From the IMG/VR virus record IMGVR_UViG_3300001589_007665, positions 1-64,000 of that record: a DNA stretch of 64,000 nucleotides. One strand, written 5' to 3'. A program made the position numbers and the translations under genes. The DNA comes from a virus. The notes below the pieces were generated by a model. That model was not told the DNA's origin. It made no database searches and saw only the letters and a list, made by a program, of their open reading frames with translations. Shown here one piece after another: positions 1-64,000 of the stretch. Each line of letters begins with the position of its first letter. The stretch's first letter is position 1.

Positions 1-105
1 CCTCCTCCACCTCCGCCACCACCTCCGCCACCACCTCCTCCACCACCTCCGCCTCCACCGCCACCTCCACCGCCTCTTCCACCGCCACCGCCGCCACCTC
101 CTCCA
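1..105 (+). repeat. Poly-proline coding tract
   Basis: Thirty-five codons encode 34 prolines and one leucine. CCA, CCT and CCG are mixed irregularly, so the protein is repetitive but the DNA is not a perfect short tandem repeat. The tract continues beyond the left edge. Confidence 0.9.
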
Positions 106-663
106 AGTAATGATCCTCCTTGTAGCCAAGTATGTCAGGGTCAAGTTACTTTTATAGGACCAGGATCAGGTTTAACTGGACAACAGTGTGAAGATGGCGA
201 ACTTTGCTGTGATGGAAGCGGAGGAATTCTGGTTTGTGTAGACAATAATGGAGTTTCTGGTCCTCATTGTTGTTGTGCTCCAGATACTGCGACAAATCCA
301 AATCCTGGTGTGCCTTGTCCTATTGGAGCTTGTTGTCATTGTAGATATACTTATGGTAGTAGTATCTTAAATAACCCAGCTCTTGTTATTCAACAATGTG
401 AAGAGTGGATAGGAGACCCAAGATTCTGGGATCCTGCTCGAAATTGTGGACAATGTGAAGCTCACGAGGTTTTCCCGGGAGGCTATCGATGGAGAATAGC
501 TGTTCTCGATACTCCAGATAATGGTAATACTTGGAGAAAATATTGTGATATGCTCCCAGAAGGACAATGCTCTGAAGGGGATAATATGACTCAGTTTGAA
601 TGGTTCGGGCCACCACTAACATGTAACACACCAGGTTTGCCATGCACCGACTTTGTAACGTAA
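1..663 (+). CDS. Poly-proline / cysteine-rich virion-type protein, 3' part only
   Basis: The reading frame is open from the first base, so the true start lies left of the window; 220 codons plus a TAA stop are visible. The visible part opens with 25 consecutive prolines, a leucine and nine more prolines. A cysteine-rich domain follows, with about two dozen Cys in pairs and triplets such as CC, CCC and CxxC, including HCCCAPDT and GACCHCRY. The Cys density suggests disulfide bonding or metal binding, fitting an exposed virion module. Poly-Pro linkers recur in the large proteins downstream, so this is probably one more fibre/adhesin protein of the same block. I do not recognise the Cys-rich domain. 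A GTG at 310 could give a 117-residue product, but the open frame continues upstream with the same character, so it is not taken as the start. Confidence 0.8.
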   Translation, partial: PPPPPPPPPPPPPPPPPPPPPPPPPLPPPPPPPPPSNDPPCSQVCQGQVTFIGPGSGLTGQQCEDGELCCDGSGGILVCVDNNGVSGPHCCCAPDTATNPNPGVPCPIGACCHCRYTYGSSILNNPALVIQQCEEWIGDPRFWDPARNCGQCEAHEVFPGGYRWRIAVLDTPDNGNTWRKYCDMLPEGQCSEGDNMTQFEWFGPPLTCNTPGLPCTDFVT

Positions 664-708
664 TGCCAGGTTTTGAGTGTGATTGTTAACTAGAAAATCA
701 AGACAATT

Positions 709-724
709 AGTGTATATAAAACTA
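709..724 (+). promoter_or_regulatory. Candidate late promoter motif, copy 1
   Basis: AGTGTATATAAAACTA lies in the 93-base gap between two structural genes, 48 bases before the next start codon. It matches copies at 4360, 15754 and, less well, 40627 (consensus RGTGTAWATAWAAYTA). The A+T-rich core and constant distance to the start suggest a phage-specific promoter; this is an inference, not a match to a named promoter class. Confidence 0.5.
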
Positions 725-756
725 TAACTTCTAAAAATATCTAAAGAACCCTTAAT

Positions 757-3700
757 ATGCCAAGAAGAATAACAGAAAACGGACAATCTTATCTATTATA
801 TGACGACTGTGAAGAGTATATTTATATTGGAAATGAGCCAGCTTGGAGAAACGGAGTTTTTTCAGACGTCAAGTTAGACAAATGTTGTGAAGGGCAAATT
901 TTAGATAGTGTTCCTGTAACAGCAACTCCAACACCTACAGTCACACCAACAGTTACTCCTAGTGTGACTTCTACAGCTACTCCTACGGTAACACCAACTG
1001 TTACTGCGACACCAACTATAACACCAACAGTTACTCCGACGATATCTGTTACTCCTAGTGTTACTCCAACAATTTCTGTAACTCCTTCAATAACCCCAAC
1101 AATTAGTTTAACTCCATCTGTAACTGCTACCGTGACTGTTACTCCTACTCTTACTATTTCTAATACTCCGACACTCACTCCTACTGTTAGCAATACTCCT
1201 ACTAATACTCCCACAATTAGTCTAACTCCCACTTTGTCTGCAACACCAACATTAACACCAACTCCTACAGTAACTCCTGTTACATTATCAGATGATAGCG
1301 GTATAGAGAAAATAGTATTAGCAGACGGTGCTGAAGAATATGAGATTATTAGTATAGATGTTGGAAATAGCACATCTATGATAGCAGGAGATGAGCATAT
1401 ACTTGCTGTTGTTGCACCTATTAATGATTATTCTTTTAATAACACCATCGACGCATCATATAATAAAGTATTAAAGTCCGATAATTATTTAACTGATTAT
1501 ACTATAGAAAATAAACTTATGACAGAAGCAAATGCTGCTATTTGGAATAATAGTGAGTATCCTTCTAGTAAAATTTCTAGTGTTCAGTATAATAATGATT
1601 TAAATAGATGGTTTATAGGAACAAATAGTCAAGCAGGTACTTCTATAGTATTTTTATATAGTATAGATTCGGCTTCAAATTATTTTATTCCACAAGGAGA
1701 TGTTATCGGTGGAGCAGGATCTATATGTGGTCCAACCAAAGTATATAGTGTAGATAATAAAACATTTTTATTCAATGATAGTAAAATTTATAGTTATACT
1801 ACATCAGACAAAACAAAAACAGGAAATGAATTAAGCTATCTATATTCCGAAGAAATTTTTAATTGTGAAAATAGTAATAGAATACAGTGCGGTGTTGACA
1901 GAACAGCATTGGGCAGTAATGTTAGTGTAAATTACAGACTGCCTTTAGTAAATAGTTCTAACAATCAATTATTTATACATCATGTGCCAGGAACAGGCAA
2001 TAATACAGTAGCAATAGACGGGATTGATTACGATTGTCCTGGTGTGATTGGTAATTATAGAGGATATAGTTTACATAGTTATGAATTTAATTTTACTATT
2101 AGCAGAATACAAATAAGTACAGAAAGTAATCAATTCTCTATTGATATTAAGTTTAATAAAGATATTAATTTTGATTATACTAATTTAGCACTATTGTATG
2201 GAAATAATAACATAACCATCGATCCTGCAAAAATTATATTAAATAAAATTTCAAACAAAAATTACTCAATAATTATTAACGACACGGATCTTATTGACGA
2301 TATCAATACACTACCTTATCATTTTAGACTTTCTAATTTATCCACTGGTAATACTTCGGATATTCCTAATGCTTTCATAGTACCTATATACGAAGTAGCA
2401 TCAGGTGAGGGTGGAAAAACTTATAACTATAATGCTGTTCAAGATGTTCGTTATACTAATTCAAATAGAGATAAAGTACCTGTTTTTTCTATTAATGCTT
2501 TAGATTTTATTACAGATAAAGACAAGACATTTGATTTTTATGTAGTGGCAGATACTACTTGTGATAGTGGATATAAATATACTATCATGGACAAGACTAA
2601 TGCTGGCAGTGGTTTAGATTATAATTTCTGTGTTTCTAGTTTAGAAGGAATAACTAGCACAGGAGAAGTCAAAGTTGTTCTTGCTAAAGGCGCAGAAATT
2701 TATATGTTGGTTCAACATACGTCTGATCCAGTAACAAAACCATATGATTTTTCTGAAGTTTACACATATAGTTTATTCAAGTCTAATAGTTTATTACCTA
2801 ATGGCTTTAGTTTAGTTGAAGACAATATTAAAGTTTTAAGAAAATTTGCTGGTCTTAATAGAGATATGACTAATGTTTGGAGTAATAGTTGTTTTATTAA
2901 TAGTTCTTATATGATAATAGGTGTTCCTAATAGTAGTACTGTTTTACGAATAAATTATAACGCCTCTCAAGTTATTGCTCCTCCTACTCCTACTCCGACT
3001 GTTACAACTACGGTTACAGCATCACCAGGACGTAGTCCAACACCAACTACTACTGGAACTCCAACTTCAACTCCTACTCCAACCGTAACCCTAACTACAG
3101 GAGCTAGTCCAACACCTACTCCTGCCAATACTTCAACGCCTAACCCAACCCCTACGCACACTGCAACACCAAGCCCAACACCGAGTCTAACACCATACGG
3201 AAGTTCAGGATTTACTGATTGGTATGCAGCTGGACCTCCTGCTAATCAACAAAACTGGATAGCAATTAGTAGTTCAGACACTGGACAAACTGTATTAGCA
3301 GCAGATGCTAATGATGCTAATTTATATATATCTACAGATTATGGTGCTACTTTTAACACTTCTAATGTTGGATCAAACACTCTTTGGAAAGATGTTGCCG
3401 TTTCTAATGACGGAGCTATAATGTATGCCTCTACTATCTTGGCTTACGGAGCAAGTCTTTATAAGTCTGTAGATGGTGGTGCTACGTGGAGTAATAATTT
3501 CTATAGTCCTATTGCAAGCACTTTAGGTTATACTAATAGTTTTATGGATGCATATTCGAGCAACATAGAAGATTTAGAAATTAGCGGAGATGGCAAACTT
3601 GTACTTGCCGATAATAAGAGTTTTAATGATTTAAGTAGAAGTAATAACTATGGAGGAGAGCCTGGTTCCGCTCATTCATCACCCGGTGAATTGCATGGTA

Positions 3701-4344
3701 TGGCCGTATCAAGAAATGGCAACTTGTATTATTACCTAACTAGATACCCAACAAGTGGGGGTAATGAAATAGTTAATATATATAGAGTTGCAGCTACTAG
3801 CCATAGTCCTAGCATAGTACTTAGTAGTGTCATTAGAGAATCAGGCGTTCCTGTTAAACATGGACTTGCAACCAATAATGACGGATCTTGTATTGTAACT
3901 AATATTGGTAGTGAAGTTTATGTGTCTAGAGATTCTGGAACATCATGGACCATGATCTTAGATAAAACATGGGATTATAATCAGTCTGATTGGCAGTGCG
4001 ACAGCTGTATCTTGGATTATTTCAAAATGTCTGATGATGGTTTAACTATAGCAGCTATTAGCGAAGGTGGTAGTGTCAATCCACAAATCTTAGAATACAA
4101 TAGTTCAGAAGACTCTTGGACACTCAAAGATACAGATTTAAAGACTGATGAAATTTCTACTTTCTCATTAGCAGAAGCCTCGAACAAAATTGCCATGACA
4201 TTTTCTGGAGATGCAAAGCGTTTGGCCGTAATAACCAATGATCCGACAACAGGACAAGGCTATATTTGGAGATCACAAAGCACAACTAACCTATATACAT
4301 TACAATTATTATCGCAATCTGATAATTTTAATGACATACCATAG
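757..4344 (+). CDS. Large virion/fibre-type protein with Thr-Pro linkers and C-terminal Asp-box (BNR) propeller
   Basis: This 1195-residue protein has a short N-terminal domain (about 1-52, with a CC pair), a Thr/Pro/Val/Ser linker (about 54-175), a middle domain of unknown type (about 176-740), a second Thr/Pro linker (about 742-813) and a C-terminal domain. The C-terminal domain carries Asp-box (BNR) motifs of the S-x-D-x-G-x-x-W type: KSVDGGATWSN, VSRDSGTSWTM and the looser STDYGATFN. Asp-box repeats form beta-propellers in sialidases, sortilin-like proteins and glycan-binding proteins, so receptor or glycan binding on the virion is plausible. No catalytic residues for a sialidase can be assigned. 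No signal peptide is seen. A conserved promoter-like motif lies 48 bases upstream. The start is the first ATG; its Shine-Dalgarno is weak. Confidence 0.85.
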   Translation: MPRRITENGQSYLLYDDCEEYIYIGNEPAWRNGVFSDVKLDKCCEGQILDSVPVTATPTPTVTPTVTPSVTSTATPTVTPTVTATPTITPTVTPTISVTPSVTPTISVTPSITPTISLTPSVTATVTVTPTLTISNTPTLTPTVSNTPTNTPTISLTPTLSATPTLTPTPTVTPVTLSDDSGIEKIVLADGAEEYEIISIDVGNSTSMIAGDEHILAVVAPINDYSFNNTIDASYNKVLKSDNYLTDYTIENKLMTEANAAIWNNSEYPSSKISSVQYNNDLNRWFIGTNSQAGTSIVFLYSIDSASNYFIPQGDVIGGAGSICGPTKVYSVDNKTFLFNDSKIYSYTTSDKTKTGNELSYLYSEEIFNCENSNRIQCGVDRTALGSNVSVNYRLPLVNSSNNQLFIHHVPGTGNNTVAIDGIDYDCPGVIGNYRGYSLHSYEFNFTISRIQISTESNQFSIDIKFNKDINFDYTNLALLYGNNNITIDPAKIILNKISNKNYSIIINDTDLIDDINTLPYHFRLSNLSTGNTSDIPNAFIVPIYEVASGEGGKTYNYNAVQDVRYTNSNRDKVPVFSINALDFITDKDKTFDFYVVADTTCDSGYKYTIMDKTNAGSGLDYNFCVSSLEGITSTGEVKVVLAKGAEIYMLVQHTSDPVTKPYDFSEVYTYSLFKSNSLLPNGFSLVEDNIKVLRKFAGLNRDMTNVWSNSCFINSSYMIIGVPNSSTVLRINYNASQVIAPPTPTPTVTTTVTASPGRSPTPTTTGTPTSTPTPTVTLTTGASPTPTPANTSTPNPTPTHTATPSPTPSLTPYGSSGFTDWYAAGPPANQQNWIAISSSDTGQTVLAADANDANLYISTDYGATFNTSNVGSNTLWKDVAVSNDGAIMYASTILAYGASLYKSVDGGATWSNNFYSPIASTLGYTNSFMDAYSSNIEDLEISGDGKLVLADNKSFNDLSRSNNYGGEPGSAHSSPGELHGMAVSRNGNLYYYLTRYPTSGGNEIVNIYRVAATSHSPSIVLSSVIRESGVPVKHGLATNNDGSCIVTNIGSEVYVSRDSGTSWTMILDKTWDYNQSDWQCDSCILDYFKMSDDGLTIAAISEGGSVNPQILEYNSSEDSWTLKDTDLKTDEISTFSLAEASNKIAMTFSGDAKRLAVITNDPTTGQGYIWRSQSTTNLYTLQLLSQSDNFNDIP
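916..1284 (+). repeat. Thr-Pro-Thr-Val linker array 1
   Basis: About 120 codons encode an array of TPT, TVTPT, ISVTPS and similar units inside the 757-4344 gene. All four Thr codons and three Pro codons are mixed, so the array is much more regular in protein than in DNA. It is probably an extended, mucin-like spacer. Confidence 0.85.
2980..3195 (+). repeat. Thr-Pro linker array 2
   Basis: This second array in the 757-4344 gene separates the middle domain from the Asp-box propeller. It is richer in TPTPT and SPTPT units and contains a few Gly and Asn. Confidence 0.85.
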
Positions 4345-4359
4345 TAAAATTGCTTTTAA

Positions 4360-4375
4360 AGTGTATATATAACTA
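4360..4375 (+). promoter_or_regulatory. Candidate late promoter motif, copy 2
   Basis: AGTGTATATATAACTA differs at one of 16 positions from the copy at 709. It lies 54 bases before the start of the subtilase gene, in a 69-base gap. It would drive this gene and the next, which follows two bases after its stop. Confidence 0.5.
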
Positions 4376-4413
4376 ACCGGATCGGAAACAGCTAGCATAA
4401 TTATGGAAAATTA

Positions 4414-7400
4414 ATGAATTATAATAAGCCTGATTTAATATGGTTCTCCAAGTTTAATACTGCATCACCACTTACTCAAACTAATAAAAAAAGATTTATT
4501 GTTCGATTGTCTGAAAAAGCAGTCAACAATATGGACAATATTAATGATGTTCAAAAAATTATTGGTCCAGACTATAGGGTGTTGTGCGGTTTGGGTCATC
4601 CAGGAATGGTTGTCGTAGAGACTAATGTAGCTAATACATTTAATACATTATCTAATAATTCTAATATTGAATATGTAGAAGAAGATCAAACTATTCAATT
4701 AGACGATCCTGTTGTAAGACCACAAGATATAAAAAAAAATAATTTTAATGCTCTCTCTAGCGACCCTAATGATCCAGACTTTGATAAATTATATGGCTTG
4801 AATCCAAATGAAGGCAATTATCATATTAACTGTAAAGATGTTTGGATTACCAATAAGGGAAGTCATAGTATTGTTGTTGGAGTGGTCGATACTGGCATAG
4901 ATTATAATCATCAAGATTTAAGAGTAAATATGTGGACCAATACTGCTGAAACAAGCAACGGTATTGATAGTGACAATAATGGTTATGTAGATGATATACA
5001 TGGAATAAATGCTATAACAAATTCTGGCGATCCTATGGATGATCAAAGTCATGGAACGCATTGTGCTGGAACTATTGGTGCTGTTGGAAATAATAGCACA
5101 GGCGTCGTCGGAGTTAACTGGAATATACAATTAATGGCATTGAAGTTTTTACGTGCTGATGGTGGTGGTAATTCATCTGATGCTATCAAATGTGTTGCTT
5201 ATGCAGAATTAATGAAAAGCAGAGGAGTAAATATAAAAGCTACTAGTAACAGTTGGGGAGGAGGAGTTTTTTCTCAAGGTATGTTTGATGTAATTTCATC
5301 TGCTTGGACCAATGAAGATATGCTTTTTATTGCAGCAGCTGGTAATGACACTGCAAACACAGATATTGGAACAGTTTATCCTCAAGGATATAATATTCCT
5401 GGTATTATTTCTGTGGGATCAAGCACTCAGCAAGGTACTGTATCAGGCTTCAGTAACTATGGAGCAACAAGTGTTGATGTGGCCGCACCAGGATCGGCTA
5501 TTTATTCTACGATTCCAGTAGTAACTAATTACGGTTACAAAAGCGGTACAAGCATGGCCTGTCCTCATGTTGCTGGTGCTGTGGCTTTATTGTATAGTAT
5601 ACATCCTAACGCTACTGGTACACAAATTAAAAATGCTCTTATAAATACTTGTCAAAAAGTTACTGCTTGGTCTGGCAAATGTGTTAGTGAAGGCATTATT
5701 GATGTTAAAGCAGCGTCTGCTAGTTTAGCGGGCTCTCTTGTTACTCCTACGCCTACAGAAACTATTAGGGTCACTCAAACAGCTACTCCCAGGATCACGC
5801 CTCCTCCAACCAATACTCCTCAAGTCACCGCTACTATAACACCAACACAAACCCCAAGTTATTTTCCTAGAAAAGAAGTAGGAGGATTAGGTCCATATGG
5901 CTCTGACTATATCATTAAATTTAAATTACCTGGATTTGAAAACTATATAGGCGAAAAACTTTCTGTTAAAATCGGTGGAGAAAAATGTTGCACCATTGAC
6001 GGTATTATAAATTACTCTTTTCCAGCATTTGTTGATCCGATAGTTCCCGCAACACCAACGCCGACATCTACTCCTAGTTCAACTCCAACTCCTACTCCGA
6101 CACATACCATAACTCCTACAGCAACTGTTACTTCAACAAATACTGCCACTCCTACTGTTACTCCTACAATTAGTGTTACGCCAAGCGTTACTCCTACAGT
6201 TAGTGTTACCCCTAGCATTACTCCTACTTATACGCCAACTTCTACAGTAACTCCGACGATTAGTGTTACTCCAACTAATACTCCGTCGATTACTCCGACA
6301 ATATCTTTGACTCCTTCTATCACACCAACTATTAGTGTGACACCTTCCATTACTCCTACTATATCTTTAACTCCAAGTGTTACTCCTACCTTGTCTCTTA
6401 CTGTTAGTCCTACGCCAACAGTTACTCCTACTATTACTCTTACTGCAAGCAACACTCCTACTCCAACACCAACACCAAGTATTACTCCGACTCATACCCC
6501 AACACCAACGGTAACACCAAGTGTCACTCCGACTACTAGTGCAACACCGACACTAACTCCTACATTAAGTTTAACAGCTCCATTTGAAGCTGATGTGTCT
6601 TATAGACAGGGTCATGATTATATTAATAATCATGGCTATGATGCTGCTTTCAATTCAGACAAAACATTATTATTTACTTGTGATAGAATTACAGGTGTTA
6701 ACATGTATGATATATCTGATAAATATCATCCTGTACATACATTTACTTATGATTTAAGATATTATGTAGAGAGTGTAAACTATAGTGATTCTTATAATTT
6801 CCTGGCTGTTGCTAATTCAGGATACGGCACACATATTTTTGGAGTAGAAAACAATATAGCACATCCAAAACCAAAAGTTTTACAGCTTAAATCTACTGCT
6901 TCTAGCAAACCAGATGGATATGCTCGCAACAGAATATATCATAGACATTCTATCTTAGGTACAGGTAGTGACGCTAGATATATCTATGTTGCGGATCAAG
7001 AGTATGGACTATTAATATATAGAATAAATCCTACAGATCTTACTGCTGCTCCATTACTAAGTGCTTCATTAAGATATATTGATCCTGTAGACGCATATTC
7101 TCGTTCTCTGTTGTGGAGATGCTACATTTCTCCTAGCGATCCTAATTTGTTATATGTAGGTACTCAAAGAGGTGTACTATTATTAGTAGATATTACTGAC
7201 AGATCAAGTCCTGTATTAAAATCTTCTTTGATTACTTTTGCAAATACTAGGTGGCCAAATGGCTACGGGCAGATATACGATATTGTAGAAGATAGTATTG
7301 ATAGTGATATTGTTTATGTTGCAAATAGTGCTTACGCAATTCTGGCGGTAGACAAAAAGAACACTAGTGCTCCAACAATTATTGGCAGTTATGTTAAATC

Positions 7401-7431
7401 CGGTATTACTTCGATTTCTATTAAGGAATAA
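4414..7431 (+). CDS. Subtilisin-like (S8) protease with Thr-Pro linkers and LVIVD-type propeller
   Basis: This 1005-residue protein begins with an inhibitor-I9-like propeptide region (about 1-115), followed by a peptidase S8 domain (about 130-440). The full triad is visible: Asp159 in VVDTGIDYNH, His213 in SHGTHCAG and Ser380 in GTSMACPHVAGA. SNSWGGG and the oxyanion motif AAAGND are also present, so an active serine protease is expected. A Thr/Pro linker (443-480), a small domain with a CC pair (482-540), a long Thr/Pro linker (545-725) and an LVIVD-like beta-propeller (726-1005, with VDITDRSSPV) follow. It lacks a visible signal peptide, consistent with a virion component rather than a bacterial secreted enzyme. 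Likely roles are cleavage of host surface proteins or maturation of neighbouring fibres. The next gene is a paralogue of its N-terminal half. Confidence 0.9.
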   Translation: MNYNKPDLIWFSKFNTASPLTQTNKKRFIVRLSEKAVNNMDNINDVQKIIGPDYRVLCGLGHPGMVVVETNVANTFNTLSNNSNIEYVEEDQTIQLDDPVVRPQDIKKNNFNALSSDPNDPDFDKLYGLNPNEGNYHINCKDVWITNKGSHSIVVGVVDTGIDYNHQDLRVNMWTNTAETSNGIDSDNNGYVDDIHGINAITNSGDPMDDQSHGTHCAGTIGAVGNNSTGVVGVNWNIQLMALKFLRADGGGNSSDAIKCVAYAELMKSRGVNIKATSNSWGGGVFSQGMFDVISSAWTNEDMLFIAAAGNDTANTDIGTVYPQGYNIPGIISVGSSTQQGTVSGFSNYGATSVDVAAPGSAIYSTIPVVTNYGYKSGTSMACPHVAGAVALLYSIHPNATGTQIKNALINTCQKVTAWSGKCVSEGIIDVKAASASLAGSLVTPTPTETIRVTQTATPRITPPPTNTPQVTATITPTQTPSYFPRKEVGGLGPYGSDYIIKFKLPGFENYIGEKLSVKIGGEKCCTIDGIINYSFPAFVDPIVPATPTPTSTPSSTPTPTPTHTITPTATVTSTNTATPTVTPTISVTPSVTPTVSVTPSITPTYTPTSTVTPTISVTPTNTPSITPTISLTPSITPTISVTPSITPTISLTPSVTPTLSLTVSPTPTVTPTITLTASNTPTPTPTPSITPTHTPTPTVTPSVTPTTSATPTLTPTLSLTAPFEADVSYRQGHDYINNHGYDAAFNSDKTLLFTCDRITGVNMYDISDKYHPVHTFTYDLRYYVESVNYSDSYNFLAVANSGYGTHIFGVENNIAHPKPKVLQLKSTASSKPDGYARNRIYHRHSILGTGSDARYIYVADQEYGLLIYRINPTDLTAAPLLSASLRYIDPVDAYSRSLLWRCYISPSDPNLLYVGTQRGVLLLVDITDRSSPVLKSSLITFANTRWPNGYGQIYDIVEDSIDSDIVYVANSAYAILAVDKKNTSAPTIIGSYVKSGITSISIKE
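5740..5855 (+). repeat. Thr-Pro linker array in subtilase gene, first
   Basis: A short Thr/Pro-rich stretch (TPTPT, TPPPTNTP, TATITPT) lies immediately after the S8 catalytic domain. Confidence 0.8.
6045..6575 (+). repeat. Thr-Pro-Val linker array in subtilase gene, second
   Basis: One of the longest arrays in the window, about 177 codons of TPTISVTPS, TPTVTPT and similar units. It joins the protease part to the C-terminal propeller. Synonymous codons are heavily mixed. Confidence 0.85.
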
Positions 7432-7433
7432 AA

Positions 7434-10400
7434 ATGAAAGTTAACTATGATGTTCCTAGTCAAGAATGGTTCGAATCTTTTATTACTGTAAACAGTATTT
7501 CTGAAGATACGGACAATTACTGGATAGTACGATTAACAGAAAAGGCTGTCTTAAATATGACTAATGTTTCTGATGTTAGTACTATCTTAGGATCTGGCTG
7601 GACACCATTATATTGCTTGGGATTACCTGGTTTATATTCTGTTCATAAATCTGCCGATGCTGTTAATTTATCAGGTAACGACAGTATTCAATATTTTTAT
7701 GCGGACAAACCTACTCCTAGTAATGATGTTGGTGTTTTGAATCAGCTTTATTCTCCAGAAGAAGAAGATCTGGAAGATGATATAAGCAGGATGGACGAAG
7801 ATACTATAGTTAATTTTGTTGCTGGTGTTCCTCAAGATCCATATTGGAATATGCAATGGGCATTAAATCCTGATCTTAGTCCATATGACATTAATGTTAC
7901 TGCACTTTGGCAGCAAGGTCGGAACATAACAACGCCAACATATATTGGTATTTTGTCAGAAGGCTATGATGCTCCGCAACCAGATGACATAAGCAGTGCG
8001 TATCGATACAATTCTCGTGCGGAAGACATTTCAGATAATCCAGATTCTAACAGAATATATAATGGTAGCATCAAAGGCAATGCTATTCAAGGCATTACTG
8101 GTGCTCGTCATGATGATGAGTGTGCTATTGCTGGTATTTGTCCAGGAGCTGTCCTACTTAGTGTTGCGACAACAACACTTGGTACAGGGTGTGCTCAAGA
8201 TTTTGCTATCATACGAGGTTTGACATTTATCTTAAATAAGAAAATTGAGGATGGTTTGAGTCTCCCGGTTATTGTATGGGATGGTCAAAGGGGTTGTAAT
8301 AGTGGGAGGTCTGATGGTATTAGAGATGCTATTAGGGCATGTCAAAGGCAGGAAATATTAATTGTTGTACCTGCTGAAGACGGAAATCCCTACGACAGGA
8401 GGGAAGAAAGCGGCAAAAACATAACAGATATTGCTGATCAATTTACCGCTATAACCTACGCAGATCTTGTAGTAACATCAATAAATAGAGAAGGTGAGAT
8501 GCCACGCACAGCTAATTGGGGTAGAACTGCAGTAGACATTAGTGCTCCAGGAGAAAGTGTAATTGCTAGTCATGGTCTTTGCGGAATACAGAATGTTTCA
8601 GGTACTTGGGTAGCTGCGGCTCATGTTGCTGGTGCTATTGCTCTTTTATATGAAGTAACAGGAAAAACAGGAAACGAAGTTACTCAGGCGATCATCTCAT
8701 CAGCTAAACAACTCAATGCTCATATGGCCAAGCCTATTAAATCAGGGGGCATGTTAGATGTGCAGGCAGCTTCTGCATATTTAGGCAACCCCATTTCTCC
8801 TCCACCGCCTCCTCCTCCTCCTACTCCTCCACCTCCTGGATTAGAGCCTTGTTTAGTAGATTCTAAATTTATTAATAATGGGTCGCCTTTTAGCGGTTTT
8901 ACAAATGACGCAATAATGAATTTAAAAGGATCTTATGATGGTAAAACACTCATTATGGCAGCTGAGGGTTCTGATACATCAGGCAGCGCAAACTCGTTGG
9001 GTTTTTATTCTGTGAGAGCAGATATTGAAACGAAGTTTCAAAAAATACCTACTGAAAATTTTAGCAATAGTGACAATAACAATCCAAAAAGTCCGGGATA
9101 TGCTGCATTTATAAATGCTTTTGATATATCTGATAATGGTAATAATTTAGTTGTTAGTAATTCATTTACTGTAGATAGCAGATTTGGGTATATTGAGTCT
9201 TTGTGCATTTCAGATAATGGCTATATCTATATGTATACAGGCGCTGCTTCTAGAGAATATGATAAAGTTTCCATATTAGTATCTACAGATAGAGGTGTTA
9301 ATTGGACAGAAAAAGTTATATTTCCTTTTGATGCAGATAATACGCCATACAGAGACCAAATATTACTTTCTAAAGATTATGGTAATACTTGGACGTCTGT
9401 AGCTGTTCCAGATAAATGGGTTAGTAATTATTATTACGGTGTTGACGGCTTTTATGGTCCAGAAACTACTACAAAAAGATGTCAGATAACACCGCCGCTG
9501 ATGATAAAACATTTATGTTCTACTAATTTAATATGTTCTGACGATGGAACAAGAGCAATGTTTCTATTAACTTATGGGGGCACTCCTTATAATCATATGG
9601 TAGCTAGAGGCAGGGCTGGTGGTAATAATGGGAGTTCTGCATACATTAGCTGGTTTTATGGACATCACCACAGTAATTATACACAAGGACATACGTCTTT
9701 ATTCATGAGTACTGACAATTCTGGAAATTATTGGAAACAAGGATCTGCAGATATGAAATTGCGATCTTCGCAGTCTGATCCTGGATATGCATTAGCTAAT
9801 GATTATGACGGAGGATTAGATAGCAACCGAGAGTATCAGGAAACTTTGTACAGTCCAGAATCATCAGTCCAAGAACCTATTCATAAAGTATACAAGTTAA
9901 TTAAAATGTCTCCTAATCTAGACGCTTTTGGTTTAGTAGCGACTGTAAAGTATAGTGGTCGCCAGACGACCTTGCCGCCTGCCTCGGAAACTCAAGACAT
10001 TTTTGGGCGAGTTGTTGTTAGTAAAATTATATATACTACAGATGGCGGAGAAACTTTTAAGCGAACTAAACATTTATTTGAAGCTGATTCAGATACTAGG
10101 CATTACATTAGTAAGGTATACTCTGATTCGGGGATAGAATCGGGATTGGTGCCATGTAGAAATTTAAATAAAATTAATACATCTTATGTAGATAGTAATG
10201 GCAATTTTACTATTTGTGCTCTTGTTAATAAAGTTGTGTTTCAACCCCCAGTTCCACCACCACCTCCACCACCTCCACCACCACCAGACAGTCCGCCAGT
10301 ACCAACGCCTGAAGTACCGATTTGGCCGGGGCCTCCTTTTGGAGGTCCAGGTGACGGAAACACTACAGTTGATGGAACATGGCAAGATTTTGGTGTCATG

Positions 10401-13400
10401 CCTGTGGTAGCTATGACAGAAGAAGGAAGTCTTGATGACTTTAATACTGCTAATCCTATTGTTTATGTTTTAAAAGATGATATAGGAAACCAATCAAATC
10501 AAGCTTGTTATATTTCTGGTTCTGGTAGAAATTTTCATGTTTTTACTTCTTTATGGTATAAGAATTTAGACAACTGTGCCTCCCTACCTTTAAGAACGGG
10601 CATTACTGCTACCAAGACGAATTCTTTAGAAAATCTATCTTTAGTTAATAGTATGACAGATTCTGATATATTTCCTCATGGACATAATCCTTCTCACTCA
10701 TCCCCGTTAAAGAATAGAACAGAGCAAGGAAGAGGTGTCAGGCAGCTTATAACATCTAAAGACAGTAACGAAATGGTTATGCTTTACACAGACACAACCA
10801 CAGAAAGTGGATGCGGGGATAATACTAATTTCAATAGGCAATATTTGCTTTATTCTAGTAATTCTGGAGTTACTTGGACTCAAAAATTAATTCATTTCGC
10901 AAGAAACTATCGAGGTCAAAGACCTGGGTCAAAATATACAAAGTCGTATCATTTTGATACCATGGGTATATACTCATCAAATTCTGGTAAATATTTACTT
11001 TATATTGGTCCCGGACCTAAGATAACCGACCCGGATGCCGGTGATATCTACGAATGTAGTAATCCTATTGTTGACCCTGCTGATACATATTGGATACATT
11101 GGTCCTCAGATTATGGCAAGACCTGGGATGAAAAACAGTCTCAGCAAATAAGGGATACAGAACGAAATATAACGAATGAACGATTAGAAAGATATGTTAA
11201 TAATGTTCTTACCACACCAAAGACTAGGAAAGAGTGGGTACCAAACTCATCCGGCCTAAGCAGCATTTCAATTAGAGATGATGGTACCGTGTTTGGCATC
11301 AGCCAAACTCAGGACATATATAGATCAAAATTTAGCGATTTCGGTACCACAACTTCTGCTAAATTAGGAGGTTCTTTCGTCAACGGATGGGATCAAATTG
11401 ATAGCTTTTCTCAGGTTATCAACCGAAGAGAACAGAAAGCTAATTACATACTAGCTTTGCCTAATAATAATGTAATAGTCGGTATTGGAGAACTCATCAG
11501 AGCCCCGAGTACCTCAAGGTCAATGCTGATACCCCATTTTTTCTTTATCTCTAATCAAGACGGAGCTGGAGGATGGAGACAGATGGGTTGGGACAGAAGT
11601 GATGATACGTCTTTGGCGGAATTTATTATTGGAGGATCAGCAAAGATCTTACCTATTGATATTGGAGATGGTAGAATTCGTTTCCTGGCCAAAAAATCAG
11701 ACCAGTTATCTAACTATAAGCTATACTCTTGTTCTTATGACGGCAAACAATTTATAGAAACCGATATAGATTGGACTAAACATCCGTATCATGAGAGAGA
11801 CTGGTTTGCTAAAACTTTCTTTCTTGGTGGTTCTCCAAAAATGCCCACCCGGTCCAATAATAGGCAACCATCCGGTTCTATACCGAGACGAAATATTATG
11901 TTCACTTATAAAAGTGGCATTATTACATATAATAAAGCATCTAAACATGTTTATATAGGAGTTTTAGATGACTCTTATCAAAACGAAACACTATTTAAGT
12001 TTAAATTAATGTCGGATACCTTATCTTTTGTAGAGTCTGCATCATGTATTCCTGCTATAAATACCAAACTTAATACTTCACAGGAATCAGCATCTCTGCG
12101 TGTTTATGACAGAGCTCATTTTCATGGAGATATAGCAGTAGATATAAATGATAATTTATTCTTATCTATGCCATCTAGTTATGGTAAAAGTCCCGTATTG
12201 CTCAAAACTGGAACGGTTGCACCTGCTCCACCGCCTCCACCACCGCCTCCACCACCTGGTTCACCGCCACCTCCTCCTCCACCTGGTTCTCCGCCACCTC
12301 CGCCTCCACCTGGTTCACCGCCACCTCCACCTCCACCTGGTTCACCGCCACCTCCGCCTCCACCTCCTCCTGTAAATCCTACAGATCCACATAATAAAAA
12401 AATATATGCATTGGATACTAGAGGACAGATACAAGTACTAGATATTGCTAATTTAATAGATATCAAAATAGATGCCATAAGTAAAATTAATTATGCTGAT
12501 GCAAATTATTATAATGTAGTCGTTGATCAAAGTCCTAATACATTTGATTTTATTTATGCTAGTAATTATAGATATGATTTGGACGTAGTATTATTTAATA
12601 AATCAAGTGCTAGTTCTTTAGGCATTGATGCTAATCAATTTGGAAACCTGATTAGTTTAAGATTATATCATTTGCGTATAGTCTGGAATCAAAAAGTTGA
12701 TGCTTTTAATGTTATAGATAAAAACAGAGGAAGCATAATATTAAAACACGGTAATACAATTACAAAATTAAAGAATACAGTATTGTCTCCAGTATATGGT
12801 ACTGACGGTAAAGCTAGAGAATTTATTCTTTCTACTACTACTAAATTTCCTGGAGCGATTAAGCCAGCAACTGCGCCTTCTACGGGGAAAAGTTCATTGC
12901 CTGTTGCTTATGTTCCTTATAATAAAGAAAAGGTTAGCTTAGTCATCATGCCTCAAGGAGGAGATGTCAGAAATCCTTTAAGAAGAATCAAGAACTCTAA
13001 CAGAGAAAGTCATCAATTAGGTTCTAGTTTGACGTTAGAACTAGATAGTAATTACATAAATCAATGTCATACATTTGGTAAAAATGGCACTGCTCCAGAG
13101 ATTGCAGGTATTGGTGATAATACCGGTGGTGGCTTAGGTAAAATGTTAAGAGATCGTTGTGCCGGTACTAAAGCCGACTATAGTTCTTATGGAATATCTA
13201 TATTTAAATCTACTGCTGATGGAGTCTTGCCTCCACGACCTGGTATGAGCACTTCAGCCAACCAACCTCTTACTGGCGACGAATTCCCCCATAGAGACAC
13301 TATGAAGGCCGTAGCAGGTAAGTATCAAACAATTACTGTTAATAATGATGGTCATGCGTATTATACTGGTAATTATAGATTCGGACCTCTTAAAACTGGT

Positions 13401-15743
13401 GATATCATACCATTTACTGCAACAGGTGGAGATGAGTATGATTTAGATGACGGAATACATAAGATTCATGTGTTTAAGTCTAATGGCACTTTCAGTATTA
13501 CTTCTAGTCCAGCAGACAGTGACATAGAAATTCTTGTTGTTGCTGGTGGTGGCGGTGGCGGTATCCTAGGAGATAAGGGCAGTGCTGGTGGTGGTGCTGG
13601 CGGGTTAATATCCGAAACCAATATAGATATGCCAGCTGGTCAATATAATATTTCTGTAGGAGATGGCGGTACCGTGGCTGTTAATGGACAAAACAGTTCA
13701 ATAATTGGTTTAGATGTTACATATACAGCTATTGGCGGTGGTGCTGGAGGTAATGGTGAAGGACAACCTAATAAACCAGGAAAAGCTGGGGGTAGTGGCG
13801 GTGGTGGAGGTTTCCAATATCGTGAAAGAAATAATGATTTCCATGGTCCGGGTGGAGCAGGTGTTCCCGGACAAGGATATAGTGGAGGCAATGGTAGTCC
13901 AGGTAATTATATCGGGGGAGGTGGAGGAGGTGGTGCTGGTGGACCAGGAGCTTATCCATCAGATTGTGGAGGAGGTCGAAGACGAGGAGGACAGGGTGGC
14001 ACAGGTAAAGAAAATTTAATTGCTAATGGCGCTAGTGTTAACTTTGGTGATATTAATCATCCTAACTGGTATGCTGGTGGTGGATCTGGCCATGGTCAAC
14101 AGTGTCAGTCTGGTGGATCAAAAGGCGGCGGAGCAGGAACAGGTGGTATTGGACAAGTCAACACAGGAGGTGGTGGAGGAGCAACGCAAGCTGGTGGTAG
14201 TGGAATTGTCATTATTAAATATAAGAAAACAACTATTGAAGCCCCTTATGACGCATCCGCATTTAGAAAAATACCTATTTATAAATCAGACCTTAATACC
14301 TTAATCAGTGATGATGTAAACATTGTAGATGCTGCTATTATGACATATAATCATGGTAATCAAAATCAAATCAATGATTTTGCATCATATATGTGTTACT
14401 TACTAGATTCAGAAGGTCAACTGTATGAGTTTGGTTATAATGTATCTGATCCAACTAATCATAAATACAAGTGTCGTAAGATAGATCAGTTTTTAAAGCA
14501 TAATACAGCACAGTATGCTCCTAATGAAATTACTAGCATATCTGCGGGTCATGATCACATGGTCGTTATTAGAAATGGATTTGCATATGGATTAGGTTCT
14601 GATAAGTATGGGCAATTAGGACAGGGAGGAGCAGGATATTATTCTCAACTTACTCTTCTTAATTCTAGAAATGATTTCATCAAGGCCGCTTGTGGTCCTT
14701 ATCATACAATGCTTCTTAATAGCAAAGGCAACATATTTGTTACTGGACGTAATGATGTTGGTCAATTAGGTCTTGCTAATACAGAAAACAGAAATACTTT
14801 TACTACAATAGCAGATTATGCTGGCAGATGGATCGACATCGAAGCATGTTGTGTGGGTGATTATTTTAATGTCTCGGATGCTCCACCTCCGCCACCTCCT
14901 CCTCCTCCCCCAGGTACTATTGGTGGTAGACCAATAGGGTCGAGAAGTGTGTCATCTACCTCGATAGAAAGACAAAAAACACATTGTCTGGGAATAATAG
15001 AAACTAGACAGCTTTTTGCTTGGGGAGACAATAGTTATGGACAGTGCGGAATTGGTCTTGGCTATGATGGATTAGACATTCCAGAACCACCATTTATTGG
15101 TAGCAATACAGACTATACTCGTCCAATTCTAAGACCTGCTCATGGACAGATACCATACATGTATGCATCTATTCCTGGTATCATTACTAATGGATCTGAT
15201 CTTATTACTAAAGTTCCGATTAGATTTGCTAATTATGTTAAATATGGTACTACTAATCCAGTACTCAATTTTTGTGATCAATTTACACATAATGGAGCAA
15301 ACTATAAACCATTTCCATTTGGACAGGTGGGTAGTGATGGCATTAAAAAATATACAAAGATTCAAGAAATTATTATAGACCCAAATGATGACACATACAT
15401 AACTCTTAGATTGAATTTCAGACCTGGTGAAGTACCGGGAACAAATACATTACCAACTGACAATTCTATATATGCCAGTGGTAAAGAAAGAACATTTACT
15501 AATGCATTATTTTATGCACTAAGACCAGAAGTTGGCAGAATGGCTGCAGGCAGACACACTTCGTTGTTTTTAAATAAGCTTAACAACTTGTACTATTGTG
15601 GTAATCCAAACAGTATTGTATGCACGGCTAGTGCTGGTTCTAAAGAACCATTTGCTACTTTACTTGGTTTGGAAGGTAATTACCATAAGGTTGCTGCTGG
15701 TTTAAGTCATTCTGTAGTAATTACCAGATCTCCAACAAGTTAG
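7434..15743 (+). CDS. Giant multidomain virion protein: degenerate subtilase, Asp-box, Gly-rich and RCC1 domains
   Basis: This 2769-residue protein starts two bases after the subtilase gene. Residues 1-450 align by eye with the neighbouring subtilase (WFESF/WFSKF, IVRLTEKAV/IVRLSEKAV, CLGLPG/CGLGHPG), but the triad is broken: Asp becomes Ser175 (IGILSEGYD), His226 remains (RHDDECAIAG) and Ser becomes Trp392 (GTWVAAAHVAGA). It is therefore a pseudoprotease. Poly-Pro linkers lie near residues 453-467, 938-953, 1599-1647 and 2483-2493. Between them are Asp-box modules (STDRGVNWTEK, LSKDYGNTWTS, SSNSGVTWTQK, SSDYGKTWDEK), a beta-rich module, a Gly-rich adhesin-like domain (about 2035-2260) and RCC1-type repeats (about 2350-2769; DKYGQLGQGG, NDVGQLGL, GDNSYGQCGIG). 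The architecture suggests a long tail fibre or receptor-binding protein. The function of each module is inferred. Confidence 0.88.
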   Translation: MKVNYDVPSQEWFESFITVNSISEDTDNYWIVRLTEKAVLNMTNVSDVSTILGSGWTPLYCLGLPGLYSVHKSADAVNLSGNDSIQYFYADKPTPSNDVGVLNQLYSPEEEDLEDDISRMDEDTIVNFVAGVPQDPYWNMQWALNPDLSPYDINVTALWQQGRNITTPTYIGILSEGYDAPQPDDISSAYRYNSRAEDISDNPDSNRIYNGSIKGNAIQGITGARHDDECAIAGICPGAVLLSVATTTLGTGCAQDFAIIRGLTFILNKKIEDGLSLPVIVWDGQRGCNSGRSDGIRDAIRACQRQEILIVVPAEDGNPYDRREESGKNITDIADQFTAITYADLVVTSINREGEMPRTANWGRTAVDISAPGESVIASHGLCGIQNVSGTWVAAAHVAGAIALLYEVTGKTGNEVTQAIISSAKQLNAHMAKPIKSGGMLDVQAASAYLGNPISPPPPPPPPTPPPPGLEPCLVDSKFINNGSPFSGFTNDAIMNLKGSYDGKTLIMAAEGSDTSGSANSLGFYSVRADIETKFQKIPTENFSNSDNNNPKSPGYAAFINAFDISDNGNNLVVSNSFTVDSRFGYIESLCISDNGYIYMYTGAASREYDKVSILVSTDRGVNWTEKVIFPFDADNTPYRDQILLSKDYGNTWTSVAVPDKWVSNYYYGVDGFYGPETTTKRCQITPPLMIKHLCSTNLICSDDGTRAMFLLTYGGTPYNHMVARGRAGGNNGSSAYISWFYGHHHSNYTQGHTSLFMSTDNSGNYWKQGSADMKLRSSQSDPGYALANDYDGGLDSNREYQETLYSPESSVQEPIHKVYKLIKMSPNLDAFGLVATVKYSGRQTTLPPASETQDIFGRVVVSKIIYTTDGGETFKRTKHLFEADSDTRHYISKVYSDSGIESGLVPCRNLNKINTSYVDSNGNFTICALVNKVVFQPPVPPPPPPPPPPPDSPPVPTPEVPIWPGPPFGGPGDGNTTVDGTWQDFGVMPVVAMTEEGSLDDFNTANPIVYVLKDDIGNQSNQACYISGSGRNFHVFTSLWYKNLDNCASLPLRTGITATKTNSLENLSLVNSMTDSDIFPHGHNPSHSSPLKNRTEQGRGVRQLITSKDSNEMVMLYTDTTTESGCGDNTNFNRQYLLYSSNSGVTWTQKLIHFARNYRGQRPGSKYTKSYHFDTMGIYSSNSGKYLLYIGPGPKITDPDAGDIYECSNPIVDPADTYWIHWSSDYGKTWDEKQSQQIRDTERNITNERLERYVNNVLTTPKTRKEWVPNSSGLSSISIRDDGTVFGISQTQDIYRSKFSDFGTTTSAKLGGSFVNGWDQIDSFSQVINRREQKANYILALPNNNVIVGIGELIRAPSTSRSMLIPHFFFISNQDGAGGWRQMGWDRSDDTSLAEFIIGGSAKILPIDIGDGRIRFLAKKSDQLSNYKLYSCSYDGKQFIETDIDWTKHPYHERDWFAKTFFLGGSPKMPTRSNNRQPSGSIPRRNIMFTYKSGIITYNKASKHVYIGVLDDSYQNETLFKFKLMSDTLSFVESASCIPAINTKLNTSQESASLRVYDRAHFHGDIAVDINDNLFLSMPSSYGKSPVLLKTGTVAPAPPPPPPPPPPGSPPPPPPPGSPPPPPPPGSPPPPPPPGSPPPPPPPPPVNPTDPHNKKIYALDTRGQIQVLDIANLIDIKIDAISKINYADANYYNVVVDQSPNTFDFIYASNYRYDLDVVLFNKSSASSLGIDANQFGNLISLRLYHLRIVWNQKVDAFNVIDKNRGSIILKHGNTITKLKNTVLSPVYGTDGKAREFILSTTTKFPGAIKPATAPSTGKSSLPVAYVPYNKEKVSLVIMPQGGDVRNPLRRIKNSNRESHQLGSSLTLELDSNYINQCHTFGKNGTAPEIAGIGDNTGGGLGKMLRDRCAGTKADYSSYGISIFKSTADGVLPPRPGMSTSANQPLTGDEFPHRDTMKAVAGKYQTITVNNDGHAYYTGNYRFGPLKTGDIIPFTATGGDEYDLDDGIHKIHVFKSNGTFSITSSPADSDIEILVVAGGGGGGILGDKGSAGGGAGGLISETNIDMPAGQYNISVGDGGTVAVNGQNSSIIGLDVTYTAIGGGAGGNGEGQPNKPGKAGGSGGGGGFQYRERNNDFHGPGGAGVPGQGYSGGNGSPGNYIGGGGGGGAGGPGAYPSDCGGGRRRGGQGGTGKENLIANGASVNFGDINHPNWYAGGGSGHGQQCQSGGSKGGGAGTGGIGQVNTGGGGGATQAGGSGIVIIKYKKTTIEAPYDASAFRKIPIYKSDLNTLISDDVNIVDAAIMTYNHGNQNQINDFASYMCYLLDSEGQLYEFGYNVSDPTNHKYKCRKIDQFLKHNTAQYAPNEITSISAGHDHMVVIRNGFAYGLGSDKYGQLGQGGAGYYSQLTLLNSRNDFIKAACGPYHTMLLNSKGNIFVTGRNDVGQLGLANTENRNTFTTIADYAGRWIDIEACCVGDYFNVSDAPPPPPPPPPPGTIGGRPIGSRSVSSTSIERQKTHCLGIIETRQLFAWGDNSYGQCGIGLGYDGLDIPEPPFIGSNTDYTRPILRPAHGQIPYMYASIPGIITNGSDLITKVPIRFANYVKYGTTNPVLNFCDQFTHNGANYKPFPFGQVGSDGIKKYTKIQEIIIDPNDDTYITLRLNFRPGEVPGTNTLPTDNSIYASGKERTFTNALFYALRPEVGRMAAGRHTSLFLNKLNNLYYCGNPNSIVCTASAGSKEPFATLLGLEGNYHKVAAGLSHSVVITRSPTS
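12258..12365 (+). repeat. Four 27-base tandem repeats encoding GSPPPPPPP
   Basis: Four in-frame 27-base units start at 12258, 12285, 12312 and 12339, each encoding Gly-Ser followed by seven prolines. They differ by a few synonymous changes. They sit in a longer poly-Pro linker (about 12226-12373) of the 2769-residue gene. Copy number could change by recombination without breaking the frame. Confidence 0.9.
13540..14215 (+). repeat. Glycine-rich domain coding region
   Basis: In-frame Gly-rich stretches ([31 protein letters not shown]) resemble the Gly-rich domain of phage adhesins, in which loops of glycine runs form a polyproline-II-like receptor-binding tip. The closing motif GGSGIVIIKY is typical of such domains. 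Assignment is by pattern only. Confidence 0.7.
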
Positions 15744-15753
15744 TGACGCATAA

Positions 15754-15769
15754 GGTGTAAATATAATTA
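15754..15769 (+). promoter_or_regulatory. Candidate late promoter motif, copy 3
   Basis: GGTGTAAATATAATTA matches the motif at 709 and 4360 at most positions and lies 46 bases before the next start codon in a 56-base gap. It would serve the run of seven genes from 15800 to 40627, which have gaps of at most 25 bases. Confidence 0.5.
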
Positions 15770-15799
15770 TGATTAGAACTTTTAAAATAGGACAATTTT

Positions 15800-18196
15800 A
15801 TGACACTTAGGTATCAAGCACCACCATATATTCATGATGATGACTTTACGCATGGTAGCTATAATGGTGGATTCCCTCTGACTTATTTTGCTTATGGTAA
15901 CGCATTAGAAAAACAAATAGGTCCTGTTTTTACTGCTGCGGTTACTAAAGACTTAAAATACACAGCGACAGTAGATCATACAAATGGTATAATTTATTTA
16001 TTAGATAATAATCTAATTCATCAAAATAGAGATATTGCTGATAATATAAATCCTAACGTCAATCCTCCTGTGCCTCCTAAAAATCCACCAAAATGGGCAT
16101 CTGCTACAGAAAATGTTAAATGTTCTTCTGTAATTGGTTCTGGAGATATACTTGAAGATTTTAAAAAAACACCTAAACATTGTCATGTAAAATTTTTACA
16201 GTATTATGAAAATGGTAATCCTAAATTGTTCTGTGTTAATACTATTAAAGGATTATACTTTTTTAATATAGCATCTGATTTTTCAGACATAGGTTTAATT
16301 TCTGTATATAATCATTTAAATTTAAATCTACAATGTACAAATGCTGAACTAACAGATGATGGAAATACACTTTTCGCTTCATTTGGTCACTACTTGGCTG
16401 CTTTAGATATTACAAATGCTGAAACAGACAATCCTGTATTATTAGATCAATATGAAAATACTACCACACAGAATATTGTTGGTATGGGTTATGATAAAAC
16501 AAATTCTATATTAGCAATGTCTATAACCAATATTAATGGCTATGCTGATCATATAAAATTTATTTATTATGGCGCAGCAACTAAAAAATTTACCCAAGAT
16601 TTAAGATATGAAATAAAAGACAAACCTAATCATGACTATAGGTCTTTATATATTAATTCTCCAATTACGGCTGATGATCTGCCAGTGTTATATGTTACAA
16701 ATACAAACTCTATAGACATTAATGGTGAAGATAGTATGAGGAGTCAAGTTGGACTCAATGTTATATCTTTTAATAGTAACTATACCTCACATGTAAGAAT
16801 GTTAGTTCGACAATTGGGTGAATACTGGAACGATAATGTTATACCATTGGACAAAGCTAAAGAGCCCGGTTTTTTAGCGGGGCAACAAATAAAACAAAGA
16901 TATATTACGGTCAATCCTGATGGTATAATGTGCGTGAATTTTTGGAAAGACTTAACTCCGCAGTACCAAAATGAATATAGAGATTATTCTAAAGAGCGAC
17001 ATTCTGGTTTTGTTATGTATGATATATCTACTAGGACTAATGTCCCTACTAATATAGGCACTATTTATACTCCTATTACCCCTTGGGCTATTTGCTCTAA
17101 AGACAGGCCCGTGTCTAGTTTAATTGCCGAAAGAAACAATTGGGATCAGCATTGTACTCCTGTGTTTGATACTGTTTTAATACACGATGATTCTATATTG
17201 TATAATAAGCACTATCTTTCAATGACGGCTGGTCCAAATTTAACCGTGGCGCCTCGTGTACAAATGATTAATTATAATATATCTACTTCATATCAAGATA
17301 TATTTACTACAGATGAGGCTTACGAAACAGCAATGACGGGAGATGGTCAATATATATTTGTAGCACATGGGGCTGCTGGTATTAAAGCATATAGCTATGA
17401 TTCTACTACTCAACAATATAACACAGACTCTTATTATACATTTACTTTTAATAATAATAAACCTGTATATACATTGGCTATGAGTTTTCGAAATACAGAC
17501 GGCCTGAATCAAGCTAATGAACCATATCAATTATTTGTTGGTGGCGAAAATATCTATGCAATTTTTGATATAAGCAATCCTATAGCACCTTCTTTAATAT
17601 ATCAAGATAATAACGATATTGTGTTTGATACAGAGAATGGGAGTCCTGGTACTTTTAGAACACAATTGTTGCTAAGTAGTGGTTATAATGACTTAGAATA
17701 TACCGTTACTTCTATCAATCCTAACGAAACAGATCCAGAGAATACTACTATTAATTCTCAACCAGTAAATGTATTTACTGATGTTGTTGAAATTAAAAAA
17801 TATGCTGTTAAAGTATATCGTCAACAATTTGATCCAAATAATCCAAACACTAAAGCATTTGCTTTAAAGCTATCTACGGGTGACGGAGGTTATGTTGTTC
17901 GTCCAGAATTACCTATTGGGAGTAGTGCTTCTAATACCAACAGAATTTTAATATTTGATCAATCAGATATTTCTAACGAAGGGCATAGGTTGCTTTTCTC
18001 TACAACAAAAGATGGTACCCATAATACTACTCCCGGTTTTGAGTATCCTATAGGAGTAACAAAAGTTGGCACACCAGGTAATGTCGGTGCCTATACTAAA
18101 ATTAAAATTAATAAATTATTAACGCCAAGATTATGGTACTATTGTGAAAATCACGCATGTATGGGATATACATGTCGTGGAGTATCACCCACATAA
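15800..18196 (+). CDS. Virion-type beta-propeller protein with C-terminal marine-phage Cys-His domain
   Basis: This 798-residue protein is rich in beta-propeller-like strands (repeated segments of the type YIFVAHGAAGIKAYSYD and LFVGGENIYAIFDISNP, the latter LVIVD-like). It ends in a distinct domain of about 120 residues with HRLLFSTTKDGTHN, GTPGNVGAY and LWYYCENHACMG. That signature (…FSTT.DGTH…GTPG..GAYT…YYYC.NH.GMG) recurs at the ends of many marine phage structural proteins and resembles cupredoxin-like metal sites. The single Cys-His-Cys-Met-Cys cluster could bind a metal. A candidate promoter lies 46 bases upstream. No catalytic residues are seen. The role is probably an accessory fibre or decoration; confidence is high that it is virion-associated and low for a specific function. 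Confidence 0.8.
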   Translation: MTLRYQAPPYIHDDDFTHGSYNGGFPLTYFAYGNALEKQIGPVFTAAVTKDLKYTATVDHTNGIIYLLDNNLIHQNRDIADNINPNVNPPVPPKNPPKWASATENVKCSSVIGSGDILEDFKKTPKHCHVKFLQYYENGNPKLFCVNTIKGLYFFNIASDFSDIGLISVYNHLNLNLQCTNAELTDDGNTLFASFGHYLAALDITNAETDNPVLLDQYENTTTQNIVGMGYDKTNSILAMSITNINGYADHIKFIYYGAATKKFTQDLRYEIKDKPNHDYRSLYINSPITADDLPVLYVTNTNSIDINGEDSMRSQVGLNVISFNSNYTSHVRMLVRQLGEYWNDNVIPLDKAKEPGFLAGQQIKQRYITVNPDGIMCVNFWKDLTPQYQNEYRDYSKERHSGFVMYDISTRTNVPTNIGTIYTPITPWAICSKDRPVSSLIAERNNWDQHCTPVFDTVLIHDDSILYNKHYLSMTAGPNLTVAPRVQMINYNISTSYQDIFTTDEAYETAMTGDGQYIFVAHGAAGIKAYSYDSTTQQYNTDSYYTFTFNNNKPVYTLAMSFRNTDGLNQANEPYQLFVGGENIYAIFDISNPIAPSLIYQDNNDIVFDTENGSPGTFRTQLLLSSGYNDLEYTVTSINPNETDPENTTINSQPVNVFTDVVEIKKYAVKVYRQQFDPNNPNTKAFALKLSTGDGGYVVRPELPIGSSASNTNRILIFDQSDISNEGHRLLFSTTKDGTHNTTPGFEYPIGVTKVGTPGNVGAYTKIKINKLLTPRLWYYCENHACMGYTCRGVSPT

Positions 18197-18208
18197 CAAG
18201 GAAAACCA

Positions 18209-20803
18209 ATGTCTCAATCATTTAAAATTATTTTTAGCGGCATAACACAAGCTGGAGATTCTAGTACAGTACCAGAATTTTCTGCCAGTTCTATTTTGAA
18301 TTACGATATCGCACCAAATAATAATAATGATATGGTTGTGATAGGTTCTACAAATTTAAATAGTTATTTTATAGACAAAAGACCAAACATAGGTAATACA
18401 AACCATAGTTATAATTATCCTAATACGCAGGTATATACAGATGTTAATTTTGCTTGTTCTACTGATTGGGATTTTAGTGGAGTAATTAGAGAGGGTCTTG
18501 TTAGAGCAGGACCATTAACAAAAATTACAGGACTTTCATCAGGAGCTGTTAGATCTGGAAGTACTATTTATCTATATAAAAATGGTGATGACGTTTATTT
18601 TCAAGGAGGTCAGGGAGCAGCTTTTGGGGCGAATAATGTTGAATTTTCGGATAATGAAATAATATTTGTACAATTTTATCATTTCTTCAGAACGGGAAAT
18701 AATTTTGAACAAGAAAAATATTTAGAATCAATTATTACAGGATATTATAAAGTTTCTTCAATAGAAGAGAGTTCGCCAGCAGGCAACTCTTTGATACATA
18801 TTACTTGTCCAGATGATAATGTTGTTAATTTTACTAATCCTGTAGATATTGTAGGCGGTTATGATATCGGATCATTAACTGATAGTGTTGATTATCCTAT
18901 AAATTTTGGTGGTAGTAATATACACTATTCTCATGAAAGTAGTGCTGGCAGGAAAGAGAGTAATTCTCCTAAGGTTGCTGCTATACCCCGATATAGAAGT
19001 GGTTTGTCGGTATGCAAATTAGACAGTCCACAAACCGATTTTGATATAGAAAATCCATCTAGCATTTCTACTATTTTAGAAAACTATATTTTAGGAGGCA
19101 ACTATACTTCTAATAGCAGCAGAGTTATTGATATTGTATCATATGATCGTGCTGGTGTTTTGTTTGTAGCAGTCAGGGTTTCTGGCGGTGTGCAAATTCA
19201 TATTGTTGATAGCACCACTCTCGCTTTTCAAACTATCAGGAGGTTTCCGTTACTAAAAGATTCTGTCTTCCTTAAAGCAGATAAGAGCTTTAAATTAGAA
19301 ATACCCAACGCTATTACAGGAACAAGAACTGAAAATACTTATCCTTCACTACCAATACAGCCAGACAAATTAGTTGCTTCTTATGCTAGTGTCGATGGGA
19401 CTAACGGTATTAGAATTTACGATCTATCCAGTTTAGAAGATTTTGTTCCTATCATACCATCTGCTACTCCTACCCCAACGCCAACACTTACTCCTACAAT
19501 TACCGTTACTCCTACAGTAACACCAAGTATGCCAGTAACACCATCTAATACTCCCACACTTACTGCTACTTCTACACCTACTCCAACACCTACTCCCAGC
19601 GATAAGGCCCAGTATAGATATACCAGAAAAAGCATAGTATTAGAAAATTTAGACTGTGGAGAGTATGAGTTAACCATAGATTATATGTCTGCTCAATCCG
19701 GACCAGTTGATGTACAGATATTAGATAGTGACGATATAGAAAAAGGACAGTTTGATAATATAATTAAATTTACTCCACAAAATATACAAAATTATCGAAG
19801 AGCAAGTGTATCGGGCATTTCAGAAAAAATAGCTAGCGATGAAAAATATAATCAAAGAATATTTTATACTGTATATCATAGTATTAATATTGATCAAGCT
19901 ATTTTAAAATTTACTCTTAAACATTTGCAATCAGGCAAAGAAAGAGTTGAAACAAGAATAATAGAATGTGAAGGAGTAAGTAATTGCTTAGAAGATCGCG
20001 TTGAATGCGTAAAACAAGATATACAAAAATTTATACAGTTGCCTGACGGTTCTTTTGAGATGTACGTAAAACTTAATCCTCCTCCAACAGTTAGAGAAGA
20101 CGAAAAAGATGTAGCAAAAGCACTTAAAGAAATTATTAATAAAAGCAAGTGTTGCGACATAGCTTTGCAAGTAGAAGACATTCTAGATTGGTATGAAATA
20201 GACCGTACGAATATTACACTGTGTGATCCATATACCGGTGTTCCCACACCTACTCCTAGCGTAACACCAACAATTACGCCTACGCCATCTGTTACGTTAA
20301 CATCCACACCAACTGCAACATCAACTCCAACACCTACCCCTACTACAACTGATTCGGTTATTCCTTGTGGAGAACTAATACAAGAAGGTGGTCAAGGATT
20401 TTTTACATATGATGTTCCATTATTACAAGAAGGAGGAATCATAATATTTGATGTTGATCCCGATGAGGTGCCAGATAAAATAGAATTAATTCATAATGGT
20501 GTTACCAAAGCTACTAGCAGCATGACTAATGATGGTAATTATGGACCATTTGATAGTACTGATGATCCGTTTGCTACACAATTTATTGGTACTTCAAAAG
20601 GAGAAATACCAGATAGGATAGCACAGTTTAAATCTTCTACAGGAATAAGTTCTTATACGATATCTTCTGGATATAAACAGACGTTATGGTGGACATATAC
20701 TTCATCAGATTGGTCTACTGCGGTGTATGCAACTATTAGAGTTGGAGCTCCGTCTAGTGGAACTAAATGGAAACTTAATAGAAGATGTGAAGGAGAATCT
20801 TAA
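18209..20803 (+). CDS. Virion-type protein with two Thr-Pro linkers
   Basis: This 864-residue protein has an N-terminal region of about 415 residues without a recognised family, then a Thr/Pro linker (about 418-465). A middle domain of about 215 residues follows ([24 protein letters not shown] and a Cys pair at KCCDIAL). After a second Thr/Pro linker (about 678-713) comes a C-terminal beta-rich domain ([23 protein letters not shown]). The C-terminal domain looks like a small jelly-roll or lectin-like fold, but this is an impression only. The start ATG has an AAGGA Shine-Dalgarno nine bases upstream. It lies 12 bases after the preceding gene and 4 bases before the next, so it belongs to the same unit. 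Its role on the virion cannot be named. Confidence 0.8.
19461..19600 (+). repeat. Thr-Pro linker array
   Basis: About 46 codons of [17 protein letters not shown] and similar units lie in the 18209-20803 gene. A second, shorter array lies at about 20241-20350 in the same gene. Confidence 0.8.
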
Positions 20804-20807
20804 AGAT

Positions 20808-23800
20808 ATGACCGATTATAAAAAACAAAGCTATCATGGGACTCCACCTCCGCCACCTCCACCACCTCCGCCATCGTCTCCACCACCACCTCTTCCACCT
20901 CCGCCACCACCTCCGCCTCCGCCATCATCTCCGCCACCACCCCCACCTCTTCCTCCACCTCCTGGGGTTAGTCCTAGTCCTACTCCTACTAATGCCAACA
21001 CGATTGCTGGTGCTATAGATGTTGTTATTTGTATAGATACTAGTTTTAAGTATCCATTACAGAATTGGACACAATTTAAAGATGAGTTATATAAATTTAT
21101 TTATGACACTAATAGCAGAGCAGATTTTGCTAACGATAAAGTAAGAATTGGTATCACTACCAACTTTAATGAATATCCTCTGACCTCAAACTATAATGCT
21201 TTATTACAAAATCTAAATAATATTTCTTTTGATTCGCCGCCACCGCCTTTCCCTCCTCCTCCTCCCGGCGTTGAATTTCCTAAGTTTTATACATTTCGCT
21301 TAAAACATCAACTGCAAAAAGCAAAAACACAACTAAACAATTCAAAGATTTGTAATAAATTAATCGTTGTTGCTACTCCTGCTTTCAGTACAGACATTGT
21401 ACAAGAATCACTAGCTATCGACGAAGCAAAAGCAATTAATAAGTTAACAGTAAATGATGGAACATCTTACTATCCTTATAGTATTAAGATGATTAGCGCA
21501 TATAGTCCTTTAAGTAAATATCCAAAAACGCCATCAAATAATACTAAATTACAAATTATATATGACCAATCTACAGCAAAAAATGGAGGAGCTTCGTGGT
21601 TACAATATGAAAATTTATGGAACTACGGCTATGGAACTAATAGTACTACCGGTATTAATACGGTGGTTCCGACTTTAAGATACTTTATCACAAATATGGT
21701 ATCAATATCTCCTACTCCTACTCCAACACCTACTCCTACAGCAACACCAATACCTTTGCCTGGGGGTATACCTAATAACATAGCAGGATGTAACGGCGAA
21801 GCATTTTTTGTAGATTGTCTTCCTACAGAAATAGCTGTTGGTAATTCTATAGATGACTATGCTAATATTTGGACACCTACTAATATTACGCTTAAAAAAG
21901 GCGACACAATCAGAATATCCTCTAGAGGATGTATGTGTTCAGAAAGCGTTGCTTTACAAAATATTAATAATCAAGATTTACAATTAGACGACGAAACACT
22001 AGTTCTTACAGAAGATGCTGATAGCTTATGTTCAGATTTTACAGGAGTACCAGGATCTAATGTTAATAGATTGTATGGTACGATTTTACCGGATGGAGTT
22101 AAGCCTAGTATTATTAATCAATTTGATATTGATCTTGGACCAAATATGGCAGGAGGAACAGCGGTAAGTAAAATAACTAAACCTGGAACTGGTAAATTGT
22201 GGTTGCTGCCTTATGCTCCAAGCTATAGTAACACAAATGCTTATAAATTTTGTGCTTCTATTTATGTAGACGCATTTTTTGCTACTCCAACAGCTACTCC
22301 AACAATCACCCCTACACCTACTGTCACTCCTAGTATTACTCCAACAATATCATTAACTCCATCTATTACTCCTTCTAATAGCCCAACTGTTACGGTTACT
22401 CCTACTGTTACACCTACACTCACAATTAGCAGTACTCCTACTTTGACCCCCACTCCTACTTTAGCGGGATGTAATCTTGAAATATCATCTTTAGCATTAA
22501 ATGATAGTAGTATGTCTATTATAGATGAGGGCCAAAACCATATATATGTTGCTGATGGTTATGACGGAATCAAAATAGTTAAGAATCATGGCAGTACTTT
22601 AGAATTATTAAAATACGTTAATAAAGGACAAAATATAGATAAAATAGCAGTTGACTTTAGTTTAAGAAAACTTTGTGCTGGCTACAATAAACAGATAGAT
22701 ATAATATCAATTGCAACTCCTGCTACGGCCTCCGTTTCTGCTACAATAGATCTGTCTTCTGTACTTACTGGTGGCACAGATAAAATAACAGATATTAAAG
22801 TTTTAGAGTCTCATAATACTGCTTATGTTATCTCTAAGCTAGGTGTATTTGTTGCGATTAATCTTGCTACTAATTCTATCATTAATAGTTCTACTTTAGT
22901 TAGTAGTGTTAATTACGATTTCAATTCACTAGACATAGCAACTTATCCTAATTATGATTATGTTTATGTAGCATTAAGAGGCTCTACAGGTGGAGGAATT
23001 TACAGAGTAGAAGCCGACACTCTTACAGTAAGTAATGTTACTTCAGTAGCTATATTAGCACCCAGTTCAACATATAGTTATGTGTATCCAAAATCTATAG
23101 CCGTTATTGGTAATTATGCTTATTTAGCGATTACTACGGGTAATGTAATAATATTCAAATTAGATCCTTTTACACTAATGTCTAGTCTTGAAATTAAGAC
23201 AGCTGGGACTGCTGTAAATATTACTAAGTCTTGGGAAGATCAATATCTATTTATTGCAGACTCTCAACAAGGATATACTATAGCTAATGTAGCAGATGTT
23301 GATAACATACATCTCAACTCTGTAGATAACCACAATACGGTTTCTAATGTCGATATGTCTTCTGATGCTACTAAATTAGTTTTGTCACAAGGATATAAAG
23401 GCATCACTGTTGTAAAAAGTTGTGTTGGTAATTTTAGACCTACTCCAACTTCAACCCCAACCCCTACAATTACGCCTACAAATACAGTTACTCCTACCGT
23501 CACTATTACTGCAACACCTACTGTTACACCTACTATTACTGCTACTCCTACGGTTACTCCATCTTTAACTCCTACAATTTCTTTAACACCATCTAATACT
23601 CCTACTAACACAGTTACTCCTACTATTCCAACAACATTGACACCAACCCCAACAAATACTCCTACTTCATCACCAACACCAACCCTAACAGTAACTTCGA
23701 GTGTTACTCCTACTGTTACTGCTACTAAGACACCAACACCAACATTAACGCCTACACATACAACCACTCCTACTATTACTCAAACGGTTACGCCAAGTCA

Positions 23801-24701
23801 TACCTCTACGCCTACAACAACACCTACTAGCACCCCGACACCAACTATTACTTTGGTTGATAGAACCAATAGGGCTAATTATAATAGCACAGCTTCTTGG
23901 GGGAGCGGCTCTCGTATTACTACTGTAGGAACCAATGGTGGAACTAGTTATTATGGCTGCTATGATTTTTCTGGACTTTTATTTGAATGGCTAGATGATG
24001 AGCCTTCTTCATTATATAAATGGGTAAGGGGCGGAGCATATACATCTGCTTTATTTTATATAAGCAAAGCGTTTAGAAGTATACAATCTCCAGTAGCGCA
24101 TTCACAATATACTGGATTTAGAGTATCTGCAAAAACTACATCCTCAGACTTAATAGATTTTGTTACTGTATCAAATATAGACAATGCTAATGATAGCACA
24201 GGATTTGGTGCTGTATCTTACGAATACAAAATAGGTAAATATCAAATTACCAATGCTCAATATGTAGACTTTCTTAATGCTGTAGCTACGACAGATCTTT
24301 ATGGTCTATATCGTGTATATATGGGAACAGAACCTGATGGAGGAATAACTAGACATGGATCATCAGGTACTTATGTTTATACCTATAGGAATTATATGCA
24401 AAATAAGCCAGTAAATCATGTCAATTGGTTTGATTGTGCAAGATATTGCAATTGGTTACATAACGGCAAACCCACAGGTTCACAGATAAGTTCTACTACA
24501 GAAGCCGGGGCATATACCTTAAACGGTGCTATTGCTGGTATTATAGATAAAAATACGGACGCCAAATATTATATTCCAACAGAAGATGAATTTGTCAAAG
24601 CGGCATACTATAATAATTCGATATATTATGATTATGGTACCCAATCAAATACTGCGCCTTCTGCTGTTACAGCTAGTCCAGATGGCGACGGATTATTTTA
24701 G
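20808..24701 (+). CDS. Multidomain virion protein: poly-Pro, vWA-like domain, LVIVD propeller and circularly permuted FGE domain
   Basis: The start is the ATG at 20808 ([11 protein letters not shown]), four bases after the previous stop; the frame is open further upstream but only inside the preceding gene. After about 45 residues of poly-Pro, residues about 68-290 look like a von Willebrand A domain ([13 protein letters not shown] with a partial MIDAS DxS). It is interrupted by another poly-Pro insert ([12 protein letters not shown]). Thr/Pro linkers, a Cys-rich module, an LVIVD-like propeller (about 555-870) and a long Thr/Pro array (878-1014) follow. The last 280 residues are an FGE/SUMF1-like domain with its halves exchanged: the canonical C-terminal half ([20 protein letters not shown]) precedes the canonical N-terminal half ([47 protein letters not shown]). 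It is probably a receptor-binding or decoration protein. FGE catalytic cysteines are not obvious, so a structural C-type-lectin-like role is likelier than enzymatic activity. Confidence 0.88.
20841..20982 (+). repeat. Poly-proline coding tract
   Basis: Proline runs broken by SS, S and L at the N terminus of the 20808-24701 gene, encoded by mixed CCA, CCT and CCG codons. A second, smaller tract lies at about 21236-21268 inside the vWA-like domain. Confidence 0.85.
22282..22465 (+). repeat. Thr-Pro-Val linker array
   Basis: About 60 codons of [13 protein letters not shown] and TVTVTPT units lie between the Cys-rich module and the LVIVD propeller of the 20808-24701 gene. A short array ([14 protein letters not shown]) lies at about 21709-21755. 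Confidence 0.8.
23441..23850 (+). repeat. Long Thr-Pro-Val linker array
   Basis: About 137 codons of TPTITPT, TVTPT and ISLTPS-like units separate the LVIVD propeller from the permuted FGE domain. Confidence 0.85.
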
Positions 24702-24726
24702 AACATATATAGGATAATAAAACAAT

Positions 24727-26706
24727 ATGGTATATAATAAATTTGAATTACCTGATTCAACAGTTGAGATACAGTCTGATGCTCCTAGAGATCCTACTGT
24801 TATAATAGAATTTAATGGTAGTGGCATACACAAGATTGCTGGGCCAACTCCGCAATTTGCATTTAGTACTAGCTACAATAGATCTTCTGTAGGACAATTA
24901 GATAGTGTTGATAGAAAAATCACACTAGAAGGTCAAATAGTAAGATCTGCAAATCCATCATTTTCATTTCCTGTAGTACCAGATCAATCTGGAGTAAAGG
25001 GATTAACAGGCGCACACGAAGCATTAAAAGCTTTATTTTCTGAATGTAGTGCTGGTACTCTTGCCATGTATTGCGACGGAAACCTGTTTTTTGAAAAACA
25101 TAATGTTAGAGTAGACAGTATAGAATTTAATAGTAGCGACAATAATTTTATACAAGTTGCTGAATATTCTGTTGGGTTAAGTTTCTTTGAAGCAGGATCT
25201 CATGGATATGCTGTTAAGAGCACATCAGATGACTGGAGTATAGAACCTTTAGATGAAATTGTTCATCAAGATTTTACTATAACAGAAGCAGATGCTGGTG
25301 GAGAATTGCATAATCCTTCAAGAGATTCAATTGGGGGAGGCAGACAGACTCCAACTGATAATACCGTCATTAATTTTTCCTCTATTCCTAGATATAAAAT
25401 TTCTAGAAAATTATCTGCCGCTGGATTACCTAATACTGGAGTTGGTAGTGGCTGTACAGATGTTGGTGTTAATACATCATACCTAGAAGCTAAAGGTTGG
25501 GTAGAATCAAAACTAGGAACCGCCTATAATGGATCGAGTAATGATAGTTCTGTTTTAAGTAGTGGATTACCATTTTTCACTGACTCTCCTGACTATGGTA
25601 GTATGAAAGGAACAACGTTCTTATATAATCATGTAAGAACTACTAATTTTAGTATTTCTGAAGGTGTGTATTCTGTTAATGAAACATGGTTAGCAATGCC
25701 AACAGGAGTTAGATTTTTAGAAAACTATGATATTGATGTTTCTACAGATGCAAGTTTTATAAAAACAGTTAGTGTCAAAGGAGAGATACAAGGTCTTTAT
25801 TTAAAAGAAATGACTGCTTTAACTGGAGAAAATTTAACTCCTAACAGTAGTGGTCTTATTGAAATTGACAATGACAACACGAAACAAGCTACCTTGCCAA
25901 ACGGATCATTGCCTGCTGCTTCTCCTTTTGGTAACGAAACTAGTAAAAAGAATCTAGTATCCAAAAATAAATTTGAGAATGCCCTTAGTGGCTATGTGGA
26001 TCACGTTAAACCATTTTTATATCAAAGAGCTAATATAGGATTAAATAATAGATATTATAAGAAATATTGGTTAGACGAAACCACTAGTCAAAATAATACT
26101 GTTTCTTCTGGTGATGATGTTATTCCTAACGCTCCACAAATTAGAAATCCAATTTATGTTAAAGAACAACAGTTAAATGTTATTCCTATCAGTACAAGCG
26201 AGGCCCATAATATACAAAAAGGCAGTATTAGCTATAATTATCAGTTTGATAACAAAAGAAATATTTGTACTGGTGTATTAAGTTCTAATGTTACTGTAGA
26301 TACAAATTTTCCTACAGATGTATTTGCTGAAGCTTTTGTTTTAGGAAGAGCACTTGGTCCAGTTTTACAAAATTTAGGAACAATAACTTCTGCTAAAAAA
26401 AGTATAAGTATAGAGGTTAAAGTTATACCCCCTAGAGATATAGATGGATATAGTATGAATAATGTAACCTGTCCTCTATATGTGGGCGGGAACATATATC
26501 AAACTATTACTGGCATCGCTAATTCTCTTAAACCTTATGGAGATCAAACAACAGCTTTGGGATATAAGAACGATAGTGTAAATAATAAAGGACACGTTTA
26601 CACATCAACAGATTCAGAAAATTGGAATCCCATAGATGGGTCTTATAGTCTACAACTTTCGTTTACTTATCAACCATGTAATCTCAGTCAATCTTTTAGG
26701 ACTTAG
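24727..26706 (+). CDS. Tail or baseplate structural protein (unassigned)
   Basis: This 659-residue protein has no linker repeats, unlike the genes before it. The first 170 residues (ITLEGQIVR, HEALKALFSEC, NVRVDSIEFN, VGLSFFE) have the feel of tail/baseplate connector domains that fold as beta sandwiches. The rest contains GVYSVNETWLAMPTGV. It lies between the fibre-type genes and two very large proteins with hub-like features, in the same unit with gaps of 25 and 10 bases. No enzymatic motif is visible. The call rests on position, size and domain texture, so the specific role (distal tail or baseplate) is an inference. Confidence 0.7.
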   Translation: MVYNKFELPDSTVEIQSDAPRDPTVIIEFNGSGIHKIAGPTPQFAFSTSYNRSSVGQLDSVDRKITLEGQIVRSANPSFSFPVVPDQSGVKGLTGAHEALKALFSECSAGTLAMYCDGNLFFEKHNVRVDSIEFNSSDNNFIQVAEYSVGLSFFEAGSHGYAVKSTSDDWSIEPLDEIVHQDFTITEADAGGELHNPSRDSIGGGRQTPTDNTVINFSSIPRYKISRKLSAAGLPNTGVGSGCTDVGVNTSYLEAKGWVESKLGTAYNGSSNDSSVLSSGLPFFTDSPDYGSMKGTTFLYNHVRTTNFSISEGVYSVNETWLAMPTGVRFLENYDIDVSTDASFIKTVSVKGEIQGLYLKEMTALTGENLTPNSSGLIEIDNDNTKQATLPNGSLPAASPFGNETSKKNLVSKNKFENALSGYVDHVKPFLYQRANIGLNNRYYKKYWLDETTSQNNTVSSGDDVIPNAPQIRNPIYVKEQQLNVIPISTSEAHNIQKGSISYNYQFDNKRNICTGVLSSNVTVDTNFPTDVFAEAFVLGRALGPVLQNLGTITSAKKSISIEVKVIPPRDIDGYSMNNVTCPLYVGGNIYQTITGIANSLKPYGDQTTALGYKNDSVNNKGHVYTSTDSENWNPIDGSYSLQLSFTYQPCNLSQSFRT

Positions 26707-26716
26707 GAATGTATAA

Positions 26717-29700
26717 ATGCCAACTCAGCCGTGCAACAACAATAAAAAGATAGCACAAACTTTATTTCTTGGTGCTAGTGTTGCTAATTTTAATACTAGT
26801 TTAGGATGGGGAGATCAATCCTCACAGTTAACCGTTAATCTTATAGAAGATAAAGCCTCTGGTTTTTGTAATACTAGTGGAGGAGCACTATTTGCTCAAT
26901 TCCCTAATTCAAGAGAGGTTTCTCCTAATCATTATCATAATTGTATTAATGATGATTGTTATATGTTGTCTGATGGTAAACCTTTTAATTCAAAAAATAA
27001 TGACTATAAAGATAGACAATTATTAGGTAAAGTTTATTACCAGTTTTATGATGATCCTCCTGTGATTCCGACAACAGGAAAAACAAATGCCGTGCTGTCA
27101 AATTACTGGACGCTTCCAGATCCAGGATTTATTGGTGCAGAAACAGCAATCAACAGAGATGGTACTACTATAGAAAGATATGATCCTACAGGAGCAAGTC
27201 TTAATCCTGGTTATGATATTATTAATTGTCCTGTATATTTTAGAGTTGGAGATTTTAGTTTTGGCGGATTAGTTCAGTCTTGGACAACATCAGCTTCTAA
27301 TTCTGGTGAAACCATAACCGTTAATATTCAAGATATGAAATCTTTGTTGTCTGAATGTTATATTATTTTGGGTAAATTTTCTGGTGCTGTATTTAGCAAA
27401 ATAAAAAACTCCGAGAGTTTTTATGGAAAACCACATAATTGGGTAGGAGACAATGTAGATTACTTAGGCAGGCTTTATAATGGCAATACTCCCAACGTTT
27501 TTAATGTTTATGGTTTTTTAGAATCTTTTGGAGCAAATAGTTTTGGTGCTGCTAATCTTAATCAAAATGGTATTTCCGCCAATAAAGTAATAGACGCTTT
27601 AAGTGTATTAGCGGGCAATGTAGATACAGACTCTAGTATTTTTAATCCTGCCCAAACAGGTTATGCTCAGAAAAGTGCTTTTTCTCCTTTTGGTAGAATA
27701 TTATCTAAAACACCACAAGCATATGATACTTATGTTAATATTAGTACTGGTTTTGGTAAGTTTGGAATAGTACCTCCTACGACATCTTTAGCAGATGGCG
27801 TCGATAGAAGTGAGTTTGTTTTAGATTTAAGTGAAATTCCTAGACTACCAGACGATTTTAGAATAGCTGAGCCTGTAATGAGTATTACTGACTTCATTAC
27901 TAGAATAGCTGACGAATCTGGATTTGACTTTTTAGTAGATTATTCTCCTATAAGTTATAATAGTAAGATTACTAATGTTATTAAAATAAAAGTCGTATCT
28001 AGAAACAGTCAACCAGTGCCTAATCAAATTAGTAATACTGTAAAAAATCTTTCTTGTAATGGTTTCTTAATTTCTTCTAATAGCATAGGTAAAGAAAAAA
28101 ATAATACAAATTTAAAAAGCATTGTTATTGGAGGCAATCAAAAAAGATTATTACAAATTAAATCCAATAGACTTGCTTATACTCAAACTAATTTAATATT
28201 TAATCCTACTACTTTAGAATTTGTGAATTATGACACATTAGGCAATAGTCCTACGGCATCAAATAAATTTGCACATGGTAAATACAGATTTCCTTCTGCA
28301 TTTTCTACTAATAATATAGACTTATCTAAACAAGTTAATCCTAATCAGGAAGATAGGTATAATGCTGAAGACACATTTACTGATATTGTTACTGGTTCTG
28401 ACGAGGGAGATAAAGATACTTTATATAACGACTCTATGCTTGGTGGAGCAGAATCTGATCCTACACAAGGAAATTATTGGAAGACTATTGAAATTGATCA
28501 ATCAGACCCTATAAGTCTTAATAATCCAGGTAGCGCAAGAGATAGTGTCGTTGGAAATGGCTTTAGATGGTTTCCTTTGTTTAAAGATGCTATCTGTCCC
28601 TTTTTTGGATATGTGAGAGAAGAAGAGCTTAAAGTAGATACAGAAGATAAAAATACAGACTTTCGAGTTCCAAGACCTGTTTATCTAGATACTTGGACAG
28701 GACAGCTAGCTGTTATTGTTAGACTGCATGAATTGCCAGAAATAAGCATACCTTTAAATACAAACTTTTCATTAGAGGGACAACAATGTGTTCTAATTTC
28801 AGAAAGTGAAATAAGATCTGCTCTAGTAGGCTTCGATAATTTTTTAGTCTATTCTTTAGCTAAACAATATCGTCCTGATCTTTTAGAATCTTTAAGACTA
28901 AGTCATAGAACTAAATATTTTAACAAATTGATAGCTGAAAGAACTAATTCAGCAGAAGCTGCTGCTATGGCTAATAAAAAATATGATTGGTTCTGGAGAC
29001 AAATCCATGGAAACATAGCTGGTCCAGATGGTCAACCTATCGAGATAGCTCCTGCTAAGAATGATGGATCATCTTATATAGACGAAAAGGCTATGCAAGA
29101 TTTACAAATATTACATCAGTTTATTAGTACTCTTGCTGGATATTATGGTAAACAGTACATGGTGTCTTTACCAAATTTACAGTCTTATAGAGATCAACAA
29201 TATGCTGATATTACTCTAAATACAGAATATGGAGATGCTATTGTTTTTCAAGGTGGGGGAGAAATTTTTTATAATTATGAACCAACTGATGCTGCTTGGG
29301 AAGAACCAGGGAACGCTATAGATAATACTATTTCTGTAGGAGGTGCTAATTATTATGCTTTGGCTGAAAAAGATGGTAAAATAGGCCCTGTTTTAGGATA
29401 TAATTCTAATAAATATTTTGATTATACTAAAAAAGAAATGTGTCGATTTGCTCAATCTGTTTTTAATCAGAATAGAGCAGACTTAACTGATCAAAAAATT
29501 AATCCTGCTTGGAGTTATGATATATTTGATGAATTATTAACAATGAAAGACCAGCAATGTCCTGATAATGGTTTTATTTTTAATAGTATTAATTTAGCAA
29601 GTATACCGACTACAGAATATATCAACATTAGTGCCGGAGGTGCTGCGAAAGATGCTTTTGCTCAATCTATGGCAAGTACACCTTTACAGAAATGTTATTT

Positions 29701-32700
29701 AAAAGCACAAGCTAATCCGCAAATAGCATATCTTAATCCTAAAAATTTCTATTTCCCTAAAGCTATTGTTACATCTCCAGGATTAACTCTTAATACATCC
29801 AGTAGTCAATATAATCAAGATCCTAATAGGACAGTAATAACCAATGTATCTACTGAAGATCTAATTATTTATTTAAAAACAACAAATAAAAAATATTGGG
29901 ACTATGAATTTATAGGCTATTTATTATATTATGTTAGTCCTGCTTTTAGAAATCAATTCTACGGTAATTTTGCTGTCTCTAGTAATGAATCAGCTACGCA
30001 TGTTGAAATAGCGCCAAAAGCTGCACATCCGTTTTTTGCAGCAATCCCCATAGAATTAAAAAATTATGTATATGGACCTTGGGCTAATAATGTTTATGTT
30101 GATTATTTAAGAGATCCTCAAGCTGTTTTTCCAGATGGAGTAACGGTTAAAACAGGAGATGGATTTCCGCCAACATGCACAACAGACTCCTCAACGGTCA
30201 ATGACGAACAAGCAAAAAATATTATAGATAATTTAATTGGTCCCATGAACATAGAAGTCGATGAAGAATTAGTTCCTTGGAATTTCGGTGGTGCTGGTTT
30301 TATGGATAAAGTAGCTAATCTTAAAGCATATTCAAAACTAAACTATCAGAGTATAATAGAAACTGCTCAAATAAAAATGCCCGGAATCCCGATCTTTGAT
30401 ATAGGTTCAAGTTTTGACACTACTACTTTTAATAATGTAGCAATTAATTTTGGTAGCTATATTAGTAATAAAACATATACATATAACGACGTTAAGTTCG
30501 GCAATAATACTTTAGATAATTATGATGGTTTTGATTTGCCCAATTCTTTAAGCACATTATATTCTTTTAACCCACCTAGTGCTCCTAAGACCGAAACATA
30601 TAACTATACTACAATTGCTCTTAAGACACCATTAGCTAGTCCTAGTACAGTTATTAGTAATATACAGGTTAATGTGGGGAACGGAGCTATTGAAACCACA
30701 TACTCTTTAAGAACTTATACCAAGAAATTATCTCTATTTAATAAAACAGAAGTAGACAGGGCGGCAAAACAAGGAAGAGAAGGAATATCAAGAAATAAAC
30801 AAATAGCCAGCATATCACAACAAAATAATAACAATTTAATACAACAGTTTAAAACTAGAGAAGATCAGAGAATAAATAGTGCTAATAAGAATTTTGATAG
30901 TATAGGCTTTAGTAGTAAATTATTTGGATGGAGTCCTACAACAGTTTTGGTGGGTCAGGCTTCTCCATATTTAAAGTCTCTAAACACTTTTCCTACTTTT
31001 ATACCTCCTAGTTCTGAATATGTATTTCCTGATGAATTTGGATCTTTAGGCTCAGATAATAAAACATATACTTTGCCTACGAGTAAATCTATTGGTGATG
31101 ACGATGACTCTAGGTCTGCTGCTTTAATTCAAGGAGAAAGTACCCATGTTCCTACTTTATTAAATAGCAGTAAGTTTAGAGTTGATGTTGGTATGTATGA
31201 CGTTAAAGAAGTTAGGACACAATTAAGTTCTGATTATGGTTTGCAATCTGCTATGAGTTTAGACGGTTTATTATCTCCTGTTTCTTTTTATCCAACATTT
31301 AAAAGAAGTACTTTTAGTTATAGCAAATATGATCTGAACAGCTGTCCATTTTGTAAAGGTACCAAAAAAATAAAATCAGAATATAAATTCTATATTAGCG
31401 GTAGTGAGAAAAAAATTGTAGATTTTGTATATTGTGACTATTGTGCTAGAAGAGATGAAAATCTTAAGTACAAGTTAACAGCAGGTGCTAGTAGTGCTTC
31501 TTCAGAAGTATTACCTCCATATGTTATTACAAATGAAACAAGCCAATCTGTTCTAGAATTATTTAAAGGACTAAGTGGTGGAGGCAGTTCTTCCAGTACT
31601 GCTGGGGATAAACCCGAAATTAATCTTGCTACTTTAAATCCAATCTTAGTCGGTGATGGAGATTTTCGTAATACAAATACCCAAAACTATGTTGGTAAGC
31701 ATCCAGATGGCAAACATGAAGAATTGTTTTTTGGAAATACTCCTAGACCTTTTAAGGATAGATCTAGACATGGTATAGAAATAGTGGCTAGAGGAGCTGT
31801 TGTTCAAAATAGTTTAGAAATTAGCAGTTCTAAATATGAATATCAATATGATTCAGACTTTAATCCAGATTATCATAGCAGAGATTTGGAATTAAATAAA
31901 AGTGTTAAGGCAGCAGGGGCAATACCAACATTAAAAGATTATCAGATGAATCAAAGGTTCTTAGGATTAAGAGGACCACTAGTGATGCATGCTTGGGGAT
32001 ACGACAAAGAAGGATATCCTGTTCCTAACGCTGCTGATGAGCCAAGACTGATTGATCAATTAGGAAGACCTAAAAGATTTAAATTAAAAATAAAACAAGG
32101 CTACCCTAAAAAGATAGCATATTCTGAATTAGCTAATGGATCAGCATATGCAAGCGGTAATGGTATTATAACAAAAGGTGAAGAGTCAACACCTCCAGAA
32201 GATGAGACAGAAGTACAGCATTATGTTTATGAAAACGACTTGGAAAATAATGGAGGTTTCCTAGATGCCAGCATGACAGGAGAAGATAGGATGACTGGTT
32301 TTCAGGGAGATATTATTAGCAAGACACAATCTTTTGATAATGGTAAATGGTCAGAAAAGACTAAATTAAAAGAATTTTACTTAAATTTTGGAGAACGTCC
32401 TGATTTATGGCCAGTTGGACCAATTGATCTGCGATGGGATGAAGATAGACATGTTTGGAGTGTTCCTGTAGACGTTACTGTATACAAGATGGTTTATGTG
32501 ACTTTAGAAGAGAATATGATAAAAGCAGCAGATTATTTTGATGAGACATTACCCGCTAGAGGATTTTTAGATGAATTAGAATATAGACAAGAACCGTTGC
32601 CTAATAATGCTAGGAGATTAGTATATGTAAGAGATAAAAGTGGTTATACCGCACCTAGAGGAGCAAAATTATTATGCAGATATGATACAGGCTCAGGATA

Positions 32701-32923
32701 TTACGAGCCAGTATCTAAACCTTCTTTTAGTGCATATGGAGTTTTACTAGATGATAATCAGGCTACAATAGACATGGATTATGCTCAAGGTAAAGTAGCA
32801 GGTTCTGTACCAACTATGCAAGTTAAATATGATAATAAATTTAATGAGACTTTTAGTATAAATGCTAAAGCATTTTTTAATTTTAATGGAGGCAAGTGGA
32901 TATTAATTCGCGCTGGATATTAA
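26717..32923 (+). CDS. Giant baseplate/hub-type structural protein with zinc-finger insert
   Basis: This 2068-residue protein starts 10 bases after the previous gene. The N-terminal part (FRVGDFSFGGLVQSW, TVNIQDMKSLLSECYIILG, ITDFITRIADESGFDFLVDY, IKIKVVSRNSQPVPNQI) resembles the hub/late-control-type domains of phage baseplates. Around residues 1540-1585, two CxxC knuckles (CPFCKGT and VYCDYCARR) about 34 residues apart make a treble-clef-like zinc finger, unusual in a virion protein. Further downstream are WDEDRHVWSVP and MVYVTLEENM, leading to a beta-rich C terminus. No linker repeats are present. It is most likely a central tail/baseplate component. The family is not recognised with certainty. 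Confidence 0.78.
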   Translation: MPTQPCNNNKKIAQTLFLGASVANFNTSLGWGDQSSQLTVNLIEDKASGFCNTSGGALFAQFPNSREVSPNHYHNCINDDCYMLSDGKPFNSKNNDYKDRQLLGKVYYQFYDDPPVIPTTGKTNAVLSNYWTLPDPGFIGAETAINRDGTTIERYDPTGASLNPGYDIINCPVYFRVGDFSFGGLVQSWTTSASNSGETITVNIQDMKSLLSECYIILGKFSGAVFSKIKNSESFYGKPHNWVGDNVDYLGRLYNGNTPNVFNVYGFLESFGANSFGAANLNQNGISANKVIDALSVLAGNVDTDSSIFNPAQTGYAQKSAFSPFGRILSKTPQAYDTYVNISTGFGKFGIVPPTTSLADGVDRSEFVLDLSEIPRLPDDFRIAEPVMSITDFITRIADESGFDFLVDYSPISYNSKITNVIKIKVVSRNSQPVPNQISNTVKNLSCNGFLISSNSIGKEKNNTNLKSIVIGGNQKRLLQIKSNRLAYTQTNLIFNPTTLEFVNYDTLGNSPTASNKFAHGKYRFPSAFSTNNIDLSKQVNPNQEDRYNAEDTFTDIVTGSDEGDKDTLYNDSMLGGAESDPTQGNYWKTIEIDQSDPISLNNPGSARDSVVGNGFRWFPLFKDAICPFFGYVREEELKVDTEDKNTDFRVPRPVYLDTWTGQLAVIVRLHELPEISIPLNTNFSLEGQQCVLISESEIRSALVGFDNFLVYSLAKQYRPDLLESLRLSHRTKYFNKLIAERTNSAEAAAMANKKYDWFWRQIHGNIAGPDGQPIEIAPAKNDGSSYIDEKAMQDLQILHQFISTLAGYYGKQYMVSLPNLQSYRDQQYADITLNTEYGDAIVFQGGGEIFYNYEPTDAAWEEPGNAIDNTISVGGANYYALAEKDGKIGPVLGYNSNKYFDYTKKEMCRFAQSVFNQNRADLTDQKINPAWSYDIFDELLTMKDQQCPDNGFIFNSINLASIPTTEYINISAGGAAKDAFAQSMASTPLQKCYLKAQANPQIAYLNPKNFYFPKAIVTSPGLTLNTSSSQYNQDPNRTVITNVSTEDLIIYLKTTNKKYWDYEFIGYLLYYVSPAFRNQFYGNFAVSSNESATHVEIAPKAAHPFFAAIPIELKNYVYGPWANNVYVDYLRDPQAVFPDGVTVKTGDGFPPTCTTDSSTVNDEQAKNIIDNLIGPMNIEVDEELVPWNFGGAGFMDKVANLKAYSKLNYQSIIETAQIKMPGIPIFDIGSSFDTTTFNNVAINFGSYISNKTYTYNDVKFGNNTLDNYDGFDLPNSLSTLYSFNPPSAPKTETYNYTTIALKTPLASPSTVISNIQVNVGNGAIETTYSLRTYTKKLSLFNKTEVDRAAKQGREGISRNKQIASISQQNNNNLIQQFKTREDQRINSANKNFDSIGFSSKLFGWSPTTVLVGQASPYLKSLNTFPTFIPPSSEYVFPDEFGSLGSDNKTYTLPTSKSIGDDDDSRSAALIQGESTHVPTLLNSSKFRVDVGMYDVKEVRTQLSSDYGLQSAMSLDGLLSPVSFYPTFKRSTFSYSKYDLNSCPFCKGTKKIKSEYKFYISGSEKKIVDFVYCDYCARRDENLKYKLTAGASSASSEVLPPYVITNETSQSVLELFKGLSGGGSSSSTAGDKPEINLATLNPILVGDGDFRNTNTQNYVGKHPDGKHEELFFGNTPRPFKDRSRHGIEIVARGAVVQNSLEISSSKYEYQYDSDFNPDYHSRDLELNKSVKAAGAIPTLKDYQMNQRFLGLRGPLVMHAWGYDKEGYPVPNAADEPRLIDQLGRPKRFKLKIKQGYPKKIAYSELANGSAYASGNGIITKGEESTPPEDETEVQHYVYENDLENNGGFLDASMTGEDRMTGFQGDIISKTQSFDNGKWSEKTKLKEFYLNFGERPDLWPVGPIDLRWDEDRHVWSVPVDVTVYKMVYVTLEENMIKAADYFDETLPARGFLDELEYRQEPLPNNARRLVYVRDKSGYTAPRGAKLLCRYDTGSGYYEPVSKPSFSAYGVLLDDNQATIDMDYAQGKVAGSVPTMQVKYDNKFNETFSINAKAFFNFNGGKWILIRAGY

Positions 32924-32939
32924 TTAACTTAGGATAAAT

Positions 32940-35900
32940 ATGTCATCTTTTTTTAATAACTACATGGTAAATGATTTAGAATCTTATAATTTACCACCTG
33001 ATGCTAGTGTTATAAATTTCCCTGAAGGATTTAGTGGCGACGTATCTATAAATACAGAGTGGCTACTAAGCCAAATGCAAAACACTAGTGTTGATAGAGA
33101 AGGGTGGAGACCAATATGGGTGACATTAGGTAGTTCGAATGTTACTACAAAAACCATTAATAGGAATCTAACAGAATCAAAATCTATACTTGGCTGTGAA
33201 AGGTTTTTAAGTTTCCAGCCCAAATTTCGTGAGTGGCAAGTTAAGTCTGGTTTTCCTAATATGTCATTAGATTGGCACTTAAATACAAATGATTTACCCC
33301 ACGATCCTTTGTATGGTATCATTGGATGGTTTGCTAAATCGACTGCTTCAAATTTTAATATCGGTGAACAATCATATAATTTATATATTGCTGATGGTGA
33401 CATATTTTCTTATGCTGATTCCGCGTTGCCAAGGCAGGTGATATACAATTTGAGCCTATGTTCAAAAACACATATATCTCCTACTTTATGGAAAAAATAT
33501 CAAAAAATATATAGTATTTTAACTTCTAATCGACCAATGCAAAATACAGATGGCGATGCTATTTCTTTTCATCAACAAAGATGGTTAAGAAAAATAGCTG
33601 CTGTTTTTGCTTCTGGCCCACAGTTAGATGGTATCACACAAGAAATACTTACAGACTCTAATGTTTTAGACTTTTTGTTTACAGAGACAATACCTTCTCT
33701 TATTACGAGCTCAACAAATGAAATTACGGCTATAAATAAATTTTTAGATTATATTGATAATAATACAAGTAGTACACAATTAAATGGTAGCATATATGAA
33801 AACCAGATAAATTATAGTTACATAAGTACAAAAAAAGAACTCTTTACTAAACTAATGAGTAAATATACTGCTTATTTAGACTTGAATAAGCCTTCTGTAA
33901 TTTCATATCCTATTGATAATGGTCCACATTTTTATATGAATCAAGTACTAACAGACCATTGCGACAAAAACTTAAAGGGAACAACCGTATATAATAATAT
34001 ACATTTTCAGGCAGGTCCATATGAATTTAAGTCTAATTTTAGCAATAGGACTACAGAATACATAATTAAAGGAGCTGATAAAGAATATAAAATTCCTACA
34101 TTTGATATAGCTAAAAATTTTCAGTTTTATGAGATAGACAAGCCTATTGGAGTTACTGTTGGAGGGGACGTCTATATACCGGTTACTAAACAAGGTAATA
34201 GTAATTTAAATGAAGACAATACGGCCAGATGCGAAGATGGAAGGCTCGCTACTGGAGTAACGTTGCCTAAATTACAATTAAGTACAGAATATTTAAGATC
34301 GGTTTTAGGAGATGCATATTTTCCATTTTTTGATATAGATGCTGCTACTTTTTCTTTTAAATTAATATCTGGACCTAATAAAGGTATTATATTTACAGAA
34401 AATGATTTAGAACAAGAAATGAATTTTACTAAAATAGGTAGATATAGAATAAGATTAACTGTTTCTATAGACACCTTATCTGTATCTGATGAATTTTCTG
34501 TAACACTCGTTAACAAAACAGGATGTATAATAGGTATTGATGCAAATGGGGAGATAGCTGTTAAAGATCCAGCATCTAATGATGGTGGCTGGTCTGTTGA
34601 CGGAGGACTTTCTGACAGTGAGAGGCGGAGGTTTCTAGGAGGAGGAGCTGAAGCTGAAGAAGCTGATGAAGCTGTAGATTTTATACCAGATAATTATTAT
34701 AGTCCTACCAATGAAAGCCCAGTTACATTTGGTAGAAATAGAGCTAAACAATATGTTAATTATATAGATAATAGAAAGTCTGTATTGACTATACAGGAAA
34801 TACCTGTTGATACTGTAAAACCATTATGTCCTGGAGTTAGACAGTTGATGATGAGTAAATATGGAGTTATTTGTCCTGTAAAAACCAATTCATATATTGC
34901 TGTTGACGCCCCAGACACATTACCTAATGACGATGGGCAATCTTCTGGTGCAGATACTATTCTAAGACTTGATGATGCTACAAGATTCAACAAGTTTTTC
35001 TTTAAAACTATTGAATCAGGTGACAATTCTACAGAATTAAAGATAAGTTATATTCCTGGCAATGCGACCATGAAACTTTATAGGATGAATTTAGAATCTA
35101 TTAGAGATGGGGATTCCAATGGCTTTTCGAATACCGGCTACGGATCAGGGAGTAGCACTGCTAAAAGTCCATATCAAAACTTTCTATACAAAATAAAGAA
35201 ACCAAACAGAGAAAGGACAGCTAACGAAACCAAATTTTATAGAGAAGCACCTGGAGAAACAAGTATGCTATTAAGATATAATAAAGATAAAGCATACATC
35301 GAAAGCGTAGAAACTTATCCTAGTTTAGAATTTGGTCTTGAGCGTGCTCCGGGTATTGCTACTTTCGGTGGATGGGAAGGCGATAAAGAAGGTTTATTCG
35401 AAAATACCCCAGATTATGATCAGTTAAAAAATTATTTTATCAGTAAGGGCAATGTCAGTTACTTTCCAAAATATGTAAAAGGCCACTGGTTGAATTATCA
35501 CAAACCTGGAGATGCTGAATTTGGAGGAGGCTGGAAGGGCCCACCCGCTATATGCTATTTAAGAGAAGCAAAAGTGTATTCTGATACAGATTCTTCAAAC
35601 GGCTATGATGCCCTTAATCCCAATATACGGTTTCAAAAAGGTACATTTGATCCTTCTGTTGGTTTTTTATTGGGAGATAATCCATATAACAATAAAACTA
35701 GTTCTTTAAAATTTAATGCTGGTAATAAAAAAAGTTTTCTTTTTAAAGGTCCAGGATTTTACAATGGCATTAGAGGTGATGGGTCTGTGCCTATTAAAGA
35801 AGGCAAGGAAAATATTAATGAAGTCCCCCAATCTGTTTCTATGAGGTCTAATATAACATTAAACAATAATGGATGGCAAGCACAATTTGTAAATGTAGAA

Positions 35901-38900
35901 GGATCAGATGGACAGACAGAAATAATTTTAGATAATCCAAACGTTATAGAAGAATTTGCTACGCATCATGGCTACAGAAGATTGGGTGGCTATGGAGATG
36001 CAAAAATACCACAATTGTGGAAGTCTGATGAATATGAAGTAAGTCCAGGTTCTTATACTTTCGCACAAAGAGGCAAGAGATTGATTGCAGAAGGTAGGGA
36101 TCAAGATGGCACTCTAATAGCTGCACAAATTAAAGATGTAGAAGTAAAACTAAATTTCTTGAATCAAGTTAATCTGAAAGATGTTAAAATTAAATTATCA
36201 ATGAGGCCATCTTTTTCTACAAGATCTAGAATGAAACCCAAAAGTGATGGTATAAGTTTAAATCCAACTACTAAAGAATTCAACACAGATCCATATAGCT
36301 ACGCTAATTCTACAACTACCCAGACGATACAAAACTTTAATACAGAAGCTGATGAGTATACAGAAGCATATGAAGATAGAAGCTCTTTATACGACAATAT
36401 ACAACATGAAGGATTGGCTCAGTATATGAGATCTTTAGATCTTGATAATAATATCACAACCGATTCGTTTACTTTAACCTTATTAAATAGAGAAAATGTA
36501 GATGCTAATACCATAGATACTTGCTTACGCTTTTCAGACAGAGCTAATAAATACAATGTTCCAACTAATTATAATATATATAATAGTGGTTTAAATTTAA
36601 ATCAAAATATTACTAGTACAATATTACCACCTTCATTATCGAATCCAAGGTATTCAATGAAAGAGATAAATGAATATTCCGCAATGATGAGAACTAATGA
36701 CTTTATACCATTGTCTAATACATTTGCTAAATTTAGAAATCATTTTATTTTTAAGGGTGCCCTAGAGGAATCAGATAAAGAAGGCTCAATAGTAAAACCA
36801 GACTCTAATACAACCTTTACTTTAGAAATAGAATGTTTTGGCGACGACGATATGGTAAGTCTAGATACCATTTCAAATCTAGCCAGCAAATTAGACGAAA
36901 AGCCATCTGAAAATAAAAGAAGTTCTGATAGCTTATTTAATTCCTTGTGTTCTTGGGAAGTTATTATTCATACAGATACTCCAAAGATGAATGATGGAGA
37001 CAGTCTTGGTATGATTAATTATGGATATGCCCCAGATATACCAGGACATAATTATATATCAACGGATCCTAATATTAAATTAAAACTACCTAAAACAGTT
37101 TTAGATGCTCCAAATAATTCTTTGTCTGACTATAGTGATTGTATTTTTGATGACGAGACACGAGAAACTATTGGATATATAAGACCTCCTGAAGCTATTA
37201 AATTTCCATCAGCTGCATTAGCTATGGCTTTGGCATCGATTGCATCTATGGGATTGCTTGGTGGAGTAGTTGGGATTATGGCTGCTTTTGTAATTTCATT
37301 ACCAAGTTTTAGCTTTATCACTAAAATGTTAAGTAATATTAGAAGGGCAGAAGTAGATCAAGCCCTGTCTGACGCAACAGTAAAGAGCGATTATACTAAA
37401 TATGGATATGGTCAATCAGACAAGATATTGCTTAATGTTGGATCGAATAAAGGCATAGTATATAACTTAGAAGCGGCAATATATAGGTATTCAAATACTC
37501 CTATATTAAAACAAAAAGTTAGAGATTATGTTAAGCCAGGCCCTTGTTTCTTGCCAGAATTAGGAACGTTCCCCTTAACAGAACTTAAAGATATTCTTGA
37601 TTTATTTGAACCAGAAGATATTAGTAAGGAATTAGCAGATGAACTTAAAACAAAACCCAGCATTAATAGCATACCACATAAGATATTAATGAATAATAAC
37701 ATTATGTCTTTAGATCTTGAATCCCCTCAAACTATGAGATTAATTCCTGGTAAAAGAGCTTATAATTATTTTGATGTGGGTCAAGAAGTATATGATCCAG
37801 GAATTTTTTGTACAGACGTAGGGCCTAAATTCGACCTGGTCTCAAATCTTGGGCCTCCGTCCTACTCACCACCACCACCTTCTCCTCCACCTCTTCCTCC
37901 TCCTTCTCCACCTTCTCCTCCGCCACCAAGTTCACCAGGTTTCGAGTCTGCGTCCTATCACGAGGAAGAGCCTTCTCCTTCGCCTCCACCTAGTTCACCG
38001 CCACCACCTGTTTCATTGCCACCTCCTCCTCCGCCACCGAAGCCTGCTACGATATTGGCAAAAGGTTTTATTTTAATAAATGGACTGTACTATACTATAT
38101 TACAATTTAATATCTCTTTACAATATTCTTCTATATGTTTAAAGCCTGATGAAAATCCTAATATTCTTGTATATTCAACAGTAGGAGATGCCCCTTCCTA
38201 TAATCATGTAATTCCTGCAAGCCAAACAAACAATACTCTATTCCCCCAATTATCCTATGGCTCTTCTCAAATTGTAAATTCTTCTTTTGTTAGCAATCAA
38301 GATATTCATAATAGACTACCAACTATATATGATATTTTTAATAATCAAGAAAACAATGTAAAGTCACTAAGTCGTGTAAATTTATTTGGCAAATATCTTA
38401 CCAAAGGGGACGGATCAATTGGAGGAAGATTAACAAGAAATTCCATACCTGAAAAACATGATTTAGAAAATTATAAAGGCAAAGAGTCTATGGCCACAAC
38501 ATCAGACCCTGATAACGGTTCGACTACTGCTGTAGCAGGATACTCATATAATTTATTTGATTTGTATTCTCCCATATCAAGAACAAGTTCCCAAGGAATA
38601 GAACTAAAAACACAAGATAGCAATTTAATATCTCCTAACCTACAAGACCTATTAACAAATATAGAAAATGTGTCGGATAAACACTTTAATATAGTAGAAA
38701 TAAAATCACAAAAATTTTCAAAACCTTGGCAAGATGTAGATATTCAAGGTTTCGCTACTATTGAAAATGAATTTCAACCAGGTTTTTGTATTGGCTTAAA
38801 TAGTATCCAAGGCAAAAATGGTACTATAGTAACACACATTATAGACAGATTAAACTTTTTAAATTCTACAGATTCTCTTGTGGGAGATGAATCCTTTAAT

Positions 38901-40253
38901 CAAATGTCTATACCTAACCTAAAGATAAAAATAGCAGGATTACAAGATGATAGCGTTGGTTGTTTTTTAGACAAACAAGGGAATGCTGTTCGGCCATCAA
39001 ATCTTACACAGTATGAGATAGACTGTCCTAAAACAGTTTGTACACAAGCATTTTTAGCCAGATCTCAAGAAAGAACAGATTTGTTTAAAGTATTAGAAGA
39101 AATAGGAGTTAAGTATCAAACAGATCCTAGTGACAATATTGAAGTTGTGTATTCTCCCTATACTGATAATCAGGATATACATTCTCATAAAACCTATCGC
39201 TTTACTAATAATACCGAACAGTCTAAAGAGCCCTTTGTTTATAATATAGAAGTTGATGACGATTCATACTGGATCAATATAGACCCAAGACAAAAATGCA
39301 AAACTAGTAGAGATATGTCAGCTAAAATTTTAGTTAAAGCAGTTTACACTTGTGTTCCAACAGTAGGTATCGTTACTAAGATGATTGAATATGATGTAGC
39401 AACAGACAATGCTCAGTCTATATGTGCTAGGAAGACCGCTAGTATCGAAGGTCCAGTTACTAGGATGGAAAACAGAGGCAATACTTTTGAATATACTTTT
39501 GACTTAGCTCATATATCTAGAATGAAGTTTTGGTATCAAGAAAAATATGGAATACCACTTAATGTTTGGGAAGAAAAAACTTTTCCTGGAAAAGCTCCTG
39601 CATTAGGAAACGGTACTATTACTAGATCATTTTTTATAAGACCAGGTGTAGAAGCAGAAGATGTTTTGGTAGAAGTTACGGAGACTTATCTAACTCCTTC
39701 AGAAAATTATTTTCGTAGTACTATAGGTCTAGACCCTAAGAACAATGTTGCTGCACAGTGGGACACTAGTGATCCGAGTTGGGATGAGGTTTATGGAAGA
39801 GGTCAATATTCTGATGATTATGTAAATAAAGAACCTTATGTTGAAACATATGGTGAGTATGTTGGAGAAGTAAGAGATATTATACCTGATTCTATATTAG
39901 AGAATCCATATTTAATTTGTAGTAGTAGAGTTATTCCAAGAAAATTAAAAAACCTAGATACTCATTATGAAAAATATACATATGGTCCTATGGGCGAAGT
40001 ATACAAGAATTTTCCTAGTGTTGGGCCTGGAGGTCCTTTCACTAATATCTTACAAATGTGGCATTGTGTGGATCCTACTAAACAATTAAACAATACTGAA
40101 GCTCCAGATTATTTTAAACTGCAAAATGAAATGATATTTAGAGCTTACTTTGGAAGTAACGACAATTTGGAACATAAAGATAATTATGTTGATAGTTTAG
40201 AAACTTTTGAGTGGACTCCCTATGAATACATACCAGAAAGGGATGAAAACTAA
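32940..40253 (+). CDS. Giant structural protein with Ig-like domain, membrane-like segment and poly-Pro linker
   Basis: This 2437-residue protein starts behind AGGATAAAT. An Ig- or cadherin-like segment lies around residues 480-530 (GRYRIRLTVSIDTLSVSDEFSVTLVN). A strongly hydrophobic stretch lies near residues 1421-1460 (KFPSAALAMALASIAS, then MGLLGGVVGIMAAFVISLP), the only convincing membrane-type segment in the structural half. A poly-Pro region (about 1637-1702) follows, then a long C-terminal part with FKLQNEMIFRAYFGSNDN. The mix suggests a baseplate or tail-tip protein; the hydrophobic segment could insert in or cross a host membrane during infection, which is an inference. Its stop overlaps the next start (TAATG). 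Confidence 0.78.
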   Translation: MSSFFNNYMVNDLESYNLPPDASVINFPEGFSGDVSINTEWLLSQMQNTSVDREGWRPIWVTLGSSNVTTKTINRNLTESKSILGCERFLSFQPKFREWQVKSGFPNMSLDWHLNTNDLPHDPLYGIIGWFAKSTASNFNIGEQSYNLYIADGDIFSYADSALPRQVIYNLSLCSKTHISPTLWKKYQKIYSILTSNRPMQNTDGDAISFHQQRWLRKIAAVFASGPQLDGITQEILTDSNVLDFLFTETIPSLITSSTNEITAINKFLDYIDNNTSSTQLNGSIYENQINYSYISTKKELFTKLMSKYTAYLDLNKPSVISYPIDNGPHFYMNQVLTDHCDKNLKGTTVYNNIHFQAGPYEFKSNFSNRTTEYIIKGADKEYKIPTFDIAKNFQFYEIDKPIGVTVGGDVYIPVTKQGNSNLNEDNTARCEDGRLATGVTLPKLQLSTEYLRSVLGDAYFPFFDIDAATFSFKLISGPNKGIIFTENDLEQEMNFTKIGRYRIRLTVSIDTLSVSDEFSVTLVNKTGCIIGIDANGEIAVKDPASNDGGWSVDGGLSDSERRRFLGGGAEAEEADEAVDFIPDNYYSPTNESPVTFGRNRAKQYVNYIDNRKSVLTIQEIPVDTVKPLCPGVRQLMMSKYGVICPVKTNSYIAVDAPDTLPNDDGQSSGADTILRLDDATRFNKFFFKTIESGDNSTELKISYIPGNATMKLYRMNLESIRDGDSNGFSNTGYGSGSSTAKSPYQNFLYKIKKPNRERTANETKFYREAPGETSMLLRYNKDKAYIESVETYPSLEFGLERAPGIATFGGWEGDKEGLFENTPDYDQLKNYFISKGNVSYFPKYVKGHWLNYHKPGDAEFGGGWKGPPAICYLREAKVYSDTDSSNGYDALNPNIRFQKGTFDPSVGFLLGDNPYNNKTSSLKFNAGNKKSFLFKGPGFYNGIRGDGSVPIKEGKENINEVPQSVSMRSNITLNNNGWQAQFVNVEGSDGQTEIILDNPNVIEEFATHHGYRRLGGYGDAKIPQLWKSDEYEVSPGSYTFAQRGKRLIAEGRDQDGTLIAAQIKDVEVKLNFLNQVNLKDVKIKLSMRPSFSTRSRMKPKSDGISLNPTTKEFNTDPYSYANSTTTQTIQNFNTEADEYTEAYEDRSSLYDNIQHEGLAQYMRSLDLDNNITTDSFTLTLLNRENVDANTIDTCLRFSDRANKYNVPTNYNIYNSGLNLNQNITSTILPPSLSNPRYSMKEINEYSAMMRTNDFIPLSNTFAKFRNHFIFKGALEESDKEGSIVKPDSNTTFTLEIECFGDDDMVSLDTISNLASKLDEKPSENKRSSDSLFNSLCSWEVIIHTDTPKMNDGDSLGMINYGYAPDIPGHNYISTDPNIKLKLPKTVLDAPNNSLSDYSDCIFDDETRETIGYIRPPEAIKFPSAALAMALASIASMGLLGGVVGIMAAFVISLPSFSFITKMLSNIRRAEVDQALSDATVKSDYTKYGYGQSDKILLNVGSNKGIVYNLEAAIYRYSNTPILKQKVRDYVKPGPCFLPELGTFPLTELKDILDLFEPEDISKELADELKTKPSINSIPHKILMNNNIMSLDLESPQTMRLIPGKRAYNYFDVGQEVYDPGIFCTDVGPKFDLVSNLGPPSYSPPPPSPPPLPPPSPPSPPPPSSPGFESASYHEEEPSPSPPPSSPPPPVSLPPPPPPPKPATILAKGFILINGLYYTILQFNISLQYSSICLKPDENPNILVYSTVGDAPSYNHVIPASQTNNTLFPQLSYGSSQIVNSSFVSNQDIHNRLPTIYDIFNNQENNVKSLSRVNLFGKYLTKGDGSIGGRLTRNSIPEKHDLENYKGKESMATTSDPDNGSTTAVAGYSYNLFDLYSPISRTSSQGIELKTQDSNLISPNLQDLLTNIENVSDKHFNIVEIKSQKFSKPWQDVDIQGFATIENEFQPGFCIGLNSIQGKNGTIVTHIIDRLNFLNSTDSLVGDESFNQMSIPNLKIKIAGLQDDSVGCFLDKQGNAVRPSNLTQYEIDCPKTVCTQAFLARSQERTDLFKVLEEIGVKYQTDPSDNIEVVYSPYTDNQDIHSHKTYRFTNNTEQSKEPFVYNIEVDDDSYWINIDPRQKCKTSRDMSAKILVKAVYTCVPTVGIVTKMIEYDVATDNAQSICARKTASIEGPVTRMENRGNTFEYTFDLAHISRMKFWYQEKYGIPLNVWEEKTFPGKAPALGNGTITRSFFIRPGVEAEDVLVEVTETYLTPSENYFRSTIGLDPKNNVAAQWDTSDPSWDEVYGRGQYSDDYVNKEPYVETYGEYVGEVRDIIPDSILENPYLICSSRVIPRKLKNLDTHYEKYTYGPMGEVYKNFPSVGPGGPFTNILQMWHCVDPTKQLNNTEAPDYFKLQNEMIFRAYFGSNDNLEHKDNYVDSLETFEWTPYEYIPERDEN
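37852..38045 (+). repeat. Poly-Pro/Ser linker
   Basis: Pro-rich runs broken by Ser, Leu and a charged insert (HEEEPSPSPP) lie in the 32940-40253 gene. Confidence 0.8.
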
Positions 40254-40627
40254 TGGAATTGTGTGAGCTATTAACACATGATGGATATGATTTTAAATGT
40301 AAAAACTGTGGTATAGTTTTGAGTTTTCAAGAGTACCAATTGAGTGAACCAGTATATGTTTGTAATATGTCTATTAAGAAAAATGAAAGTTTTCCATCTT
40401 TTATTAAAAAAATTAAAAATTTTGCATTGGCCACAATAACTCATATAGCTACTGGTGCAAAAATGTGTGATGATAAAACAATACAGAAACGTTATGAAAT
40501 ATGCCAATCTTGCAGTAATTTTACCAATAATTCTTGTAAATTATGTGGGTGTTCATTGAGTAGAAATAAGCGTTTTATTAGCAAATTGGCTTGGAAAGAT
40601 CAAAAATGCCCAATAAACAAGTGGTAG
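40253..40627 (+). CDS. Small zinc-ribbon protein
   Basis: This 124-residue protein is joined to the preceding gene by a TAATG overlap. It has an N-terminal CKNCG knuckle and, in the last 45 residues, CQSCSNF, CKLCGCSLSRNK and KCPINKW. The pattern CxxC…CxxCGC…CP…W is a recurrent small phage/bacterial zinc-ribbon family (DUF6171-like). The two ribbons suggest zinc binding and perhaps protein or nucleic-acid contact. It is the only small, apparently non-structural gene in the structural block. Its function is unknown. Confidence 0.8.
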   Translation: MELCELLTHDGYDFKCKNCGIVLSFQEYQLSEPVYVCNMSIKKNESFPSFIKKIKNFALATITHIATGAKMCDDKTIQKRYEICQSCSNFTNNSCKLCGCSLSRNKRFISKLAWKDQKCPINKW

Positions 40628-40646
40628 GTGTATAAGTAAACATAAC
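40627..40646 (+). promoter_or_regulatory. Candidate late promoter motif, copy 4 (diverged)
   Basis: GGTGTATAAGTAAACATAAC begins 49 bases before the next start and shares the GGTGTAWA head and an A+T-rich tail with the copies at 709, 4360 and 15754. The match is weaker past the first eight bases. It overlaps the stop of the zinc-ribbon gene. Confidence 0.35.
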
Positions 40647-40675
40647 TATATAGTCTTAAAATGATAGGATAAGTC

Positions 40676-41722
40676 ATGCCCAAAATTTCAGAATTAGACA
40701 TTATTAAACGGTTAACCGAAGATGATTTTTTTCTGGTTGTAGACAAAGAGACTTCTACAACAAGACAGATTAAACTTTCTGATATTTTAGATATTGTTCA
40801 GCATGTTTTTAAATTAGAGATTAGAAGAGATCCTCCAGGACCAATAGAAAGACCTCCTTTAGCAGTTGTACGTACTCCTGGAACTTTAATTTCTAGCCCA
40901 GATTTATCCTCACAAATATTCAACACCCAAACCTCTGTCGCTGGTAAGATTGGAAAATCTGGTAGCCTGTCTTTTACAAGACACACAATCTCAAGATTAA
41001 ATACAGAACTTTTAGCTTTAGGATTCAAGCTAGTATCAACCTCAGGAGCTAATACTGGAGGTAAAACTAATTATACTCAACCAAACAATAATACTCATCA
41101 TTCATGGAATAGAGCTAAAAATACTTGGGAAACTATTCCCGCTACTCAAAGCAGCTGGATAGGCTCTATGACCATAATTCCAAATACAGATATCTCTAAT
41201 TTAATTGACTCATACTCTGTCACATCTACAGAAAGTATAATTACATTAGCATATGATTCATTTGCTTTGCCTAATAGATATATTGTTACTGCTGTCAACG
41301 CTAATGAACAATACGGATCTGCAGAATCTAATGTGGTAATATTTGATACATATCATGAGGTTACTGGAGCTCAAACAGTTAGTATGTGTAAACCTTCTGG
41401 TTACAATAAAATAAGAGTACAAATTAAATCTGAAAGAGGAAATAGTTTTGAGTACACCTTAAAAGATAGTGGTACAGCATGTTCGGTATCTCCTACTCCT
41501 ATACCTGTGACACCAACTGTTACTCCGACATCATTTGCTACTCCTACTCCAACTTCTACTCCTAGAGTAACACCTAATGCTCCTACAGCGACACCAACTG
41601 TTACTCCAACTAGTTCTGCAACACCAACCGTTACGCCAACTAGTTCTGTGACACCAACTGTTACTCTAACAAGCTCAGTAACTCCAACCAAAACACCGAC
41701 ACCAACAGTCACCCCATCCTAA
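40676..41722 (+). CDS. Tail-fibre-type protein ending in a Thr-Pro array
   Basis: This 348-residue protein starts with KISELDIIKRLTEDDFFLVV, then STTRQIKLSDI. That N-terminal motif (K-I-S-E-L…D-D-x-F…V-D…T-R-x-I-x-L-x-D-I) is common in phage tail fibres and probably attaches to the tail. A beta-rich middle follows (HHSWNRAKNTWETIPA, NRYIVTAVNANEQYGSAESNVV, fibronectin-III-like in feel). The last 75 residues are only a Thr/Pro/Ser-Val array that runs to the stop codon. Elsewhere in this window such arrays join two domains, so this one looks like a linker without its distal domain. The next gene begins with the FGE-like module that follows such an array in the 20808-24701 gene, but in another frame with its own start. 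Confidence 0.82.
   Translation: MPKISELDIIKRLTEDDFFLVVDKETSTTRQIKLSDILDIVQHVFKLEIRRDPPGPIERPPLAVVRTPGTLISSPDLSSQIFNTQTSVAGKIGKSGSLSFTRHTISRLNTELLALGFKLVSTSGANTGGKTNYTQPNNNTHHSWNRAKNTWETIPATQSSWIGSMTIIPNTDISNLIDSYSVTSTESIITLAYDSFALPNRYIVTAVNANEQYGSAESNVVIFDTYHEVTGAQTVSMCKPSGYNKIRVQIKSERGNSFEYTLKDSGTACSVSPTPIPVTPTVTPTSFATPTPTSTPRVTPNAPTATPTVTPTSSATPTVTPTSSVTPTVTLTSSVTPTKTPTPTVTPS
41488..41719 (+). repeat. Terminal Thr-Pro array
   Basis: About 77 codons with a near-regular TPTVTPTSS(A/V) unit end directly at the stop codon of the 40676-41722 gene. Confidence 0.85.
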
Positions 41723-41742
41723 TAAAAATATAGGTTATAACA

Positions 41743-43890
41743 ATGGCGCATACATCACTATTTGATTTTACTAGACCCCATAGATCTGTTAATTTGCTCA
41801 CCACTTCTGGTGAATGGGATGGAAAAATTAGAGCTACTACGGTAGGCACTAATGGCATGCCATCATATTATGAAACTTATGATCAAAATGGAGGAGTTTC
41901 TGAATTTACAGAAAAGTCTGTACTTTTAAGAGACAAAGATTTAAATGGAATGCCATATAATTTTTCTATGGGTAAACAGGCTTGGGGAGGTAATTATCTT
42001 TTATCAAAAGATGGATTTACAGCTTCTAGAAACCAAGAATCATTTACTACAGTAGCTATTAGTTCTGGCAATTCCGGTTTTGGATTCAGAGTCGGTTCTA
42101 TCAGCTCTTCTATAGAATTAAGCGGTACCGTTTCTGGTGCAAATATTACTTTTTCTGCTGGAACATATGATCCAATACACATGGATAAAAGAGTTGAAGT
42201 TTCAGGTTCTGGCATGTTGAGCTTTGCAACTATTGCTAATGTAGTTCTAAAATCTAACAACGAAGTAAAAGTCATATTAGATAGAGATAGTAATGTTAAT
42301 GGAGACAGAAATATAAAACTTACTTTGTCAAACCCTTTTAATATTCCACATATGGCTATTGTAGCTAATTCTGGAAACAGTCCAGATGGTTTTTCACCAG
42401 GACATGGTAAAGTTGATTCTAATTATAATATTGGTAAATATTGTGTCACTAATGATCAATGGACAAATTTTTTAAATACAGCAGCTTCTGGATCTTTACA
42501 TGATGAGCTATGGAATTCAAAAATGGAAGGTATTGAAAGAACTGGCGTAGGCTCTACTTATGAATATACAACCAAAGATCTCTATTACAACAAGCCTTTA
42601 GAAGTTGTCAGCTGGCAAGCTGCTGCTATGTATTGCAATTTCTTGCATAATTCTAGTAAAAACGACACAAGACCAGCTTCTGCAAGATTATTAGATGGGG
42701 CTTATGATCTCAAAAGTAATGTTAAAAGCTTTAATAGAAGTTCTGGTGCGAGATACTTTTTGCCGTCTGTTAGTGAATGGTATAAAGCAGCATATTATAA
42801 TCCTGGTGGTACAGATATTTATGGTAGAACATATATTCCTAGTGGTGCGGGATATAAAGATTTTGCTATTATGAATGATGAAGAACCTTCTGTTCAAGAA
42901 AGCATCAATGATCATGGCGATGGTCCCCAAGTATTAGATGCTGGTCTTTTTGATAGAAATAGTTTCGAAGAAATTGTAAAATTATCTGGACATAGTGGTT
43001 CTGATAAAATTTTATGGGCTTTACATGGAGCCGCTGACAGATGGGATAGTGTTATTACTCTTATTAGAGATTATAGACATAAAGATGCTCAGACACAAGG
43101 TCAATACAAGAATTCTGCTAGATATTTTCAAATGAAAACAGCATATGAGCATCATTCTGCAGCCATTAGAAAAACAGGAGCTCTTTGGTATGGACTTAAG
43201 CTAGATCAGATTAATTTTTATTCTAGTTCTGATAACAGCATAGCGTCTTGTGGACCTCAAATGATAGCGTTTACAGATGATAAACTTCCTGGCTCTGTTA
43301 CCTCATGTAGACAAAGATGGATGCCATTAACATTTGTTTTAGACGTTAATACACGTTTTTTAAATACTTTTAGCGAAAATGATTGGTTGGAAATTATGAC
43401 TCATGAATTGGGTCATGGTTTAGGTTTCGGCACTTTATGGAACAGAAATTTTGGCCCTAACGTAAGAAATCCATGGAACAGCTGTAGTAGTGCAGGTGGA
43501 ACTGGATCTGAAGGAGCATATAATGCTACTGATTTAGATGGAGATTTCTTTATTAACACAAGCAAAGCATACAATTCTGCTGTTAATGACGGAGTAGAAA
43601 GAAGACTAATACCCATTACTGGAGCTCACTGGGTTAGTAATTATAGGGACGATACTACCGCTACAGACGGATTAGAATATCCAGGCTTAAGTAACGAGTT
43701 GATGCAAGTTAATTATATTGCTAACAGTATAATTTCAACAGTAACTATTAATAACATGATTGACTTAGGTTATTACGGTCATGTAAATCATATTACTGGC
43801 GAATCCAGCTTAAGTTTAGACAACAAAGTAGGTGCATCTTCTATACCTAGAATTATAGGTCTCGGTGACCCAAATTGTCGTCAAGTATAA
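41743..43890 (+). CDS. Circularly permuted FGE-like domain fused to an HExxH metalloprotease
   Basis: This 715-residue protein starts behind AGGTTATAACA. Residues about 20-120 match the canonical C-terminal half of an FGE/SUMF1-like domain (ATTVGTNGMPSYYETYD, GFGFRVGSI). A beta-rich insert (about 125-200) precedes the canonical N-terminal half (NIGKYCVTNDQWTNFLN, PLEVVSWQAAAMYCNFLHN, FLPSVSEWYKAAYY; about 205-400). The C-terminal third holds MTHELGHGLGFGTLWN near residue 553, an HExxHxxGxxxLW zinc site typical of leishmanolysin-like metalloproteases. A further candidate zinc ligand is a His after the motif (GAHWVSNYR). It lacks a signal peptide and belongs to the structural block, so a virion-borne protease acting on host surface proteins is plausible. 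Its stop is one base from that of the opposing gene. Confidence 0.87.
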   Translation: MAHTSLFDFTRPHRSVNLLTTSGEWDGKIRATTVGTNGMPSYYETYDQNGGVSEFTEKSVLLRDKDLNGMPYNFSMGKQAWGGNYLLSKDGFTASRNQESFTTVAISSGNSGFGFRVGSISSSIELSGTVSGANITFSAGTYDPIHMDKRVEVSGSGMLSFATIANVVLKSNNEVKVILDRDSNVNGDRNIKLTLSNPFNIPHMAIVANSGNSPDGFSPGHGKVDSNYNIGKYCVTNDQWTNFLNTAASGSLHDELWNSKMEGIERTGVGSTYEYTTKDLYYNKPLEVVSWQAAAMYCNFLHNSSKNDTRPASARLLDGAYDLKSNVKSFNRSSGARYFLPSVSEWYKAAYYNPGGTDIYGRTYIPSGAGYKDFAIMNDEEPSVQESINDHGDGPQVLDAGLFDRNSFEEIVKLSGHSGSDKILWALHGAADRWDSVITLIRDYRHKDAQTQGQYKNSARYFQMKTAYEHHSAAIRKTGALWYGLKLDQINFYSSSDNSIASCGPQMIAFTDDKLPGSVTSCRQRWMPLTFVLDVNTRFLNTFSENDWLEIMTHELGHGLGFGTLWNRNFGPNVRNPWNSCSSAGGTGSEGAYNATDLDGDFFINTSKAYNSAVNDGVERRLIPITGAHWVSNYRDDTTATDGLEYPGLSNELMQVNYIANSIISTVTINNMIDLGYYGHVNHITGESSLSLDNKVGASSIPRIIGLGDPNCRQV

Positions 43891-43891
43891 A

Positions 43892-44218
43892 TTATTTTTT
43901 ATTATTGGATGTATATTTATACCATCCATTATTCTTGGTATAATTACCATCGGCATCTTTTCTCTTGGGGAAAAGAGTTCCGCCCTTTTTATGTTGACCA
44001 TATGACAGAACTGCTCCGCAGTCCATGCATCGTAATTCATAGTATTCATTATCATCCACAACTCTTACTACAAACTTAATATTTTCAGATCCACATATTC
44101 CACATTTAACTTCTCCAAAAATTTCTTGGATACTAGCTATTTCTTTAAAAAGCTCTTTTTGGCCAGCACCATCTAATTCAAACTCAAGTTTGTCTCCTAC
44201 CTTATATTTTGCTTTCAT
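43892..44218 (-). CDS. Zinc-ribbon phage protein
   Basis: This 108-residue protein has the pattern VKCGICGSENIKF…YYELRCMDCGAVLSYGQHKKGGTLFPKR. Two CxxC knuckles form a zinc ribbon, followed by a basic tail ending GWYKYTSNNKK. This small family is widespread in phages next to recombination or single-strand-annealing genes. Here it lies four bases downstream of a putative annealing protein, which suggests it assists recombination or replication. The first 40 residues (LEFELDGAGQKELFKEIASIQEIFG) look like a small alpha/beta domain. It is the last gene of the leftward block and ends one base from the rightward block. No molecular function is established from sequence. Confidence 0.82.
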   Translation of the reverse strand: MKAKYKVGDKLEFELDGAGQKELFKEIASIQEIFGEVKCGICGSENIKFVVRVVDDNEYYELRCMDCGAVLSYGQHKKGGTLFPKRKDADGNYTKNNGWYKYTSNNKK

Positions 44219-44222
44219 AATA

Positions 44223-44900
44223 CTATTTCCACTCCGAATTATATTCTAGGATAGTTGAAGGTATATTATCTACGTCTTGTTGATAGGCAGATAATTTTCT
44301 AATCATCTTAACAGCATCTCCATGGTCCATAGCATATATATTCTTAGAATCTATACTTTCAGAATCAAGCAATGATGTTATATTTATATTAAGTCTTTTT
44401 CCTAATACGTCAATGAAATTAATCTGATTATTTGTTATTTTACTAACAGTATTCCCATCTAGATCCTCTACCTCTTTAGCTATTTCTTCCGCAGCAACAA
44501 CTTTTCTAAGCTTTAAGCCCCTTCTCAAGGCCCTACCTTCAGCCCTAGTTTCTGCTACAGCAATAGGATGATTTCTATATATCTTGTCGCAATTGCCCCA
44601 ATAAACGTCAGCGGCCCCATTAACGGTTATTGTTTTAAATTGTTGATCAATCTTCGGATCATTTAAAATATAGACCAGGGTGTGTATCACTGTGGCTCTG
44701 TTGCCATTCTCTGGGTTTGGAAACTGAGGTATGCTAGAAGAACACTCTACGAGAGTACAATCCAAAGCGGCCTCAAATATTCTTCTCAAGCCATCTGTAG
44801 TAGGATTGTCCGCAATTTTTTCATCATCAGACAATAGTCCTAGAACGTAATCATTCCATTCAATATCATTAGGAGAAGGCTTATTAGGTTTTCTTGGCAT
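44223..44900 (-). CDS. Putative single-strand DNA annealing protein (Rad52/ERF-like)
   Basis: This 225-residue protein contains AAEEIAK preceded by AETRAEGRALRRGLKLRKVV, a motif close to the helix shared by phage Rad52/ERF-type annealing proteins. A preceding segment (NPENGNRATVIHTLVYIL, ITVNGAADVYWG) fits the beta-sheet part of such a fold. The C-terminal NQINFIDVLGKRLNINI resembles the small helical domain after annealing domains. The neighbourhood supports this: zinc ribbon downstream, recombination and replication genes upstream. The start is set by AAGGAT eight bases before ATG. Family membership is a judgement from motif texture, not a computed hit, so an alternative role in recombination or DNA binding remains open. 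Confidence 0.55.
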   Translation of the reverse strand: MPRKPNKPSPNDIEWNDYVLGLLSDDEKIADNPTTDGLRRIFEAALDCTLVECSSSIPQFPNPENGNRATVIHTLVYILNDPKIDQQFKTITVNGAADVYWGNCDKIYRNHPIAVAETRAEGRALRRGLKLRKVVAAEEIAKEVEDLDGNTVSKITNNQINFIDVLGKRLNINITSLLDSESIDSKNIYAMDHGDAVKMIRKLSAYQQDVDNIPSTILEYNSEWK

Positions 44901-44902
44901 TT

Positions 44903-45712
44903 TTAATTATCCTTAATGTGAAAAATTCTATTATCTGCATCTGGAAATTTATCAGTTATTTGTTTAACAATATCTAGTAATTGATCAAATATTAGGTAGG
45001 ATCTAGAAACGGAAAAGTCCATTTTTTGTTGTATGCGTACTAGCACCATTCCTTTGCCTAATATTAAACCTTGTTTTTTATTATCATATGTTTTAGTCTT
45101 CTTTAATGTATCCGATCCCCATACAGGACTAAAATGTGAAGGCCCATCAACTTCTATCGCTACATTTATCTTAGGAAGATACAGGTCTATTTGCAACTTT
45201 GTATTTACAAGACTTTGCTCTTGATGAAATATAACATCTATATTGTTCTTAATGAGTTGCTCTAATAAAAATTTTTCTAGTTTTGACCCAACTTTACTAG
45301 TAGTTCTTATCGCTTCATTAGCAGATTGTTTCATTAATTGCTTTTGCTCATCAGACATGTCATTCCATAGTTTTCTATGAGTTTCTTTTCTTTGTTCAAG
45401 TTCGTTACTATCTAAACTATCCCAAGACTGCAAAACTCCCATGCCTATTTTCCTTTTCGTTTCTTCGGTGCGATGAGTACCTTTGGTTGGATGTTTATGT
45501 TTACCTGTTTTTAAAGCATTTTTTTGTGCTTCGCTTTTATTTCTAATTGGTATATTAAACTTTTTAGCATCTCTCCTTAACTTATTGGCATATGTATTAT
45601 ATGTGGACGCTATATCAGCAAAACTGTTTTTGTTTTTAACATATAAGTCTTTTAGCAGTTCTATTTTTTTAGCGTCTGTTAAATTATTATAGGATGTTTT
45701 TGATGCTTTCAT
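44903..45712 (-). CDS. NUMOD3 / Vsr-like (DUF559-type) endonuclease, probable free-standing homing enzyme
   Basis: The first 70 residues of this 269-residue protein look like a helix-turn-helix (SFADIASTYNTYANKLRRDAKKF). A NUMOD3-type DNA-binding motif (GTHRTEETKRKIGMGVLQSW) follows. The C-terminal half is a PD-(D/E)XK/Vsr-like nuclease: EKFLLEQLIKNNID, QIDLYLPKINVAIEVDGPSHF. A NUMOD module plus Vsr-like nuclease is the layout of phage homing endonucleases of the EDxHD/I-Bth0305I type. It sits between the annealing protein and the glycosyltransferase block, overlapping the upstream gene by 26 bases. No intron or intein is seen, so it would be free-standing. A role in phage genome competition is the usual interpretation. 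Confidence 0.75.
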   Translation of the reverse strand: MKASKTSYNNLTDAKKIELLKDLYVKNKNSFADIASTYNTYANKLRRDAKKFNIPIRNKSEAQKNALKTGKHKHPTKGTHRTEETKRKIGMGVLQSWDSLDSNELEQRKETHRKLWNDMSDEQKQLMKQSANEAIRTTSKVGSKLEKFLLEQLIKNNIDVIFHQEQSLVNTKLQIDLYLPKINVAIEVDGPSHFSPVWGSDTLKKTKTYDNKKQGLILGKGMVLVRIQQKMDFSVSRSYLIFDQLLDIVKQITDKFPDADNRIFHIKDN

Positions 45713-46145
45713 GGTTTAGGTTCCTAGAGATACATATTGGTTTTTTCCAGCATAAGTCATAAACTTCTGATATTTTATCATTAGAAGCTATAAATTCCAA
45801 ATTCTTTGTTTCAAACATTTCTTTTATGTTTTGATATCTAGAATATGATTGATTAGACCATATAGAATCTGAAACAAAAAAGAATATTTTATTAATATTA
45901 GGAAAATTCTTTGCCATCATTAATGACAAACTATCAAATACAACAAGATTGCCATAGAAAAACTTTGCCTGATTAATGTGTAATATAGGTATGTTTTTGG
46001 TGTGTAATTTTTCGTTATAGCTATTAAAAATACATATCTGATTATACGGATTGCTATCTATTATAGATTTTATAGACTCAAATATAGATTCATGCATTTG
46101 GGCATTATTCGTTTTTAGTATTATAAATCCTAAATCTTGTTTCAT
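45687..46145 (-). CDS. Hypothetical protein in glycosyltransferase block
   Basis: This 152-residue protein is Ile/Asn/Lys/Phe-rich. Its 3' end overlaps the endonuclease gene by 26 bases, and its start overlaps the upstream gene by four (ATGA). Alternating hydrophobic strands (LGFIILKTNNAQM, ICIFNSYNEK, LVVFDSL, IFFFVSDSIW) suggest a Rossmann-like alpha/beta fold, compatible with half of a GT-B glycosyltransferase. No active-site motif can be named. GGGAGC precedes the ATG. It probably belongs functionally with the glycosyltransferases upstream. Confidence 0.65.
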   Translation of the reverse strand: MKQDLGFIILKTNNAQMHESIFESIKSIIDSNPYNQICIFNSYNEKLHTKNIPILHINQAKFFYGNLVVFDSLSLMMAKNFPNINKIFFFVSDSIWSNQSYSRYQNIKEMFETKNLEFIASNDKISEVYDLCWKKPICISRNLNHESIKNIL

Positions 46146-46801
46146 TTAATGATGCTCCCAATATAGTCTGAGTATGTTTGATATTTTTTAGAGTCTAAAT
46201 TTATTTCGTTTAATTTTGTGTCTAATACCTTGCATCCACACAAAGTTGCCTCTAAAGCATAGAATTGATTTTGACAGATGTAAGTGTGGGAATCATTTAA
46301 GACATTATTTTTATCATTCTCTGTTAAGAAACCTAAATTCTGTACATGATTTATTTTTTGATTATTAAACATTTTAATTTTATATTTGCTTTTATTAGGA
46401 TATAATAACCGTGTCATATCATCGTTTATATCTGTTTCATTATCTAAAAAGTAAGAAGCATTAATGCCTCTGCTTTTATTTTGTTGATTAAAAAATCTAT
46501 ATGGATTGTATAATAGAGGGATATCTTTGTCATATAGATGAACGATATTTTTTATCTTATCGACATCTGTTGCTTGTTCTGAAATATGATAAACTATTAT
46601 TTTACTATCAGTAATATTTGTACAGAAATGAATCTCTTCATGCGTGAGTTTTTCTGCAACAAAAATATACAGATTTGGTTTTTTAGTTTGATGTATTTTA
46701 TATACATTGTTGAAAAAGTCAATATACGCAATAGTATGGCCAGATACAGAGTCTAGATTATTAATAAACTTATTATCATCTTTTTGTACAATTATTTGCA
46801 T
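46142..46801 (-). CDS. Glycosyltransferase-like protein (GT-B-type C-terminal signature)
   Basis: The C-terminal third of this 219-residue protein (VQNLGFLTENDKNNVLNDSHTYICQN, then YALEATLCGCKVL) matches the end of GT-B glycosyltransferases: G-x-L…L-x-x-S-x-x-x-x…E-A-x-x-x-G-x-x-V/I. The N-terminal part (HTIAYIDFFNNVYK, NLYIFVAEKLT, KIIVYHIS) has Rossmann-type strands. It is shorter than typical GT-B enzymes (300-400 residues), so it may be a minimal or inactive member. Start and stop overlap its neighbours by 10 and 4 bases, indicating translational coupling. Confidence 0.55.
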   Translation of the reverse strand: MQIIVQKDDNKFINNLDSVSGHTIAYIDFFNNVYKIHQTKKPNLYIFVAEKLTHEEIHFCTNITDSKIIVYHISEQATDVDKIKNIVHLYDKDIPLLYNPYRFFNQQNKSRGINASYFLDNETDINDDMTRLLYPNKSKYKIKMFNNQKINHVQNLGFLTENDKNNVLNDSHTYICQNQFYALEATLCGCKVLDTKLNEINLDSKKYQTYSDYIGSIIK

Positions 46802-47475
46802 TGAACAAACCTTTTGGCTTTCTTTATGTCATTAGTACTATTTACTTTCATAATATTCCTATATGATATTGTATGATGCTCTATATCAGAACTTTCTTGT
46901 AAAAAATTTATAATTTCAAATAGAAAATAATTATTAATTTGTTTCTGTTCATTCATTGTTAATATCTTTTGCAGATCAGACTTAACCAAAAAAGCACATT
47001 CGCACCATTTTTGTTGTAATTCGTAGAATAAATATTTAGAATCCTTGTTATGACAACCTATACTAAAATTATCTTTATCTCTGTCTAAAAGAAAAATTTT
47101 TGATTTATCTTTTTTTCTAATGCTGCTAAAACACCTATTTTTAAATAAAACTCCATTTTTTATAATAAACAGATTATTGAGACTATCTATATTGTTTTTA
47201 ATATAATTGATAATGTGCTTAGATTCGTTACAATTTTCGTATTCAGATTCATAAATACTATGTACATTTTTATACTTATCTGCAACCTTTTTAACTTTGT
47301 TATGTTGGAATCCAGTAGATAAATATATTTTATTTTGTCTATTCATTATTTTTATTGATTTAATCTGATAGTCTAAGATTGTGTTTTTTGAATTAATAGG
47401 CAAAAGAGCTTTTGAACCTATTGATTTCATACCTTTTGTAATTTCTGGCATTATTATTAGATAGTCATTACTCAT
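46792..47475 (-). CDS. Sugar nucleotidyltransferase-like protein
   Basis: This 227-residue protein opens with YLIIMPEITKGMKSIGSKAL, then LPINSKNTILDYQIKSIK. The arrangement resembles the N terminus of NTP-transferases (GxGxRM…K.L.P…G.P.LEY.I), which make NDP-sugars or CDP-alcohols. The Gly-rich loop is altered (PEITKGMKS instead of AGxGTRM), so activity is uncertain. Later, FLLDRDKDNFSIGCHN could be the divalent-metal region. It lies within the glycosyltransferase block, so a role in supplying or transferring an activated sugar is the natural guess. Overlaps of 8 and 10 bases with its neighbours indicate a shared transcript. Confidence 0.5.
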   Translation of the reverse strand: MSNDYLIIMPEITKGMKSIGSKALLPINSKNTILDYQIKSIKIMNRQNKIYLSTGFQHNKVKKVADKYKNVHSIYESEYENCNESKHIINYIKNNIDSLNNLFIIKNGVLFKNRCFSSIRKKDKSKIFLLDRDKDNFSIGCHNKDSKYLFYELQQKWCECAFLVKSDLQKILTMNEQKQINNYFLFEIINFLQESSDIEHHTISYRNIMKVNSTNDIKKAKRFVQCK

Positions 47476-48220
47476 AGTACGGATGTATTACTTCTGTGTC
47501 TTTTTTTAAGGTGTCCATATAGTATTTATTATTTTTTTCGGAATATGATTTAATTTCTTTAAACGTCACTATAGGCAGACATAAACCATTTAGATCTCCA
47601 GTAGATTTTCTTAATCCAGCAACTCCTGGTGGTCTTTTGACGGTAGCTAAAAAATTTACATAATTAATTTGTTCTTGTAGTTCTGAAAAATTTTCACGAC
47701 TATAGCACAAGTATCCTGTCTTATTTGCTTCTAAATTAGTACCTGTAATTGTATTAAAAATATTATTTTCATCCATATTGCCTGTACTATTAACAAAATT
47801 ATGTGATTTCCAAGAAATCTTATTTCTTTTTTTCATGCCATCAATAAATTTTAGAATATCTTCTTTATTTAGGACACAAGCTATAGATATTTCATATGGC
47901 TTGATATATAATTTATCTATATAGTCGTCATATATTTTAAATATATCGTCTACTGTTTTATCTACTAAATTTAATATTAGGTAGTAACTAATAGCATTTT
48001 TACGACGAACATAATCTATAAAATCTTTTGATAAATCATCTTTATGTTTATTGAATTGTTTTTTAGAAAAAGCGTAAGAACATTTATAGTTTTTAATAAT
48101 GGTGTTACTGTCTGTTTCTTCAACCGTATATTCTTTTGAAATCAAAGAAGGTATATTAAACAAGCAATCACTGTCTTGAAAAAAATAACAAAGAGAACAT
48201 ACAGTATTAACTTCGCTCAT
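47468..48220 (-). CDS. Hypothetical protein with N-terminal Cys cluster
   Basis: This 250-residue protein has four Cys in the first 50 residues (VCSLCYFFQDSDCLF and later YKCSYAF), a possible zinc or iron-sulfur site. The middle (YLILNLVDKTVDDIFKIYDDY, EISIACVLN) has alpha/beta character resembling a GT-A glycosyltransferase N-terminal domain, but no DxD motif can be assigned. An AAAGGA sequence precedes the ATG. It is embedded in the glycosyltransferase block with short overlaps on both sides. The function is not recognised. Confidence 0.6.
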   Translation of the reverse strand: MSEVNTVCSLCYFFQDSDCLFNIPSLISKEYTVEETDSNTIIKNYKCSYAFSKKQFNKHKDDLSKDFIDYVRRKNAISYYLILNLVDKTVDDIFKIYDDYIDKLYIKPYEISIACVLNKEDILKFIDGMKKRNKISWKSHNFVNSTGNMDENNIFNTITGTNLEANKTGYLCYSRENFSELQEQINYVNFLATVKRPPGVAGLRKSTGDLNGLCLPIVTFKEIKSYSEKNNKYYMDTLKKDTEVIHPYYE

Positions 48221-48630
48221 AAAGAAATCCTTTGAATTTTATACAAACTATGTATATCATCACTAGATACGTCTACAATTTTTACATCTGGCTTATTATG
48301 AAACATTTCAAAAATTTCTGGCTGGTTAATAATACAAGTAACTCCATGCATGGACTTACAAACATCATCATCAGATATTTTTTGAAACTTGTAAGAATCA
48401 ATTATATGATTAAAGTTTAACAGTTTTAATGTCAGAGTCCCAGACTGTTTAAGTTTGTTTACAGCAATATTAATAATATTTAAACTATCTGTTTTTGGAA
48501 ACATATTTAATATAGCAAGATACATATTGTTGTTTGAAAAATTGGGTATAGAGTCTAACGAATTGATGTCTATATTTTCAGCAGACTCCAACTGATGGGT
48601 GTCTTTATAACAAATGTTAGTTAGGCGCAT
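48217..48630 (-). CDS. Hypothetical protein, methyltransferase-like fragment
   Basis: This 137-residue protein contains NIINIAVNKLKQSGTLTLKLLNF, which resembles the strand-turn-strand after motif IV of SAM-dependent methyltransferases (…LKPGGxLxIxxPN). The N-terminal SAM-binding GxGxG loop is absent, so this would be a degenerate or shortened relative, perhaps structural or a remnant. GGGAGC lies six bases before the ATG. Both ends overlap neighbouring genes (4 and 14 bases), which argues for a maintained gene rather than decay. Confidence 0.5.
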   Translation of the reverse strand: MRLTNICYKDTHQLESAENIDINSLDSIPNFSNNNMYLAILNMFPKTDSLNIINIAVNKLKQSGTLTLKLLNFNHIIDSYKFQKISDDDVCKSMHGVTCIINQPEIFEMFHNKPDVKIVDVSSDDIHSLYKIQRISL

Positions 48631-49477
48631 TATTGGCTCCCTGTAAAATTTTTGTCAAATTATCATTAAAAGTTTCAATATTATATATCTCAGATAAGTC
48701 TGATATGTCTGTTGGGTCTTTACTCATTGCATAATTTACGCATTCAAAAGCATTCTGAAAACTACCAAATTGTAATATATGGTTATTTATAGGAGAGTCC
48801 GTCAAATCTAAACTTGTAATACCAACACCTTTACATAGTGTACAAAGTATTAAATTGATTTTTGATTCTAGGTCTATAACTACTTTATATTTACCTATTT
48901 GATTTATCGTGTTTTCTATATCTCCACTTGTACTATTGATCATATCAGAATCTTTATCTGTTTTTTTAATTTCTTCAAATAGCTGATTTAATACATCATT
49001 ATTGCTGTGGTTAATAATTAATATATTTTTTTCTTTTTTAACATTTGTTGCATAGGGGATACCATATTCTATATTGTAGCTTTTTTTAAGTACACTGTCA
49101 GAATTTCTATTAAAATTAATAATAGTAATATAATCATGTTTTAAATTATTATTTAATATATGTAAATCTTCTCTTTTTATCTTAGTAAGATCTTCATGAT
49201 TAAAAATGATAATATGTATATTTGAATTTTTTAATTCTAGCAGGGCAGAAGATTCTATCATAAGAGTGTTAAATAGCATATAGTCATAATTAAAATCGTA
49301 TACCTTATTTTGTTCAGCAAGTGTTTGTTTATAGAGAACTACGATTTCAGGATGTTCAAAAAGTATAGCGTCAAAAATTGTATTGTTGGAGTTAGATAAA
49401 CAGATATTTTTAAAACTATTTACCTTAGTTCTTAATCTGTGAAAAACATTAGATATGGGCCATTCATTGTTTAACAT
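48617..49477 (-). CDS. Hypothetical alpha/beta protein, glycosyltransferase-like
   Basis: This 286-residue, Asn/Ile-rich protein has Rossmann-like strands (IHIIIFNHEDL, YITIINFNRN, NILIINHSNND, KVVIDLES). A late LCTLCKGVGITSLDL occupies the place where GT-B enzymes carry the nucleotide-sugar-binding E-x7-E/Gly segment, but the glutamates are missing. It may be a diverged GT-B protein or a partner of the two clearer glycosyltransferases just upstream. The ATG lacks a good Shine-Dalgarno. It overlaps the upstream gene by seven bases, suggesting coupled translation. Confidence 0.5.
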   Translation of the reverse strand: MLNNEWPISNVFHRLRTKVNSFKNICLSNSNNTIFDAILFEHPEIVVLYKQTLAEQNKVYDFNYDYMLFNTLMIESSALLELKNSNIHIIIFNHEDLTKIKREDLHILNNNLKHDYITIINFNRNSDSVLKKSYNIEYGIPYATNVKKEKNILIINHSNNDVLNQLFEEIKKTDKDSDMINSTSGDIENTINQIGKYKVVIDLESKINLILCTLCKGVGITSLDLTDSPINNHILQFGSFQNAFECVNYAMSKDPTDISDLSEIYNIETFNDNLTKILQGANNAPN

Positions 49478-50397
49478 AATAAGTCTTTAATATTTATCTC
49501 GTTGTTTTTTGATTGTTTTGCGTCTTTTGTTTGAAATGATGCTTGCAAAGATTTATTGATAATAGTATAAGTTGTATTATTGTGGTTATTATTAATATCT
49601 AAGTCTAGGTCACTATAATCAATACAACGATTGCCGTATGATCTAGACAGAGAATATTGTAATACGGGGAAATAGTCTTGGTTTAAAGCCAAAAAGACAT
49701 CTCCGGCATTATGAAGAGAATGTAATACTTCTTCGTCTTTATCGAACATAAAAAATACCCTATCTGTATAGATATTGACATTATAGTACTTCTTAGCATT
49801 CCGATAAAAGTCAATAATTTCTGTTGCATTTGTTCTGTCATCAAATCGACAATAAATAACCAAAGAATTGTTTTGTGGTATTTGTAGAAAATTAGAAATT
49901 ATTAGCTTTAATACTTGCATATCCTGATCTTCTGCTATTGCATAAAATTTTGTAGTATCTTCGTATACAGGTAAAGACAAAGTATCTGTTTTTGTTTCTT
50001 GTTCAAAAGGTTTCAAGTGTATCAATCTATCTTTTTTAATACCGATACCAACAAAAGCATTGTAGTCAGAATTATTTGTTGTTAAAATTTTATCTACAAG
50101 TTCTAATTTGTTTTTAAATTCTAATGGTATGCTTTGCGTCGGAGACATTATTGGGACGAAGTAAGTTTTACTATTAATGTCTGGATGTAAATCAATTATG
50201 GTACAGTGTTGAATATTTATATCGGGATATTTTGTACAGCTTAGAACATTTTCATATGAAATATTTTGAGAGCCTCCATATATTGGATAGACATAATTAT
50301 TATTGCTCGTAACTTGGGATATCTCTTTGAAGAAAGAGACAGAAGCTTTACCGAGAAAAGAGTGTTGTAGTAATGGTCCTATATAAAGTATATTCAT
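49471..50397 (-). CDS. Glycosyltransferase, GT-B / GT4-like
   Basis: This 308-residue protein starts MNILYIGPLLQHSFLGKASV, then SFFKEIS, the typical first strand and Gly-loop of GT4-type glycosyltransferases. The C-terminal half contains NNSLVIYCRFDD and VLHSLHNAGDVFLALNQDYF, the region preceding the donor-binding E-x7-E motif; the first Glu is replaced. It overlaps the upstream GT4 gene by four bases (ATGA). It probably acts with that enzyme on a common glycan. The acceptor could be a virion protein, host surface glycan or DNA; sequence alone does not decide. Confidence 0.65.
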   Translation of the reverse strand: MNILYIGPLLQHSFLGKASVSFFKEISQVTSNNNYVYPIYGGSQNISYENVLSCTKYPDINIQHCTIIDLHPDINSKTYFVPIMSPTQSIPLEFKNKLELVDKILTTNNSDYNAFVGIGIKKDRLIHLKPFEQETKTDTLSLPVYEDTTKFYAIAEDQDMQVLKLIISNFLQIPQNNSLVIYCRFDDRTNATEIIDFYRNAKKYYNVNIYTDRVFFMFDKDEEVLHSLHNAGDVFLALNQDYFPVLQYSLSRSYGNRCIDYSDLDLDINNNHNNTTYTIINKSLQASFQTKDAKQSKNNEINIKDLLC

Positions 50398-52049
50398 TGT
50401 TGTGTTTTTAATCTAGCATATTGAATAAAATCGTCGTCAAACTGTATATTATTGTCTATAGCAAATTTTAATTCATTATTGTTTTTTACATAAGTGTTGA
50501 TTTGGTCTATAATAGTATTAATGTCTATGGCTTTAGTCTGTAAACCATTCATCTGAAAGCCGTTGTCTATATCATTTAAAAAGTGTAACATTCTGCTAGA
50601 AGAAATTTTTTCTATATCTCCCAACCCTTTATGACACATTAAAATCATTTGATCTATATTTTCGGATATATCAATATCTCCAACACGGTCTACTTTTTGT
50701 AGTTCTGGCACTTTAGACCAATCAGACTTATAATTCTGTTGAGACAAACTGTCTAAATATGTTTCCCATTTTTTAGCTATAATATCCCAGTCATAAAATT
50801 TTTCTGTTAATTCTCTTATCTGTTTTCTTTTTTTATCTACCATAGACTGAGGCAGATTTAATGTCTTATTGATCGTACTAATTAAATCATCATTATCTGG
50901 ATAGACTCGTACGGCTCTTGTTTCTAATTCTTTAAATGGAGACTGAACTTTTATAGGATATGCTTTAAGCTTTTTTATAACATCACACATAGCACTATAG
51001 TTTACTGTCGCTACCGGAACACCGCATGCTGCTGCTTCTACTTGTGGCATGCCGAAACCTTCGCAGATAGCATATTGCACATAAAGATTAAATGTGTTAT
51101 AAATAGTAGATAGTTGTTCTGTACTTATTCCAGAACTAACACTAGGAAATACTTTCGATCTTTTTAGACATTTTGTACACAATATATTAGGACCAGAAAA
51201 TACCTGAGAAGAAACATGATCACAATTTTTGCAAACATAAGTAAATAGTACTTTATTGGCAAGCCGATTTTCTTTTAATACTTCTGGTAAATCCCATCCT
51301 GCATCGGGCCAACTAGTATGTAAATAAAGATATAAATTTTTACCTATAGAGGCATTACTTTTTTCGCATTGATCTAAAAGTTTTCTAAATGCACCACATA
51401 ATCTAGGTATAAGTTTTCTTTTTTGGTTTCTCATTACAGAACCAATAATAATACTGTCTTTATCTATGCCTAAAGACTGTTTGCATTCTTGCATATTTTT
51501 AATTCTAAAAGTCTTTAAGTCTACTCCAGGGGATGCTGTGTCTATATAATTAACATTATCACTAGACTGTTCTTTTAAAACATTGGCTCCCCAATCAGAA
51601 TAAGTAAAAACTGCGTCAGCAGATAGATATGTATCCATCCACATCTGCTGTTGTGGGGCAGAGTCTATCGTGGGCATAAGTATCCAATGAAAATATGGCC
51701 TACAGGGAGAAAGCTCTTGATAAGCACTCATCCAATAGTCTCTTATGTCTATAACAACATCTGGCTTAAAATCTACAACAACTTTGTCAAATCTCCATCG
51801 ACCAAAAGCATTGTCTGGTCGAGACGAATACTCTTTATGTCTTGAGTCTTGATCATTAACAGAATTAGCATATAGTTTCCATGGGATATCTTTATCTCTA
51901 GGGTCATTAACAGTTGCATAACTAGCAAATTCTGCTATTTCATATTTTTGTGTAGCATATAACCTATTTAAAATTTCTCTGGTATAGGTGCCATATCCTG
52001 AATTTAGGAAACTGGCTTCTGAACACATTAGTATTTTAAGTTTGCTCAT
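50394..52049 (-). CDS. Glycosyltransferase family 4 enzyme with inserted zinc ribbon
   Basis: This 551-residue protein opens with KILMCSEASFLNSGYGTYTR, a GT-B acceptor-domain start. The donor-domain signature EGFGMPQVEAAACGVPVATV (E-G-F-G…E-A-x-A-x-G-x-P-V) is complete, so activity is likely. IGSVMRNQKRKL marks the start of the second Rossmann domain. Near residues 270-295 two CxxC knuckles (CKNCDHV and LCTKCLKRS) form a zinc ribbon inserted in the donor domain, which is unusual. It is longer than typical GT4 enzymes, with a C-terminal tail of about 120 residues. The start codon follows the T-run of the ssb terminator directly and has no Shine-Dalgarno, so expression may depend on read-through. 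Confidence 0.85.
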   Translation of the reverse strand: MSKLKILMCSEASFLNSGYGTYTREILNRLYATQKYEIAEFASYATVNDPRDKDIPWKLYANSVNDQDSRHKEYSSRPDNAFGRWRFDKVVVDFKPDVVIDIRDYWMSAYQELSPCRPYFHWILMPTIDSAPQQQMWMDTYLSADAVFTYSDWGANVLKEQSSDNVNYIDTASPGVDLKTFRIKNMQECKQSLGIDKDSIIIGSVMRNQKRKLIPRLCGAFRKLLDQCEKSNASIGKNLYLYLHTSWPDAGWDLPEVLKENRLANKVLFTYVCKNCDHVSSQVFSGPNILCTKCLKRSKVFPSVSSGISTEQLSTIYNTFNLYVQYAICEGFGMPQVEAAACGVPVATVNYSAMCDVIKKLKAYPIKVQSPFKELETRAVRVYPDNDDLISTINKTLNLPQSMVDKKRKQIRELTEKFYDWDIIAKKWETYLDSLSQQNYKSDWSKVPELQKVDRVGDIDISENIDQMILMCHKGLGDIEKISSSRMLHFLNDIDNGFQMNGLQTKAIDINTIIDQINTYVKNNNELKFAIDNNIQFDDDFIQYARLKTQQ

Positions 52050-52050
52050 A

Positions 52051-52081
52051 TATAAAAACAGGGGTCTTTGCAGACCCCCTT
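52051..52081 (-). terminator. Rho-independent terminator after ssb
   Basis: On the minus strand AGGGGGTCT-GCAA-AGACCCCT is followed by GTTTTTATA. The seven-pair G+C-rich stem with a four-base loop and T-run is the clearest terminator in the window. It lies between ssb and the glycosyltransferase gene, whose start codon begins two bases after it, so it may attenuate rather than fully stop transcription. Confidence 0.85.
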
Positions 52082-52096
52082 AAAAGATAAAAATAA

Positions 52097-52492
52097 TTAA
52101 AAAGCCACAACTTCTTCTTTATCGGAAGAACCAGTTTGAGCATTTTGTTCTTTCTTATATCTAGAAAGCTTGGTCAGCTTAGAAAAGTTGTTCACCCTAA
52201 CCTTAAAGCTATTGTGCTTAACTCCATCCTTTTCCCATGAATCATTTCGCAAAGATCCTTCAACCATTACTAAATCTCCTTTGTTGAAAGACTCTGCAAT
52301 AATTTCAGCACCGGTATCCCATGCTTCACAGTTAATAAACGAAGTGACCTTGTCTCTTTCGCCATTAGCCTTAGTATATTCCCTAGAAGTAGCAACAGTA
52401 AAATTAACAACTGTTGTATCTTTACCTCCAGTACTAACTTTTCTATGTTCTGGGTCTCTAGCTAGATTTCCTCTTAAAATTACAAGATTCAT
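52097..52492 (-). CDS. ssb: Single-stranded DNA-binding protein
   Basis: This 131-residue OB-fold SSB starts MNLVILRGNLARDPEHR. FTVATSREYTKANGERD, FINCEAWDTGAEIIAESF and KGDLVMVEGSLRNDSW are classic bacterial/phage SSB features. The tail ends DKEEVVAF, an acidic tip with terminal Phe like the partner-binding tail of bacterial SSB. The start at 52492 is preferred over an in-frame ATG at 52531 because AAGGAG sits six bases upstream and the SSB fold begins here. It has its own sigma70-like promoter and terminator, which implies higher expression than its neighbours. It would coat single-stranded DNA during replication by the polymerase, helicase and primase encoded upstream. Confidence 0.95.
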   Translation of the reverse strand: MNLVILRGNLARDPEHRKVSTGGKDTTVVNFTVATSREYTKANGERDKVTSFINCEAWDTGAEIIAESFNKGDLVMVEGSLRNDSWEKDGVKHNSFKVRVNNFSKLTKLSRYKKEQNAQTGSSDKEEVVAF

Positions 52493-52536
52493 TATCATCT
52501 CCTTAAAAAGTAAATTATCCAAAACCAACACAATGT

Positions 52537-52564
52537 ATTATAAAACCTAATCGGATATAGTCAA
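52537..52564 (-). promoter_or_regulatory. Sigma70-like promoter of ssb
   Basis: On the minus strand TTGACT, a 16-base spacer and a perfect TATAAT lie about 45 bases before the ssb start. The -35 box overlaps the end of the polymerase gene. This is the only sequence in the right half I can call a consensus-like host promoter. Confidence 0.8.
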
Positions 52565-54186
52565 GCCTTAGGAATAAAACATTTTTCTACGATTAGACTA
52601 TCTTTATTTTTTGACTTCTTACCAGTAAAAATTAATACATTTCCTTCAAACACATGAGTCCTATATGACGCCCATGTTTCTGGAAAAAGAATAATAGAAT
52701 CTAATAAACCATACTGGTCTTCTCCTGTGACGAAAGCCATTTCTGCACCAGGGTTTTTACCGTTTTTTGTTTTGGTAACATTGACGCCAACAACTTCTGC
52801 CGCTAATATAATATCATTAGTTTTATATGTTTTTTTAAAATCTTTGCAGTTGGTATTGGTCATTTCTATTTTGTAAGAATCTAATTTTGAGCATGTGATG
52901 GCTGCTCCTAATAGAGAGTTCTCTGAATCTGACAACCATTCTATTTTATCTGTTAGTGAATAAGGAGGATTATCTATAGAGGCTATTAAATTATTAATAA
53001 TTTCTTTTCTATTGATGTTAACTCTTTTAGTTAGTAGCTCTGTGAGTATGGTCTTTAAATTATTTTCTTCATTAGCTATTGCTTCTTGACATTTTTCCAT
53101 TTCTTTTTTTGTCAAGGTATTGAATACTTCGTACTCAAACAACATTTTAGTCCTAGATATTTTAAAATAATCTAATGCACCGCATGATATTAAGGCTTTA
53201 GTTGCGGTACTGTTAATCTTACACAAAACTTTATTAAGCATATCGTACCAATTTAATTGTTTTATATTTATCTTGTCTTTTTCTAAGATTTCTAATATCT
53301 TTTTATATACAGAGTTGCCTAAGCCTTTTATGTCTGTTAGTCCAAAAAATATTTTTCTGTCTTTTATAGAAAACAGTTCATTAAGATTTCTAATATCTGG
53401 AGTTTGTATATTGATATCCATCTCGTTGGCATTTCTGACCAATTCTTTAATCTCTTGTTGTGGATCTATTTTGTCTTTAGCGAATTTCAGATATGAAGCA
53501 AAGAAGACTCTTGGAAAATGAGCTTTGGCGTATGCTGAAAGATATGCGTTCATAGCATAACTTACTGCATGGGATTTATTAAAACTATATCTTTGACTTT
53601 TTTCAATCCATCCAAATATTTCTTCTGCTGTGTCTTTATCTACCTCGTTGACCCTTTTGGCTCCTTGTAAGAAAGACTTCTTAACTTCTGCCATTAAATC
53701 AGCCTTTTTCTTACCGATAGCCTTTCTAAGAACATCGGCTTCTTGAAGATCAAATCCAGACACTACTCTAGATATTTCCATAGCCTGTTCTTGATAAATC
53801 ATTTCACCATAGGTTGTTTCCAATACTCTTTGCAGAATGGGGTGATAATAGTCTACAGATTCTTCTCCGTTTTTCTTATCAATATAGTGATTAGATACTG
53901 TTTTACCATCTCTCACGGCCTCTAAACATCCAGGTCTTAAAATACTAATTAGGGCTGAAAGCTGTTCTATGTTTCCTGGCTTTAGTCTTTTAGCCATGCT
54001 TTGTCCTAGTCTAGACTCTAACTGAAAACAACCTTTTGTGTTTCCTGAAGAAATCAAGTCCCAGGTTTTAGAACATTCCAAATTAATTTTTTCTAATTTT
54101 GGCTCAAATTGTATTCTAGGAAATTCTTCATTATTCCCTGTAATCTCAAATTTACAACCACAATCAAAAGTATAATAATCAGACAT
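52561..54186 (-). CDS. dnaE: DNA polymerase III alpha subunit, C-terminal piece
   Basis: This 541-residue protein holds the fingers and C-terminal parts of bacterial-type DNA polymerase III alpha: TKGCFQLESRLGQSMAKRLK, SILRPGCLEAV, YGEMIYQEQAMEISR, ADVLRKAIGKKKADLM and RYSFNKSHAVSYAMNAYLSA. A helix-hairpin-helix segment (FFGLTDIKGLGNSVYKKIL) and a C-terminal OB-like domain (AAEVVGVNVTKTKNGKNPGA) follow. The first 30 residues (YTFDCGCKFEI) are extra relative to the cut site. The catalytic aspartates are not here but in the separate N-terminal piece at 55049-56920, so the two must associate. It overlaps the exonuclease gene by eight bases. No intein signature is visible at the junction. Confidence 0.92.
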   Translation of the reverse strand: MSDYYTFDCGCKFEITGNNEEFPRIQFEPKLEKINLECSKTWDLISSGNTKGCFQLESRLGQSMAKRLKPGNIEQLSALISILRPGCLEAVRDGKTVSNHYIDKKNGEESVDYYHPILQRVLETTYGEMIYQEQAMEISRVVSGFDLQEADVLRKAIGKKKADLMAEVKKSFLQGAKRVNEVDKDTAEEIFGWIEKSQRYSFNKSHAVSYAMNAYLSAYAKAHFPRVFFASYLKFAKDKIDPQQEIKELVRNANEMDINIQTPDIRNLNELFSIKDRKIFFGLTDIKGLGNSVYKKILEILEKDKINIKQLNWYDMLNKVLCKINSTATKALISCGALDYFKISRTKMLFEYEVFNTLTKKEMEKCQEAIANEENNLKTILTELLTKRVNINRKEIINNLIASIDNPPYSLTDKIEWLSDSENSLLGAAITCSKLDSYKIEMTNTNCKDFKKTYKTNDIILAAEVVGVNVTKTKNGKNPGAEMAFVTGEDQYGLLDSIILFPETWASYRTHVFEGNVLIFTGKKSKNKDSLIVEKCFIPKA

Positions 54187-54871
54187 TATTAAAGGCGTTT
54201 CTAAACTTAATCTTTGGTGACAAACTTCTAAATAGCTTCATAAATCTAATCAGTATTTCTGCAGTATCTTGTACATCCTTTAACGCATCATGGGCATTTT
54301 CTTTAGATAGTCCCATATAGTCTCTAAGATTATCAAGAGTATAATTTTTTAATTCGTTATTATTCTCAAACCAATAAAAAATAACATTCATGATATCTAA
54401 AACATCTCTAGGATAAAATATGTCAGTTTTGTTTTCCTTGTTGACATTTTTATATTTTTGACTTAACCTATTAATAATTGGTAGGTCAAATCTATTAATG
54501 TTGTAACCAGCAGCAATAGGCGCACTAAAGCAGTTCTTTTTAACAGATCTTGTATGGTACATTTGTAAATAACTTACAAACATTTTCCAAGCCTGTTCTT
54601 GCTTTTGATGCTTTTTCCAAGACTTGAGAACTTCCCCTTTGGTTGTTCCTTGGACTTTTGCATGAAAATCTAAAACATCAGAATCATCATAAGTATATTT
54701 AGGGTTATCTTGTAGTGCTTCAGGCTTTAAGCAAATATTAAATTCTGAATCTGGCACCACCTCCAATTTAATTGGATCAATAATAACGGCTGCAATCTGG
54801 ACAGGACTACAAACTTCTGGATTGCAACCGTCTGTTTCTAAATCAAAAACACAAATTTTTTGACTGTTAAT
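54179..54871 (-). CDS. DnaQ-like 3'-5' exonuclease (DEDDh), probable proofreading subunit
   Basis: Motifs are complete: ExoI VFDLETDG, ExoII AAGYNINRFDLPII and ExoIII NAHDALKDVQDTAEIL, with the His of the DEDDh type. It lies between the two polymerase III pieces, so proofreading for that polymerase is the likely job. The start is unusual. The first in-frame ATG (54934) has no Shine-Dalgarno and would overlap the preceding gene by 68 bases. An ATT at 54871 follows a strong GGAGGTG by four bases, overlaps the upstream stop codon (GATTAA) and begins the conserved domain INSQKICVFDLETDG. ATT is taken as the probable start, giving 230 residues. Confidence 0.88.
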   Translation of the reverse strand: MNSQKICVFDLETDGCNPEVCSPVQIAAVIIDPIKLEVVPDSEFNICLKPEALQDNPKYTYDDSDVLDFHAKVQGTTKGEVLKSWKKHQKQEQAWKMFVSYLQMYHTRSVKKNCFSAPIAAGYNINRFDLPIINRLSQKYKNVNKENKTDIFYPRDVLDIMNVIFYWFENNNELKNYTLDNLRDYMGLSKENAHDALKDVQDTAEILIRFMKLFRSLSPKIKFRNAFNNV

Positions 54872-55049
54872 CTGACACCTCCACCTTCTGGTCTGGACGA
54901 ATAAAATGTTTGTTGTTAGGATCTGCTGCCACATAGCAGTTGATACTTTTACAACAAGTAACCTTAACTGAATTTACTTTGACATATTCTGTGTTGTTGA
55001 GTTTAAAAGATTTACCAACAGCAACTTCTTGAAATATTTTTTGCATCAT
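54867..55049 (-). CDS. Small conserved phage-type protein
   Basis: This 60-residue protein follows the pattern MMQKIFQEVAVGKSFKLNNT, then EYVKV…FIRPDQKVEV. The layout F-x-x-V-x-x-G-x-x-F-x-x-N-x-x-x-Y-x-K…F-x-P-x-x-x-V is a recurrent tiny phage protein of unknown function, predicted as a small beta barrel. Two Cys (VTCCKS) are atypical. Its start overlaps the stop of the upstream polymerase piece, and its stop overlaps the probable ATT start of the exonuclease. Confidence 0.75.
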   Translation of the reverse strand: MMQKIFQEVAVGKSFKLNNTEYVKVNSVKVTCCKSINCYVAADPNNKHFIRPDQKVEVSD

Positions 55050-56920
55050 TATTCTCCGTATGATAGTGTATCTGATATTGACATAACCTTATCTAACATA
55101 GCCACACCAAGGATATCAAACTTGATAATACCCAAAGATTCTAGATCTTGCATTTCCATACCAGCTATAGTGGTTTTGTTTTTTGTATCATAAATCATTG
55201 GACACATCGTATCTAAGTTGTGACTACTAATTACTACACCGGCAGCGTGTTTTGATTGGTTGGATTTGGTACCCTCTAATCTAATAGCCTGTTCGAACCT
55301 TTTGGCAAGGGGGCCTTTTAATTTATTTCCCTGTTTAGATATTGAGCACCATTCTTTAAGTCTATCAGTATTATTTTCTAAAGCCCATCTAATTATAGAA
55401 GCTTCCCCATAATCGTCTTTCATTTCTTGTAATTCATCTGCAATTTTTGCTTCATCGGGTATGCATTTTGTTATCTGGTTCATTTCATCAAAACTTATGT
55501 TGCCATAGACACGCAAGACTTCTTTTAGTGCGCCTCTTCCTTTCATGGTATTAAAAGTGATCATTTGAGAAACTTTATTTTCTCCATATCTTCCTCTAAT
55601 ATATGATATGATGTCTTCTCTTTTATTAATCGGGACATCTACATCTATATCTGGCATAGAGACCCTACCTTCTGTATTCCTACCAGAGTTATAAAATCTT
55701 TCAAAAATTAGGCCATATTTCATTGGATCAATTGAGGTGATTCCAATAAGATAAGATACCAAACAGCCAGCAGCAGAACCTCTTCCTGGCCCTGGCAACC
55801 ACCCTTGAGACCGCACACGATCGACAATATCGGCAACAATTAAAAAATAGCTAGATAAGTCAGCTCCTTGTAAAACAGACAGCTCTTGCTTGATTCTTTC
55901 GGTATATTCATGATGTTTTTCTTTAGGTACATTATTGGCTATTTTGTCCCTCCAGCCGTTACGACATAACTGCCTTAAATATTCATCAGGATTTTGTTCG
56001 TTAGGACATTTAAAAGGAGGAAGTAATGGTCTGTTTAATATATCGTATTCTTCACACATACTATCTATTAGTTGTGTATTTTCTATTTCTTCTTCTGTAT
56101 GTATTTCTGCCATTTCTTCAGGAGAAAGAATATAGTATTTGTCAGACTTAAAAAAGCAACTAAAGGGAACATCTTGTCCATCCAACATCTTTTTATTAAT
56201 ATCTGTTAATGTCGTTTTTATATTGTTGCACAAGAGGATTCTTTGATCCGTGGCATCTTCTTGCTCAGAATAATGAGCATCAGGAGTGCATATAACTTTT
56301 GTTTTTGTTATTGCTGCTAAAGCTCTAATTTTTTCGCTTAATTCTTTTTGCTTTGGCATATATTCTTGATCCATTAATTGTGTTTCAAGAAAAAAGTTTT
56401 CCTTGCCAAATATGTCCTTCATTTGATCTACAAAATTTAAGCAGAGTTTTTGATAATTATCTGGATTGTTTGCGATAAGATCTGGGATATATGAACCCAT
56501 ATGTCCGCAGAAGCTTATTAAATTTTCCCCCTTTACCACTTCTTGTAATTTATCTATAGAAAGTCTTGGTTTACGATAATAATTATTAGGATTATTGGAT
56601 TCAGAAACTATGCGAATCAAGTTTTTCCAACCTTCAAAGTTCTTAGCCAAAACTAAGAAATGAGTTAGCTTACTATTCTCTGGTGTCTTTATATTAGAAT
56701 CATCAAAGGACAAATATAATTCACATCCTAAAATAGGTTTTATATTATTAGATTTAAGAGTTTGATGCATTTGAACAGCACCAGATATCGAACCGTGATC
56801 AGTAATTGCACAACTTTTAACTCCAATATTTTTACACCTTCTAGCTATTTGTTTAGGCTTAGATAGGCCGTCCAGCAAAGAATAGTGGCTATGAACATGT
56901 AAAGGTATATAATTTTTCAT
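55049..56920 (-). CDS. dnaE: DNA polymerase III alpha subunit, N-terminal PHP and palm piece
   Basis: This 623-residue protein begins with a PHP domain (PLHVHSHYSLLDG, AITDHGSISG). Its metal ligands look largely kept (HxH; CTPDAHYS), so the PHP site may be functional. The palm follows: GPGRGSAAGCLVSYLIGI, MPDIDVDVPINKRED with two catalytic aspartates, KHAAGVVISS and GIIKFDILGVAMLDKV with the third. The protein stops 15 residues after that motif, exactly where the fingers domain should continue. The rest is in the separate gene at 52561-54186. The split is clean at both ends and other genes lie between, so this is not a simple frameshift. Stop and start overlap the neighbours by one and four bases. 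Confidence 0.93.
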   Translation of the reverse strand: MKNYIPLHVHSHYSLLDGLSKPKQIARRCKNIGVKSCAITDHGSISGAVQMHQTLKSNNIKPILGCELYLSFDDSNIKTPENSKLTHFLVLAKNFEGWKNLIRIVSESNNPNNYYRKPRLSIDKLQEVVKGENLISFCGHMGSYIPDLIANNPDNYQKLCLNFVDQMKDIFGKENFFLETQLMDQEYMPKQKELSEKIRALAAITKTKVICTPDAHYSEQEDATDQRILLCNNIKTTLTDINKKMLDGQDVPFSCFFKSDKYYILSPEEMAEIHTEEEIENTQLIDSMCEEYDILNRPLLPPFKCPNEQNPDEYLRQLCRNGWRDKIANNVPKEKHHEYTERIKQELSVLQGADLSSYFLIVADIVDRVRSQGWLPGPGRGSAAGCLVSYLIGITSIDPMKYGLIFERFYNSGRNTEGRVSMPDIDVDVPINKREDIISYIRGRYGENKVSQMITFNTMKGRGALKEVLRVYGNISFDEMNQITKCIPDEAKIADELQEMKDDYGEASIIRWALENNTDRLKEWCSISKQGNKLKGPLAKRFEQAIRLEGTKSNQSKHAAGVVISSHNLDTMCPMIYDTKNKTTIAGMEMQDLESLGIIKFDILGVAMLDKVMSISDTLSYGE

Positions 56921-57960
56921 TCAATACTTCCTGGAGCTTGGTAATGACCTACATTATACCCTGGCACCGTGTACTCGTCAACTACATTTTCTAAACCTTT
57001 TAATTGTATGTCATGAGCAACTTGTTCACACATGGTCATATTATATCCAGGATTACAAACTTGTCCTTCTCTATATTCTAGTATCGGCAATATATCCTTA
57101 TTGTCTTGAAAAGAATTTTTGCCATAATGACATAATTTTCTACATTTCCATGTTTTAGACAGTTTGGGTCTTTTTGTGTTTTTAATATGATAAAATTTTT
57201 GCCTTAATAAATCTTCAGTCTTTTGCATATCTGACTTATTAAAAGTCATACTAAAAGGACCTCCGTCATTAATAAAGTATATCGTTATGATACAAGTTTC
57301 TATATGTGGATATAGTTTCTGTACAGCATAGAAATATATCATTAGTTGTGGATCAACCTCTAATTTTTCTTGAGTTTTTTCCTCACCCGTTGCCCAATTT
57401 AATCTTCTGCCTGTTTTCCAATCGATAATTTCTAAGGTATTTTCTGCTGGTTGAGTAATTAAATCTATTGTGCCTTTAATTGACAGATTTCCTTTAAGCT
57501 TTTCTCCGCTAGGCAATTCGTACTCGTACTCTGCCCAAGGCTTATTAATAGTTATATCAAATCTTTGTTCGGGGTAAAGAATATTTCTATTTCTTGGATC
57601 AAACATACCACCAGCATATTCTATTGCCTTGTATGTCCATTTTTTACAATCTTTAAAATCTTTATCTGACCAATCATGATGACTAAAGCCTGTAGTGTAA
57701 TACTCATAGACTCTTTCTATTATATCGTCTAGATCATAATTATATACATTAATTTCTCCAAGAATATCATCTTTGAATGTAGATTCCCCTTTCTGTACAG
57801 TATATTTTACAAAAGCTAAAATTTCTAAATTTTTATGTACTATAGTTCCTTTGTCTGCTTTTTTATTGGAGGGAGATCTGTAGCCCATAACATAATCAAA
57901 AAGATATTGTTGTTCACACATATTATGTGTGTTATAGCTGGAACTACGAAAGTATGTAAT
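56917..57960 (-). CDS. PD-(D/E)XK nuclease of the RecB/Cas4 type
   Basis: The protein has about 347 residues. The core shows KGTIDLITQPA, then LEIIDWKTGRR (the D…DxK catalytic motif), followed by DPQLMIYFYAVQKL (QxxxY). One N-terminal Cys (MCEQQY) and C-terminal KCRKLC, VCNPGYN and TMCEQ could ligate an iron-sulfur cluster as in Cas4/AddB nucleases. The first ATG (57921) starts inside the conserved N-terminal segment TYFRSSSYNTHNMCEQQYLF, whose first part is encoded upstream. The true start is therefore probably ATT at 57960 or ATA at 57963 or 57966, downstream of GAGGTGAT. The role is probably recombination or host DNA processing. Confidence 0.85.
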   Translation of the reverse strand: MTYFRSSSYNTHNMCEQQYLFDYVMGYRSPSNKKADKGTIVHKNLEILAFVKYTVQKGESTFKDDILGEINVYNYDLDDIIERVYEYYTTGFSHHDWSDKDFKDCKKWTYKAIEYAGGMFDPRNRNILYPEQRFDITINKPWAEYEYELPSGEKLKGNLSIKGTIDLITQPAENTLEIIDWKTGRRLNWATGEEKTQEKLEVDPQLMIYFYAVQKLYPHIETCIITIYFINDGGPFSMTFNKSDMQKTEDLLRQKFYHIKNTKRPKLSKTWKCRKLCHYGKNSFQDNKDILPILEYREGQVCNPGYNMTMCEQVAHDIQLKGLENVVDEYTVPGYNVGHYQAPGSIE

Positions 57961-57962
57961 TA

Positions 57963-58703
57963 TTATGATATCACCTCGTTTAAGATTGTTTCTATTTCTA
58001 TGGATTGATTATATATGTCTATGTCGTTATTATTAACAATATAGTCAAACTTTTCCCAATCGTAATTCTCTTTATCCAATGCTGTTTCGCTAATATGAGT
58101 AGAGTCATAAGTATTTCTATTAAGTCTAACTACCACGCCGTTATTTTGTTGAATACAATCTACCTCATTAGGGAATCTACAATCAGTAATTAAAGATAGT
58201 TTACTTTTATCTCTTTTAATTTTGGCAATAATTGCTGCAGTCCAGACATCAGATTTCATTTTTCTAAACATGTCAGTACCGACATACTGCATAACTTCTC
58301 TAGCTGTCATGGCACTATTAGTACCTGGCCAAAAACAGTTTACTAATTCATTTTTTGAATTGTCTGAACCATAACAATGTTCATGTGTTAATCCTAGTAT
58401 ATTCATACATACATCTTTTTTTAATGGATCAGCAAAACTATATACTTTTATAAAAGGATCTATAGTGGAGCAGACCTGTCTCATAATATAATCATTAGAA
58501 TCATGAATATGAGATGGGTCAAATGGACCACTGTAGTCTTTATTTCCTAAAAGATCGCTAACATGTATTAATCCATCATCATTAATTTTTACTTTTTTAG
58601 CAATCCTAAGATTGATCATAAAAGTAGAATATATAAAATTAACACAAGTATTCTTTCCTGACTGCTTTCTTCCTGAAAAAGCAATAATATTTTTGTTAGA
58701 CAT
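57963..58703 (-). CDS. Deoxynucleoside monophosphate kinase-like P-loop protein
   Basis: This 246-residue protein has a P-loop at its N terminus (AFSGRKQSGKNTCVNFI). Downstream, VYSFADPLKKDVCMNILGL, TAREVMQYVGTDMFRKM and LITDCRFPNEVDCI follow the order of phage deoxynucleotide monophosphate kinases (T4 gp1-type). The enzyme would phosphorylate dNMPs to feed phage DNA synthesis. It overlaps the primase gene by eight bases and shares its transcript. A GGTTGGAG Shine-Dalgarno precedes ATG. Substrate range cannot be read from sequence. Confidence 0.85.
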   Translation of the reverse strand: MSNKNIIAFSGRKQSGKNTCVNFIYSTFMINLRIAKKVKINDDGLIHVSDLLGNKDYSGPFDPSHIHDSNDYIMRQVCSTIDPFIKVYSFADPLKKDVCMNILGLTHEHCYGSDNSKNELVNCFWPGTNSAMTAREVMQYVGTDMFRKMKSDVWTAAIIAKIKRDKSKLSLITDCRFPNEVDCIQQNNGVVVRLNRNTYDSTHISETALDKENYDWEKFDYIVNNNDIDIYNQSIEIETILNEVIS

Positions 58704-59847
58704 ACTCCAACCTTGGTTTAATAAATTCCTGTATTTGTTCCACTGTCATTGTCGCAATATCCTGATAATCAATCTGGACATCTACAATATTATAAGTCCT
58801 TTCGCATTTCTTGTAAACATTCTCTGCCGCCTTCTTACCAGCATCATCGTTATCCATAATTGTATATATCGTCATAGCTCCTGACGTATCTAAAATCATT
58901 TTTTGAATATCCGCTAAAGAAGATCCAAAGATAGCAACAGAATTATGTATTCCTGCTTCTTCTAGTCTCCATACATTTCCGGGGCTTTCTACTAAAATTA
59001 CAGATCTAGATTGTTTGATATGTTCCTGAGCAAACCAATAATTATAAAGATGATTTTGTGTTTTAAATCCATAATTATGTCTCCATTTACAATAAAGATA
59101 TAGTGACTCTTGTTTTGGACAGTCTTTTTCTAAATGATAATGATTACAAACATCGCACTTTTCTGTAGTAGCACGGCCAGTACATCCTACCATATATTTT
59201 CTATTATTATCATATACAGGAACTACTGCTCTACCAGACATTGGCTTACCACTCTTTATACAATCTCCAACATCATATTTAGTAAGAATATTTTCGCTAA
59301 AACCTCTAGACATAAAATATTTAGAAGGTATATCTAATGAGTTCATAATAGATGTTCTTGATATTTTTTTGGAGTCATCAGGTTTTGTATTACTTATATA
59401 TTTGACAGCATTGACAAAGAGACTTTTTTCTTTATCTTTATTGTTGATTTTTATATTACTTAACTTATCCCCTAGAAATTGTTCAGCAAATGTTATCGTC
59501 TCTTTAAAGGTGCATATATTTTCACTATTATTAGGCCAGTCAAACCTTCTCTTTGATAGACATCCTCTAATAAAACCTAATATCGAAGATTTAAATGTTT
59601 CTTCACACCCATGTGTTCTGCATTTCCAGTTGCCTCTATAAGAATCTCCTGTGTGATATAGATTAAATGCAGAATCATTATCTCCTCCATGTATTGGGCA
59701 ACTACAAATTACCATTTTATCTGATATTCTATAGTCTTCGACGTCTAATACATCTAATAGCTCTTCTATATTATCACAAAGCCTATCTGACATCACCTTT
59801 AGTTGGGCTTGATCAGGAAAATTCGATTGCTTGGTCTTCGTTATCAT
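58696..59847 (-). CDS. DnaG-type DNA primase
   Basis: This protein of up to 383 residues has an N-terminal CHC2-type zinc site (CSCPIHGGDNDSAFN, then WKCRTHGCEE) and a TOPRIM domain (VILVESPGNVWRLEEAG with the catalytic Glu; YTIMDNDDAGKKAA with the DxD). A second Cys/His cluster (KCDVCNHYHLEKDCPK) lies between them. It would make RNA primers with the DnaB helicase of the adjacent gene. The first ATG overlaps dnaB by 35 bases and has no Shine-Dalgarno. An internal ATG at 59793 (MSDRLCDNIEELL) follows AAAGG very closely and may be the real start. No C-terminal helicase-binding domain of the E. coli type is obvious, so the protein is compact compared with cellular DnaG. Confidence 0.9.
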   Translation of the reverse strand: MITKTKQSNFPDQAQLKVMSDRLCDNIEELLDVLDVEDYRISDKMVICSCPIHGGDNDSAFNLYHTGDSYRGNWKCRTHGCEETFKSSILGFIRGCLSKRRFDWPNNSENICTFKETITFAEQFLGDKLSNIKINNKDKEKSLFVNAVKYISNTKPDDSKKISRTSIMNSLDIPSKYFMSRGFSENILTKYDVGDCIKSGKPMSGRAVVPVYDNNRKYMVGCTGRATTEKCDVCNHYHLEKDCPKQESLYLYCKWRHNYGFKTQNHLYNYWFAQEHIKQSRSVILVESPGNVWRLEEAGIHNSVAIFGSSLADIQKMILDTSGAMTIYTIMDNDDAGKKAAENVYKKCERTYNIVDVQIDYQDIATMTVEQIQEFIKPRLEYV

Positions 59848-61273
59848 TGATTATAAACCCATCGTTATCAGGAGTGTTACCATTAGTTAATTCTAGTCTA
59901 GTTTGACCTTCTGTGATTTTTGCACACCAACCCTTCATATTGCAGTTGATGTAATCGTTGTCATCCAATCCTCCACCATGTCGACTAATAACAGGCAACA
60001 ACTTTCTATTGCCAGCATTTGGTCCGTCTTCTGCTATTTCTTCATCTGTCTTTCTTTTAAATATTGTAAAGTTGCTACAAAGCCATATAATTCTATCGGA
60101 ACCACTAGCTGTATCAGTACTTTCTTTGGTTATGCCGTCTCTGTTAAGCTGTACAAATGCTACCACAGGAATACCATATTTGCAAGCAAAATTATGTAAA
60201 GAAGTCATCATAAAGCCTAGGACCTGATATTCTTTAAGGTCTTGAGACATACCTTGACTATCCATTAGTTTAAGATAGTCATAGAATACAACACAGTCAT
60301 TAGCTGTACCGTCTGATTTTAAACCTACTTCTTTGACAATCCATCTTCGCATAACAGCTAGCTGTTCTTCAAAAGGTTTACCAGCAATACTTTTATGATA
60401 TAGTGGGATATTTGCAATGTTCTTAGCAGAGTCTTTAATTTTCTTTTTCATATTAGGAGAATCAGCAAATTTACCAGATTCAATTTTATTAATTTCTACT
60501 TCAGTAGACATGGCTAATATTCTATGGATATGATCTTCTTTCGTCATTTCAGTATCCATATTAAGAACTGGTATTTTTAATTCGTTTGCTATATAAAAAC
60601 CCATGTTGTCAGATAAAAGGGTTTTACCAGTTTTCGGTCTTGCAGCAATAACATTGATTGTATTTCTTCTTAATCCTCCGCCAATAGACCTGTCGTATAC
60701 AGGAAAGCCTGTAGAGATACCTATTTGATCTACTGGATTTGTTTCTAGATAATCCACATAATCTTCTATAGAAGAACCCATGGTCGTTGGAGCAGTTTCG
60801 GAATCTGTTAATTTAGAAGAAAAGTCAAATACCGCATCTTCTGCAATACCTAATATAGCAGCTATAGATTCATTACCATTAATGTCTAATATTTTATTTT
60901 GTGTGTTTTTTAATTCTGAATGTAAGTCTCTAGCAATCTGTAGTTTTTTAATTTTGGCAGCAAATTTTCTAGCATTATTACCGTCTACAGGAAAGTCTTT
61001 AATTGCTTTTATATGCTGAGATTCTTGTTTAGTATTTAATAAGTTTGAAAGACCTAGCTCTTGAGCAACAGAGAATACAGATGCTATATCAATATGAACA
61101 CAGGTTTCTTGTTCAGATATATGCTTTAAGCACTGGAACAGATATTGGTTACTGTCTATGGTGAAGGTCTGTTCATCAATTAAATCTGCAATGTCCAAGA
61201 AGGCTTTATCACCACCTTGCATTATTGAACTCAAAACTGCTCTTTCGGCAGCGGGATCACACAATATCATCAA
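59813..61273 (-). CDS. dnaB: Replicative DNA helicase, DnaB family
   Basis: This 486-residue protein has an N-terminal DnaB domain (DPAAERAVLSSIM, ADLIDEQTFTIDSNQYLFQC) and a RecA-type motor. Walker A is AARPKTGKTLLSDNMGF, Walker B CVVFYDYLKLMD, followed by PVVAFVQLNRDGI and the arginine-finger region GSDRIIWL. It unwinds DNA at the phage replication fork and recruits the primase encoded next to it. Start and stop overlap neighbours (4 bases upstream; 35 with the primase as written). Length is normal for the family. All catalytic motifs are intact. Confidence 0.94.
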   Translation of the reverse strand: MMILCDPAAERAVLSSIMQGGDKAFLDIADLIDEQTFTIDSNQYLFQCLKHISEQETCVHIDIASVFSVAQELGLSNLLNTKQESQHIKAIKDFPVDGNNARKFAAKIKKLQIARDLHSELKNTQNKILDINGNESIAAILGIAEDAVFDFSSKLTDSETAPTTMGSSIEDYVDYLETNPVDQIGISTGFPVYDRSIGGGLRRNTINVIAARPKTGKTLLSDNMGFYIANELKIPVLNMDTEMTKEDHIHRILAMSTEVEINKIESGKFADSPNMKKKIKDSAKNIANIPLYHKSIAGKPFEEQLAVMRRWIVKEVGLKSDGTANDCVVFYDYLKLMDSQGMSQDLKEYQVLGFMMTSLHNFACKYGIPVVAFVQLNRDGITKESTDTASGSDRIIWLCSNFTIFKRKTDEEIAEDGPNAGNRKLLPVISRHGGGLDDNDYINCNMKGWCAKITEGQTRLELTNGNTPDNDGFIINDNEDQAIEFS

Positions 61274-61680
61274 CCAGCTCCTTTAGCACAACTATTACAT
61301 TTATATCTATTTACACCATCAACGATTAGCTGTCCACTAACTTGTTCTTCTTTGCCGCATACTCTACATCTTACATCAATTAATGCTGCTGGCCTGTTAC
61401 GCATAATCGGTTGCGAAGACTTTAATTTTTCGTCTATAGCAACATCATTTTTGTGCATATTTTTTTCTGGCATATCTAAGAATAGGTTCTCTTCTAAACC
61501 ATAAGGCTGTCTTTTTCTAACATTGGGGTTTTTAGATTTAGGAGCAGATATTTTTTTTTGAGGAACTTCTATAGATTCTGATGTTGAAGACTTTTCAGGA
61601 TCAGGAGTTTCTTCCCCGTCTAATGTTTCTATCATTGCATATAATAGTTGTTTTAATTTATCTGTGTCTACATTAGCCAT
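61270..61680 (-). CDS. Hypothetical protein with C-terminal zinc knuckles
   Basis: This 136-residue protein has an acidic/Ser-rich, apparently disordered N-terminal half and a C-terminal zinc-finger-like segment: VRCRVCGKEEQVSG…YKCNSCAKGAG (CxxC, about 21 residues, CxxC). The layout suggests an adaptor or DNA/protein-binding factor. It sits between dnaB (ATGA overlap) and another small gene (8-base overlap), so a replication-associated role such as helicase loading is possible but unproven. AAGGTG precedes the ATG. Confidence 0.7.
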   Translation of the reverse strand: MANVDTDKLKQLLYAMIETLDGEETPDPEKSSTSESIEVPQKKISAPKSKNPNVRKRQPYGLEENLFLDMPEKNMHKNDVAIDEKLKSSQPIMRNRPAALIDVRCRVCGKEEQVSGQLIVDGVNRYKCNSCAKGAG

Positions 61681-62155
61681 TTTTCACCTTATTCCTTTGT
61701 ATTGAAATAATAATATCTGATAAGTTTTTTAAAGTATTAGCCATATAAGAAAGCCTGTCTATTCTTTGCTTGGCATATCGTTTAATCTTATTTAAAGAAT
61801 CTGCTTTGGAGTTATGTTTGATTGCTTGCAAAGATTTTTCAATATATCCATATCCTTTGTAGCTGTTTATTTCATCAGCAATAACTTCTTTGATTTTGTC
61901 ATCAGACCAATTGTACCTAGCTAGTTCTCTGTTAATAGTTCTCTGTATATGGAAAGCAAATTGAGATAAGCGATATGCTATTTCTCCACATTGATCTGGA
62001 GTAACTTTTTCTAAAACATCCCTAGACATTGTTAAATACTCATTAAGTTCTTCAGAAGGTAGGCTTTCTGTGACGTAATTGGGTAGTCCCATCCCTTGTT
62101 CATATTCATCTAATATTGTATCCCAGTGTTCTAATTCTTCTTTAGTTGTTTTCAT
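61673..62155 (-). CDS. Hypothetical helical protein in replication operon
   Basis: This 160-residue, mostly helical protein (WDTILDEYEQGMGLPNYV, AYRLSQFAFHIQRTINRELA) ends with a basic helix (KRYAKQRIDRLSYMANTLK). The start at 62155 is chosen because its ATG overlaps the upstream stop as ATGA, the pattern used throughout this block. An ATG at 62176 would add seven residues. The family is not recognised. Position suggests a replication or recombination accessory factor. Confidence 0.7.
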   Translation of the reverse strand: MKTTKEELEHWDTILDEYEQGMGLPNYVTESLPSEELNEYLTMSRDVLEKVTPDQCGEIAYRLSQFAFHIQRTINRELARYNWSDDKIKEVIADEINSYKGYGYIEKSLQAIKHNSKADSLNKIKRYAKQRIDRLSYMANTLKNLSDIIISIQRNKVKNG

Positions 62156-62556
62156 GTTAATAGTCTGTCTCTCCATTCCTCTTCTGATTCTGAATAAGGA
62201 AGTTCTACGTATTCAATATCGTTTTTTTCACACCATTCTTTTTTTTGCTGATCTCTTTTTCTATGCTTCAAAAATCCTAAAGTGTTGTTGTGATAAAATT
62301 GTACAAATTTATAATGCTGTTCACCGTGAACCTCTATACAAGTTTTACTCAATGGGAGATAAAAGTCAAGATACAAAGTTTCATTTTTTCTAATGGGTGC
62401 TCCTACCTCTTCTAATATCTGCAGTGTGGGGAAACATTCTTTAATTAATTTTCTAGCTTTAAGATGCAGACCCGATTTATTAAGCCTACTACCTTTTGCT
62501 ATATGACCCTTTAAAGACCATTTCTTAATATTGTCGTCCAAATCACTGATGTTCAT
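62152..62556 (-). CDS. PD-(D/E)XK-type small nuclease (Vsr-like)
   Basis: This 134-residue protein contains LKARKLIKECFPTLQILEEV, then ETLYLDFYLPLSKTCIEVHGEQHYKFV. The LDFYLP…IEVHGxQHY arrangement is the D…ExH-type active site of Vsr/DUF559-like PD-(D/E)XK nucleases. The start at 62556 overlaps the recombinase stop as ATGA; an earlier in-frame ATG at 62589 lies inside the recombinase gene. Coupling to the recombinase suggests processing of recombination or replication intermediates rather than homing. Nuclease specificity cannot be deduced. Confidence 0.75.
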   Translation of the reverse strand: MNISDLDDNIKKWSLKGHIAKGSRLNKSGLHLKARKLIKECFPTLQILEEVGAPIRKNETLYLDFYLPLSKTCIEVHGEQHYKFVQFYHNNTLGFLKHRKRDQQKKEWCEKNDIEYVELPYSESEEEWRDRLLT

Positions 62557-63566
62557 TGTATACCCATAGTTGTTTTTACTTCTTTCCAAAGACTATCATA
62601 AATTTTAGGATTCTGTGCTATAAAATCTCTAGCTTTTTCTCCACCTTGAAACTTAGGACTATCTTTGACACCAGAAAAGGTATACCAAGCACCACCTTTA
62701 TCTATCAGTCCCAAATCTGTAGCCAAATTAAACAGTTCCATTTCTTTATCTACTCCAATTCCATATCTAATATAGCTAGTAATTTTAGCACCCGGAGGAC
62801 CTAGAGCAGAACATATTACTTGCCAATCAATCGTTTGACCAATTTGTGTCTCTTCCTTGCCAACGTTCCATGCTTTAAAATATGCTGCTTTTAATTTAAT
62901 ATCTGTTTGATAAGCAATTGCTTGTCCGGATTTTTCTTTCCATTCACTACTGCCATATCCAGGATTGCCCATAAGATGAGTAATTCCTATCACAATATTT
63001 TTATTTACAGGGATTACATTAGCTACTTTTCTACAAAACTTTGCTAATAACTTTGCCCCATCTGCTCTTTGCATTTTGCTCATATCCGATGTAATTTCTG
63101 ATTCTGTACACAACGCAGAATACGAGTCTATAATAACTACTGAACCAGGAACTTCATTAATGATTCTTTCTCCGATTTGTAGATATTCTTCAGCATGTAA
63201 TATTTTCCCTGTTTTAGATCCTATAATATGGAACCTGTCTAAATCTAATCCAGCTATACCGTTAAGGTCTCTCTTTTTCAGCCTACCCTCTATATTTAGG
63301 TAGTACACCTCTCTACCATCAGCAAAATCTCCATGAGCATATTTCTTCTGTTGGGCAATCGCCGCAACAAAAAGAGATGTTGTTGTTTTACCACATTTCG
63401 GCTGTCCTGTAAAGATGACAAAACTACCTTCTGGAATACCTCCGTTAAGGGCTATATCTAAAGAAGGACTTATAGGAATAGTTACAATATTTTTATCAAT
63501 TACAGAATTACCAGATAGTATAATATCATCGCCAAAAGTTTTTTTAATATCAGTTTGTATGCTCAT
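62553..63566 (-). CDS. recA: RecA/UvsX-family recombinase
   Basis: This 337-residue protein has Walker A FTGQPKCGKTTTSLF and Walker B SVVIIDSYSAL. Then come the KLLAKFCRKVANVIPVNKN helix, IGITHLMGNPGYGSSEWKEK and the C-terminal part LGPPGAKITSYIRYGIGVDKE. It catalyses ATP-driven strand exchange, for recombination-dependent replication and repair. Length is typical for RecA-like phage proteins. The start overlaps the preceding gene by 17 bases and the stop overlaps the nuclease gene as ATGA, so the three are co-translated. Confidence 0.92.
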   Translation of the reverse strand: MSIQTDIKKTFGDDIILSGNSVIDKNIVTIPISPSLDIALNGGIPEGSFVIFTGQPKCGKTTTSLFVAAIAQQKKYAHGDFADGREVYYLNIEGRLKKRDLNGIAGLDLDRFHIIGSKTGKILHAEEYLQIGERIINEVPGSVVIIDSYSALCTESEITSDMSKMQRADGAKLLAKFCRKVANVIPVNKNIVIGITHLMGNPGYGSSEWKEKSGQAIAYQTDIKLKAAYFKAWNVGKEETQIGQTIDWQVICSALGPPGAKITSYIRYGIGVDKEMELFNLATDLGLIDKGGAWYTFSGVKDSPKFQGGEKARDFIAQNPKIYDSLWKEVKTTMGIQ

Positions 63567-63969
63567 CGTCCATATCCTCTAATTTAGAAAGTATATTGTT
63601 TTTAATTTTATTTTTCCGGAAGGTTTTTCCTTGGGCTCTTTCAATAGGTTTTGAAAGTTCATTATTTTCTGTCATTAATTTTTTTTGTTCTGATTCTATT
63701 ACGGGAGATAACAGAGGAGCCCTCAGAGAATATGTATTTCTGGTTTTTGGATTTTTTAATGCTCTAATTATAGCTTTTGCTTTATACTTTTTCAACAGTT
63801 TGTGTGCAGCACCAATTTGATTTTTATAAAAATTTTCCCATTCTTTATTTAACCAGAATCTATAATGCAAATCTTTCTTTTCTCTTTTAGCTTTTTTTTC
63901 ACATATTATTTCTGTAATATACTGAGCATCAGAGACCTCTTTGCCGTTAGAATATTTTGATATATACAT
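63550..63969 (-). CDS. Hypothetical basic protein upstream of recombinase
   Basis: This 139-residue protein is strongly basic (KKAKREKKDLHYRFW, IGAAHKLLKKYKAKAIIRA, TFRKNKIKNNILSK). A conserved-looking core (DAQYITEIICEKKAKREK…LHYRFWLNKEW…FYKNQIGAAHKLLKKY) resembles small phage proteins found next to RecA/UvsX genes, with no assigned function. DNA binding is plausible from charge. The start ATG follows AGGTGGGGCT, a good Shine-Dalgarno. It is the first complete gene of the leftward block; 31 bases remain to the right edge. Confidence 0.7.
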   Translation of the reverse strand: MYISKYSNGKEVSDAQYITEIICEKKAKREKKDLHYRFWLNKEWENFYKNQIGAAHKLLKKYKAKAIIRALKNPKTRNTYSLRAPLLSPVIESEQKKLMTENNELSKPIERAQGKTFRKNKIKNNILSKLEDMDDEHTN

Positions 63970-64000
63970 AGCCCCACCTATTGGTTTGGCTTATAAATAT

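Follow-up and report, generated by a model that had tools for sequence, protein, structure and literature searches.

The question raised by this locus is why a phage would carry, side by side, an active-type subtilase and a dead copy of it at the heads of two long proteins. The window analyzed here is a 64-kb stretch (34% G+C) of the 78.9-kb uncultured virus record IMGVR_UViG_3300001589_007665, which belongs to a marine phage. The two genes, hereafter P1 and P2, are adjacent open reading frames in the same direction, 2 bases apart, and the P2 frame is uninterrupted. They are part of the following co-directional module.

757–4344, plus strand: gene 757, upstream in the conserved module, with a Thr-Pro stalk and BNR-type repeats; its synteny with the pair is conserved in two relatives
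4414–7431, plus strand: P1 (1005 aa; Pfam), with an I9-like prodomain, an active-type S8 subtilase domain, a Thr-Pro-rich stalk and an LVIVD-type propeller
7434–15743, plus strand: P2 (2769 aa; Pfam), with a prodomain, a dead S8 domain, Pro-rich linkers, and BNR-like, Gly-rich and RCC1 regions
15800–43890, plus strand: remaining co-directional structural module, with tail-fibre-like, FGE/lectin-like and large conserved proteins; gene order shared with relatives

P2 and its neighbors matched tail fibre PHROGs. Two large module genes had no match among sequenced phages, and the 64-kb window showed no recognizable gene for a tail sheath, portal or tape measure. Several module genes have Thr-Pro-rich stalk repeats in common (window 925–1222, 6058–6592, 19461–19588, 22280–23781 and 41522–41701; roughly 64–76% DNA identity), which have perhaps spread from gene to gene in the module. 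In the gene at 20727–24701, the FGE-sulfatase/lectin-like domain (window 23883–24650) has the halves of its profile swapped, positions 154–253 preceding 36–138, as in a circular permutation, and the same arrangement was seen in three related genomes (G001, G003 and G006, see below). No reverse transcriptase of a diversity-generating retroelement was found near the lectin-like genes in six records.

The initial annotation had proposed that the N-terminal ~450 residues of P1 and P2 are homologous. This was borne out by blastp, in which the two heads aligned from residue 1 over their first ~450 residues with 27% identity (E = 2e-26); the homology thus includes the prodomain, which had gone unmentioned. 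In hhalign, P2 matched a profile built from nine active subtilases, P1 among them, with Prob 99.9 and E = 1.8e-36. Against PF00082 (Peptidase_S8, Pfam gathering score of 21.8 bits), P1 scored 176.9 bits (E = 7e-52 for its S8 domain) and P2 38.8 bits. Since P2 alone exceeds the gathering score, the homology of the two heads is, at the sequence level, far above chance. The heads were divided as follows.

4483–4698, plus strand: P1 I9-like prodomain (residues 24–95), from model alignment with unprocessed pro-subtilisin E and Tk-subtilisin
4759–5733, plus strand: P1 S8 catalytic domain (residues 116–440; PF00082; Z 46 to deseasin MCP-01)
7509–7703, plus strand: P2 I9-like prodomain (residues 26–90), from model alignment with unprocessed pro-subtilisins
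7713–7826, plus strand: P2 acidic, expanded linker from the prodomain to the S8 domain (residues 94–131; pLDDT under 50)
7827–8789, plus strand: P2 pseudo-subtilase domain (residues 132–452; PF00082, 38.8 bits; Z 31 to pro-subtilisin E)

Pfam I9 listed no match for P1 or P2. In the AlphaFold models of both proteins the prodomain was packed on the S8 domain, and the alignment with unprocessed pro-subtilisins began at residues 24–26. The P1 model had a pLDDT of 79 and a pTM of 0.86; that of P2 was of moderate confidence (mean pLDDT 66, pTM 0.76) and was built on an alignment consisting mostly of active subtilases. Z scores to 3whi and to deseasin MCP-01 (PDB 3vv3) were 42.6 and 46.3 for P1, and 31.1 and 30.9 for P2, respectively. 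The P2 model could be aligned with unprocessed pro-subtilisin over residues 26–448 (Z 31, rmsd 3.3, 326 residues), and its prodomain-to-S8 linker is acidic and longer than that of P1. Low-confidence loops of P2 (192–215, 317–336 and 379–387) surround the old active site. Among solved structures, the P1 catalytic domain is closest to deseasin MCP-01, a marine bacterial S8 protease (E = 1.7e-90, Z 46); unlike P1, this bacterial enzyme has no phage stalk or propeller regions after it.

The residues at the catalytic positions of the two heads are listed below.

4888–4890, plus strand: P1 catalytic Asp159, codon GAT
5050–5052, plus strand: P1 catalytic His213, codon CAT
5551–5553, plus strand: P1 catalytic Ser380, codon AGC
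7956–7958, plus strand: P2 Ser175, codon TCA, at the catalytic Asp position
8073–8075, plus strand: P2 Lys214, codon AAA, at the catalytic His position
8607–8609, plus strand: P2 Trp392, codon TGG, at the catalytic Ser position

As first annotated, P1 keeps Asp159, His213 and Ser380 in the alignment; with Asn311 its active-site set is complete, and P1 is predicted to be an active-type S8 subtilase. For P2, the counterparts had been given as Ser175, His226 and Trp392. Three separate alignments (MAFFT, hhalign and hmmsearch) agreed on Ser175 in the Asp column and Trp392 in the Ser column, but the catalytic His column is occupied by Lys214, with His226 lying 12 residues downstream (MAFFT and hhalign). 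Since His226 is off the catalytic column, P2 retains no residue of the triad. The oxyanion motif was correctly described as disrupted, by a two-residue insertion (PAEDGNP versus AAAGND in P1), but the claimed loss of its Asn could not be upheld, as Asn318, beside the insertion, may still be aligned with the oxyanion Asn. The GTSMA motif is lost, and Val281 stands in the column of subtilisin Ser125 (P1 Ser280; MAFFT). Judged by its alignments, P2 is a non-peptidase homologue of S8, and the proposal that one copy had become a pseudoprotease was supported, with Ser175, Lys214 and Trp392 in place of the triad.

It is highly improbable that P2 has retained enzymatic activity through a rearranged active site, e.g., by using Ser175 and Lys214 as a dyad where Asp and His used to be. 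These two residues do occupy the Asp and His columns, which are neighbors in active subtilases, but Lys214 lies in a low-confidence loop (pLDDT <50), and P2 lacks both GTSMA and the equivalent of Ser125. To our knowledge, no subtilase works by a Ser-Lys dyad at these positions.

Relatives of the phage were reached via the DNA polymerase and the N-terminus of gene 757. Scans of viral contigs with P1 alone, P2 alone or the P1-P2 pairwise alignment gave no match, and phage records contained no relative of the P2 head and, for P1, distant subtilases only. Two divergent orthologues of the pair (~40–50%) were found, in the uncultured phages IMGVR_UViG_3300020474_002475 (G006) and IMGVR_UViG_3300017986_004441 (G034). 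Both have the order gene-757 homologue, P1 and P2, followed by the same downstream module as the window. The second genes are considered P2 orthologues because of this gene order and of their C-terminal region, which is ~37.5% identical to that of the window P2. The DNA polymerase III alpha of the window (52561–56920) is split into two genes that flank a 251-aa ORF, and in G006 the two halves are separated by a similar distance. A DNA polymerase 66% identical to that of the window is encoded by contig L129, which has been assigned to a Flavobacteriales genome bin; the bin is a weak hint of the host, and the contig may have been mis-binned.

In G006 and G034, the motifs DTG, HGTH or HGSH, AGND or AGNN, and GTSMA are present in P1 as well as in P2. 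Hence, the active/inactive pair that had been sought in related phages was found in neither, each carrying two intact triads, and the dead second copy is seen in the window only. These intact P2 triads indicate that the loss is lineage-specific and so far contradict a conserved active/dead partnership; the idea of the pair as a functional unit does not agree with relatives that have active-type residues in both copies. The closest genomes, G001 (100% identical where shared) and G003, start inside the gene at 20727–24701, downstream of the pair, and are therefore uninformative on the state of P2 there. Their contigs (L079 and L084) both start at window position ~20840, beside a poly-proline repeat, and this common start is probably an assembly break.

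The two relatives also bear on a reading in which the former substrate cleft of P2 would bind a host surface protein uncut, with P1 cutting it. The RCC1 and BNR-like repeats of P2 suit adhesion, and there is a precedent in CspC, a dead subtilase for which a new role in sensing has been proposed (PMC6636752). However, P2 gives no indication that cleft residues are conserved, and both copies look active in the relatives, so that no division of labor is conserved. We consider this reading unlikely. It is also quite unlikely that the P2 head is a repurposed pseudoprotease receptor-binding module, the captured surface protein being then cut by P1 in a two-protein, bind-and-cut tail device.

We have then examined the history of the two domains. 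In a tree built without the dead P2 copy, the P1s and active P2s formed one clade (support 96/95), apart from the bacterial MCP-01 and from free phage subtilases, in agreement with the common origin that had been put forward. The tree that included the dead domain was unresolved, owing to its long branch (~8.8 changes per column, poorly estimated). Catalytic-domain identities were 42–50% between P1s, 46% between active P2s and 41–43% between P1 and P2. This suggests that the duplication is older than the split of the three phages, the splitting order being read from these pairwise identities, as the tree gives no resolution of it. As far as can be seen, the duplication came first, and catalysis was lost from P2 later, in this lineage only.

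Most of the extra change in the window P2 is in the catalytic domain, which is 25.5–26.6% identical to its orthologues (G006 versus G034, 44.5%). For the C-terminus, the corresponding values were 37.5% and 48.3%, and for the prodomain 31.6–36.8% and 24.7%; the prodomain is without excess divergence. The positions otherwise invariant were lost in 11 of 19 cases in the active-site zone and in 10 of 23 elsewhere (Fisher p 0.54). A test for selective loss at the P2 active site was thus negative, the losses being scattered across the catalytic domain, a pattern that relaxed selection would produce while the fold is maintained. The triad is gone, yet many of the conserved glycines and core residues remain.

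These data can be read as simple decay: P1 made the P2 protease redundant, selection was relaxed, and the dead domain persists as a passenger whose only task is not to disrupt the long protein. The losses at invariant positions beyond the active site, and the restriction of the excess divergence to the catalytic domain, fit such an account. Against it, the frame has stayed open over 459 codons despite a long divergence (~8.8 changes per column, a poor estimate), the prodomain shows the level of conservation found between active copies, and the core glycines and the fold are retained. We regard simple decay as possible but doubtful.

The explanation that we favor, and consider fairly probable, is that P2 is a long adhesin of the tail module and has kept its N-terminal pro-subtilase as a folded, uncleaved and non-catalytic head, with proteolysis left to P1. 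P1 and P2 would be long adhesins, probably associated with the tail, that have long stood in tandem, each with a pro-subtilase head. In the ancestor both copies would have been active, presumably removing their own prodomains by self-cleavage before cutting a surface protein of the host or of the virion. In the window lineage, P2 lost all three triad residues while the S8 fold and the prodomain stayed. Because the triad is gone and both fold and prodomain are kept, the prodomain should remain covalently attached, the head forming a folded, non-catalytic N-terminus of the fibre, and proteolysis would be supplied by P1. The fold may nevertheless have been retained only because it opens a long essential frame.

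The self-processing and the structural role of the dead head are inferred, as is the tail location, the latter from the tail-fibre-like families in P2 and its neighbor, from an S8 protein beside neck genes in Prochlorococcus phage MED4-213, and from relative G004, in which another S8 gene lies near a probable tape measure (judged from sequence). Of the roles first suggested for the dead copy, a scaffold or structural one is our best guess, and no positive evidence was found for a regulatory partner.

T4-like cyanophages have comparable long S8-domain proteins, namely CPMG_00018 of MED4-213, which adjoins neck and tail genes, and a putative proximal tail fibre of S-CAM1. These are single copies, in contrast to P1/P2, and are too far from P1 for tblastn to link them. 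In Synechococcus phage S-CAM1 (L127, record 1964–2515), a partial S8-profile match has LESG where DTG is expected, and the protein is possibly another degenerate phage subtilase. Nothing directly relevant was found in the literature on virion subtilases.

The Csp subtilases of clostridia offer the closest evolutionary parallel. CspB is active, and CspA and CspC are dead in Clostridioides difficile, where two catalytic residues were lost in that lineage while other lineages keep intact copies; the CspC prodomain is retained uncleaved (PMC6636752). Like P1/P2, these are clustered pro-subtilase paralogues with catalytic loss in one lineage. They differ in being spore germination proteins with a jelly-roll insertion, whereas P1 and P2 are the heads of stalked proteins of 1000–2800 aa. 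The resemblance is one of evolutionary pattern, not of family membership.

The active/dead contrast within this single genome is not to be read as a functional pair. What the locus documents is the loss of catalysis in a phage pro-subtilase at the head of a very long protein of the tail module, beside active-looking syntenic orthologues, and it offers a natural active/dead comparison for asking what role protease heads have on phage particles.
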